Under the pieces are notes generated by a model, which was not told where the DNA came from, ran no database searches, and saw nothing but the letters and a program-made list of their open reading frames with translations. A stretch of 42,821 nt of DNA, from the NCBI GenBank assembly GCA_017848115.1, contig JAGAKZ010000043.1, positions 1-42,821 of the forward strand, read 5' to 3'. The position numbers were made by a program, and so were the translations under genes. This document shows positions 1 to 42,821 of the stretch, piece by piece. Position 1 is the stretch's first letter, and the number at the start of each line of letters is the position of its first letter. This DNA is from Oscillospiraceae bacterium (GTDB lineage Bacteria; Bacillota; Clostridia; Oscillospirales; Ruminococcaceae).

Positions 1-181
1 ACTCTTTTCTTAGAATACTTAGCTTGCAAATTTTATTTTCGTGTCTTTTGCTTGACATCACTCAATAATTCATTGATGTTACTCTTTGAATCTTCAAGGG
101 TTTTATGTTAAAGTGCATTGTTCAATTTTCAAGATACTGTTATCATTCTTACTGTCTTTCGTTTGTCCTCTCGTCCGACAG
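1..181 (-). other. Leader of an rRNA operon that continues beyond the left edge
   Basis: Read on the minus strand, this stretch follows a consensus promoter and contains CTTGAAAATTGAACAATG, a string typical of rRNA operon leaders and spacers in low-GC Firmicutes. Directly after it, at 106-117, is TGCACTTTAACA, one mismatch from the rRNA antitermination boxA TGCTCTTTAACA. No 16S sequence has begun by position 1, so the rRNA gene itself would lie outside the window. It could instead be the spacer before a 23S gene, but the strong promoter immediately upstream favours a leader. Confidence 0.6.
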
Positions 182-262
182 CTTTTATATTCTAACATAT
201 ATTTTTTTGTTTGTCAACACTTTTTTCGAATTTTTTTTATTTTTTTTTCGATTTTTTTTAAT
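182..262 (-). promoter_or_regulatory. Strong rRNA-type promoter with A-tract UP element
   Basis: On the minus strand, TTGACA (212-217) is followed by a 17-bp spacer and TAGAAT (189-194). The 45 bp upstream of the -35 (218-262) are phased A-tracts on the minus strand, as in UP elements of stable-RNA promoters. The start point would be near 182, leading into the boxA-bearing leader. Confidence 0.75.
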
Positions 263-453
263 GTGTGAGTGACTGTATTAATAATAACATATTCGTCCTA
301 ATATTTCAAGAACAATCTATGTAAATTCACAAGTTCTATATAATTAACAAAGTGAAGAGTCATTCATTGACATATGTGACAACACTATCTCCTTCTCATT
401 TATCTTATATAATATCCGATTTATTTGAGCTAAAACGCTGTGAATTTATTCCA

Positions 454-482
454 TTGAAATATAAATTGTTTTTTATTATAAT
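454..482 (+). promoter_or_regulatory. Promoter of the C39-like peptidase gene
   Basis: TTGAAA (454-459), a 17-bp spacer and TATAAT (477-482) place a start point near 489. That lies almost on an upstream in-frame GTG at 490, so translation is more likely to begin at the TTG at 517, which has its own ribosome binding site. Confidence 0.65.
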
Positions 483-516
483 ATGTTAAGTGATTACTTT
501 TAAAGGAGTTGCAGAT

Positions 517-1425
517 TTGAAACAAAAAAAACGAAGAAGACGAAAAAATGTTACGCAACAAAATAAAATAAATCGAAAACCTAAAAGGCGCATATCTGTT
601 CCACGTATCTCGGTAGCTGTGATATTACTTATATATCTGTCTAACTTTCTTATCGACGTTATAGGCAATATTGCTACTGCTCTTACTTCAGACAACAAGA
701 ATGAAAAAAATAAAATTCCCAAAACAACACTTGTCAGCATTCAGGAATACACTGCGCCACCTGAATATTTTATCGAATACAATGAAAGTAAAAAAGCAAC
801 AGCGCCCCAGATCACTACTACACCACTCCCGTCTGCATCATATGATTCAAATTCTATAAAAGTGGCATACATATATCAGGAACCTGAGCTACCGACCGGG
901 TGTGAGATAACGTCTTTAACAATGCTTCTTAACTTTCTTGGATATGATGTCGATAAAACAACGCTGGCTGATGACTATCTTACCATGGACTATACTGCCA
1001 GTGTAGGATTTGATAAAGCATTTATAGGAAATCCGCGATGGGACGGAGGTTATGGATGCTTTGCTCCTGTTATTGCAGAAACCGCTCAGAAATATCTTAA
1101 TGATCAGAACAGCAGTTATACTGCAAAAAATATTTCCGGAACTGATTTTGAAAAGTTATACAGTTATATAGATCAAGGTAAACCTGTAATAGTCTGGAAC
1201 AGTATGTATCAACTTGATGTTGAAAAATATTTCTGCTATTATGATGAAAATAAGACACCTGTTTACTGGTATGCAAATGAGCACTGTGTACTTCTTACCG
1301 GATACGATAAAACCGAAAATACAGTTACTGTAGCCGATCCGCTGTCAGGTCTTATGAAATACAATACTGACAGATTTAAATATCTTTATGATACACTTGA
1401 AAAACAAGCAGTTATAATAGAATAA
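517..1425 (+). CDS. Membrane-anchored C39-like cysteine peptidase
   Basis: A 302-residue protein of the peptidase C39_2 (papain-like) type. A very basic N-terminus (KKRRRRK) precedes one hydrophobic segment at about residues 28-52, consistent with an N-in signal anchor and an extracellular catalytic domain. After a Thr/Pro-rich linker comes the domain: PTGCEITS with the likely nucleophile Cys near 129, then NEHCVLLTGYD with His near 256 and VADPLSG with Asp near 274. The TTG start at 517 is chosen because AAAGGAG (502-508) sits 8 nt before it; the in-frame GTG at 490 lies at the transcription start. It is a single-gene unit with its own promoter and terminator. The substrate is unknown; bacterial relatives include surface peptidases and bacteriocin-leader proteases, but no ABC transporter is adjacent. 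Confidence 0.8.
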   Translation: MKQKKRRRRKNVTQQNKINRKPKRRISVPRISVAVILLIYLSNFLIDVIGNIATALTSDNKNEKNKIPKTTLVSIQEYTAPPEYFIEYNESKKATAPQITTTPLPSASYDSNSIKVAYIYQEPELPTGCEITSLTMLLNFLGYDVDKTTLADDYLTMDYTASVGFDKAFIGNPRWDGGYGCFAPVIAETAQKYLNDQNSSYTAKNISGTDFEKLYSYIDQGKPVIVWNSMYQLDVEKYFCYYDENKTPVYWYANEHCVLLTGYDKTENTVTVADPLSGLMKYNTDRFKYLYDTLEKQAVIIE

Positions 1426-1428
1426 ATT

Positions 1429-1466
1429 TACAGCTCTCCCTGATATCAGAGAGAGCTGTTTTATTA
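1429..1466 (+). terminator. Intrinsic terminator after the C39-like gene
   Basis: ACAGCTCTC and GAGAGCTGT form a GC-containing stem around a short loop (about 1430-1459), followed by TTTTATTAT. It lies between two convergent genes and may also help end the minus-strand gene whose stop is at 1475. Confidence 0.8.
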
Positions 1467-1474
1467 TATATTTA

Positions 1475-4000
1475 TTACGCTGTTACTATACGGCTTGCGT
1501 CCTGCAATTTAAGTTTTATAACCGCTTCTTCACGCATTTTGTACTTGAGTATTTTTCCAGCCGCATTCATCGGAAACTCTGTTACAAAATCAATATACTT
1601 AGGCACTTTGTGCTTTGCCATATTTTCTTTTACAAATTCCGTTATTTCTTCTGCTAAAGCTGTAACGCCTTCTTTAAGAATTATACATGCCATGATCTCC
1701 TCACCGTATTGTTTGTCAGGAACTCCGATAACCTGTACATCTTTTACTTTTGGATGAGTATATATAAATTCTTCTATTTCTTTAGGATATATATTTTCTC
1801 CGCCACGTATTATCATATCTTTTATACGTCCGGTTATCTTATAATATCCTTCCGGTGTTCTTCTGGCAAGATCGCCTGTGTGAAGCCAGCCGTCATCATC
1901 TATTGCCGCTGCAGTAGCCTCGGGCATTTTATAATAGCCTTTCATTATGTTATATCCCCTTGCTACAAACTCGCCATCTGTATTGTCAGGGAGTTCTTCA
2001 TTTGTTTCGGGATCAACTATTTTACATTCTACTCCGTATAAAGCCTGTCCGACAGTATTTACACGCATCTCTATTGAGTCATCGGTCTTACTCATTGTAC
2101 AACCCGGACTTGCCTCTGTCTGACCGTATGTTATACATATCTCTTTCATATTCATCTTGTCAACAACATCCTGCATTACTTTTACAGGACACGGACTTCC
2201 TGCCATTATACCTGTGCGGATATGTGAGAAATCAGTCTTGTCAAAATCTTCGTGTCCGAGCATTGCAATAAACATGGTAGGTACACCATGAAAAGCCGTT
2301 ATTTTTTCGCTGTTTATGCACGAAAGAGATTTTCGTGGTGAAAATGCAGTTATAGGGCACATAGTAGAACCATGCGTCATACACGCTGTCATAGCAAGTA
2401 CCATACCAAAACAATGGAACATAGGAACATGTATCATCATTTTATCGGCTGTGGAAAGGTCCATACAATCACCTATAGCCTTTCCGTTGTTTACAACATT
2501 GTAGTGTGTGAGCATAACGCCCTTCGGGAAGCCTGTTGTTCCTGAAGTATACTGCATATTGCATACGTCATCACATTCTATTTTGCTTCGGCGACGTTCT
2601 ACTTCCGATACAGGTACACCAAGCGCCAGATTAAGCGACTGCTCCCATGTGTAACAACCATCGATTTTTGTTCCTATAGTTATTATATTTTTAAGATAAG
2701 GAAGTTTTTCGCAATTTAACTCTCCCGGAGAACACTCTTTTAATTCAGGACAGAGTTTTTCTATTATCTCAACATAACTTGTGCCCTTATAGCCGTCCAT
2801 CATTATAAGAGTATGGGTATCTGACTGTTTAAGAAGATATTCCATCTCAAATGTTTTGTATGCGGTATTTACAGTTACAAGCACTGCCCCGATCTTTGTA
2901 GTTGCCCAGAAAGCTATATACCATTGAGGGATATTTGTAGCCCATATCGCCACGTTATCGCCTTTTTTTACGCCGATAGCAATAAGCGCTCTTGCAAACA
3001 TATCCACGTCATCACGAAATTCCGGATATGTTCTTGTATAATCAAGTTCGGTATATCTGAACGCATACTGATTTGGAAACTCAGCACACACTCTGTCAAG
3101 GACATCGGGGAATGTTGAAGAGATCAGTCTGTTTTTGCGCCAGATATATTCACCTGTATTTGATTTATTTCTTGGCAGTGACTGAAATTTATTTGTTTTA
3201 AATCTCTTTGCATACTCTGCAAAATGCGGAAAAACTATACCTATATCAGAAATAGCATCCTCGAAACACCCCGGAACCCATTCAAATGAAATATATCCTC
3301 CGTATCTCATTCCCGCAAGTTCCTCGAAAACATCATCAAGAGGCAGGTCACCATTTCCCATCATACGATACTCAGGTGTTCCGTCTATCATTACACTGTC
3401 TTTTACATGAAGGTATTTTATATATTCGCCAAGATTGTCTACTGTATTTTCAGGAGATTCGTTAAAATATCTGTAGGTATGATGTATATCCCACAAAGCC
3501 GCAACACATGGAGAATTTACTTTATCAAGGAGCTTTTTCAGACGCTTTGTGTCTGCATAAACACCATTTGTCTCAACCAGCAGTGTGACATTTTTCTCAT
3601 CAGCATAAACTGCAAGTTCCGAAAGACGATCGGCTACATATTCATCATCTGTTTCTCCGTCGGGAGCTGATTTTAAATCTCCGAGAACTCTGACATAGGT
3701 CGAGCCAAGCTTCTGAGCAAGATCTATATATCTTAGTATTTCTTCTTTGTTTTCCTTTTCATGTTCTTTAATCTTCAGACAACACCCGGAAGAAAGACAT
3801 GGTATCTGAATATTAAGTTCTCTGAGTTTTGAGATCGTTCTGTTTATCTGATTTGCGGAAAATGCACGTGACAGATTTGCACCCATATCATATCCCATAC
3901 CTCTTAATTCTATACCATCAAACCCCAAATCTTTAGCCATTGTATATATATCTGTCCAGCTGAAATCTGAACAGGCTAAAGTAGAAAAAGCTATTTTCAT
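1475..4000 (-). CDS. TIM-barrel isomerase-like domain fused to acyl-CoA synthetase
   Basis: An 841-residue two-domain fusion. Residues about 1-270 resemble the xylose isomerase-like TIM-barrel family (sugar phosphate isomerase/epimerase, AP endonuclease 2 superfamily), with LGFDGIELRG, LLVETNG, ALWDIHH, YLHVKDS and YISFEW supplying the usual Glu/Asp/His metal ligands. Residues about 285-835 are a complete ANL-superfamily AMP-binding enzyme: P-loop YTSGTTGFPKG, YGQTEASPG, TGDLARRTPEGYYKITGR, and the C-terminal lysine region NAAGKILKYKMRE. The second half should activate a carboxylic acid to an acyl-CoA via an acyl-AMP; the substrate is unknown. The start is set at the second ATG (4000) because GGAGG lies 8 nt before it, whereas the first ATG (4006) is only 2 nt away from it. 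The gene stands alone with its own promoter. Confidence 0.88.
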   Translation of the reverse strand: MKIAFSTLACSDFSWTDIYTMAKDLGFDGIELRGMGYDMGANLSRAFSANQINRTISKLRELNIQIPCLSSGCCLKIKEHEKENKEEILRYIDLAQKLGSTYVRVLGDLKSAPDGETDDEYVADRLSELAVYADEKNVTLLVETNGVYADTKRLKKLLDKVNSPCVAALWDIHHTYRYFNESPENTVDNLGEYIKYLHVKDSVMIDGTPEYRMMGNGDLPLDDVFEELAGMRYGGYISFEWVPGCFEDAISDIGIVFPHFAEYAKRFKTNKFQSLPRNKSNTGEYIWRKNRLISSTFPDVLDRVCAEFPNQYAFRYTELDYTRTYPEFRDDVDMFARALIAIGVKKGDNVAIWATNIPQWYIAFWATTKIGAVLVTVNTAYKTFEMEYLLKQSDTHTLIMMDGYKGTSYVEIIEKLCPELKECSPGELNCEKLPYLKNIITIGTKIDGCYTWEQSLNLALGVPVSEVERRRSKIECDDVCNMQYTSGTTGFPKGVMLTHYNVVNNGKAIGDCMDLSTADKMMIHVPMFHCFGMVLAMTACMTHGSTMCPITAFSPRKSLSCINSEKITAFHGVPTMFIAMLGHEDFDKTDFSHIRTGIMAGSPCPVKVMQDVVDKMNMKEICITYGQTEASPGCTMSKTDDSIEMRVNTVGQALYGVECKIVDPETNEELPDNTDGEFVARGYNIMKGYYKMPEATAAAIDDDGWLHTGDLARRTPEGYYKITGRIKDMIIRGGENIYPKEIEEFIYTHPKVKDVQVIGVPDKQYGEEIMACIILKEGVTALAEEITEFVKENMAKHKVPKYIDFVTEFPMNAAGKILKYKMREEAVIKLKLQDASRIVTA

Positions 4001-4052
4001 ACACATTTCCTCCGTATCTTTTCTCTGGTCGGTAAAATATCCGATAGTTTTA

Positions 4053-4081
4053 ATTATAGCACATAAATAGCGTATTTACAA
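4053..4081 (-). promoter_or_regulatory. Promoter of the TIM-barrel/acyl-CoA synthetase gene
   Basis: On the minus strand, TTGTAA (4076-4081), 17 bp, TATAAT (4053-4058), with a TG one base before the -10 (extended -10). The start codon at 4000 lies about 45 nt downstream of the predicted start point. Confidence 0.65.
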
Positions 4082-4152
4082 TAAAAATTTAATACATTTC
4101 AAATCAAGTATCTTTAAGAAGTTTTTCAAATTCACTAATTTACAGAAAAATA

Positions 4153-4181
4153 TTGAAAAAACACTTGATACACGATATAAT
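4153..4181 (+). promoter_or_regulatory. Promoter of the pRiA4b ORF-3 family gene
   Basis: TTGAAA (4153-4158), a 17-bp spacer and TATAAT (4176-4181) point right. It is divergent from the minus-strand promoter at 4053-4081. Confidence 0.65.
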
Positions 4182-4283
4182 ATATATAGTAGAAAAACAA
4201 TAAATAATTAAAAATTAGCAAAGAGAAAATTTTTACAAAATTGCGTGATATGCGATATTATTATCAATAGATTGGAGTTTTTT

Positions 4284-5300
4284 ATGATACTAAATAAAGA
4301 AGACTCAGAGTTATTTTTTAAGCTATGGATTCCCCTTTTAGATTTTGTAAATACAGAATATCAGGTATGTACAGATTTTAAAATGCAACCTTACACTCAC
4401 GAACATTATGAGCAATCGCCACCAGATAAAATAAAGAAAATTTCTGATTATCTCTGGGAACATAAAAATATAATTGACGAATATCTGGAAAAATCGAAAT
4501 TACCTGCAGAACATCAGAATATTATTTCTGAATGGAAAAAAGCTGTGACTGACGTATTTATAGTAGAACGTCATTTGAAGAAAGGTTCTATACTTATCTC
4601 TACCCAAAACGAAGTTTATCAGGTATGTGGAATTACTTTAAGTTTTGAAGAAATCTTAAACATGCCATTACCTGTTTTATTGAAAACTACATTAATTCCA
4701 TTCAAGGGCGTTATTATTTATGATGGTCTGGCAAATGTTTCATCTGCTATTTTCGGAAGTGGATATAAATCATTTTTTAAAGATTTATACATGACCGCTA
4801 AACAAAACAAAAAAATACACCAAACTATGTCAGAACAGGAGAACTTGACAACTACCACTCAGAAACCCCAAAAAGCCAAAATTCAAAGTGATAACAAAAA
4901 TCACTTATCTTATGTTATAAGAGTCACACTATCCAAAAACTGTTATCGTGATATTCGTATATCTGCAAATGCTACACTTAATAACCTGGCAGGACAAATT
5001 ATTGATGCCTTCGACTTTTATTTTGAACATCTGTATTCGTTTTTTATGGATAACAGATGGTGGTCCGAAGCAGCCGAATATACTTCACCATTCAGCAGAA
5101 ATCCACCATATGCAAACAAGGTAAAACTCTCAAAATTTTCGCTGAGAAAATCACAACAATTCAAGTTCTTATATGATTACGGCGATGAATGGCGTTTTCA
5201 GTGTAAAGTGTTAGAAGTTCTTGAGGAAGAAACGAAAAAAGCTACTGTTGTTTTTTCACGAGGAGAAGCACCGGAGCAGTATCCTGATTACGATGAATAA
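4284..5300 (+). CDS. Plasmid pRiA4b ORF-3 family protein
   Basis: A 338-residue soluble protein. The C-terminal part (from about residue 205) matches the pRiA4b ORF-3 family (PF07929 type): YVIRVTLSKNCYRDIRI, an aromatic stretch including FFMDNRWW, then FKFLYDYGDEWRFQCKVLE and the ending GEAPEQYPDYDE. The N-terminal 190 residues are not recognised. Members are often carried by mobile elements and have no firm biochemical role. The ATG at 4284 has TTGGAG 6 nt upstream; an upstream in-frame start at 4245 lacks a good site. The reading frame stays open for 46 codons after the TAA at 5298-5300, so the 3' end may be a nonsense-shortened form. Confidence 0.75.
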   Translation: MILNKEDSELFFKLWIPLLDFVNTEYQVCTDFKMQPYTHEHYEQSPPDKIKKISDYLWEHKNIIDEYLEKSKLPAEHQNIISEWKKAVTDVFIVERHLKKGSILISTQNEVYQVCGITLSFEEILNMPLPVLLKTTLIPFKGVIIYDGLANVSSAIFGSGYKSFFKDLYMTAKQNKKIHQTMSEQENLTTTTQKPQKAKIQSDNKNHLSYVIRVTLSKNCYRDIRISANATLNNLAGQIIDAFDFYFEHLYSFFMDNRWWSEAAEYTSPFSRNPPYANKVKLSKFSLRKSQQFKFLYDYGDEWRFQCKVLEVLEEETKKATVVFSRGEAPEQYPDYDE

Positions 5301-5418
5301 TTCTTAAAAAAATTCTGGGATAATTACAGATCACTTTTTAACTTTTTTGATGACTGGGTAGTTGTTACAGAATCTGATAATAAACTGAACTTTATAGTTC
5401 GTAAAAAAGAAGAAAAAC

Positions 5419-5997
5419 ATGTGGATACAGGTCAGAAGTGAAGATGACTTCAGGGACAGGACTTTGTTTTACTGGGCTAAGCTTTATACCTCGGAGCTAA
5501 AAAAGGGCGAAATATATGGTAATCTCAAAAAAACGATAACTATAAATATTGTAAACTTCAATTTATTTGAATGTGAGGATTACCATAGTGAAGTTGTCAC
5601 AGCAGTAAAGGACAGAGATGAGATTTTCTCTGACAAATTCAGTGTTCATTTCTTTGAGCTTCAGAAAGTTAATAAAAAAGTTGATCCTGATAACCGCAGA
5701 GAATTATGGATGCATTTTCTTAATGCCAACAGTGAGGAGGAATTTGAGATGTTAAAAGATACTAAAGTTCCTATTATGGAACGTGCCGTGAATGTTATAT
5801 ACGATCTTAGTGAAGATACGAGAGTTCGTGAGCTTGCACGTATGAGAGAAAAAGCACTTCATGATGAAGCATCGGCTTTGGCTAATGCGGAAAATAGAGG
5901 TAGAGTTGAAGGTAGAACTGAAGAACGCAACTTCTTGATATCAAAATGGAAAGCTCAGGGGATGACTGATGAGCAGATCATTGCACTTTTGAATTGA
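5419..5997 (+). pseudogene. Truncated Rpn/PD-(D/E)XK family gene
   Basis: This 192-codon frame matches the C-terminal two thirds of the intact Rpn-type protein at 6089-6940: RTLFYWAKLYTSEL, FFELQKVN, GRVEGRTEERNFLISK and MTDEQIIALLN all have counterparts. The first roughly 80 residues, with the catalytic Asp, are absent. The homology begins abruptly near 5420 where GTGGATACAG replaces the expected GTGGAAATACAG, so the Glu-x-Gln half-motif is also disrupted by an apparent 1-nt deletion. There is no ribosome binding site before the ATG at 5419. It is therefore probably a relic of a second Rpn copy joined to the end of the upstream gene. A short remnant tail in another frame (LSDEQINKIL, 5994-6065) follows the stop. 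Confidence 0.7.
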
Positions 5998-6088
5998 AAA
6001 CAGACGATATCAGCTATTTATCCGATGAACAGATAAATAAAATATTAAAATATATGAATGAATAAAGAGTATACAGGAGGCTCAATTT

Positions 6089-6940
6089 ATGTCAAGAGAA
6101 ATTATATCTGCAAAAATAGATGTCGTTTTCAAAGAATTGTTTATAAGAAAAAGTAGTTTGCTTAAACACTTTATTTCTGATACGCTTGATATCCCATTTG
6201 AAAACATACTCAATATCACTTTGACAAATCCCGAAATACCGGCTGATTATGCTGACGGTAAACTTGTTCGACTTGATCTGAGTGTACGGCTTAAAAGTCC
6301 GGATAATACGGAATCCCTTATAAATGTGGAAATGCAGATAAATTATCAGAGTTACTTTATGAAGAGAACTTTATTTTACTGGTCTAAGCTCTATACTTCT
6401 GAACTTGAAAGCGGTGAAACATACAGTAAATTAAAGAAAACTATATGTATAAATATTCTTGACTTTAATATTACAAATAAACAAAACTACCATACTGAAA
6501 TTATTGCTGCAGATAAAGATACGGGCAAGCAGTTTACAGACCTTATGAGTATACATTTTTTTGAACTCAGAAAAGTTAATGATATTCTTGATGTAAACGA
6601 TAAAAAATCATTGTGGATGCATCTTATCAAAGCTGATACGGAGGAGGAACTTAATATGATTAAAAATACTAATATCCCTTCTATGGAACAGGCTGTTCAG
6701 GTTATTTTTGATATGAGTGCCGATACGGCTTTAAGAGAACGAGCAAGAATTCGTGAAAAAGCTATTCTTGATGAAATTTCTAATCTGGAAGGTGCGAGAG
6801 AAGAAGGTAGAGCTGAAGGTAGGGCTGAAGGTAGAGCTGAAGGTAGGGCTGAAGGTAGAACTGAAGAACGCAACTTCCTGATATCAAAATTGAAAGCTAA
6901 AGGCATGACCGATGAACAGATTAATGCACTTTTAAGTTAA
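6089..6940 (+). CDS. Rpn-family PD-(D/E)XK nuclease (recombination-promoting/transposase-like)
   Basis: A 283-residue protein of the Rpn/'PD-(D/E)XK nuclease family transposase' group, a family linked in E. coli to RecA-independent recombination and DNA cleavage. The N-terminus SAKIDVVFKELF is typical. The likely catalytic residues are Asp63 in KLVRLDLSV and Glu81/Gln83 in NVEMQ, followed by RTLFYWSKLYTSEL. Residues about 239-258 are five EGRx units encoded by a 12-bp tandem repeat, then TEERNFLISKLKAKGMTDEQINALLS, the usual family tail. AGGAGG lies about 8 nt before the ATG. It follows a truncated homologue. No inverted repeats of an insertion sequence are visible around it. Confidence 0.85.
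   Translation: MSREIISAKIDVVFKELFIRKSSLLKHFISDTLDIPFENILNITLTNPEIPADYADGKLVRLDLSVRLKSPDNTESLINVEMQINYQSYFMKRTLFYWSKLYTSELESGETYSKLKKTICINILDFNITNKQNYHTEIIAADKDTGKQFTDLMSIHFFELRKVNDILDVNDKKSLWMHLIKADTEEELNMIKNTNIPSMEQAVQVIFDMSADTALRERARIREKAILDEISNLEGAREEGRAEGRAEGRAEGRAEGRTEERNFLISKLKAKGMTDEQINALLS
6803..6862 (+). repeat. Five in-frame 12-bp tandem repeats encoding EGRA
   Basis: Unit GAAGGTAGRGCT occurs five times without interruption (6803, 6815, 6827, 6839, 6851), the last ending GAACT. Alternating A/G at one position suggests 24-bp duplications. The period is a multiple of 3, so copy-number changes keep the frame. The decayed copy upstream has only about two such units. Confidence 0.95.
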
Positions 6941-6947
6941 ATAAAAA

Positions 6948-6995
6948 ATACAGGCGTATCATCGGAAATGATGATTTAACGCCTGTATTTTTTTA
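6948..6995. terminator. Bidirectional intrinsic terminator
   Basis: AATACAGGCGT (from 6948) pairs with ACGCCTGTATT (6979-6989), with a second inner pairing ATCATC/GATGAT, and is followed by TTTTTTATTT. On the minus strand the same stem is followed by TTTTTTATTT as well, so it can end both the Rpn gene and the leftward polysaccharide locus. Confidence 0.9.
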
Positions 6996-7113
6996 TTTAA
7001 GAAATTTATTGAATGAACTCCAATGTCATTTGTCATATTTACAGAATTCTTTCAATTGAAACATTTATTGCTTCTTATACAATTTCGAAAGTTAATTTTC
7101 CTCTCCTGCAAAT

Positions 7114-7764
7114 TTAAAATATTATCTTTTTTATACTTTCTGCATCATCACACACTGCAATGTTTTTGTAACTGCTAGCTTGCTCATGATTTTTAAAGCC
7201 GAAACCATATGTAACAGCTATAAAATCTATACCTGATTCATATGCACCAATCGCATCATACTCACTGTCGCCAATAAGCAAGGCTTCTTCTCTTGAAACA
7301 TTAAATTTTTCAATACAATAATCAAGTAACTGTGATTTAGTTTTTGGTGTGTTAATATCATTTCCTGCTATAATATCAAATTTATCTTCTAAGCCAAGAT
7401 TTTCAAATATCTTGATTGCTGTTGACTGTGCTTTTAGTGTAGCAATTGCAATATAGATATTTGATTTTCTCAATAGATCACATAACTCTATTATTCCAGG
7501 GTAAATTGTGAGTTCCTTATATCCGTTTTCCATAGCATATTCTTTATGATAGGAAACAGCTTTTTTTAACTCACTTCCTGTTAGCCCGAAATTTCGATTA
7601 TATGATTCTTCCATCGGCGGTCCAACGTGAGAAAGCATTGCTTCATAAGATATCTGAGGCAGATTCATCATTTTCTGAGTATATCGGATGCAATTAAGTA
7701 TTCCGGGTGAAGTGTCGGCAATAGTGCCATCAAGATCAAAGATTACAAGTTTATACTTACTCAT
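7114..7764 (-). CDS. HAD-superfamily phosphatase, phosphoglycolate phosphatase-like
   Basis: A 216-residue HAD subfamily IA hydrolase. Motif I is FDLDGTIAD near the N-terminus, with a helical cap after it; motif II is the Thr in IAIATLKAQ, the Lys in TPKTKSQ serves motif III, and motif IV is LIGDSEYDAIGA. It is the last gene of the locus. Its ATG (7764) overlaps the stop of the aldolase-fusion gene, so the two are probably translationally coupled. In this setting a role in dephosphorylating the sugar acid or aldehyde precursor of the neighbouring KdsB-like pathway is plausible, by analogy with KdsC or NeuB-pathway phosphatases, but this is inference; it could equally be a general sugar-phosphate phosphatase. 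Start chosen by AAGGAAG about 7 nt upstream rather than the upstream ATG inside the neighbour. Confidence 0.85.
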   Translation of the reverse strand: MSKYKLVIFDLDGTIADTSPGILNCIRYTQKMMNLPQISYEAMLSHVGPPMEESYNRNFGLTGSELKKAVSYHKEYAMENGYKELTIYPGIIELCDLLRKSNIYIAIATLKAQSTAIKIFENLGLEDKFDIIAGNDINTPKTKSQLLDYCIEKFNVSREEALLIGDSEYDAIGAYESGIDFIAVTYGFGFKNHEQASSYKNIAVCDDAESIKKIIF

Positions 7765-9355
7765 TATTATCTTCCTTATCATAAATAGTCGGAGTAATAA
7801 ATTCAATTTTCATAGACCTTTTAATTTTCCTGAAATAATTTATTATTGCCGAATTTGTTTTTTTCTGTTCTTCATACAGAACGTTATTAATCATATTTTC
7901 ATCGTAGTAGTTATTAGTGGCAGAATAATCGAAACCATCATAACCGGCAAGAGAAATGGAATCTACATCGAGTTTTTTTAACAAATTAATAAGCATAAGA
8001 CCTGAATTATCACATATTAATTCATCATCATTTAAGTAATCAGAATAATTAATCTTTAATACATTACAATTCGTTTTAATATTTGATGTGCATATTATTT
8101 TTCCGTCCGATTTTTTATATGGTTCATCAATCTGCTTGAATCTTTTAAGATTGCCCACAAAAATATAATCATACTTATAAAATGAAGGAACATGATTTAT
8201 TGATACAATAAGAGGATTATTTACCTTGATATATTCCTGAATTACATCTCCATAATTCGCCAAACTCTTACCTGGTGCTAAAATCAGAACTTTCTTACCT
8301 GAAAATTCTTCTGATAACTGTCTGATTGTATTGTCATCATTAATTGAATATGCCAGATAATCTACATAAAGATTGTTTATATAATTACTATCATATATGT
8401 ATTTCTTATCATTTGAAATTTTCTTAATCAACGCATTTATATCTTTAATGAGCATGGTCTGCTTGTTTATTAAGAAAGTTGCATAATTAGGATGACAATT
8501 ATTGACTGCTGCTATATAGTAAGGAACAGAATATCCCCATGGATGTTGAACATATATCGGCATAATATATTCGTCCATAGCTTCGAGTATTGGAATCAAA
8601 TCATACTTGTCTTCTATAGTTTCATTTATATGTCGTGCAATGAGTTCTGTAGAAAGATTTCCTGCGCCTCTCCCCATTCCGAATATACTTGAATCAATGA
8701 TAATATTTCTATATGTTTTGAAAGATATCAATGCTTGTGCATTTGAAAAAGAAAGCTGTAAATTATTATGAGAATGAAACCCAAGATATATTTCTTTATT
8801 AAGATTATAATCAATAAGATATAAATATCTCATTAACTGATAATTTGAAAGTGCTCCTAAAGTATCTACCAAATAAAATGCATACGGCTTTAATTTATTG
8901 ATTTTCCCAATAAGCGACAGCAACTCCTCATCACTATATGTTGTTGTCCCAACCGGTTGCATACATACATCATACCCTTTTTTCATAAGAATACCAGCAT
9001 AATCTATCGCCTTACAAATTTCACTATCATTATTGTGAAAAGTTATTCTTATAATATCAAGGATTGTATCTTTGGCTAGAGGTAATGAAATTGGATTCAT
9101 CTCTTTTTCACCTAAAGCTATCATAGCTGCTATTCGGTTTTTATTTTCAGAAATCAGTTCGTCAATTTCATCACTTGATGAATACAACGCATCATCAGAG
9201 TTATGAGTCAAATCAGTTAAAAATCCTACTTCAATTATGTCAATATTTGATTCATCTAAAGTATTAACTATAGATTTTTTAGTTTTATAACCAAAACGCC
9301 AATTATTAACATATCCTCCATCGCGAAGTGTACAATCAAGAATCTTGATTTTCAT
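7757..9355 (-). CDS. DRE-TIM aldolase fused to a DUF115/GT42-like domain
   Basis: A 532-residue two-domain protein. Residues about 2-300 are a DRE-TIM metallolyase like 4-hydroxy-2-oxovalerate aldolase: [15 protein letters not shown] at the start, LVDTLGAL, and the metal-binding GFHSHNN (His194, His196), then FGMGRGAGNLSTE. Such enzymes cleave or form pyruvate-derived 2-keto-4-hydroxy acids. After a linker, residues about 353-510 show KKVLILAPGKSL, a loop like the nucleotide-binding GxGPSL of DUF115/Maf and GT42 sialyltransferase-fold proteins, and SGLMLINLL...ISLAGYDGFDYS, resembling the matching GT42 segment. The C-terminal half may therefore be a transferase using a CMP-sugar. The ATG at 9355 has AAAGAGG 6 nt upstream and overlaps the upstream gene by 20 nt. 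The transferase role is inference from pattern only. Confidence 0.75.
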   Translation of the reverse strand: MKIKILDCTLRDGGYVNNWRFGYKTKKSIVNTLDESNIDIIEVGFLTDLTHNSDDALYSSSDEIDELISENKNRIAAMIALGEKEMNPISLPLAKDTILDIIRITFHNNDSEICKAIDYAGILMKKGYDVCMQPVGTTTYSDEELLSLIGKINKLKPYAFYLVDTLGALSNYQLMRYLYLIDYNLNKEIYLGFHSHNNLQLSFSNAQALISFKTYRNIIIDSSIFGMGRGAGNLSTELIARHINETIEDKYDLIPILEAMDEYIMPIYVQHPWGYSVPYYIAAVNNCHPNYATFLINKQTMLIKDINALIKKISNDKKYIYDSNYINNLYVDYLAYSINDDNTIRQLSEEFSGKKVLILAPGKSLANYGDVIQEYIKVNNPLIVSINHVPSFYKYDYIFVGNLKRFKQIDEPYKKSDGKIICTSNIKTNCNVLKINYSDYLNDDELICDNSGLMLINLLKKLDVDSISLAGYDGFDYSATNNYYDENMINNVLYEEQKKTNSAIINYFRKIKRSMKIEFITPTIYDKEDNNE

Positions 9356-10103
9356 AAAATACCTCTTTATCAAATGTATCTCTATTTCTCATAAGTTGCT
9401 TTACTTTTTCTAAATCTTTTGGTGTATCAACGGAAATAGAATCTGATTCAACATAATTAAAATGAAGATCAATTCCATTTTCAAGAAATCTCAAATGATC
9501 AATATCTTCTGCTTTTTCTAAACTTCCCATCGGTGTGTTGACAAAAAAGTCTAATGCTGACTTATTAAAGCACTCTATACCAACATATTTTTTATAATTA
9601 AATAACAGTGTACCACGCGGATATGGAATAGGAGTTCTTGACATATACAAACATCTACCTGTCTGATCTGAAACAGCTAATTTAATATTAGCAAAATCAA
9701 TAGTTTCCGCTGGATCTGTCAATCCTCTCATAGCACCACCAAAATATGGTTCAGAATACAATTTTGATGGAATGACTGGAATAATACATTCTTTTGAAAT
9801 CAACGGTTCATCACCATTAATGCAAAAATAATAATCAGATTCAATTTTACACGAAACCTCATGAACTCTTGAAATATGATCCGGATGATTATTTTGAGTC
9901 AATACATAATCCATGTGGTACTTTTCACATACTTCTCTAACTCTATCATCATCAATAGCACAAACTACTTTATCAAATATTCCGATTGAAACAACATTTG
10001 AATATACCCACCATATCATGGGCTTGCCGAATATATCTGCAAGTGGTTTCCCAGGAAATCTGCTCGAACTATATCGTGCAGGAATTACAGCTATTATTTT
10101 CAT
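9336..10103 (-). CDS. CMP-KDO synthetase (KdsB)-like cytidylyltransferase
   Basis: A 255-residue nucleotidyltransferase close in pattern to 3-deoxy-manno-octulosonate cytidylyltransferase. It has the N-terminal CTP loop [16 protein letters not shown], the metal-site segment CINGDEPLI, and the family's C-terminal blocks [21 protein letters not shown] and [18 protein letters not shown] (KdsB: PLE..E.LEQLR.LENG). It should transfer CMP from CTP to a 2-keto sugar acid. KDO itself is a Gram-negative sugar, so the substrate here is probably a related ulosonic acid. The usual KdsB TRPDHxSGTDR loop is changed to [11 protein letters not shown], consistent with a shifted substrate. Its ATG overlaps the upstream stop (ATGA) and its 3' end overlaps the aldolase gene by 20 nt, tying the three into one unit. 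Confidence 0.85.
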
Positions 10104-10894
10104 TTACTTTCCTCTACTTTCAAACTATTCTTTTTTATATCGATAATCACCTTAGTTGAATTATATTTCGGGAAATTATCTTTTTTGATACGTTCTTCTA
10201 TCATATCAATGCATGTATCCGGAACTGATATGTTTAATCCAGATAATATATCTGGACCATAATCCCACCATTTCAATTCTAATAAACGCTCTATCAATGC
10301 ATCTGTAAACCTATATTTTATCACTTTTGCCGGACATCCTCCTACTATTGCATATGACGGAACATCTTTAGTAACCACCGCCCCAGCTGCAATTATAGCC
10401 CCATCTCCTATAGTCACACCATTTAAAATAGTAGCCCCAAATCCTATCCATACATCATTGCCTATAATAGGTAATGGAGAAAATGAACTCTCTATATATT
10501 GTTTTCTGATTTTCTCTTCATGCTCATTAAATTTAATGGTCATAAAATCATGGGCATACGCTGTTTTAGCATCGTATCTGAATAATAAATGCGGTGATAT
10601 AAAATCTGTTGGATGCCCTGCCAATCCAATATTCACCGAATGTGCAATCATACAAAAACGTCCTATTTTCTGACATTCAACACAGCAATTTGTAGTTACT
10701 GCTTTTACTGAACGCATATTTATCAATGTAAAGGCTCCTATAAAAGCTGTTTCTATTTGACTTCTTCCTATATAAACTGGCGCTTCTATGACAGATTTAT
10801 CATATATCCCCCATGTACCTATTTGAGGTTCACTATCAACTGTAAGTAATGATTTTCCGTCCAGCGAAGTAATTGAATTTTTTAATTCATACAT
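10100..10894 (-). CDS. Left-handed beta-helix (hexapeptide repeat) acetyltransferase
   Basis: A 264-residue acyltransferase of the CatB/xenobiotic-acetyltransferase type used widely in polysaccharide clusters. Hexapeptide repeats run through the protein, ending in the diagnostic [39 protein letters not shown] and [11 protein letters not shown] loop insertion around the middle ([13 protein letters not shown]) carries the region where this family places its active-site His ([11 protein letters not shown]). It probably O- or N-acetylates a sugar residue of the polymer made by this locus. The ATG at 10894 has TTGGAG 8 nt upstream, and the stop overlaps the start of the KdsB-like gene. Confidence 0.85.
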
Positions 10895-10922
10895 ATATCA
10901 TTCTCCAATATTCTAAATATAT

Positions 10923-13088
10923 TTATTGTATATTATTACGTTTAAAACAAATATCTTTATTATAAGCATCAATTCCTACAGAATCAATAACTTTACAATT
11001 TAACTTGTCATACACTACTAAGTTAATGCCTCTCACATTAGTTGAATAATCCATTCCATTAATAATAATTTCTGATTTATTGCCATTTCGCCAAGCTTTA
11101 CTTGAAATAAATATCTCTAAATCATTAAATTCATTACACCAATTTATTTCAACATTATCTTCTGGAGCATTTCCAGTCTCATCAATGATTACATTTCCAC
11201 AATCAATAATTCCTACATACATCTGCCATAATTTCGTTGTAAACTTTTTGAATCCTAAATCTCTTATCATATCAATAGTTTCTTTATTAAGATGACCACT
11301 AGGAGTATCTTTAACCGAAAACAACAACAGGTAGTCACTTCTCATCTTAAATAATAAATCAAAATATAGGTCTACCTCAATAATTGTAGAAAAAAATCTT
11401 TTACGAATTAAAAAATTATTGTTTTCAACTATTATCGAATTAATAATATCTGATAATTTATTATATTGACTTTTAAGATTGTAAAAATCTTTATACATAA
11501 TTCTAGTCTTCATACGATCAATATTATCATATTTTTCTTGCACAGATAATATTTTTGCATTAACCTCTATTCCTGTACAATATAGTTTCTTACTAAATTT
11601 AAATGTCATAATATCATTTATAAATTTGATATTATCTGAATATAACCAAACATATTCATCATAATATATTTTAGGTACGCATCTTTCTTCAAATAATCTT
11701 TTAGAAAGTCTAAGCGAAATAGAATCTTCTAAGAAATTCAATAACGAACAGTCTTCTGAAAATTCAGAGTTGACAAAGCAAATCAAATTTTTTTTGGCCA
11801 ATAATCTTATTAATGAACTTTTTATAATTTGTACAGAAGTATCTATTATTATTATTGAACCATTAACACTATCAAGATTTGAAAGATCAGTATAAGTATG
11901 TGCATTTGTTTTATATTGATTTTTTTTATTTAACATTTTAATTTGCGTGCCTATAAATGGCATAGAATACACATGATTAATATTTAAGTCTCTTGTTATA
12001 AGAGAAATCGCATATAAAGATGTATAAAAAGGAAATGTACGAAAATATTCCTTTCCCAAGCACCATTCATTATTACATATACTATTATTTAAATTTTCTG
12101 TTGATGTAGACATAAAACTAAGGATAGAGTTAGCACACTTTTTATTGCGAACCATATATTCAACAATATATTGAAAAGGGGCTCTATTAAATTCACAAGC
12201 TTTTCGTCCATAATACTCTTTAAGATTAGCATCTGAAATAGGATCATTTGGATGACACTTTACAAATACATTTATATCTGAATCATTTATATAATAATCT
12301 ATTGCCATGGAATACGCTATTGTATATATATCATTTTCCGGATAATCACGAAATCCTATACGTCTTTTTATGTATTCTATTGCCTCACTCCATCCAACCC
12401 TCTTGGTAAATCCAAAACTATTCATTATAATTATGGACGCATTTAAAATACACTTTTCCGAAAAATTAAAACTTTTCAGAATAGCATTTAAACAATCATT
12501 ACTGATTTCCAAAATATCAAAATTTAAATCCCACAATAAATATTTTCGTTTGCCAATCGTTGATATATTCTTATCTGAATCCGATCGTAAAATAGGCGTT
12601 GCATATTCTGCGATACCTGAATACGCACTATATTCTTCAACAAGAGTATTAAGATATTTATAATTTCTCATACAACCTTTTTGAATAATAAGATTATTGC
12701 AAACGACTTGGAGCCAAAAATATGACACCTTTTTCAAATTTAAATACAAATTTAAATCTCCATCCCAATTATCATTAACGCATATTATCTTATCAAAATC
12801 CTTAATACTATAACCACTATTCAAAAATAAATTATCAAAATGCAGTATAAAGGCTTCTCGATAACTATCCACATCATCAAAATCATTTCTAGTATATAAA
12901 CAGTCACAATAAACAACATCTTTTATAACATGATTTTTCTTCATATTATCTACATATTCAATCATTTTCCGACTTTTATATAATCCCTCATGAACAAACA
13001 ATACTACTTCTTCATTAGGAAAATGTGAACAAACATATGTTAAAGGAAACACAAGTTCCATAGGTGCAGGAGCAAAAACTAATATCAT
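10923..13088 (-). CDS. Large HP-motif (glycosyltransferase-like) protein with ILEI-like C-terminus
   Basis: A 721-residue, very AT-rich gene with no full-length family I can name. The N-terminal 500 residues begin like a GT-B protein (ILVFAPAPMELVFPL) and contain FVKCHPNDP (277-283) followed about 45 residues later by SFMSTSTENL (324-333). This spacing of an HP motif and an S/T pair recalls the CMP-sugar-binding signatures of polysialyltransferases, GT52 and KpsC/S-type transferases. The C-terminal 140 residues recall the ILEI/FAM3 carbohydrate-binding fold: FSVKDTPSGHLNKETID...LGFKK (590-615) and INGMDYSTNVRGINLVVYD (676-694). These two halves are in the reverse of the order usual in FAM3 proteins. 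Its place directly before the acetyltransferase and CMP-sugar synthetase fits a CMP-sugar-dependent transferase, but this is inferred. Confidence 0.55.
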   Translation of the reverse strand: MILVFAPAPMELVFPLTYVCSHFPNEEVVLFVHEGLYKSRKMIEYVDNMKKNHVIKDVVYCDCLYTRNDFDDVDSYREAFILHFDNLFLNSGYSIKDFDKIICVNDNWDGDLNLYLNLKKVSYFWLQVVCNNLIIQKGCMRNYKYLNTLVEEYSAYSGIAEYATPILRSDSDKNISTIGKRKYLLWDLNFDILEISNDCLNAILKSFNFSEKCILNASIIIMNSFGFTKRVGWSEAIEYIKRRIGFRDYPENDIYTIAYSMAIDYYINDSDINVFVKCHPNDPISDANLKEYYGRKACEFNRAPFQYIVEYMVRNKKCANSILSFMSTSTENLNNSICNNEWCLGKEYFRTFPFYTSLYAISLITRDLNINHVYSMPFIGTQIKMLNKKNQYKTNAHTYTDLSNLDSVNGSIIIIDTSVQIIKSSLIRLLAKKNLICFVNSEFSEDCSLLNFLEDSISLRLSKRLFEERCVPKIYYDEYVWLYSDNIKFINDIMTFKFSKKLYCTGIEVNAKILSVQEKYDNIDRMKTRIMYKDFYNLKSQYNKLSDIINSIIVENNNFLIRKRFFSTIIEVDLYFDLLFKMRSDYLLLFSVKDTPSGHLNKETIDMIRDLGFKKFTTKLWQMYVGIIDCGNVIIDETGNAPEDNVEINWCNEFNDLEIFISSKAWRNGNKSEIIINGMDYSTNVRGINLVVYDKLNCKVIDSVGIDAYNKDICFKRNNIQ

Positions 13089-13512
13089 TTATATAACGCC
13101 TCCAAATATCTATTTTATTGTTAAATATCATTACTCATTTATATTTAACTTTCAATCAGATAATTACTGATTCATTACAATAATTAATATACAAGATTAT
13201 TAAAATCTACCATAATTTGCATATCTCATAATCATTGATTATAGTAATTTGTTATGAATGTAGTTTGACTAAATTTCAATAAGTAATTACACTAGCATCA
13301 CATATGTAATCAAAATTTAGCTTCCTATAATTTTAATACAATCAAATAAATTGTAAAGCATCATGACTATTAAAATAGAAAATTACAAAACAGTTATCTA
13401 TTAACTATAAGTTAAACTTTTTATATTTTTCTAAAACCAAAATAACATAAACGTTTATAGATTTACTCTTCTCAAATATATCTTTTATATTAAATCTATA
13501 CAGCAAGATTTC
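13089..13512. other. Intergenic gap inside the polysaccharide locus, no gene seen
   Basis: About 424 bp, extremely AT-rich, with no open frame of note on either strand. A TATAAT-like -10 (13238-13243, minus strand, preceded by TAC) could start a transcript for the genes ending at 7114, but it has no recognisable -35. The gap separates the very AT-rich distal genes from the pyruvyl-transferase genes, so it may mark a module junction. Confidence 0.4.
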
Positions 13513-14790
13513 TTACACTTCTTTCTTACATTTAGTTTTAAAAAATAATTTCTTTATAAGATTCTGCATTTTCTTACCATTGTAATTATAACTAAGTTTC
13601 GACTTAAGTAATTTAATTTCTTCATTTTGCTTATCAACTACATCCATTAATTTATAATTAGCCATTATAGTATCATACAATTTTGCATCCAGTACGTTAA
13701 AATCTCTTGCTGTTTTTTTAGGCGGATTCAATACTGCATTTCTTAACCAGTTATATGAAAAATCTTTTATTTCAGATATTTTTTCATAAACCTTATCATA
13801 GTCTATACTTGAAAAAAGTTCTGTTTTTTTGTATATCTCATTACAATCATAAACTAGCCTATTTTCCAATCCAACAGTTTTCAAAAGCGATTCAAAACGT
13901 TTTACGCCTCTTGTTTTATTAGCAATAGAGATAAATGGTTTACGAAATATTATTGCAAAACATGTACCGTGAAAAGAATCTGTTATTATAAAATTTGCAT
14001 TTTTATAATATGCCAAAAAATCCTCTATATCTATATCGGGTTTGATATTATCAAGATTTAATTGTTTCATTTTTATTTCAAAATCTGTAGCATGAATCAA
14101 ATTAGTATATGGAAGATGTAGTTTTTCTTTTAGATAAATAATAACATTTCTTTTCGCCTCATTAGGATCAAGAATAAAACTACAAAAATAATCATTATTT
14201 ATTTTTACAGTAGATTTTTCTATAAGTTTGTCATATTCCGTAACATCACAAATAAATACGGGATCAAGAACATTTACAGCTTCTAATCCAAAATTATTCT
14301 TCATAATATCCACAGCATAATTTTCTCTTACTGAAAGTGAATTAAATCTTCTTAAATAATATGATATTTTCTGATGAAAAGCAGGGTTACCATTAAAACA
14401 TTCACCAAATGAAGATGCATATGAAATCATATTTTTTAATGGATGTGCAAAATCAAGAAAGTAATTCGGACCCGAATATTTCCATAAAGCTGAGCTAAAC
14501 AACTGATCCGAACCCGATATAAAAGAATCACATATATTATTTAGCGCCCCCATTTTATAAGGGTGATAAATATCACTTATATCATAATACTTTTTGGCAA
14601 ATCTTCTTGGAATCTGACTGTAATCCGGTTTATAATCCGCATCAGAAGATGATTTTTCTATCATAAGTACTGATAATCCCATACTTTTTAATGCCTGGTG
14701 CAGTGCATAATATGTTAGCGTACCGCCATAGTTGGAATTATACCACCAACCAACAACACCAACATCATAATATTTATTATCACTTTCCAT
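13513..14790 (-). CDS. Polysaccharide pyruvyl transferase family protein
   Basis: A 425-residue protein of the polysaccharide pyruvyl transferase family (PF04230; CsaB-like), GT-B fold, expected to add pyruvate from phosphoenolpyruvate as a ketal to a sugar of a surface polymer. Visible family blocks are VGVVGWWYNSNYGGTLTYYA, FISGSDQLF, SVRENYAVDI, VLDPVFI, and ITDSFHGTCFAIIF with the conserved SFHG. A charged C-terminal tail (about 365-425) looks like a short coiled coil plus basic end, suitable for membrane or complex contact. It is similar in length and motifs to the C-terminal half of the next gene upstream in the operon (14977-17256), so the two are paralogues. Weak RBS (TGAGGTT) before the ATG. 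Confidence 0.85.
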   Translation of the reverse strand: MESDNKYYDVGVVGWWYNSNYGGTLTYYALHQALKSMGLSVLMIEKSSSDADYKPDYSQIPRRFAKKYYDISDIYHPYKMGALNNICDSFISGSDQLFSSALWKYSGPNYFLDFAHPLKNMISYASSFGECFNGNPAFHQKISYYLRRFNSLSVRENYAVDIMKNNFGLEAVNVLDPVFICDVTEYDKLIEKSTVKINNDYFCSFILDPNEAKRNVIIYLKEKLHLPYTNLIHATDFEIKMKQLNLDNIKPDIDIEDFLAYYKNANFIITDSFHGTCFAIIFRKPFISIANKTRGVKRFESLLKTVGLENRLVYDCNEIYKKTELFSSIDYDKVYEKISEIKDFSYNWLRNAVLNPPKKTARDFNVLDAKLYDTIMANYKLMDVVDKQNEEIKLLKSKLSYNYNGKKMQNLIKKLFFKTKCKKEV

Positions 14791-14878
14791 ATGTAAATTA
14801 ACCTCATTTCGATCATTTATGATATTGGATTCACACTATTATATTTCCACAAATCTGATATAAAAAGTTATGAACTTC

Positions 14879-14954
14879 ACTTTGTTCTAGTGACACTGTC
14901 ACAACTCAAACTTTAATAATCAATAAAGCATATACAGCATCACTATAACAAAGT
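14879..14954. repeat. 15-bp imperfect inverted repeat between the two pyruvyl-transferase genes
   Basis: ACTTTGTTCTAGTGA (14879-14893) and TCACTATAACAAAGT (14940-14954) are inverted copies with one mismatch and a 46-bp loop. Overlapping the left arm is a 13-bp palindrome GTGACACTGTCAC (14890-14902). On the minus strand the hairpin falls 22 nt after the stop at 14977 and is followed by a weak T-rich run, so it may end or protect that transcript. Confidence 0.5.
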
Positions 14955-14976
14955 TTACAACATTAAGAAAATATTT

Positions 14977-17256
14977 CTATAATGACATTCCCTTAATCTT
15001 TTTCTCCAATTCTCTTATTTTGTTATTGAGCAAATCATAAGCAGAAGCTTTGACCGCTTTACGAGATGTCAAAGAATCATCTAACCATTTTTTTGATTTT
15101 AAAACTTCAGCATTTAGCTTTATATTAACAGGTGTATAATCAATAACATCATCAATATAATTTTTTGCCTCGTATGGATCAAATATCATTCTTGATGTAA
15201 GTCCAAGTAATTCAAACACTGTATTAAACCTAGAAATACCACGTTTAATATTAGCTATACATATGAATTGTTTTTCAAAAATTATAGAAAAACATGCTCC
15301 ATGATATGAGTCAGTATATACGTAGGAAGAATCATGTAAAAGCTTTAACCAATCCTGTATTTCTAATTTTTCACAAACACATTCATCCATATCCATAATA
15401 GCCTTATTGGTTTCAACATTAAACTGAGCATCTAAAACTAATTTTACTTTCATATTTAATTTTTCTGCCAGTTCAAGAAGAGCATTGCGCTTTTCTGTTG
15501 TAGGAGATAAAATATATGCAAAGATATAAGGCTCTTCAGAATTGATTTTACTGGTTTTAATTAAAGTATTATATTCATCTTTGTTACATATAAATACAGG
15601 ATCCATAGCTTGCACTGCTTCAACTCCAAAAGTATCTCGACATATATCAATTCCGTCATTTTCTCTGACAGATATTTTATCAAAGCGACTCATATGAAAA
15701 GATGCTTCTTTAAGATAATAATTCGGAGAACCAAATATCGGATGACCAAATGAGGTTGCATATGCGATTTTCTTTTTGGAATCTTCCACAAAATCCAAAA
15801 AATAAAAGTAATCTGTATCCTTAATACTCCAGTAATTCCAAAGCTGATCAGATCCAACTACAAACATATCGCAAAACCAGTTAAGATCATGTAACTCATC
15901 AAAAGTTCTTCTTATACTTACATTATAATATTTTTGGGCAAGTCTTCTGGCTCTTGTATCCTGTACAGGTCCTTTAGGTTTTTCTTTCAATGGCCATTCA
16001 ATCATCAGTATACTATAATTTCTTGATTTTAAATATTGATGAAGAGCAAAATTTGTAAGAATACTTCCATAATTTTCGCCATACCACCAACCAATAAATC
16101 CAATATCAAATTTCCTTTTTAAAGCATATTCAGTTATTTTATCAAAATCATCTTTTATATTTAACAACTCAAAAAAACGTTTTCGTTCCTTATGAGATAT
16201 AGAAGTGCCTACCAAATTACCGTTTTTCTTTTTAGCAGTTTCTATTGTCTGCGTTTTTACAGATATAAAATTACCTTTAATTACATTAAAACATTCTTTG
16301 CCATTATCATTATTAAGTGTAATAACACTTACACCTAATCCATCATTTTGCTCAGTATCAGTTTCATCTATACCCCAGAAATCCCCCATTGTAATATCAC
16401 CTTGACGAGGTATAGTTGCATATCTGCAATTTCCACAAGATTTTCTACAATTCAGACCATTTAAGAAAGCACTATACCATGAAGTTTCAGAACGTCTTTT
16501 ATCATATTCTGCCCCGTTATTCATAGTGATAAGGATTGAATGAGCCCAGCCATGTCTATCTTTATTTCTGAAATTAACATCTTTGATATATGATTTGAAA
16601 TCATCAAGGGTATTTTCTGAATGATCTGGCAATAAAGGTTTTACTGCTGACATCAAAAATTTATCAAATGACTTCGGTGATGGACTTCCATGACATACAA
16701 TGTCAACAGTTAAAAGATTTTTATATTGTTTATCAAGAAAATGATTAAGCCCTGAAACCTGACATGGACATCCTGTAAATAATACTTTCTCACCTTTTTC
16801 CAACAAATCTTTTATTTCAGAATATATCTTTCCGGTATTGCTCTGAACATATTTTGAACCGCGCATTTTCTTAACTTCTGACGAATCATTTGTAACAATA
16901 TATTCAGCTTCCCATTTGTTATTCCAAACTACCCCTGAAACATAACCGCCGTTTTCAATAAAATAATCTGCTATTACTGAAAACATACCACCTGAAGAAC
17001 TTTTTTTTCTGATATCATTAGAAGCACATACGGAATATACTTCCGGAGTGTGTGAATTCACATTATCGTCGTCATTTACAGCTGGACATTTTTTCAAGCA
17101 AAGCCCACATTCAATACACTTAGAACTTTCTATTTCAGGAAATAAAAATCCCTCACTGTCAGCTTTCATTTTTATAGCATCTACAGGGCATACATTATAA
17201 CAAGCACCACACCCTGTACATAATTCATTTGAAACATTATAAATCGTTTTACTCAT
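14977..17256 (-). CDS. FrhB-type Fe-S protein fused to polysaccharide pyruvyl transferase
   Basis: A 759-residue fusion. Residues 13-57 hold two [4Fe-4S] ferredoxin clusters (CTGCGACYNVCP and CIECGLCLKKCP). Residues about 70-370 follow the coenzyme F420 hydrogenase/dehydrogenase beta subunit (FrhB) family: SSSGGMFSVIADYF, MRGSKYVQS, FTGCPCQVSGL, CHGSPSPKSF, and a further Cys set CRKSCGNCRYA with GDITMGDFWGID. Residues about 383-740 are a pyruvyl transferase domain (DIGFIGWWYGENYGSIL, VVGSDQLWNYW, SVRENDGIDI, TDSYHGACFSIIF). The Fe-S half may carry out a flavin-linked redox step on the same sugar or polymer; its role is not established. The ATG at 17256 has AAGGAAG 9 nt upstream, while the upstream TTG directly abuts that site. 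Confidence 0.88.
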   Translation of the reverse strand: MSKTIYNVSNELCTGCGACYNVCPVDAIKMKADSEGFLFPEIESSKCIECGLCLKKCPAVNDDDNVNSHTPEVYSVCASNDIRKKSSSGGMFSVIADYFIENGGYVSGVVWNNKWEAEYIVTNDSSEVKKMRGSKYVQSNTGKIYSEIKDLLEKGEKVLFTGCPCQVSGLNHFLDKQYKNLLTVDIVCHGSPSPKSFDKFLMSAVKPLLPDHSENTLDDFKSYIKDVNFRNKDRHGWAHSILITMNNGAEYDKRRSETSWYSAFLNGLNCRKSCGNCRYATIPRQGDITMGDFWGIDETDTEQNDGLGVSVITLNNDNGKECFNVIKGNFISVKTQTIETAKKKNGNLVGTSISHKERKRFFELLNIKDDFDKITEYALKRKFDIGFIGWWYGENYGSILTNFALHQYLKSRNYSILMIEWPLKEKPKGPVQDTRARRLAQKYYNVSIRRTFDELHDLNWFCDMFVVGSDQLWNYWSIKDTDYFYFLDFVEDSKKKIAYATSFGHPIFGSPNYYLKEASFHMSRFDKISVRENDGIDICRDTFGVEAVQAMDPVFICNKDEYNTLIKTSKINSEEPYIFAYILSPTTEKRNALLELAEKLNMKVKLVLDAQFNVETNKAIMDMDECVCEKLEIQDWLKLLHDSSYVYTDSYHGACFSIIFEKQFICIANIKRGISRFNTVFELLGLTSRMIFDPYEAKNYIDDVIDYTPVNIKLNAEVLKSKKWLDDSLTSRKAVKASAYDLLNNKIRELEKKIKGMSL

Positions 17257-17452
17257 TATTATCAACTTCCTTATCTAAACTTACAAGTAAATTATGTGTT
17301 TTCCGCACTTTATCGTCACTATTTTTTTAGATAGTTTAAAATTCTTTTTGCTCTATTACGTATTTTCTCAATTCATTTACTCTTAACTTTGTTAGATTGC
17401 AGTCAGCCTAATTTTTTTAATAATCATATCAATCAATGTATTAAAACGATTA

Positions 17453-19837
17453 TTATCCTTTATTATCATCATTATTAACCAACAAACCCTCTAATAAATT
17501 ATGTAATCTCCAAAGCTCATCATCATTATATTTCTTTATCAACTCATTAGAAAGCCATTTAATTTCATCAAGGTTATTTTTCTGATTGTCAATTCGATTT
17601 TTTATATCATCAATTTGTTGTTGAATAGAATTGATAGAATTCTGTTGCATAGCAACCTGATTTATCAGCTTCGAATAATAATCATAAAAAGCCTGTCTTG
17701 ATGGTGGCATAACTTTCTGGACTATATTTCGTGCAACCTTAAACTTCTTGCGTTTTGTTGTAGTATCGCTACTCAAACATTCTTCCCAGTATGCCTTATA
17801 ATTATCAGCACAATTATCAATATACTTATCTATATTATGTTTTTTGATAATCTTTACAAATTCATTTCTGTATTTTAGTTTATACTCTAAATTGCAATCT
17901 TCAATACTTCTGTATACAAAATCTGAAGCATATTCATAAAAAGCTGAAGAAAACTCTCCGTAAGCTCTTTTTACACTTTCTATTATCCTTCTAAGTATAT
18001 CCAATTGATGCTGTGCGAATACAGTGTTATCTTTTTTTGCTTCATTCATAAGTGAATTTTCACGATAATGACGATAGTAATAAAGCTTATCTGAAATTGA
18101 CATCAGACAACAAACTTTAGGAAGTGCTGAATATAAGAAAACTGCATCTTCACCATATCTTACTGACGCATCAAAAGTAATGTTTTTCTCATCCATAAAA
18201 GATTTTTTAAAGCAAAATCTCCATACAAAAACACCTAAATTTCTATTAACAGCTACTTTATCTACATCAATGTTTTCTATGTATTCATCATTTGTAGACA
18301 ATGTCTGATAATACCACTCATCAGCTCTTGGGTTATCAGGAAAAATATTTGTACCAAATAAAATTGCATCTGCATTTCTTTTATCTGAATTAATTTTTTT
18401 ATTAAGTACATCGCATGTATTCAGAGAAATATAGTCATCGGAATCTACAAAAAGAACATATTTTCCGGCTGAACCACTAAGTCCGGAATTTCTTGCCGCT
18501 GCCAGTCCTGCGTTTTTCTGATTGATAATTTTGATTCTTTTATCAAATCCTGCATATTCTTCAATAATAGAAAGTGAATGATCCGTTGATCCATCATTTA
18601 CACAGATTATTTCAATATCATCAAAAGTTTGATTTACAATGGTATCAAGACAAGAAGATAGATATTTCTCAACATTATAAACAGGTACAACTATAGAAAA
18701 CATTGGACCGTTTTTATTTGATCTTGGTCTCATCTTCTTAATATTGCTTAATGGTGTTACAGGCTCTTTAAATGAAAGATTATCAAAGTTCTGTTCATAT
18801 CTTTCAATATTACGCCATGTCTGATAGTCTATAGGATTATTAGCAATACGGGCAATATCTCTTCGTTTCCACCAACATTCACCAAAAGCAATATTATCCG
18901 TCCCCACTTTATCTATAAGCTCTTTAAACCAAGGTGAAATTGTTTTTAAAAATGAATATCTTTTTCCTACACTTAAACGCTCATACGTCCATATACATGT
19001 ATCATAAAATGCAGCTGCATATATAGGATTCAACTCTTGTTCCTGCTGATTTTCTTTTATAAATTTTTCTATTTCTCTGTATTCCTGAAAAACAAAATCT
19101 ATCTTTTTATCAGCATTATTTACTGAAGAACCGGCATTATCCTGACGATAATGTAAAAATGCATCATACAAGCATACCATCTTTTTAGCACTTGAGTATA
19201 CTTTAAATGTAAAAGATGTATCCTGGAAAGAAGCACCCGGAGTTGGTAAAAATGATATATTATTCTCTTTTATAAAATCATTCTTATAGATTGCTGACCA
19301 TATTGAAGGCTTTCTTCCGTACAATGACCCGTTGTCATATTCATGAGGACATATTACATAACCACATTCTTCTTTTCTGAAATATTCATGCAATTCATTT
19401 TCTTCAGTTTCTCCCCAGTAAAACCAAAAATTTGATTTTACTACATCAGCATCAAATTTTACAGCTGTTTCATAAAGTACTTTGAACATCTCAGGTTCAA
19501 TAAAATCATCACTTTCAACAATACCAATATACTTACCTGTAGCTAATTCAAAACCTTTGTTCATTGAATCTCCATAGCCACTATTTGGTTTATCCAATAT
19601 CTTGATTCTCTTATCTTTAGATGCATATTTTTCAATAATAGATAGTGTATTATCTTTAGAACCGTCATTAACACATATTATTTCCATTTCTTTAAACGTC
19701 TGATCAACAATACTTTTCAAACACTGATCAAGATATTTTTCAACATTACAACAAGGAACAATAACAGAAAGTTTTACATTGTTATCTATCTTTTTGGTAC
19801 TATTGGTACTTTCAGATATTTTACTTTTTTTAGCCAT
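17453..19837 (-). CDS. Tandem GT2 glycosyltransferase
   Basis: A 794-residue protein with two GT-A family 2 domains. Domain 1 (about 21-330) has LSVIVPCCNVEKYLDQCL, IICVNDGSKDNT and VESDDF (107-112). Domain 2 (about 379-620) has FSIVVPVYNVEKYLSSCL, IICVNDGSTDHS, NAGLAAARNSGLS and VDSDDYI (464-470). Both keep the nucleotide- and metal-binding Asp residues, so two transfers or a repeating disaccharide are possible. The C-terminus (about 735-780) is a Gln/Asn-rich coiled coil. It is a cytoplasmic enzyme, probably working on the lipid-linked chain before export. RBS AGAGGT precedes the ATG; 24 nt separate it from the upstream GlfT2-like gene. Confidence 0.9.
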   Translation of the reverse strand: MAKKSKISESTNSTKKIDNNVKLSVIVPCCNVEKYLDQCLKSIVDQTFKEMEIICVNDGSKDNTLSIIEKYASKDKRIKILDKPNSGYGDSMNKGFELATGKYIGIVESDDFIEPEMFKVLYETAVKFDADVVKSNFWFYWGETEENELHEYFRKEECGYVICPHEYDNGSLYGRKPSIWSAIYKNDFIKENNISFLPTPGASFQDTSFTFKVYSSAKKMVCLYDAFLHYRQDNAGSSVNNADKKIDFVFQEYREIEKFIKENQQEQELNPIYAAAFYDTCIWTYERLSVGKRYSFLKTISPWFKELIDKVGTDNIAFGECWWKRRDIARIANNPIDYQTWRNIERYEQNFDNLSFKEPVTPLSNIKKMRPRSNKNGPMFSIVVPVYNVEKYLSSCLDTIVNQTFDDIEIICVNDGSTDHSLSIIEEYAGFDKRIKIINQKNAGLAAARNSGLSGSAGKYVLFVDSDDYISLNTCDVLNKKINSDKRNADAILFGTNIFPDNPRADEWYYQTLSTNDEYIENIDVDKVAVNRNLGVFVWRFCFKKSFMDEKNITFDASVRYGEDAVFLYSALPKVCCLMSISDKLYYYRHYRENSLMNEAKKDNTVFAQHQLDILRRIIESVKRAYGEFSSAFYEYASDFVYRSIEDCNLEYKLKYRNEFVKIIKKHNIDKYIDNCADNYKAYWEECLSSDTTTKRKKFKVARNIVQKVMPPSRQAFYDYYSKLINQVAMQQNSINSIQQQIDDIKNRIDNQKNNLDEIKWLSNELIKKYNDDELWRLHNLLEGLLVNNDDNKG

Positions 19838-19861
19838 GTTTTTTACCTCTTTTTTATTTTC

Positions 19862-21406
19862 TTATTTTTTCAAATAATAGCCTGTCCTTTTGTTTACATT
19901 ATAGTGAAGAACATTTTTATATAAAAAATACATTTCTTTTCTGTCAAAAAAAACATCAACAACAGTATAATCTTTTTTACAAAATACACCTGGAATAAGC
20001 AAACCATATAAAAGCGGTCTCATATACCATTTGTATCTGGTAAGATCAGACTTATGATATTTTTCCTCTGAAAATTTTATTTTATAACGCTTAAATAGTT
20101 CTTCATCAGAAAGCATTTCATAATTAAGTTCACATATTTTTTTATGGTTTTTCTCAGCATCAAGATTTTTTAAATATTCAATTCCTTTAAGATAATCTAT
20201 ATACCCCAGTTTCACTGCTTTTACCATCTGATATTGTCGCCTGCAAAGCTTTTCTAACATTTGTTTACAAACAAGTTTCTTTGCCTGCTTTTTAGTAAAA
20301 CTTTTATCTAAAAGTTTTCTTAAAAATAGATAATTGCGAATGTTATAATATTCAGACGAAGAATTATACTTCCATTCAAATGGTTCATGCCAGACACTGA
20401 CACCATTTAAAGTAATAAAATTCAACTTACATCTTAAAGCATACTCAACATCATCATATTTCATAAAAAACGGCATAGGCAGATGACCGCTTTTGGCATA
20501 AACTGAAGGCATGCACATAAACCACCATCCCCCATAGTTTATATCATTTTCTTTTTCATTTAATATGAGATTTTCACGAACGTTCAAATCCAGATAATGT
20601 CCAAAACTTTTCTGAACACCACTTTCAGAAAAATTTCCACCTGCTTCAAATTGCACAGACGGTTTATTAATATATAACATTGAACCACTTACAGATATAT
20701 TTTTATATTCAGATTTTAAAGCTTTGATAAAACCGAGCATTTTTTTAATTGACAACTTATCAAAGTTTACATCATCATCCATAAGTATAAGATGAGTAAT
20801 CTCTTTATTTTTTATAGCTTCCTCAATTCCTCTGGAATATCCACCACTTCCCCCTGTATTATCATTTAAAATTAATTTTATCTTTTTCCCGAACTTTTCA
20901 TCTCCTAATGTTTTTCCATTATCAACTATAATTATCTGTTTAAGCTCAGAACAATCGTTAAATGATTCTGAAAGATAATTAGCATTTGATATTATATTTT
21001 CTTCCCTTTTATATGTACAAATAATAAGTGTAGCACAAACATCATAAGCATCTGCACACTCTATATAAACCGAAACATTTCTTACTTCCTTACAATCAAT
21101 CAATTTTAAATACAACATCATACTATTTTCAGGAATTAATGAAATATCTATTTTTATTCGATTACCCTTGCCACGATAAATAATACGCTCTTCTTTATCA
21201 GTAAGTGAAATAATATCAGCTACATATTCTCCTTTAGCATCAATGTCAAAAACAATAGCACTAATACTTGTATACTTTAAAACTTTGTTTATAGGTATGC
21301 TGTTAAAATACGTATCAAATGAAAAAGTATCACCGATGTTCCGGAAATATAACTGATATGTATCATCAATAACAGGACTCAATGAAAAATCAAACCATTT
21401 ATACAT
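19862..21406 (-). CDS. GlfT2-like galactofuranosyltransferase (GT2)
   Basis: A 514-residue protein resembling the galactofuranosyltransferase GlfT2 family. An N-terminal beta-sandwich-like region (about 1-120) precedes the GT-A core: TLIICTYKREENI, NDNTGGSGGYSRG (182-193), metal-binding LMDDDVNF (Asp210-212), NYGGWWFMCMP and a conserved HEPFEWKYN, where GlfT2 places catalytic and metal ligands. It should add galactofuranose from UDP-Galf to a lipid-linked acceptor. The gene directly upstream encodes UDP-galactopyranose mutase, which makes that donor, supporting the assignment. GAGGAGC lies 5 nt before the ATG. Confidence 0.87.
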   Translation of the reverse strand: MYKWFDFSLSPVIDDTYQLYFRNIGDTFSFDTYFNSIPINKVLKYTSISAIVFDIDAKGEYVADIISLTDKEERIIYRGKGNRIKIDISLIPENSMMLYLKLIDCKEVRNVSVYIECADAYDVCATLIICTYKREENIISNANYLSESFNDCSELKQIIIVDNGKTLGDEKFGKKIKLILNDNTGGSGGYSRGIEEAIKNKEITHLILMDDDVNFDKLSIKKMLGFIKALKSEYKNISVSGSMLYINKPSVQFEAGGNFSESGVQKSFGHYLDLNVRENLILNEKENDINYGGWWFMCMPSVYAKSGHLPMPFFMKYDDVEYALRCKLNFITLNGVSVWHEPFEWKYNSSSEYYNIRNYLFLRKLLDKSFTKKQAKKLVCKQMLEKLCRRQYQMVKAVKLGYIDYLKGIEYLKNLDAEKNHKKICELNYEMLSDEELFKRYKIKFSEEKYHKSDLTRYKWYMRPLLYGLLIPGVFCKKDYTVVDVFFDRKEMYFLYKNVLHYNVNKRTGYYLKK

Positions 21407-21457
21407 TTATCGCTCCTCACAATATCTGACATACATTATTATCTGAAACATTCTATA

Positions 21458-22567
21458 TTATAAAATATTTTTGCACTTTTCCAAAGCACTTGCTATTACA
21501 GCATCCATATCATAGTATTTATATTCACCGAGTCGTCCGCCGAAAATAATATTTTTCTCATTTTCAGCAAGCTTTCTGTATTCTTCATAAAGCGCACCGT
21601 TCTTTTCATCATTTACAGGGTAATATGGTTCATCACCCGGTTTCCACTCTGAACTGTATTCACGGCTTATTACTGTTTTCGGAATGTCATTTCCGTTTTC
21701 ATCTTTTCCGAACTCAAACCATTTGTGTTCAATGATTCTTGTCCATGGAGTTTCTCTGTCTGTATAATTAACTGCTGCATTTCCCTGGAAATTAGGAATA
21801 TCGAGCAATTCATTTTCAAATCTTACGCTTCTGTACTCAAGTGTACCAAGCTTGTAATCAAAATATGCGTCAATTGCACCTGTATAAACTACTTTCTGAG
21901 CAAGTTTGTCAAGTTCATCTTTATTTTCAAGATAATCAACTCCGAGACGAACTTCTATTCCTTCGAGCATATTTTCAACCATCTTTGTGTATCCGCCTAC
22001 CGGGATTCCCTGATACAAAGCATTGAAATAATTGTTGTCAAAAGTAAGACGTACAGGAAGTCTCTTTATGATAAATGAAGGTAACTCTTTACAATCTCTT
22101 CCCCACTGTTTTTCTGTATATCCCTTTATAAGTTTTTCGTAGATATCTCTTCCTACAAGACTGATAGCCTGTTCTTCAAGGTTACGTGGTTCGCCTGTTA
22201 TTTCTTTACGTTGTTCCTCTATCTTTGCAGCTGCTTCCTCCGGTGTAACAACTCCCCACATTTTATTGAAAGTATACATATTGAAAGGAAGCGAAAAAAG
22301 CTCTCCCTTATAACTAGCAACAGGTGAATTTGTAAATCTGTTGAAAACTGCAAAACGATTTACATAATCCCATACTTCCTTATTGTTTGTGTGGAAAATA
22401 TGTGCTCCGTATTTATGAACGTTTATTCCCTCGATTTTTTCTGTATAAATATTTCCTGCTATATTATCACGCTTATCTATAACCAGAACATTTTTTCCCT
22501 GTTCCTTAGCTTTCTGAGCAAATACCGCTCCATACAAGCCTGCCCCAACTATCAGATAATCATACAT
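21458..22567 (-). CDS. glf: UDP-galactopyranose mutase
   Basis: A 369-residue FAD enzyme, typical length for bacterial UDP-galactopyranose mutase, which interconverts UDP-galactopyranose and UDP-galactofuranose. The N-terminus YDYLIVGAGLYGAVFAQKA is the FAD-binding Rossmann loop. Other family signatures are NIYTEKIEGINVHKYGAHIF, NRFTNSPVASYKGELFSLPF, EKLIKGYTEKQWGRDCKELP, RLPVRLTFDNNYF and IFGGRLGEYKYYDMDAVI, containing the conserved Arg residues that hold the diphosphate. GGAGG lies 9 nt before the ATG. Paired with the GlfT2-like gene downstream, it shows that the polymer contains galactofuranose. Confidence 0.96.
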   Translation of the reverse strand: MYDYLIVGAGLYGAVFAQKAKEQGKNVLVIDKRDNIAGNIYTEKIEGINVHKYGAHIFHTNNKEVWDYVNRFAVFNRFTNSPVASYKGELFSLPFNMYTFNKMWGVVTPEEAAAKIEEQRKEITGEPRNLEEQAISLVGRDIYEKLIKGYTEKQWGRDCKELPSFIIKRLPVRLTFDNNYFNALYQGIPVGGYTKMVENMLEGIEVRLGVDYLENKDELDKLAQKVVYTGAIDAYFDYKLGTLEYRSVRFENELLDIPNFQGNAAVNYTDRETPWTRIIEHKWFEFGKDENGNDIPKTVISREYSSEWKPGDEPYYPVNDEKNGALYEEYRKLAENEKNIIFGGRLGEYKYYDMDAVIASALEKCKNIL

Positions 22568-22604
22568 AATTAGTTTTCCTCCATTTGCCTTAATTTCTAT
22601 GATT

Positions 22605-23357
22605 TTATTTTTTCAGATTTTTATTTTTTTCATTTAAAAAATTCTGATATTTATCACATACTTCTTTTGTATTTCCAAAAGCTTTTACTTTTCCTTTATC
22701 AAGCCACAATACTTTGTTAGCAAGTTTCCTTATCTGCATTACAGAATGAGAAACAAATAAAGTTGTAGTACCGTTTTTTATTATTTCCATCATTTTCTGC
22801 TCACTTTTGGTTCTGAACGCACCATCACCAACAGCAAGAACTTCATCAAGTATCAGTATTTCAGGCTCGATAAGACTCGCTATTGAAAAAGCCATTCTAG
22901 CTCTCATACCAGATGACAACTGCCTTAAACGGTATCCTTCAAATTCTTTAAGTTCAGAAAATTCTATGATTTCATCATATTTTTCATTAAGAAATTCTTC
23001 GGTATATCCCATAAAAGCACCTCTGAGATATATGTTTTCTTTCACAGTAAGGTCATCATCAAACCCTACTCCGAGAGCAAGAAGCGCCGATATATTTCCG
23101 TTTGTTTCTATCTCCCCTTCATTTGGTGTTATAACACCACTTATTGCTTTGAGAAGTGTTGTTTTTCCGGCACCGTTTGTTCCAAGAATACCAAGAAAAT
23201 CTCCCTTGTCAAGACTAAAACTCACATCATTTACTGCCATAAAATCTTTGACGTTGTACTTTCCTGTTATCTTCTGCGAAATAAATTCTTTGATACCAAT
23301 ATTTCTGAAATCTCCGACTCTGTATTTTATCGATACATTTTTTACATCTACTACCAT
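22605..23357 (-). CDS. Polysaccharide/teichoic acid export ABC transporter ATPase
   Basis: A 250-residue ATPase of the TagH/KpsT/RfbE-type subfamily. Walker A is GILGTNGAGKTTLLKAISG, signature LSSGMRARMAFSIAS, Walker B EILILDEVLAVGD, and the switch His is in LFVSHSVMQIRKL. It lacks the extra C-terminal carbohydrate-binding domain of some Wzt proteins, so chain-length recognition must come from elsewhere. It pairs with the permease immediately upstream to export the lipid-linked polymer. Start at the ATG 23357, with GGAGG 5 nt upstream, rather than the in-frame TTG that overlaps that site. Confidence 0.93.
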   Translation of the reverse strand: MVVDVKNVSIKYRVGDFRNIGIKEFISQKITGKYNVKDFMAVNDVSFSLDKGDFLGILGTNGAGKTTLLKAISGVITPNEGEIETNGNISALLALGVGFDDDLTVKENIYLRGAFMGYTEEFLNEKYDEIIEFSELKEFEGYRLRQLSSGMRARMAFSIASLIEPEILILDEVLAVGDGAFRTKSEQKMMEIIKNGTTTLFVSHSVMQIRKLANKVLWLDKGKVKAFGNTKEVCDKYQNFLNEKNKNLKK

Positions 23358-23369
23358 AAAACCCTCCAA

Positions 23370-24152
23370 TCAGAAATAATATGCAAATTTCTTTTCGTTA
23401 AGTCCGTATATCGCTTTTCCTATGAGTAAAAATGCAATCGGAAAAGCTACACACATAAAATGAACATACATGGATGGTATCATATTATCTATTATTATAG
23501 TTCTGAAATAATAGATATAGCAGTAAACCGGATTGTAGAAGAACAGGTGGCGGATATTTTCAGGGAACGAATCTACATAATAAAAGATCGCTGAAAAATA
23601 CGTAAGCATTCTTGTAAAGATACTGTAAATATACTGTGTATCCTTAAAAAACACAAACAACACCGATAGGATATATCCTACTCCCATATTCAAAAAATAA
23701 AGACAGACTATAGGAAAAATCAGCAAAATAAACTTTACATTAAACGTTATTCCGTTAATAGCAATTACTCCAAACATTATAACCATCGTAAGCAGAAAAT
23801 TTATAAGACACGATATACTTCTTGAATAAATAAAAAGTCTTTTATCTACATTTATTTTCGAAATAATACCGCCATTTGCAGATATCGAAAACATAAGATT
23901 TGTAGTAGCATCACTAAAATAATGAAACACTATATTTCCTATAATAAGATAACTTAAAAAATATTCTCCTCTTCCCAAAAGCTTTGAAAAAACTATTGCC
24001 TGTGTTACAAAAAAACAAAGCGGTGACAGCATACTCCAAAGTACGCCAAGAAAAGTACGTTTATACCTGCTCTTAAAATCTCTGTGTATAAGCTGTTTTA
24101 ATAAAAATTTCTTTTGCTTAAGATCACTTCCTGATCTGTTTGTTTTATCCAT
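23370..24152 (-). CDS. Polysaccharide/teichoic acid export ABC-2 permease
   Basis: A 260-residue membrane protein of the ABC-2 type exporter family (TagG/KpsM/Wzm). The N-terminal cytoplasmic helix QLIHRDFKSRYKRTFLGVLW is characteristic. It is followed by about six membrane segments, among them FFVTQAIVFSKLLG, FLLTMVIMFGVIAI and FPIAFLLIGKAIYGL. It forms the channel of the exporter with the ATPase encoded 12 bp downstream. GGAG lies 6 nt before the ATG. Confidence 0.93.
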   Translation of the reverse strand: MDKTNRSGSDLKQKKFLLKQLIHRDFKSRYKRTFLGVLWSMLSPLCFFVTQAIVFSKLLGRGEYFLSYLIIGNIVFHYFSDATTNLMFSISANGGIISKINVDKRLFIYSRSISCLINFLLTMVIMFGVIAINGITFNVKFILLIFPIVCLYFLNMGVGYILSVLFVFFKDTQYIYSIFTRMLTYFSAIFYYVDSFPENIRHLFFYNPVYCYIYYFRTIIIDNMIPSMYVHFMCVAFPIAFLLIGKAIYGLNEKKFAYYF

Positions 24153-24164
24153 ACATACTCCAAT

Positions 24165-26951
24165 CTATTTTATTTTAGTTTTTTCTCCATTTGTAAGCTC
24201 ATCAAATATACAATTTTCAAAGACTTTTTCTATTTCCTTGTTATTATGCTTTACAGCATACATAAACGGCGTATAAGCATCGCTTCCTGAGATATTTCTC
24301 ATAAAAGGATACTTTTCAAAGGCTTTCACATAATCTTTTACAAAATCAGTTTCACCTTTCTGAATATCTGTTATCAGCTGTTTGTTTTCACACTGCTTGT
24401 CAAAAACAAATCCATATCCGTTTTCAGTAAGAGTAAACTCCAGAAAACTCGGTTCGGGAGCAGTAAAGAGCATCTCAAAATAAACATTGTGCTTTGCTGC
24501 AGGAGAATGAACCATGAACTTGTCTCGGTTAAATGATGAAGAAAAACAGTACGGAGTCATTTTTTCCGTAATGAAAAATGTTTCACTGATATCCATGTCA
24601 AACTGACTGTATGAATTACTTCCTGCAAGCAGTCCGACAAATTCGCAGTTTATGTTCCATTTTTTATTTGCAACCTGTTCAAGTATTATATTTCCGCTTC
24701 CTGCCCATCCACAGTCAACTGTTATTACTTTGCCACAGCCTTCAAGAACTGTTTCAAAATACATTTTTGCTGCTTTGTTCATATCTTCGTATGAACAAAG
24801 GATATCTTCAAACTTTTCCTCTATAAACTGCTCAAAAGTATCTGCATTATCGGATGTAAGGAAACTTTCAGGTTCAAAAGGATATTCACCCTCAAATCCT
24901 ATACTTTCAAATATTTTTTTTATCTTTATATTGTTATTTATTTTCTGATGTAAAAAACGCTTAAAAAAATTGTCCTTGAAAAGATCTGCTCCTAACTTTG
25001 CAGAACAGTTTCTTGACCAGTAAACATATTCGGTTTTCATATCACTGTACAGACTGTCAAAAATCTTTTTAGTCATATAACCGTCTCTTGACAGAAACAG
25101 TATCTTATCAGCCTTATGCTTTAAAGCGTGATCTCTGATAAAGTTACAGAAACCAAGCTGAAGTATACCGCCGTACTTATATCCGAAGTTGTATGCAGAA
25201 TTATTTATTTCATATCCGCTGTACATTTTTTTGTTTACTATACCGCTGTATGCCGAACATATTATCGGAGACATATCCTTTGGTCTGTATGACTCACCAA
25301 GTTCGTTTACGTTTTTGTACTGTATCGTACTAAACCCATGCTTTCCTGCGTTTCTTATATCCGAATGATAATTGTCACCGATATGAATTATTTTTTGATC
25401 CAAAAAATCTTTTTTTACTGTTTCATACAGTTTGCCATCGCATTTTCCGCTGTCATAATCGCATGAAACATATATTTTCTCATATCCCGTAAAGCCGTTT
25501 TTCTCAAGAATTTTCCCAAGAAACTCAGCAGGCAGATACATATCGGAAACTATTATTTTCTTTTTATCTCTGAGCTTGTCCCAGATTTCTTTCATAAAAG
25601 GATTTGCTATGCACAACTCATATTCTGCAGATTTTTCAGCATTAATTGCGTCATCTGAATCAATACCGGCTTTCTTTTCAAGATAGTCATAGATGTGTTT
25701 TATATTTATCTCTGATTTGCATATCTTTCTTACCGACTGCTCTGCAACAGTTCTTATAGTCTTAAAATCAGGATATTTAAGCTTCTCACCTACGATATAG
25801 AAAAGAGCTGTCGGCTCTGAAAAAGGTCTGAAAACAAGTGTGTCAAACATATCAAATGATATTACATCATACTGACGCATCATATCTGCAATTTCCTGTG
25901 TCGAATACTTCTGACCCGATCCCGACGAGTTAAGTTCTGACTTAACTTTTTTTGAAATCGCAGTAGTTCTTTTGAAAACAAGGCTTTCTATATTAAGTCT
26001 TAAAAGATATAACCATGATATGAGCGGAAATCTGGTGTGAAGTTCCCTGTGGGAATTTACATAACCTTCATAGTTATATTTTATATAGCTGTTTCTGTTT
26101 ACTATCTTTCCGTAAAGACTAAGAAGAACTGTTCGCTTGCAGAGTATTCCGCTTTTTTTAAGATTTTTCAGATTAAAGAGAAGCTTGTTCGGAACTGCTA
26201 TAAGTACAAGAGGTTTAAGTACATAAGGTATACCCCGTGGCATAAGTCCGAGCTTTTTGAAGCCTTCTCTTCTGACTTTAAATTCATCAAAGCGCATCTG
26301 ACGGCTGACCATATTTTTCTTTTCTTCAGAATAAAAAGTATACAGAAGCTGATTTATATTTGCGCCTTTAAAGCCTTCAGAATACACTCTCATGAAAAAT
26401 TCATAGTCTTCATATTTAAGACATTTTCCTACCGCTTTATAATTTCCGCATTTTTCAAATACTTCTCTGCGAAATATAACCGTTCCGTGAACGAAAGGAG
26501 AATTGAACAGAAAGTCTGTCTTTTTTGGATATTCGGGAACGTGTCTCTCACCGTAGACACAATTTTGATCATACAGCAGACAACCTGAGCCTACAAATGC
26601 GATATCTTTGTTATTTTTTAAAAAATCGATCTGTATCTGAAACCTTGTCAGCGTCGAATAGTCATCAACATCCTGCCTGGCGATAAAATCACCTGTTGCC
26701 ACTTCAAGACATTTGTTAAGAGCATGTGCAAGTCCTTGATTTTTTTTATTTTCAATTATCTTTATTCTGCTATCTGTAACTGCTTTTTTATGCAACCATT
26801 TTACTGTATCATTCGTAGAACCGTCATCACATATTATAAACTCCAGATTCTTATAGGTCTGATTTACTATTGAATCTACAGCACGCAATAACATTTTTTC
26901 CGAAGGACAGTTGTATACCCCCATAATTACAGACAGATATGGCTCCGGCAT
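24165..26951 (-). CDS. GT2 glycosyltransferase fused to HAD/COG5610-like domains
   Basis: A 928-residue three-part protein. Residues about 5-230 are a GT2 domain (YLSVIMGVYNCPSEKML, FIICDDGSTNDT, ARQDVDDYS at 91-99). Residues about 360-550 are a HAD phosphatase-like domain of the COG5610 type: SFDMFDTLVFRP (motif I, Asp367/Asp370), KIIVSDMYLP (motif II) and IIHIGDNYHSD (motif IV). Residues about 590-780 are the domain that usually follows it, with ILFLSRDGYMTKKIF and TVDCGWAGSGNI. The same last domain forms most of the neighbouring 26951-28252 protein. COG5610 proteins are common in capsule loci, but their reaction is not settled. The ATG overlaps the upstream TAA by one base (TAATG). Confidence 0.82.
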   Translation of the reverse strand: MPEPYLSVIMGVYNCPSEKMLLRAVDSIVNQTYKNLEFIICDDGSTNDTVKWLHKKAVTDSRIKIIENKKNQGLAHALNKCLEVATGDFIARQDVDDYSTLTRFQIQIDFLKNNKDIAFVGSGCLLYDQNCVYGERHVPEYPKKTDFLFNSPFVHGTVIFRREVFEKCGNYKAVGKCLKYEDYEFFMRVYSEGFKGANINQLLYTFYSEEKKNMVSRQMRFDEFKVRREGFKKLGLMPRGIPYVLKPLVLIAVPNKLLFNLKNLKKSGILCKRTVLLSLYGKIVNRNSYIKYNYEGYVNSHRELHTRFPLISWLYLLRLNIESLVFKRTTAISKKVKSELNSSGSGQKYSTQEIADMMRQYDVISFDMFDTLVFRPFSEPTALFYIVGEKLKYPDFKTIRTVAEQSVRKICKSEINIKHIYDYLEKKAGIDSDDAINAEKSAEYELCIANPFMKEIWDKLRDKKKIIVSDMYLPAEFLGKILEKNGFTGYEKIYVSCDYDSGKCDGKLYETVKKDFLDQKIIHIGDNYHSDIRNAGKHGFSTIQYKNVNELGESYRPKDMSPIICSAYSGIVNKKMYSGYEINNSAYNFGYKYGGILQLGFCNFIRDHALKHKADKILFLSRDGYMTKKIFDSLYSDMKTEYVYWSRNCSAKLGADLFKDNFFKRFLHQKINNNIKIKKIFESIGFEGEYPFEPESFLTSDNADTFEQFIEEKFEDILCSYEDMNKAAKMYFETVLEGCGKVITVDCGWAGSGNIILEQVANKKWNINCEFVGLLAGSNSYSQFDMDISETFFITEKMTPYCFSSSFNRDKFMVHSPAAKHNVYFEMLFTAPEPSFLEFTLTENGYGFVFDKQCENKQLITDIQKGETDFVKDYVKAFEKYPFMRNISGSDAYTPFMYAVKHNNKEIEKVFENCIFDELTNGEKTKIK

Positions 26952-28252
26952 TAACTCACCCTCTGTCTAAATTTTATAATCACGTATTTTGTAAGAAAAT
27001 ACATATATTTATAGTAAGTTTTTATCAGTAAATTGCTTACCTTTACCGATCCGCAGTACCAATAAAAACTGTCTGTAGATTCCCGGTGAAAAGTCCGGTA
27101 AAATATCATCTGTTTTCTGTACTGAGCGTTTTCCTCAATCTGTACAAGATGATTATGATACTGTTCCCCTACATCATCGCACAGGCAATAATCTCTGAAA
27201 GTATATACTTCATACTCTGTAGGATGAAACATGAGTTGTTTTAACAGTTTCAAAGCAATTTTTCTGTGCTTGTCTTCATATGACATATCACATTCAAAAG
27301 CAAACTTTTCTGACAGTTCCTTAAGGAGCAGATTACCTTCAGAACTATTTTCACTTTCTGAAAGTACAGGTTTAACTCTGTGACTTTTATCATATGTATA
27401 TCCCATAGTAGTACCATGAGGTGCACTGCATATACACTCAAGCAGATTGTGAGAAAACCATGATTTTACTGAAGCTGTATTTTCATCAAATAACCAGGTG
27501 ATATATTCACTGTTTTCTGCTTTCGGAGGTGAATCAAGCATACCTATATAGAAACCTGTTATATGAGCGTCTATACCGGCACTCGAAAGCAACCTTTTTA
27601 ATGTGTATTGCAAAGAACCTGTCCAGCCAAGATCAACAATTCCGATATTTTTGAATCTGTCAAATCTCTCCTGAACTATATATTCCATCGTGCTGCTGTA
27701 AGCACTGTCTGATTTTTGGGTTATGATCTCTGAAAATTTTTCTGAATTTTTTATCTTCTCACACAGCTGACTAAACTCTGTTTTAACTATAATGTCGTGT
27801 TCTTTTTCTTTGTCATATCCTATCTCATCATATACCATATAGCGTTCTTCTGATGAAAATCCCGCTCTTTTTAGCATATTATAAGCACTTAACTCATATG
27901 AATACAAAAAAAGTTTTTCATATGCACTGTCATCAAAAAAACGATATGCAGCCATTCTGAGAGAATATCTTGAACAATAAAAATAGGAACACTCTGTGTC
28001 GATATTCATCTTCTTACACAAAACCTTAGCTATATGATACAAAAGATATCCGTCACGTGCAAAAAAATACAGATGTTCTATATTTCTTTTTTTGGCTTCA
28101 CAAAGTATCCAGTGTACGTACATAACAAGAGAAGGAGCTATAACGCTAAGCGATATCTTATAAAATGAATCCATATTATCATATGACAACTGTTTTACTG
28201 CTTCAAGTAACTCAGGATCTTTTTTTAAAATATTTTTATATCTGTTTTTCAA
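26951..28252 (-). CDS. COG5610-associated domain protein
   Basis: A 433-residue protein homologous to the C-terminal domain of the 928-residue protein encoded next to it: HLYFFARDGYLLYHIA (about 64-76) corresponds to ILFLSRDGYMTKKI, YFYCSRYSLRMA to YVYWSRNCSAKL, and GIVDLGWTGSLQYTL to TVDCGWAGSGNIIL. It has no HAD catalytic core or GT2 domain. Function unknown; context implies assembly or modification of the exported polymer. The start is a TTG at 28252, overlapping the TGA of the upstream GT4 gene, with GAGGAGG 10 nt before it; the next Met is 26 residues in, so the TTG start is preferred. Confidence 0.7.
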   Translation of the reverse strand: MKNRYKNILKKDPELLEAVKQLSYDNMDSFYKISLSVIAPSLVMYVHWILCEAKKRNIEHLYFFARDGYLLYHIAKVLCKKMNIDTECSYFYCSRYSLRMAAYRFFDDSAYEKLFLYSYELSAYNMLKRAGFSSEERYMVYDEIGYDKEKEHDIIVKTEFSQLCEKIKNSEKFSEIITQKSDSAYSSTMEYIVQERFDRFKNIGIVDLGWTGSLQYTLKRLLSSAGIDAHITGFYIGMLDSPPKAENSEYITWLFDENTASVKSWFSHNLLECICSAPHGTTMGYTYDKSHRVKPVLSESENSSEGNLLLKELSEKFAFECDMSYEDKHRKIALKLLKQLMFHPTEYEVYTFRDYCLCDDVGEQYHNHLVQIEENAQYRKQMIFYRTFHRESTDSFYWYCGSVKVSNLLIKTYYKYMYFLTKYVIIKFRQRVS

Positions 28253-29421
28253 GCCCGCATAACCTCCTCACCATAAACAACTGTATCTTCTTTAAGATAA
28301 GAATGATATATATCTGACATTGATTTTAGTGAATTTTTTATATCAAAAGGAGCAACTGCCTTTGATGCATTTTCACCGAGAAACTCTCTTAGTTCCTGAT
28401 TATTCACAAGTTTCTTTATAGCTTCTGCATATCCTTTTACATCATCGGGTGGAAGTAAAATACTGTTGTGCATATTCACGGCGTATTCTCTCACACCTCT
28501 TATATCAGATGCTATAATAGGAACTCCTGCTGACATAGCTTCTATAGGTGCCACACCAAGACCTTCTCTGTAAGAAGGAAACAAAAAAATATCAGCAATA
28601 TGTACGACTTCAAAAATATCATAACGATATCCTGCAAATATGACTCTGTCGGAAATTTTAAGATCATCAGAAAGCTTCCGGCAATTGTCAAGCATATCTC
28701 CGCTGCCACATACGAGATAATAAACGTTTTTATCTTTTACCTCTGCAAAAGCTTTAAGAGATGTCTCTAAATTTTTATTTTTATTTATTTCAGATACCGA
28801 TAACAGTACAACAGCATCTTCGGGAATACCGAATTTTTGCTTTAAGTTTTTTCTGTTCACGCTCATAGAAGCTATTTTTTCTGTATCAACTCCCATTCCA
28901 TGAACATAAAAAACTTTGCAATCTGATTTTTCACAAAAACTGCTTGCAGCCTTATAGTCCTCACTATTGATAGTTATTATACCATCTGTATACTTTATAA
29001 GGAACTTTTCTATGTAATAATAGATTTGACTTAGCTTTGATGAACCATAAAAAAAATGAAATCCATGTGTGGTGTACAAAACGACTGTTCCTTTTTTCCG
29101 GATTTTTTTTGCAGCAAGACGTGTAATAGCTGCGGCAATCGGAGTATGACAATGTATCAGATCATAATCATTTTTTTCCATGATTTCTTTTATATCGCGA
29201 TAAGCAATGAGATTTGAATGATCCACAGGAGACCTGCTGAAATCAATATCATAAAACTTATCACAATATGGTATGTTACAAACTGACTTGTCTTCATAAT
29301 CGTTTCTGGCACATACATGAACTTCATAACCCTGTTCCTTAAACCATCTGAGATATGGGATATGGAACTGGCAAATATGTTTTTTTACAACAGTAGCGAT
29401 AAACAATACCCTTCTGCTCAT
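28249..29421 (-). CDS. GT4 glycosyltransferase, first gene of the polysaccharide locus
   Basis: A 390-residue GT-B glycosyltransferase of family 4. The N-terminal acceptor domain has YLRWFKEQGYEVHVCARND, DLIHCHTPIAAAITRL and TTHGFHFFYG. The C-terminal donor domain has VLLSVSEINKNKNLETSL, VIFAGYRYDI, and the Glu-containing EX7E block FPSYREGLGVAPIEAMSAGVP. It resembles EpsD/YveN-type enzymes that add an early sugar to a lipid carrier. As the first gene it would receive transcription first from the invertible promoter segment upstream. GGAGG lies 13 nt before the ATG, rather far, with AGGGG closer. Confidence 0.88.
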   Translation of the reverse strand: MSRRVLFIATVVKKHICQFHIPYLRWFKEQGYEVHVCARNDYEDKSVCNIPYCDKFYDIDFSRSPVDHSNLIAYRDIKEIMEKNDYDLIHCHTPIAAAITRLAAKKIRKKGTVVLYTTHGFHFFYGSSKLSQIYYYIEKFLIKYTDGIITINSEDYKAASSFCEKSDCKVFYVHGMGVDTEKIASMSVNRKNLKQKFGIPEDAVVLLSVSEINKNKNLETSLKAFAEVKDKNVYYLVCGSGDMLDNCRKLSDDLKISDRVIFAGYRYDIFEVVHIADIFLFPSYREGLGVAPIEAMSAGVPIIASDIRGVREYAVNMHNSILLPPDDVKGYAEAIKKLVNNQELREFLGENASKAVAPFDIKNSLKSMSDIYHSYLKEDTVVYGEEVMRA

Positions 29422-29534
29422 AGCCCCTAAAATCCCTCCTTTCCTAAACTCTTTAACTTAAATCCAAAACTATATCACAAATTTATATTATATAAACTAT
29501 AGGGTATAATATATTTTAAATAAATTAATCTTGT
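29422..29534 (-). promoter_or_regulatory. Fixed leader between the invertible segment and the polysaccharide locus
   Basis: 113 bp from the left inverted repeat to the first start codon. On the minus strand there are AT-rich -10-like strings such as TATAAT, but none has a -35 resembling TTGACA at 16-18 bp. I therefore see no good resident promoter, which fits a locus whose main promoter is supplied from the adjacent segment. AGGAGG near 29433-29439 is the ribosome binding site. Confidence 0.5.
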
Positions 29535-29565
29535 TTTTCGTTAAATAACGTAATTCAAGAAAAAA
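29535..29565 (+). repeat. Left inverted repeat of the invertible segment (31 bp)
   Basis: The core CGTTAAATAACG is itself near-palindromic (CGTTA/TAACG arms), followed by TAATTCAAG and six A. It is an exact inverted copy of 30744-30774. Flanking bases do not match between the two ends, so the repeat is sharply bounded, as expected of recombination sites. Confidence 0.95.
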
Positions 29566-29573
29566 TCATATAT

Positions 29574-30653
29574 TTAGAAAATCGGTTCAAGCATATTCAT
29601 ATATTTTATTTTTTGTTCAAAAGATGAATGAACATATCTGTTAAGCGTTATTTCAACATTTGAGTGTCCTAATATTTCAGATAACGCTTTTACATCAAAT
29701 CCGGCTTTTATACAGTTTGAAGCGAACATATGTCTTAACGCATGAAAATGAATTGACGGTAAGTTTACGTTTTTTAATACCTTTGCAAATCTGTATTGCA
29801 GAGTACGAGGCTCTATAGCTTTGTTTTTTCCTGATAAAATATATTCTTTTTTATCACCTCTGAACTTTTCCATAAATTTTATCATAAAATCCGGTATAGG
29901 TATCGTTCTGTTCGAAGTATCGCTTTTAGGTTCTGTTATTATTATCTTCGTTTTTTTATTTTCATGTTGACAACTTATTCGTTGAATTGTTTTTCTGACG
30001 GTCATAATACGTTTTTTTAAATCAATATCTTCCCATTGTAAAGCACAAAGTTCACCTATTCTCAGACCTGTAGAAAGTGAAAGTGCAATACCCATAGTAG
30101 TTCGATTTTGATTTTCGAATATATATTTTTTTAATTTATCAGTTTCATTTTCCTCTAACAGACGTATTTCTGAGATTTTCTTTCTTGGCAATGAAATATT
30201 TGAAAGAGGATTATATATGTTATAGTTATCAGATGCATATTTAAAAATAGATTTTACCATAACAACTATATCTGATATATATCTGTTTGACAAACCGTTT
30301 TGTTGTTTTATTTTAATAAATGAATATATATACTGTGCATTAAATGAATTGATGTAAGCATCACCGAAATCAGGTAATATATGTTTTGAGGCCTTTATAC
30401 GATAATTTGATAAGGTTGATTCTTTTACTTTGTGAGATATACTTTTATACCATTCATTAAATATTTTCTCTACAGTATATGAGCCTGATTCTGAACATTT
30501 TACTTTTCTTATCGCATCTATCTTACGTATAACTTCTTCTTTGCTTTTTCCAAATATATATTTATATTTTCTTTTCCCTTTTTCGTCCTTCTTTTTCAAT
30601 AATCGTCCTTCCCATCTGCCGTCCTGTCGATGATAAATGTTGTATTTTTCCAT
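29574..30653 (-). CDS. Tyrosine recombinase (site-specific DNA invertase/integrase)
   Basis: A 359-residue tyrosine recombinase. The N-terminus YNIYHRQDGRWEGRLLKK is the arm-type DNA-binding domain seen in Tn916/phage integrases, residues about 60-150 are the SAM-like core-binding domain, and the catalytic domain has the complete active site: Arg198 (STGLRIGELCALQW), Lys243 (EPKSDTSNRT), His304 and Arg307 (HFHALRHMFAS), His330 (LGHSNVEITLNRY) and Tyr340. GGAGG lies 6 nt before the ATG. It sits alone between perfect 31-bp inverted repeats, which suggests that it flips its own segment. An integrase role with a lost partner element is the alternative, but no excisionase or conjugation genes are nearby. 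As drawn, its transcript would run leftward towards the polysaccharide locus. Confidence 0.93.
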   Translation of the reverse strand: MEKYNIYHRQDGRWEGRLLKKKDEKGKRKYKYIFGKSKEEVIRKIDAIRKVKCSESGSYTVEKIFNEWYKSISHKVKESTLSNYRIKASKHILPDFGDAYINSFNAQYIYSFIKIKQQNGLSNRYISDIVVMVKSIFKYASDNYNIYNPLSNISLPRKKISEIRLLEENETDKLKKYIFENQNRTTMGIALSLSTGLRIGELCALQWEDIDLKKRIMTVRKTIQRISCQHENKKTKIIITEPKSDTSNRTIPIPDFMIKFMEKFRGDKKEYILSGKNKAIEPRTLQYRFAKVLKNVNLPSIHFHALRHMFASNCIKAGFDVKALSEILGHSNVEITLNRYVHSSFEQKIKYMNMLEPIF

Positions 30654-30672
30654 TATAAACCTCCAAAAAACT

Positions 30673-30700
30673 ATAATATATGGGTTGACATATATGTCGA
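30673..30700 (-). promoter_or_regulatory. Possible recombinase promoter overlapping the outward promoter
   Basis: On the minus strand TCGACA (30695-30700), 16 bp, TATTAT (30673-30678). Its -35 overlaps that of the right-facing promoter through the perfect palindrome GACATATATGTC (30687-30698). The predicted start point is only a few bases before the GGAGG, so the leader would be very short, and the call is tentative. Confidence 0.35.
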
Positions 30701-30713
30701 TATATGTTATAAT
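30685..30713 (+). promoter_or_regulatory. Perfect consensus promoter inside the invertible segment, pointing outward
   Basis: TTGACA (30685-30690), exactly 17 bp, TATAAT (30708-30713). It points right, through the right inverted repeat. No gene lies on the plus strand downstream before 33621, and a strong terminator follows at 30786. In the flipped state it would face the polysaccharide locus. Confidence 0.85.
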
Positions 30714-30743
30714 TTAAATTATTATACGTATATTATTTATACG

Positions 30744-30774
30744 TTTTTTCTTGAATTACGTTATTTAACGAAAA
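30744..30774 (-). repeat. Right inverted repeat of the invertible segment (31 bp)
   Basis: Exact inverted copy of 29535-29565: six T, CTTGAATTACGTTA and TTTAACG followed by AAAA. It lies 30 bp beyond the -10 of the outward promoter and 11 bp before the stem of the plus-strand terminator. Confidence 0.95.
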
Positions 30775-30785
30775 TATTTTATATG

Positions 30786-30816
30786 AGAATCATACAAATC
30801 GGTATGATTCTTTTTT
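30786..30816 (+). terminator. Intrinsic terminator facing the invertible segment
   Basis: GAATCATAC (30787-30795) and GTATGATTC (30802-30810) make a perfect 9-bp stem with a 6-nt loop, followed by six T. It lies just outside the right repeat and would stop transcription leaving the segment rightward: the outward promoter in the present orientation, or the recombinase gene in the flipped one. Confidence 0.9.
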
Positions 30817-30829
30817 GTTGCAAATAAAA

Positions 30830-30858
30830 AAGAGAGACCGGATAAACCAAGCCTCTCT
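30830..30858 (-). terminator. Intrinsic terminator of the regulator/C39-like operon
   Basis: On the minus strand AGAGAGGC pairs with a downstream CTCTCT, followed by TTTTTTATT, about 8 nt after the stop of the small C39-like gene. It sits back to back with the plus-strand terminator at 30786-30816, isolating the invertible segment from the regulator genes. Confidence 0.8.
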
Positions 30859-30865
30859 GTATTTT

Positions 30866-31228
30866 TTATTTTGTACAATTTATCTCCCAATAGTATCTCC
30901 TTTTTGAAACCGGAAAGTCATCCATCACCCCATGTTCAGGATCATAAAATGTACCATCACAATATAACGACCAATGCCAGCATCTTGGAGTTTCAAGACT
31001 GAGAATGCACATATCCGGAAGATCATCTTTTGTAAATGCCTCTTTTCGTTGCGGATCGTACTTTATACCATTTGCATCAAGGACTCTTTTCATTTCTTTG
31101 AGATTTGTCTCTCTGTCGTTATCAAGAAATTTTATTATGTCATCAACATCTTTGTCAAGTATCATCGCAAGCACTGCCTGACCGCACTGAAGATCTGTCG
31201 GTTCATGGATATATGTTATTTTTCTCAT
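30866..31228 (-). CDS. Small C39-like cysteine peptidase domain protein
   Basis: A 120-residue protein that is essentially one papain-like C39-type domain: TDLQCGQAVLAMILDKDVDD with Cys15 as likely nucleophile, then CWHWSLYCDGTFYDPEHGV with a His and Asp in the expected order. No signal peptide or membrane segment, so it is probably cytoplasmic. It is encoded 18 bp after the sensor-AraC regulator and probably cotranscribed with it. Whether it is an active protease or a degenerate fold is unclear. The C39-like protein at 517-1425 differs from it in having a membrane anchor. Confidence 0.65.
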   Translation of the reverse strand: MRKITYIHEPTDLQCGQAVLAMILDKDVDDIIKFLDNDRETNLKEMKRVLDANGIKYDPQRKEAFTKDDLPDMCILSLETPRCWHWSLYCDGTFYDPEHGVMDDFPVSKRRYYWEINCTK

Positions 31229-31246
31229 TTTTATAAAACCACCTTT

Positions 31247-33442
31247 TTAAATATTTTTATCACGATATTTCAACGGCGTATATCCTGTTACAAGACGGAA
31301 CTGGTGCAGGAAATGTTTATCGTCGCCGTATCCGCATTTTTCTGCTATTGCAGAAATACTTATATCTGTAGTCGCAAGAAGATATTTTGCATATGATACT
31401 CTGCTGTTTATCAGGTCCTGATGAAAACTTATTTTGAAAAGTTTTTTGTATATACTCCTGAAATGTCCGCTACTCATGCAAAACTTTCTTGATGCGTCTT
31501 CTGCATTTATATCAAGAGAAGGATTTTTATAGATCTGCCATCTCAACTCAGAATATTTTTCATATCCTGATTTTTTATAATTATCTTCTGCTGATTCAGC
31601 CTGATTTTCAAGTTCTTTTTCCAGCTTTTCAAAACAAAAATCAAAGTCAAAAGAAGAAATTTTATCAGAATGTACTGCAAAAGAAATATTTATATTCTGA
31701 TTTTCAAGCAGTGTATAGAATAATTTTATAAAAGCTTTATCTGCCGTAAGTCTGCACTTTTCCTCAGTATCTATCTGAGAAACGGCAAAAACATATCTGT
31801 TATCATCAAGTCTTCCGCAAAAATTATTTTTATCCTTTGAAAGCCCCATAAGCTCATCAGCAACTTTCATACAAACTTTAAGACGTTTGCTCATTATATC
31901 TTTTTCAAGCGTGATATCCTTTGAAGAAAAATTTATATCAAACATACACACAAGAAAAAAACTGGCTGATACGGATTTTTTTACTGCGATCATAAACTCA
32001 CTTTCAAATCCCGCTCTGTTGCAAAGTCCTGTTGTTGAATCATGAAATACAGAAAGATTCTGACAGGTAAACAGGTACTCTATGTCGTTTTTCATCTTCA
32101 AAAACTTCAGCGAGTTTGAAATAACTTTCAGCAATTCTCTGAAAGCAGGTTTAAAAGGTTCATTTTCGCAGACACGAAGTATAGCATATCCAAATGTTTC
32201 CTCAATAAAACAAATCGGACAAAAATAAAAAACAGCTGGATTTTCAGTGTTTCTTAATTCATCAGGCATAAGCTCGTCATACGAAAAATGATATATATTA
32301 TCAATGTTGCATACTATATCAATTACCGGATAGCATGTCATCAGATGTTCATTTGTATCACGCACTGACATACACCAATCGTCAAAAAGACACATATACA
32401 AACTCTGCACAGGTGGTATAAAATAAGAATATCTTCTTAAAATCCACACCATATCCATAACAGAACGAGCCTCGGCAAGATATTGTTCAAGTTCGCCGTT
32501 TTCATTGCACAGCATATATCCACGGTTTTCTATCATCTCTTTTTTCTCTGAAAGCAATACAGCACTGTCTTCCGCACATGAACAAGTATTTCCGTATATC
32601 ATATTTCCCGATTCTGATATACTGCTGTTATATTTTTTACCGCTGACTTTTTCATAGAGTTCGATTACAGATTTTGCACCGAGGTATTCCCTGTCTCTTT
32701 TATAGGTTGTAATCAACGGGTGGTGATACAATCTTTCGTGTATGTATTCGTAACCTATTACCATTATATCTTCAGGAATTTTTACACCTTTTTCTGTAAG
32801 CTTATCACAAAGTCCATATGCCATATAGTCATTTGTGCAGACTACTCCCTGCGGTATACGCCGCTCTCCGGAAATATACTTTTGAGCCAGTTCTTCTCCG
32901 GTGTTTATCCAGAAGTTTCCGAATACAACTTTACTTTCATCAAATTTTATACCATGTTTTTCTAAAGAAGTTTTATAACCTCTTACTCTTTCACGAGATA
33001 CTCCCTCTTCATCGGGGCCTGTAAGAATATCAATATCATCAAATCCATGTACTTCGATAAAATGGTCTGTTACTTTTTCAATATCTGTTGCAGTATCGTT
33101 ATCTATACATGATACACCGGATATTTTTGTACCTATATATACAACAGGTATATAGGAAACAGTATCAAGCATACTGACTATATTATTTCTGAGTTCATCA
33201 CTTAGCAATACATCTGTATCAACAATAATTCCATCTGGTTCTGACGATTTGATAAGATTGTATATGCCATTTTCAAGAGAAAAAAATTTATTGTACTCAG
33301 ATGTATTATATATATTTGACACTACTGCTATATCTATATCCATTTCTGATGCCTGCTTTGAGATCCCTTTTATCAGTTCACTTTGCTCACTGTTGTCAGG
33401 TCTTGCAGTAATAAAGTAAAACAGCATTCTTTTTTTACTCAT
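31247..33442 (-). CDS. LacI-type sensor/AraC-type regulator with degenerate GGDEF-like middle
   Basis: A 731-residue transcription regulator. Residues about 1-285 are a periplasmic-binding-protein fold of LacI/GalR type (GISKQASEMDIDIAVVSN, PDGIIVDTDV, FGNFWINTGEE, VVCTNDYMAYGLCDKL), which would sense a sugar. The middle (about 467-580) starts like a GGDEF domain (FHDSTTGLCNRAGFE), but the catalytic GGDEF signature is replaced by GRLDDNRYVFAV, so it cannot be an active cyclase. Residues about 640-728 are an AraC HTH pair (DASRKFCMSSGHFRSIYKKL, ISAIAEKCGYGDDKHFLHQF). It is divergent from the dockerin cellulase gene and is a good candidate to control it. Start at 33442, where AGGAGG lies 6 nt upstream. 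Confidence 0.87.
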   Translation of the reverse strand: MSKKRMLFYFITARPDNSEQSELIKGISKQASEMDIDIAVVSNIYNTSEYNKFFSLENGIYNLIKSSEPDGIIVDTDVLLSDELRNNIVSMLDTVSYIPVVYIGTKISGVSCIDNDTATDIEKVTDHFIEVHGFDDIDILTGPDEEGVSRERVRGYKTSLEKHGIKFDESKVVFGNFWINTGEELAQKYISGERRIPQGVVCTNDYMAYGLCDKLTEKGVKIPEDIMVIGYEYIHERLYHHPLITTYKRDREYLGAKSVIELYEKVSGKKYNSSISESGNMIYGNTCSCAEDSAVLLSEKKEMIENRGYMLCNENGELEQYLAEARSVMDMVWILRRYSYFIPPVQSLYMCLFDDWCMSVRDTNEHLMTCYPVIDIVCNIDNIYHFSYDELMPDELRNTENPAVFYFCPICFIEETFGYAILRVCENEPFKPAFRELLKVISNSLKFLKMKNDIEYLFTCQNLSVFHDSTTGLCNRAGFESEFMIAVKKSVSASFFLVCMFDINFSSKDITLEKDIMSKRLKVCMKVADELMGLSKDKNNFCGRLDDNRYVFAVSQIDTEEKCRLTADKAFIKLFYTLLENQNINISFAVHSDKISSFDFDFCFEKLEKELENQAESAEDNYKKSGYEKYSELRWQIYKNPSLDINAEDASRKFCMSSGHFRSIYKKLFKISFHQDLINSRVSYAKYLLATTDISISAIAEKCGYGDDKHFLHQFRLVTGYTPLKYRDKNI

Positions 33443-33475
33443 CTTGTCCCTCCTGTACAAAATACCGATAAGTAT

Positions 33476-33504
33476 ATTATAACACCTATAAAACATGAGT
33501 TCAA
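33476..33504 (-). promoter_or_regulatory. Promoter of the AraC-type regulator gene
   Basis: On the minus strand TTGAAC (33499-33504), 17 bp, TATAAT (33476-33481). Its start point is near 33469, giving a leader of about 27 nt. Confidence 0.7.
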
Positions 33505-33546
33505 TTATTATTCTTCATTTTTTACACCAAAAAATCATAATTAGGG

Positions 33547-33575
33547 TTGAATGACTGTTTGGGTTGTATTATACT
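33547..33575 (+). promoter_or_regulatory. Promoter of the dockerin cellulase gene
   Basis: TTGAAT (33547-33552), 17 bp, TATACT (33570-33575). It is divergent from the regulator's promoter, with about 42 bp between the two -35 boxes, where a regulator could act on both. Confidence 0.65.
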
Positions 33576-33620
33576 TTAAGTGTAAAGTTAAATTTGTATA
33601 AGTGTATAAGGAGTGTTTAT

Positions 33621-35060
33621 ATGAACAAAGTCAGATGTGTTACATCTATTACTTCAATCGCAATGCTCGCAGGAGCAACAATCTTTTCATATCCTGCAGA
33701 TGTATCAGCACAAAATTCACAACAGGATATGCGTGATATAACAACTATGGAACTTGTAAAAGACATGGGTGTTGGCATCAATCTCGGAAACACGCTCGAA
33801 TCATGCGGTGACTGGATCGCACAGTGGACAGACAATTCACAGAAAGCATACGAAACTGCATGGGGTAGCCCTGTTATAACAAAAGAAATCATTCAGGGAT
33901 ATGCCGATGAAGGTTTTGGAGTACTAAGAATCCCTGTTGCCTGGTCAAATCGTATGTCTGATGACGGCACATATACAATAGACAAAGATGTTATGGAAAG
34001 AGTAACCGAAATTGTAGACTGGACAATTGACGCCGGAATGTATGCTATCATAAATATTCACTGGGATAACGGCTGGGTAAATACATTCCCCGAAACAAAA
34101 GAAGAATCAATGAAACGCTATACTGTTATGTGGGAACAGATAAGTGACAACTTCAAAGACTATAATGATTATCTCATGTTTGAATCCCAGAACGAAGAAC
34201 TTGGCTGGGATACCCTCTGGAACAAATGGGGCGGTCCTGAAGGAAAAGATGAATCCTATGCTCTTGTCAATGAAATAAATCAGGTGTTTGTTGATACAAT
34301 AAGAAAAAGCGGTGGAAACAACGATGAAAGACACCTTCTTATTTCAGGATACAACACTGATATAAGCTGTACTTGTGACTCATACTTTGAAATGCCTTCT
34401 GACCCTGCTGACAGATGCGCTTTATCTGTACACTACTATACTCCGGCAGGATTTGCAATACTTACAGAAGATGCTGACTGGGGCAAGGCTATGTATTCAT
34501 GGGGGACAGACGCAGATTACGCAGAGCTTAACAAATATCTTGATATGCTTGAAGACACCTTTATTGATAAGGATATTCCGGTTATCATCGGTGAATACGG
34601 TTGTCCTGTTGAAAACAAAGACCCTGATTCTATTGTAAAATATCTTACAGCTGTATGCGAAGGTGCTTTTACAAGAGATATATGTCCTGTAATGTGGGAC
34701 GTAACAGATGCACAATATGACCGTACTGCGTGCAAACTTAAAAACGACCAGATAAGAACCAACTTTCAGAAGATTTCAGGATTTGACGGCTCCGATAATA
34801 AAAACGATAATGATACAACCACTCCCGGAACTGATATTCCGTCAACTCAGAAAATATACGGTGACTTTAATGCAGACGGAAAAGCTGAACTTACAGACCT
34901 TACAATTTTCAGCCTTATGCTTTTAGGCGATTCCACTTTTACAGATGAACAGAACGCAGTTTCAGACCTTAACGGTGACGGAAACGTAAACATTGCAGAC
35001 CTTGCACATTTCAAACAGTTTATCTCAAAAGACAATGTGGTTCTCGGACCTCAGAAATAA
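33621..35060 (+). CDS. Secreted GH5 cellulase with type I dockerin
   Basis: A 479-residue cellulosomal enzyme. Residues 1-30 are a signal peptide (MNKVR, hydrophobic core, cleavage after ADVSA). Residues about 40-388 are a GH5 endoglucanase-type barrel: VGINLGNTLES, VLRIPVAWS, NIHWDN (His147), FESQNEELGW with acid/base Glu192, VHYYTP, and IIGEYG with nucleophile Glu325. A short Asp/Asn/Thr linker leads to a dockerin (412-471) with two calcium loops (DFNADGKAELTD and DLNGDGNVNIAD), which would dock to a scaffoldin cohesin outside the cell. AAGGAG lies 7 nt before the ATG. The gene is monocistronic, with its own promoter and terminator, and faces away from a sugar-sensing AraC-type regulator. 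The exact GH5 subfamily and substrate (cellulose, beta-glucan or xyloglucan) cannot be decided here. Confidence 0.95.
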   Translation: MNKVRCVTSITSIAMLAGATIFSYPADVSAQNSQQDMRDITTMELVKDMGVGINLGNTLESCGDWIAQWTDNSQKAYETAWGSPVITKEIIQGYADEGFGVLRIPVAWSNRMSDDGTYTIDKDVMERVTEIVDWTIDAGMYAIINIHWDNGWVNTFPETKEESMKRYTVMWEQISDNFKDYNDYLMFESQNEELGWDTLWNKWGGPEGKDESYALVNEINQVFVDTIRKSGGNNDERHLLISGYNTDISCTCDSYFEMPSDPADRCALSVHYYTPAGFAILTEDADWGKAMYSWGTDADYAELNKYLDMLEDTFIDKDIPVIIGEYGCPVENKDPDSIVKYLTAVCEGAFTRDICPVMWDVTDAQYDRTACKLKNDQIRTNFQKISGFDGSDNKNDNDTTTPGTDIPSTQKIYGDFNADGKAELTDLTIFSLMLLGDSTFTDEQNAVSDLNGDGNVNIADLAHFKQFISKDNVVLGPQK

Positions 35061-35072
35061 TATTTAAAAATG

Positions 35073-35109
35073 AAAAAACGCAGAAACCTAAAAAATTTCT
35101 GCGTTTTTT
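35073..35109. terminator. Bidirectional intrinsic terminator
   Basis: AACGCAGAAA and TTTCTGCGTT form a perfect stem flanked by A6 on one side and T6 on the other, so it works on both strands. It lies between the cellulase gene and the convergent ABC permease gene ending at 35114. Confidence 0.92.
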
Positions 35110-35113
35110 GTTT

Positions 35114-37141
35114 TTATATATTTTCATTTCTTAACTCGTCTACACAGTTTTCATTTTTAATACGTTTTCTTGAATAAAACATCGGTAAAAATACTACAGG
35201 AAAAATTCCGATACATACACCGATGATACTTTTGAGCGGAATATAAAAACTTACATCATAACCTGCTCCGCTTACAATATAAATTACATATGTAATCGCA
35301 ACCGATATCGGAAGTCCTATAATGAGTGATTTTACACCATAAAAAATACATTCGTAATTAAGTATTTTTCCAAGTCCTCTGTCGGAAAGACCAACAGATT
35401 TTAGCATTGCATACTCTCTGCGACGGAGATTTACGTTTGTCGTAATAGTATTAAATACATTTGCAACAGATATAAGCGTTATTATAATTATAAATCCGTA
35501 GCAAAGAATCTCTACCACGCTTATAAGGCAATTTATACGTACTGCATCTTTTTTAACCCATATCAATTCTTCCAGAACTTCTGTATCGGGTGCAATATCA
35601 CGAACAAAATTTATAGCCTCATCTAAAACTTTTATCATATCATCTATATCTGCATTTTTCATATCCTCAAGCTCAAAGAAAGAACCAAGAACGTTAAGCT
35701 CACCATATGTATTAAAATCTTCTTTACAATCCTCTCTTTCAAATATATATGTAGGGGGAGTAGCTACGATATCATTCAGATATGAAACAAATGATGAAGA
35801 TGACACAAATAAAATTATGCTCATACTAAGCGACATCACAACTATACGATAACGCTTTCGGTTTCGTCTGAAATTCTTCAGTGCCATCATTGCGCTGAAA
35901 CTAAAATGCTTCTTTGAAAAAGCCGTGGTTTTTATTTTTTTGTTACTTGACTTTATATCATTTGTTCCGCGTATAGATGCGATAGGGTCGGCTTTTACCG
36001 CTCTTACTGCCGGAAGTATTACCGATATCATTATCGTGATGATACTGAGAAGAACAGATATCAGTATTATATAAGGATTAAAAACAAAATTTATCGTACC
36101 GCTTATATTTTCTGCAAGCCCTTCCTTTAACATATCTTTTATCATATACAGCACTGTTGCACTTCCGCCACAACCTATCAGTATTCCGGGTAAAACAGAA
36201 ATCATATTCAGCACAAAAGCCTCAAAAAACACTGTATATCTTATCTGTCTGCGGGTCGCTCCGACAGACCTGAGCATACCATATTGTTTTATTCTTTCTG
36301 TAACGGAAATCGCAAATGCGTTGTATATCAAAGAAACTGAACCAAAACATATAAGAGATATCAGAATAATTGTCATTCCGTATACAGTAGTCTGCACTCC
36401 TCTATCAATCGTATACTCAGAATCCTTCTTTTCAAAATTTTTATTATCACCTGTTCTTTTTTCATATTCTGAAATATTCTTTTTATTTACAAGTGAGATA
36501 TACATATCATTTGTGCCGTTTCCCTGTTCTCCTTTGGTATATGCATTTATAAACAGATATTTATCTTCAAGATCAACAAATTCGTCGTGATATCCATAAA
36601 ATAATCCAACAACAGTATATGTTTTTTCTGTAAAGTCACCTGAGTCTTTATTGCCTGAAACTACATCATTTTTCTGACCGATACACAACTTGATCTTGTC
36701 ACCTACATCAAAAATATCTTTAAAAAATACTTCTGATAATATTATTTCATCATTTTTCTGAGGCATTCTCCCGCTTATAATATTTATAGCTGTCATACTT
36801 TCAAAATTATCATCTATTGATTTTAACAGATGATATCGGGATACCTTCGAATGATTTTCATCTACTTTAGCATATCCGATATGTTCAAGAACAGAAAATT
36901 CATTTACTTCCTTATCATCTATAATTTCTTTGACCTGATGTTCTGTTATACAGTTATGTACCCCATGATATTTTCCGTAAATGCTGTCATTTATGATCTC
37001 TACATATTTTATTCCGCTGTAGGCACATTCTAAAACTGCTGTAAACAAAGCAATTGATAAGGTTATTCCGATAATCGTGACAAGTGTACGGGTTTTATTT
37101 GCTACAAGTGACTTCAAAGTAAATTTTGAAAAGACACTCAT
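35114..37141 (-). CDS. FtsX-type ABC transporter permease
   Basis: A 675-residue membrane protein with two FtsX domains. After TM1 (TIIGITLSIALFTAVLECAY) comes a roughly 220-residue extracytoplasmic domain, then FtsX repeat 1 (about 250-390, containing IKQYGMLRSVGATRRQIR), a further single TM at about 430-450, a short outer loop, and FtsX repeat 2 (about 545-665, with RRREYAMLKSVGLSDRGL). This layout fits MacB/Bce-like transporters that remove or sense peptides or lipids from the membrane rather than pump solutes. Its ATG overlaps the TAA of the ATPase gene by one base. With the adjacent two-component system it makes a typical peptide-antibiotic response module. Confidence 0.88.
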   Translation of the reverse strand: MSVFSKFTLKSLVANKTRTLVTIIGITLSIALFTAVLECAYSGIKYVEIINDSIYGKYHGVHNCITEHQVKEIIDDKEVNEFSVLEHIGYAKVDENHSKVSRYHLLKSIDDNFESMTAINIISGRMPQKNDEIILSEVFFKDIFDVGDKIKLCIGQKNDVVSGNKDSGDFTEKTYTVVGLFYGYHDEFVDLEDKYLFINAYTKGEQGNGTNDMYISLVNKKNISEYEKRTGDNKNFEKKDSEYTIDRGVQTTVYGMTIILISLICFGSVSLIYNAFAISVTERIKQYGMLRSVGATRRQIRYTVFFEAFVLNMISVLPGILIGCGGSATVLYMIKDMLKEGLAENISGTINFVFNPYIILISVLLSIITIMISVILPAVRAVKADPIASIRGTNDIKSSNKKIKTTAFSKKHFSFSAMMALKNFRRNRKRYRIVVMSLSMSIILFVSSSSFVSYLNDIVATPPTYIFEREDCKEDFNTYGELNVLGSFFELEDMKNADIDDMIKVLDEAINFVRDIAPDTEVLEELIWVKKDAVRINCLISVVEILCYGFIIIITLISVANVFNTITTNVNLRRREYAMLKSVGLSDRGLGKILNYECIFYGVKSLIIGLPISVAITYVIYIVSGAGYDVSFYIPLKSIIGVCIGIFPVVFLPMFYSRKRIKNENCVDELRNENI

Positions 37142-37833
37142 TATTTACGTATACCTCCCACTACTTCATCTCTTACTATATGACCATCTTCTATCGCAAT
37201 TATTCTGTCAGCCTGCAAAGCGATATTTTCATCATGAGTTATAACTATAAGAGTCTGATTATATTTTTTGTTTGACATTTTGAGAAGGTCGACTATTTCC
37301 TGACTGTTTTTTGAATCAAGGTTTCCTGTAGGTTCATCTGCGAGAACGACAGCAGGAGCATTCATAAGTGCTCTGCCTATAGACACTCTCTGTTGCTGAC
37401 CACCTGACAACTGATTCGGAAGATGTTTTTCTCTGCCCTTGAGACCTAATATATCAAGAAGTTCTTCAAGACGTTGCTCATTTACTTTCTGACCGTCCAT
37501 AAGCAGTGGAAGTGTCATATTTTCTGTTACATTCAAAACAGGTATGAGATTGTAAAACTGATAAATAAGTCCCACCTGTCTGCGTCTGAATACTGCAAGC
37601 TGTTCATCGTTATTTGCATAAACATCACTGCCGTCCATAAATACTTTACCGCTTGTCGGTTTGTCAACGCCTCCTAAAATATGAAGAAGTGTTGATTTTC
37701 CCGAACCTGACGGACCTATTATGGCTACAAATTCACCTTTATTAACTGAAAATGAAACATTGTCGAGAGCCTTTACTTCATTTTCATCTTTACCATATGT
37801 CTTGCATAAATTTTCAACTTTTAAAATTTCCAT
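37141..37833 (-). CDS. LolD/MacB-type ABC transporter ATPase
   Basis: A 230-residue ATPase that pairs with the FtsX permease. Walker A IIGPSGSGKSTLLHILGG, Q-loop LIYQFYNLIPVLNVTENM, signature NQLSGGQQQRVSIGRAL, Walker B AVVLADEPTGNLDS and switch His in IVITHDENIAL are all intact. The start is placed at the ATG 37833 because AAGGAG lies 10 nt upstream, whereas the ATG at 37842 is only 1 nt from it; the choice is not certain. Confidence 0.93.
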   Translation of the reverse strand: MEILKVENLCKTYGKDENEVKALDNVSFSVNKGEFVAIIGPSGSGKSTLLHILGGVDKPTSGKVFMDGSDVYANNDEQLAVFRRRQVGLIYQFYNLIPVLNVTENMTLPLLMDGQKVNEQRLEELLDILGLKGREKHLPNQLSGGQQQRVSIGRALMNAPAVVLADEPTGNLDSKNSQEIVDLLKMSNKKYNQTLIVITHDENIALQADRIIAIEDGHIVRDEVVGGIRK

Positions 37834-37896
37834 TGTATTCATACTCCTTATGAGATATTTTATATTTTTTCTATGATTATATTTTACTATATCAAA

Positions 37897-37934
37897 GTGA
37901 CATACCGGTGACTCAAAAATAACAAAAACGTCAC
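37897..37934. promoter_or_regulatory. Candidate response-regulator binding repeats upstream of the ABC genes
   Basis: GTGAC at 37897-37901 and 37908-37912 are direct repeats exactly 11 bp apart, the helical spacing usual for OmpR-type regulators, and an inverted GTCAC lies at 37930-37934. They fall 55-100 bp before the ATPase start, where its promoter should be (a GATATA-like -10 is at about 37888). The adjacent OmpR-family regulator is the obvious candidate ligand; this is inference. Confidence 0.4.
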
Positions 37935-37950
37935 TTTTGAATTTATGGCA

Positions 37951-37988
37951 ATAAAAATCCTTATGCAGTCAGGTTACTGCACAAGGAT
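37951..37988 (-). terminator. Intrinsic terminator after the histidine kinase gene
   Basis: On the minus strand ATCCTT-G-TGCAGT pairs with ACTGCA-T-AAGGAT around a small loop, followed by TTTTATT, 17 nt after the kinase stop codon. It separates the two-component operon from the ABC operon. Confidence 0.88.
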
Positions 37989-38004
37989 GTTTTATATATT
38001 ACTG

Positions 38005-39006
38005 TTACACTGTACACTTATAAAATCTCATAATAAATCTTGCTCCGCCTGTTGAGATATTTTCGGCACGTATAGTACCGTTCTGGGCTGAAACAATCAT
38101 TCTGGCAAGTGCAAGACCTATTCCGTAACTGTTGTTATCCTGTTTTCCGCTTCTGTAAAAACGTTCAAATATATGAGGAAGGTCTTCTTTTTGTATACCT
38201 GTTCCGTTGTCACTTATAGTTATTTCAGTGTACAAAACATTTTCAGTTGCCTCTATTTTTATCATACCGCCTTCATCTGTGTGTTCCATGCAGTTTTTTA
38301 CTATGTTTACTATAGCTTCGCTAGTCCAGTGAATATCACCATAAAAGTTGCCGTCAGAGGTTATTTCAAGTTTCTGATTTCTGAGTTCTATCGGTACAAG
38401 TATAGGAGAAACCGATTTTTTTATAAATTCCTCCATCGATATTTCTTGTTTCTTAAACTCTATCGTACCTGCATCAAGCTTTGATATTTTCAAAAGTGAT
38501 ACTATAAGCCATTCCATTCTTGAAAGCAGGCTGTAAAGGTCTCTTGAAAGTTTTTCACGACGTTCATCGGAAATATCAGGTTCTGAAATAAACGAAACCA
38601 GCAGATTTACAGATGTAAGCGGTGTGCGTATCTGATGTGAAATATCTGCAATTGAATCTGCAAGAAATATTTTATCATTCTGCAGAGTATGCTGTTGCTC
38701 ACGAAGACGTACAACAAGTTTGTGAATCTCACTTTGTAGTATACCAAGTTCTCCTTCTGAATAATTTTCTATAGAAATCTTATCATCACCATGAAGTACA
38801 TTATTTATGCTCTGAGAAAGATAAGATATTTTCTTGTATCGTTTTTTCTCAGATACAAGATAAACAGTTACAAATGAAATAAACAAAAAGAAAACCAGAA
38901 CGCCAAAACGCATTTCCATAAAAAATGCAACAGTCACTGCAACAACCCCAATAATACTCAATATCAGTAATGTCTTTGCTATCTCAGGATTTTTTAATAT
39001 TTTCAT
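38005..39006 (-). CDS. Sensor histidine kinase
   Basis: A 333-residue kinase with two closely spaced N-terminal membrane segments (about 10-29 and 33-51) and almost no extracellular loop, like intramembrane-sensing kinases of peptide-response modules. The phospho-acceptor His124 is in ADISHQIRTPLTS. The ATPase domain has VNIVKNCMEHT (N box), ISDNGTGI (G1), FERFYRSG (F box) and YGIGLALARMI (G2). It is encoded 3 bp after its response regulator. Lack of a sensor domain suggests that the neighbouring FtsX transporter supplies the signal. Confidence 0.93.
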   Translation of the reverse strand: MKILKNPEIAKTLLILSIIGVVAVTVAFFMEMRFGVLVFFLFISFVTVYLVSEKKRYKKISYLSQSINNVLHGDDKISIENYSEGELGILQSEIHKLVVRLREQQHTLQNDKIFLADSIADISHQIRTPLTSVNLLVSFISEPDISDERREKLSRDLYSLLSRMEWLIVSLLKISKLDAGTIEFKKQEISMEEFIKKSVSPILVPIELRNQKLEITSDGNFYGDIHWTSEAIVNIVKNCMEHTDEGGMIKIEATENVLYTEITISDNGTGIQKEDLPHIFERFYRSGKQDNNSYGIGLALARMIVSAQNGTIRAENISTGGARFIMRFYKCTV

Positions 39007-39009
39007 TAC

Positions 39010-39678
39010 TTAATCCACCTTATAACCGATACCTCGTACTGTTTTTATTATCTCGGGGTGCTGTGCATCATTTTCAATTTTCTCACGAAGTCTTTTTATA
39101 TAAACCGTAAGAGTATTATCATTTACAAATTCTCCGGCAATATCCCATATAGATTCAAGTAGCTTGGTTCTTGACATAACAACTCCCCTGTTATTGATAA
39201 AAACAAGGAGAAGTCTGTATTCGAGAGCGGACAAATAAAGATCGTTACCGTTTTTGGTTGCAGTTCCCTTTACTGTATCGACAGTAATATCTGAAAGTTT
39301 TACAGTTGATGAAGCACCACCTGTAAGACGTATTATATTTTTTATTCTTGTTACCAGTTCACGCGGTCTGAAAGGTTTTGAGATATAGTCATCTGCACCA
39401 AGGTCAAATCCTGCAACTGTACTGTATTCGTCACCTGATGCAGTAAGAAATATAACAGGGATATTATATCCGGACTTTATAGCAGAACAGACAGAAAAAC
39501 CATTTCCGTCAGAAAGTGAAACGTCAAGCAGAACAAGATCAAAACTTTCACTTTCTACAAGTTCAAGCGCACCTGATTGTCCTGACGTATTTTTTACTTC
39601 AAATCCTTCCTTGGATAAAAATTCGGTAAGATTTTCGACTATTAGTTTGTCATCTTCAACAAGCAGAATTTTTGTCAT
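39010..39678 (-). CDS. OmpR-family response regulator
   Basis: A 222-residue regulator. The receiver domain has the acidic pair Asp9/Asp10 (LVEDD), phospho-acceptor Asp52 (VLLDVSLSDG), Thr79 (FLTASG) and Lys101 (ISKPFRP). The C-terminal winged helix (about 130-222) has LSALEYRLLLVFINN, TVYIKRLREKIE and IIKTVRGIGYKVD. It forms a two-component system with the kinase downstream and probably controls the adjacent ABC transporter genes. Confidence 0.95.
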   Translation of the reverse strand: MTKILLVEDDKLIVENLTEFLSKEGFEVKNTSGQSGALELVESESFDLVLLDVSLSDGNGFSVCSAIKSGYNIPVIFLTASGDEYSTVAGFDLGADDYISKPFRPRELVTRIKNIIRLTGGASSTVKLSDITVDTVKGTATKNGNDLYLSALEYRLLLVFINNRGVVMSRTKLLESIWDIAGEFVNDNTLTVYIKRLREKIENDAQHPEIIKTVRGIGYKVD

Positions 39679-39699
39679 AGTATTCTCCTAAAATAAAAA

Positions 39700-40167
39700 T
39701 TATATTTCTATCTGTTGTTCTCCCATCTCTGCAACCTGTTCATCAAAAATATGTACTTCTACTCCGTTTTCTGTATCCCATGAACATTCAAATGTCAGAA
39801 ATACAGCACGTTCGTCAAAGGCATCTGACTCAGGTACAAAAACACCTGAAAGCTCTATCATAGTCTTAAACTCATTTATATCCAAAACTTCCGGAAAGAA
39901 CTTATTTTTCTTCTTATCAAATCCACGCTCAGCTCTTATTTCCTTATAATATTCAAAAAGTTCTGCCACTGTATCTTCAAAAATTGCATGGCTCTTTTCA
40001 AGAAACTTTTCAAAAGATTCTTCCTGCTTTGAATCTGTTTTTCCATCATCTTCTGTTACAACAAGCAAAGGCACTACTACAGTATTTCCGCAAAATTCAA
40101 GAGAAACACTGCCAAAGCTACCCATATCATCGTCATATGTAAGATTATTGAAAACTTCAACTGACAT
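39700..40167 (-). CDS. Acidic hypothetical protein (DUF6985/DUF2004-like)
   Basis: A 155-residue acidic soluble protein with no signal peptide. The pattern of an N-terminal LTYDDDMGSFGSVSLEFCGNTV followed by a helix EESFEKFLEKSHAIFEDTVAELFEYYKEIR recalls small DUF6985/DUF2004 proteins, some of which sit near immunity-type genes, but I cannot assign it firmly. It lies 17 bp after the thioesterase gene and 21 bp before the response regulator, so it may belong to the same transcript. Function unknown. Confidence 0.55.
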   Translation of the reverse strand: MSVEVFNNLTYDDDMGSFGSVSLEFCGNTVVVPLLVVTEDDGKTDSKQEESFEKFLEKSHAIFEDTVAELFEYYKEIRAERGFDKKKNKFFPEVLDINEFKTMIELSGVFVPESDAFDERAVFLTFECSWDTENGVEVHIFDEQVAEMGEQQIEI

Positions 40168-40184
40168 ATATAATTTCCTCCTTA

Positions 40185-40694
40185 TCAGTCAGCCCACGGG
40201 CAATATATTTCTGTTATTCCATCTTCAATAAGATAACACATTTCCTTGTGTTCGTCTATATTATCGGCAATCTTTTCAACGCTTAATTTAAGATATCGTA
40301 TCTCCGCATTTGAAAGGAGTTCGCCTTTTGTAGTATACAATTCCGCTTTGGCAATAAGGAACTTTGATGTTTCCTTTTCTACTATCGCTCTTGCAAGCAA
40401 ATCCTCATTGTACGGAACAGGTTTTCTGAACTTTATTTCCATAGACATTGTAACACCAAACGTATTTTCATCTTTATCTACCCACAAAGCACGAAGACCT
40501 ATCTCGTCCATCATAGTTGCCGTAAGTCCTCCATGAACTCTCTGAGGAAAACTCTGATGTTCCTCACGAAACTGAAAAGGACACACTACACTACCATCTT
40601 CCATGTTATAAAACTGCGCCTTCAATCCCACCGGATTATCCATTCCGCATATTATGCACATTCTGCTGTTTCTTTGTTTTTTTATTACTTTCAT
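40185..40694 (-). CDS. PaaI/YbgC-type hotdog thioesterase
   Basis: A 169-residue hotdog-fold protein of the PaaI thioesterase family. The signature is VHGGLTATMMDEIGLRALW, with the catalytic-loop HGG and the Asp/Glu of MDE, followed by MSMEIKFRKPVPYNEDLLARAIV and ELYTTKGELLSNAEIRYLKL. The N-terminus has CIICGMDNPVGLKAQFY, usual in this subgroup, whose two Cys may be structural. It should hydrolyse an acyl-CoA, substrate unknown. Confidence 0.88.
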   Translation of the reverse strand: MKVIKKQRNSRMCIICGMDNPVGLKAQFYNMEDGSVVCPFQFREEHQSFPQRVHGGLTATMMDEIGLRALWVDKDENTFGVTMSMEIKFRKPVPYNEDLLARAIVEKETSKFLIAKAELYTTKGELLSNAEIRYLKLSVEKIADNIDEHKEMCYLIEDGITEIYCPWAD

Positions 40695-40722
40695 TTTTTA
40701 TGCCTTTCGTAAATTAATATTG

Positions 40723-40750
40723 ATTATAATCTATATAACGGCTTCCACAA
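40723..40750 (-). promoter_or_regulatory. Possible promoter of the thioesterase gene
   Basis: On the minus strand TTGTGG (40745-40750), 16 bp, TATAAT (40723-40728). The -35 lies inside the end of the upstream gene. The -10 is perfect but the -35 is weak. Confidence 0.4.
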
Positions 40751-42275
40751 TAATCTTGCCATTACATTCGATAGTCTTTACACCTGTATTTTTATTTTTC
40801 AAAAAACTGAATGTAACAAGGTAACCTTTATCAAGGTGATAACTTTCCAGATACTCCGATAATTGTTGCTCTCCTTTTGTATTGTACTCGTCTCCGTACC
40901 AGATTTTCAGTTCGATTATATACTGTTCTCCGCAATAATCAACCACTATGTCTGTTCGTCTGTGATCTCGTGTCTGTGCTTCAATATAATAATTTCCTAC
41001 TCCGTTTATTATCGGCCTTAAATACAATAAAAATAATTTTCTTCCGTCTTCTTCTTTGAATTTATCTGTCTGACTTCCATAAATGTCATTATAATGCACA
41101 ACAAATCTTTCAAGTATTTTCTCCATATCAAGATGATTTCCGACAACAAACTGTGTTTTTTCATTCATTCCCTTTATAAAAATAGGACTTTGTGTTTTTT
41201 CTCTTGTTACAAACCAGTTATAGATCCTGACTTCAAAAATTCGATTGGCTACTGCTACAAATCCATTTTCATTTTTTACAAATCCATACATCATTGCACT
41301 GTCTATTGCAGAATCATCTGGATTATACGGAACTCTGTAACCATTGAACAATATTCCGTATATCAATTCACAAAGTTGCTCATTATCTTCTAGTTTATTT
41401 ATAAGCGACTCAAACAATGGATTTTTCTGAATAAGTATTTCTCTGTTTGCGTACAGAACACCTTGTTTTGTCCAGTCTGATTTTTTGTCCATAAGAGCAC
41501 ACATATTTGAAACAAGCACAGGATAACCTGATGTGTAGTCGTAGATCAGCTGTGATATTTTTTCGATATCCATTCCGGTATTATTGTCTTTTTCATATTC
41601 GCTCAACATCGTCGCAATATCTTCGGGAGAAAAACTCATTTCTACTTCAAAAGCCGATGCTATGTTCCACGGACTGTTGTGTTTATGCTCTGCGTCAGGT
41701 CGTATTTTCTGCCTGAGATTTCGTATATCATGCACTCCTGCCAGTATTACCGACTGAAATGTTGCTGTTTCTTCCCTGTCAAGATAATATCCTCTGAGCT
41801 GTGCTAAAAAATCAAGAAACACCTGATTATTTGATGCCTGGTCTACTTCATCTATGATCAAAACTACAGGTACTTCAGAATTCTTACATATCTGACTTAA
41901 TTTCTTAAAAAGTTCAACCATATCAGAAATACCATCAAAATCACATTCTGTTTTACCAACATCTTCTGATTTTTGACAGTTTTTTAATATCTCTGAAAAA
42001 GCTTTACCAAACGTCTTTACAAATCTCTCTTCATCTGCAAAACTTGAATTGCTCATCTGTTTTTGAAAATCCATACTTACTACTGTATATTCAGATGAAA
42101 GATACTTTTTCAATGCTTTCAGTATCGTTGTTTTTCCGTATTGTCTTCCCTTATTAATACAAAAATACTGCTCACTGTCCACCATTTTCCTTATTGCTTC
42201 AAGTCTTGAATCAAGATTTACCATATAATGATATTTTGGAATACACGCACCTGTTATATTAAACTTCTTTTCCAA
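40731..42275 (-). CDS. AAA ATPase with C-terminal PD-(D/E)XK nuclease-like domain
   Basis: A 514-residue protein. The N-terminal AAA module has Walker A GRQYGKTT (43-50) and Walker B VPVVLIIDEVDQA (135-147), then HDIRNLRQKIRPDAEHKHNS. The C-terminal 80 residues carry a PD-(D/E)XK core: RRTDIVVDYCGEQYIIELKIW with Asp442, Glu455 and Lys457. Such AAA-nuclease proteins are abundant in gut Clostridia and Bacteroidia, often in several copies, and are thought to belong to mobile or defence functions, but no activity is proven. The start is a TTG at 42275 preceded by GGTGAG; no nearby ATG fits better. Confidence 0.8.
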   Translation of the reverse strand: MEKKFNITGACIPKYHYMVNLDSRLEAIRKMVDSEQYFCINKGRQYGKTTILKALKKYLSSEYTVVSMDFQKQMSNSSFADEERFVKTFGKAFSEILKNCQKSEDVGKTECDFDGISDMVELFKKLSQICKNSEVPVVLIIDEVDQASNNQVFLDFLAQLRGYYLDREETATFQSVILAGVHDIRNLRQKIRPDAEHKHNSPWNIASAFEVEMSFSPEDIATMLSEYEKDNNTGMDIEKISQLIYDYTSGYPVLVSNMCALMDKKSDWTKQGVLYANREILIQKNPLFESLINKLEDNEQLCELIYGILFNGYRVPYNPDDSAIDSAMMYGFVKNENGFVAVANRIFEVRIYNWFVTREKTQSPIFIKGMNEKTQFVVGNHLDMEKILERFVVHYNDIYGSQTDKFKEEDGRKLFLLYLRPIINGVGNYYIEAQTRDHRRTDIVVDYCGEQYIIELKIWYGDEYNTKGEQQLSEYLESYHLDKGYLVTFSFLKNKNTGVKTIECNGKIIVEAVI

Positions 42276-42311
42276 TGCTACTCACCGCCTTATATCTCAG
42301 ATTATTACTTC

Positions 42312-42821
42312 TCAATTAACAACAAGCCATTCATCTACAGTTCGACTCTCACTTGATATATTGACACCTATCTTATGAACAGTTCGTTTATCATTAAGAT
42401 ACGGTACTGCATACTGTTGCCGTTCAATCTGCATGAGTGCTTCCTTTGCACTTCCATCAAGTTTAAATTCAAATATAAAAATATCATTATCTGTTTCAAT
42501 AATTATATCCGCTCTGCCTTTACTGTTCTGCTTTTCTATAAGCGTTGTATAACACCCAAGCAACCTGTTTATTATATAAAACGTATATGAAAAATGCGTT
42601 TCAAAGTCTTTGGCACGTTCATCTTTATTGGCTTCATACGGTATTGATGCAAGAAATGACGTAAATGCGTCCCTTACTCCGTCAAGGTCACACTCTCTTA
42701 GCATATCGTCCATTTCAAGAATCCAGTTATCGTTGTCTTCTGACGGCTTGTGAAAATAGCTGTTTCCTATAAGACTTACAAATCCTTTTCTTACTTCATC
42801 ATTTGGATAATCAAGTTTATA
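42312..42821 (-). CDS. C-terminal part of an AAA-ATPase-like/PDDEXK_9 protein, cut by the window edge
   Basis: The frame is open from the stop at 42312 to the last base, so the gene starts outside. Visible residues run from YKLDYPNDEVRKGFVSLI through FETHFSYTFYIINRLLG to the nuclease core GRADIIIETDNDIFIFEFKL (Asp and Glu-x-Lys) and ERQQYAVPYLNDKRTVHKIG. This is the PDDEXK_9 tail (PF08011) usually joined to an AAA-ATPase_like domain (PF09820). An internal ATG at 42713 is not a likely start. It is 36 bp upstream of another AAA/PD-(D/E)XK gene of a different subfamily. Confidence 0.85.
   Translation of the reverse strand, partial: YKLDYPNDEVRKGFVSLIGNSYFHKPSEDNDNWILEMDDMLRECDLDGVRDAFTSFLASIPYEANKDERAKDFETHFSYTFYIINRLLGCYTTLIEKQNSKGRADIIIETDNDIFIFEFKLDGSAKEALMQIERQQYAVPYLNDKRTVHKIGVNISSESRTVDEWLVVN

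What the first reader, a model, noticed from the sequence alone, without database searches (positions are those of the whole stretch)
29535..30774. Self-contained invertible cassette: tyrosine recombinase inside perfect 31-bp inverted repeats, upstream of a polysaccharide locus
The repeats at 29535-29565 and 30744-30774 are identical in inverted orientation over 31 bp, with non-matching flanks, and enclose only a tyrosine recombinase with a complete R-K-H-R-H-Y active site plus a promoter region. Tyrosine recombinases that flip promoters are known to control surface genes (for example RecV switches in Clostridioides difficile and Tsr enzymes in Bacteroides). Here the recombinase gene itself lies within the flipping segment next to a 22-kb polysaccharide locus, so the switch would change both capsule transcription and the recombinase's own reading direction.
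Basis: partly seen in the sequence, partly recalled or inferred. Interest (0 to 1): 0.92.

Follow-up and report, generated by a model that had tools for sequence, protein, structure and literature searches.

The report
Self-flipping promoter cassette, integrase inside
A bacterium related to Ruminococcus carries a 1.2-kb piece of DNA that holds its own recombinase and a strong promoter and can turn around in place, probably switching a 22-kb surface-sugar locus on and off; many relatives carry similar self-contained switches beside other genes.

Summary
In detail: 31-bp perfect inverted repeats enclose one tyrosine recombinase gene; 30 block-shuffled windows reach at most 17 bp. Inversion is seen between genomes: Ruminococcus sp. 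SIG549, 99% identical, has the same segment flipped between collinear flanks. A perfect sigma-70-type promoter (30685-30713) inside points through the right arm into a terminator-like hairpin (30785-30812) in the window, but at the polysaccharide genes in SIG549: predicted OFF here, ON there. The enzyme is Tn1549/Tn916-like. It belongs to a clade: 78 of 88 sampled homologues are enclosed by inverted repeats, against 7 of 1042 decoy intervals and 0 of 26 other tyrosine recombinases. A promoter of at least 11/12 pointing away from the recombinase occurs in 48 of 78, against 10 of 1560 shuffles. Cassette orientation relative to a homologous flanking gene is kept in 55 of 88 locus pairs; flanking genes keep theirs in 44 of 44 comparisons. 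Neighbours vary: polysaccharide, LytTR regulators, surface proteins, candidate defence genes. New variant of a known kind; the effect on expression is untested.

The parts
29535..29565 (.). left arm of the 31-bp inverted repeat, presumed recombination site
   Evidence: identical arms in flipped SIG549 locus
30744..30774 (.). right arm of the inverted repeat
29574..30653 (-). tyrosine recombinase, 359 aa, Tn1549/Tn916-like: N-terminal strand-strand-strand-helix domain, core-binding and catalytic domains
30685..30713 (+). strong outward promoter TTGACA-17-TATAAT with TG before the second hexamer (12 of 12); points out through the right arm
   Evidence: consensus match
30673..30700 (-). weaker candidate promoter of the recombinase (TCGACA-16-TATTAT, 10 of 12), overlapping the outward promoter head to head
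   Evidence: consensus match only
30687..30698 (.). 12-bp palindrome GACATATATGTC across both first hexamers, possible operator
   Evidence: read; function inferred
30785..30812 (+). intrinsic-terminator-like hairpin ten bases outside the right arm; would stop the outward promoter in the window orientation
   Evidence: fold of 30780-30822 -12.9 kcal/mol, z -4.2
7114..29421 (-). surface polysaccharide locus (GT4, GT2s, ABC-2 permease and ATPase, UDP-galactopyranose mutase, two pyruvyl transferases, hexapeptide transferase, cytidylyltransferase, HMGL-like; 7114-7806 HAD-like by eye); predicted target in the flipped state
28249..29421 (-). first gene of the target locus, GT4 glycosyltransferase; 113 bp between its start and the left arm
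29469..29496 (-). weak promoter-like site in the fixed leader of the polysaccharide locus (9 of 12, TG); would give basal expression in both states if real
   Evidence: promoter-like matches there are near chance level (16 found, 12.8 expected, sd 3.9)

Best explanation
It is an autonomous invertible promoter cassette. The recombinase, a resident relative of Tn1549/Tn916 integrases, recombines its two inverted sites and turns the 1.24-kb segment, including its own gene, around in place. Shown: both orientations exist in near-identical genomes, with arms and promoter region unchanged. Inferred: in the window the strong outward promoter fires through the right arm into the terminator (polysaccharide OFF, apart from any leak from the recombinase's weak promoter, which reads toward the polysaccharide genes with no terminator found between); in SIG549 it fires through the left arm into the 22-kb polysaccharide locus (ON), while the weak recombinase transcript would end at that terminator. 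Also inferred, more loosely: the overlapping head-to-head promoters keep recombinase scarce, so flips are rare and the state is inherited. Relatives reuse the same module beside other loci, in 27 of 78 cases with outward-facing genes on both sides, so that a flip could swap one for the other.
For: Flipped sister locus; outward 12/12 promoter and flanking terminator; same architecture in homologues: inverted repeats in 78 of 88 and in 16 of 20 outside the family, against 7 of 1042 decoys, 0 of 20 and 0 of 6 other tyrosine recombinases; outward promoter of at least 11/12 in 48 of 78 against 10 of 1560 shuffles and 1 of 78 in the recombinase direction; cassette against flank kept in 55 of 88 locus pairs, flank against flank in 31 of 31 and 13 of 13; site spacer identical in the two arms in 88 of 94 while half-sites often differ; one group on the tree.
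Against: No expression data; promoters and terminators are consensus matches. Only one near-identical pair, two assemblies, shows the flip for this very locus; an assembly error at the arms is not formally excluded (that 31-bp arms are bridged by ordinary reads is my inference). A weak promoter-like site lies outside the segment (29469-29496), so OFF may be leaky. 10 of 88 sampled homologues have no spanning repeats by my test and 5 of the 78 with repeats have no outward promoter of 9/12. Three Enterococcus raffinosus strains with a related cassette show one orientation. Terminators near the arms are only mildly commoner on sides without an outward-facing gene (17 of 47 against 19 of 98, p = 0.04). 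The window cassette lacks the arm-type motif of many relatives.
Confidence: 0.85

Rival explanations
1. A minimal mobile element (insertion-sequence-like, or relic of an integrative element) whose terminal inverted repeats are its moving ends; the two orientations are two insertions.
For: Enzyme is closest to Tn1549 integrase; 5 of 40 inward-facing neighbours of relatives match MobL relaxases; relatives occur on plasmids and viral contigs.
Against: Flanks are collinear and the arms identical to the base in the two genomes, so a second insertion would have to hit the same base; no other copy of the arm in the (81% complete) assembly; sites read as half-sites around a spacer kept identical between arms; outward promoter is conserved.
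Confidence: 0.05
2. The cassette inverts, but polysaccharide expression comes mainly from a fixed promoter, and inversion mostly tunes recombinase read-through or other genes.
For: Weak fixed promoter-like site at 29469-29496; boxA-like motif after the recombinase in 22 of 78 relatives suggests that recombinase-side transcripts matter there.
Against: The fixed site is of a quality found near chance level; a perfect promoter pointing outward with a terminator on the opposite flank fits control of the neighbour; across relatives the outward promoter is far better conserved than the recombinase-ward one.
Confidence: 0.08
3. Fossil switch: the segment inverted in the past and is now locked.
For: Some relatives look decayed: L033 is truncated with one site left; several listed matches have internal stops.
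Against: Recombinase open in both genomes, 2 nonsynonymous against 6 synonymous changes over 360 codons; arms perfect.
Confidence: 0.02

Closest known systems
Clostridioides difficile RecV switches (PMC5903667: abstract, passages and section 13 seen)
   Same: tyrosine recombinase, inverted repeats, invertible regulatory segment, phase variation in a clostridium
   Different: seven segments of 154-230 bp, none described as holding a recombinase; RecV acts on several; here 1.24 kb with its own enzyme and sites
Providencia stuartii fimbrial switch in PMC5903667 (section 13 seen)
   Same: putative invertible segment (844 bp plus 14-bp imperfect repeats) that encloses a recombinase gene
   Different: one case outside Clostridia; enzyme class not stated in that section; no family, promoter or site analysis there
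Hin flagellar switch of Salmonella (named in PMC5903667 as a recombinase within the segment; other details recalled)
   Same: recombinase gene and outward promoter inside the inverting segment
   Different: serine recombinase; unrelated enzyme
Tn916/Tn1549 integrases (PMC8138268: abstract, passages and section 9 seen; PDB 6en0, 6en2)
   Same: closest solved structures; N-terminal three-strand, one-helix domain
   Different: those move elements; here the sites beside the gene are inverted and enclose nothing but the enzyme, and the segment keeps its place in SIG549
hCom2 inverton group 139 with invertase group 35 (PMC11892184: section 8 and passages seen)
   Same: inverton group of 33, 32 from Clostridia, linked to a tyrosine-type integrase group that intersects or lies within 5 kb; may include members of this family
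   Different: the parts I saw do not say that the enzyme lies inside; membership not checked

Membership tests
Inverton (invertible promoter phase-variation switch) | segment bounded by inverted repeats | tested here: met
Inverton (invertible promoter phase-variation switch) | both orientations occur | tested here: met
   window against SIG549, (two genomes, not one culture)
Inverton (invertible promoter phase-variation switch) | promoter inside the segment points outward | tested here: met
   at sequence level
Inverton (invertible promoter phase-variation switch) | expression of the neighbour changes with orientation | not testable with these tools
   no RNA or protein data
IntTn916 subgroup of tyrosine recombinases | N-terminal arm-binding domain of three strands and one helix | tested here: met
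   AlphaFold2 model strands 5-8, 14-22, 28-35 and helix 38-52; layout as in PMC8138268 section 9. Sub-threshold AP2 hits in 5 of 8 N-termini, none for the window's own; the fold comparison hardly covers this part
IntTn916 subgroup of tyrosine recombinases | core-binding and catalytic domains like Tn1549 Int | tested here: met
IntTn916 subgroup of tyrosine recombinases | beta-stranded insertion between second and third strands of the catalytic domain | tested here: inconclusive
   model has strands 216-219, 222-227, 235-240, 249-252; not compared strand by strand
Integrative mobile element of the Tn916/Tn1549 kind | attachment sites beside the integrase in direct orientation, enclosing transfer or cargo genes | tested here: not met
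   sites are inverted and enclose only the enzyme; whether a larger element surrounds it was not searched
Hin/Gin serine DNA invertases | serine recombinase | tested here: not met
   PF00589 tyrosine recombinase
Tyrosine-type DNA invertases NF007370, NF007371 (that these are FimB/FimE-type models is recalled) | score over the curated cut-off | tested here: not met
   28.0 and 25.5 bits against 221 and 222

The most novel reading that the evidence does not exclude
A whole clade of Tn916-type tyrosine integrases with an arm-binding-type domain has given up mobility and become self-enclosed, portable promoter switches across Clostridia, with relatives in Enterococcus (not placed on the tree). Each copy carries its own enzyme, mostly its own site spacer, and a strong outward promoter; many carry arm-type direct repeats (CCGTCA...GTCA) just before the start and just after the stop of the gene, so flipping would be controlled by a lambda-Int-like higher-order complex and possibly autoregulated. 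Placed between two outward-facing operons it would act as a selector between two systems, for example an ATPase-like gene and a Zorya-like defence locus in the window's own genome.
Probability: 0.6. Interest if true: 0.82.

Novelty: new variant of a known kind. Interest (0 to 1): 0.72.

Why it matters
It turns a single curiosity into a searchable class: here a recombinase gene can be recognised as the owner of its own switch, whereas PMC5903667 (introduction passage) holds that recombinases cannot be used to find inversions because they need not lie at the site. It predicts, gene by gene, which loci of Clostridia may be phase variable, including polysaccharide, LytTR regulators, dockerin-bearing surface proteins, chemotaxis receptors and candidate phage defence. 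It also qualifies the view that an arm-binding domain goes with mobility (PMC8138268, abstract), and offers a compact one-piece memory switch for anaerobes.

Tried and rejected
Other copies of the arm in the genome: none. Relatives in viral contigs with the single protein: none; with alignment A1, 79 loci, of which I tested 21; 6 have spanning repeats of score 14 or more, all 6 among the 12 of the 21 with the lowest E-values. Rfam on 28000-32500: no match. Idea that the helicase beside L031, L032 and L034 is a defence gene: PADLOC hits are partial (best 5.6e-14) and L031 continues into genes that look like glycosyltransferases by eye, so not claimed. Idea that the window cassette uses the CCGTCA motif: absent from its two spacers (90 and 8 bp); two copies inside its gene lie on conserved protein stretches and are taken as chance. 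Orientation difference in Enterococcus raffinosus: three of three alike. Longest exact repeat shared by the two spacers averages 8.0 direct, 7.3 inverted and 6.9 in shuffles over 73 cassettes, so strong only in part of them. The fold list hardly covers residues before about 55, so the N-terminal domain rests on the model's order of strands and helix. Not counted in the 88: L038 (G006:C29, 42% identical piece at a contig end, no spanning repeat) and the contig-end pieces G008:C328 and G006:C246. L045 and L047, two further recombinases of the window's genome, had no spanning repeat of 14 or more and are not among the 26 controls.

Full report
OBSERVATION. The two repeats are at the stated coordinates and match 31 of 31. 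In the whole window the next longest exact inverted repeat within 2.5 kb is 15 bp, and 30 block-shuffled windows reach at most 17 bp. The assembly (G000, 3.34 Mb, 108 contigs, completeness 81%) has no third copy of a 21-base piece of the arm at up to 3 mismatches. Between the arms the only ORF of 90 aa or more is the recombinase, 30653..29574 on the minus strand, 359 aa, with Phage_integrase and Phage_int_SAM_3.

THE FLIP. The species-level scan, with the single protein, found one relative: L010, Ruminococcus sp. isolate SIG549 (SVNW01000018.1; the same coordinates as G003:C20, L044). Its flanks are collinear with the window, 99.37% over 3 kb on the left and 98.60% over 3 kb on the right, but the 1240-base segment matches in reverse complement, 1232 of 1240; both arms are identical to the base. 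The eight differences lie in the recombinase gene, six synonymous and two nonsynonymous. The flip is seen between two assemblies, not within one culture.

WHICH STATE. The promoter scan finds a perfect TTGACA-17-TATAAT with TG before the second hexamer at 30685-30713 on the plus strand. In the window it points out through the right arm; ten bases beyond that arm starts a plus-strand terminator-like hairpin, 30785-30812 (two such sites found in the region, 0.6 expected; fold -12.9 kcal/mol, z -4.2). In SIG549 the same promoter points left, through the left arm, at the polysaccharide genes. I therefore read the window as OFF and SIG549 as ON. The recombinase's own candidate promoter (10 of 12) overlaps the strong one head to head; it moves with the gene, so inversion only changes what the weak transcript runs into. 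In the OFF state that transcript runs toward the polysaccharide genes without a terminator that the scan found, so OFF may leak; a weak promoter-like site at 29469-29496 outside the segment could do the same, but promoter-like matches there are near chance level.

THE TARGET. Minus-strand genes from 29421 to 7114 include a GT4, several GT2, an ABC-2 permease and ATPase, UDP-galactopyranose mutase, two polysaccharide pyruvyl transferases, a hexapeptide transferase, a cytidylyltransferase and an HMGL-like protein; two have no Pfam match and the last was not scanned. On the other side a 120-aa gene faces the cassette, then come an AraC-type regulator and a dockerin-bearing GH5 gene.

A FAMILY. 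I searched 396 genomes of the family; 97 have a match at E 1e-60 or better. I fetched 80 of the listed matches, mostly from the top down, and added eight loci from the genus search, SIG549 among them; the window itself is not counted. Spanning inverted repeats with a score of at least 14 enclose 78 of the 88, three of them at exactly 14. Random intervals of the same length in the same loci reach that score in 7 of 1042. The ten misses are L033 (truncated enzyme, one site left), L084 and L090 (contig edge), L059 (score 12), and L052, L058, L070, L076, L078 and L102. In the class, 31 of 291 genomes have a match at 1e-70; of 20 chosen matches outside the family 16 are enclosed. Of 20 other PF00589 recombinases and 6 more distant ones in the genus none is. 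In a quick maximum-likelihood tree of 134 rows the 108 family rows, 94 with and 14 without repeats, form one group (SH-aLRT 96) that excludes the 26 controls (midpoint root, some long control branches). More distant relatives (32-50% identical) on Enterococcus megaplasmids, a Vescimonas plasmid and Ruminococcus albus 7 plasmid pRUMAL02 also show such repeats: score 14 or more in 7 of 8 plasmid loci examined of 12 records found, E. gilvus 12.

CONSERVED ANATOMY. Between the 5' arm and the start codon a promoter pointing away from the recombinase reaches 9 of 12 in 73, at least 11 of 12 in 48 and 12 of 12 in 19 of 78 cassettes; dinucleotide shuffles reach 11 in 10 and 12 in 1 of 1560; in the recombinase direction 1 of 78 reaches 11. 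An automatic palindromic reading of each site gives half-sites around a 5-7 base spacer (it is uncertain for the window's own site); the spacer is identical in the two arms in 88 of 94 cassettes, while half-sites differ in many (the repeat search itself favours matching centres, so this is supportive, not independent). The three cassettes of the window's genome have different arms; G104 and G318 each hold two with the same spacer.

FLIPPING ACROSS SPECIES. Among 88 pairs of loci that share a homologous flanking gene, the recombinase keeps its strand relative to that gene in 55. Flanking genes keep their relative strand in 31 of 31 comparisons on one side and 13 of 13 across the cassette. For recombinases at least 80% identical the count is 7 pairs same and 3 opposite. 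Pairs are not independent. Of 78 cassettes 27 have outward-facing first neighbours on both sides, 11 only on the side the promoter faces, 26 only on the other, 3 on neither and 11 could not be scored; 11 against 26 gives p = 0.02. Genes were called by a simple ORF script.

ARM-TYPE REPEATS. The 7-mer GCCGTCA is the commonest in the spacers after the stop codon (24 of 78). The motif chosen from this and earlier output, CCGTCA followed by A or G, occurs on the recombinase strand mostly about 50 bases before the start in 27 of 78 and about 10 bases after the stop in 30 of 78 cassettes, both in 16; shuffles predict 0.7 and 0.35; the opposite strand has 2 and 1 occurrences against 31 and 33. A second GTCA follows 6-8 bases later in 22 and 16 of 78 against 0.4 and 0.05 expected. 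Same-strand repeats at both ends of an enzyme with an arm-binding-type domain suggest arm sites. The window cassette, with very short spacers, has none, so this belongs to part of the family, not to the window.

NEIGHBOURS. Pfam on 87 first genes of at least 100 aa that face outward: LytTR response regulators 11, ResIII or DEAD 7, HTH_3 6, dockerin 4, and two each of Wzz, MCP, glycosyltransferase 1, MazF-like and others. LytTR is not among the 25 commonest families of 40 inward-facing first genes, where Sel1 and MobL lead with 5 each. In the window's own genome L035 lies between a 772-aa protein with weak ATPase-domain hits and ZorA/ZorB-like genes; beside L031 lies an AbiLi-like ATPase gene.

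LITERATURE. Ten full-text searches gave no listed title or abstract start that describes such a family; most listed papers were not opened, and the held library lacks most subscription papers. Jiang et al. 2019 on invertons is recalled, not seen. PMC5903667 (abstract, passages, section 13) mentions Hin and one Providencia segment enclosing a recombinase, and inversions near chemotaxis genes in Clostridia without saying what they enclose; two relatives here also lie beside MCP genes. PMC11892184 (section 8 and passages) links a Clostridia inverton group to a tyrosine integrase group, which may or may not be this clade. So the kind, an inverting promoter segment, is known; the self-enclosed Tn916-type family is the part I found no account of.

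VERDICT. Inversion: shown between genomes. OFF/ON effect on the polysaccharide locus: inferred, likely. Family of self-enclosed switches: well supported by controls. Arm-site control and two-target selection: suggestive.

Noticed in passing
L035 (G000:C41), cassette 8520-9905: Second cassette in the window's own genome lies between a 772-aa gene with weak ATPase-domain hits (its outward promoter faces it) and a ZorA/ZorB-like locus facing the other way: a possible selector between two systems.
   Followed up: partly
L036 (G000:C42) 8821-8849 and L035 8515-8539: The recombination site itself forms a hairpin followed by a T run in the flank, so the arm resembles a terminator on that side.
   Followed up: partly
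3' spacers of 22 of 78 cassettes, e.g. L057, L097: boxA-like motif CTTGAAAA-TGAATA between recombinase stop and 3' arm, almost only on the recombinase strand, mostly where the CCGTCA motif is missing (18 box only, 39 CCGTCA only, 4 both, 17 neither; resemblance to boxA is recalled).
   Followed up: partly
L033 (G001:C2) 9379-10392: Relic: recombinase lacking its C-terminal tyrosine region with only one site seen, perhaps a locked former switch.
   Followed up: no
L031 (G005:C91) and L032 (G001:C1): Same helicase-type gene lies at the 3' arm in one and at the 5' arm in the other, with recombinases 79% identical: a second flipped pair; L031 also shares the AraC-type neighbour of the window locus at 40% identity.
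   Followed up: yes
L248, L250, L251 (Enterococcus raffinosus megaplasmids): Distant relative with spanning repeats next to an accessory Sec locus, same orientation in three strains.
   Followed up: partly
window 5419-5997 and 6089-6940: Two neighbouring related ORFs with the same ERNFLISK..GMTDEQI ending; by eye they resemble PD-(D/E)XK-type transposase family proteins (recalled).
   Followed up: no
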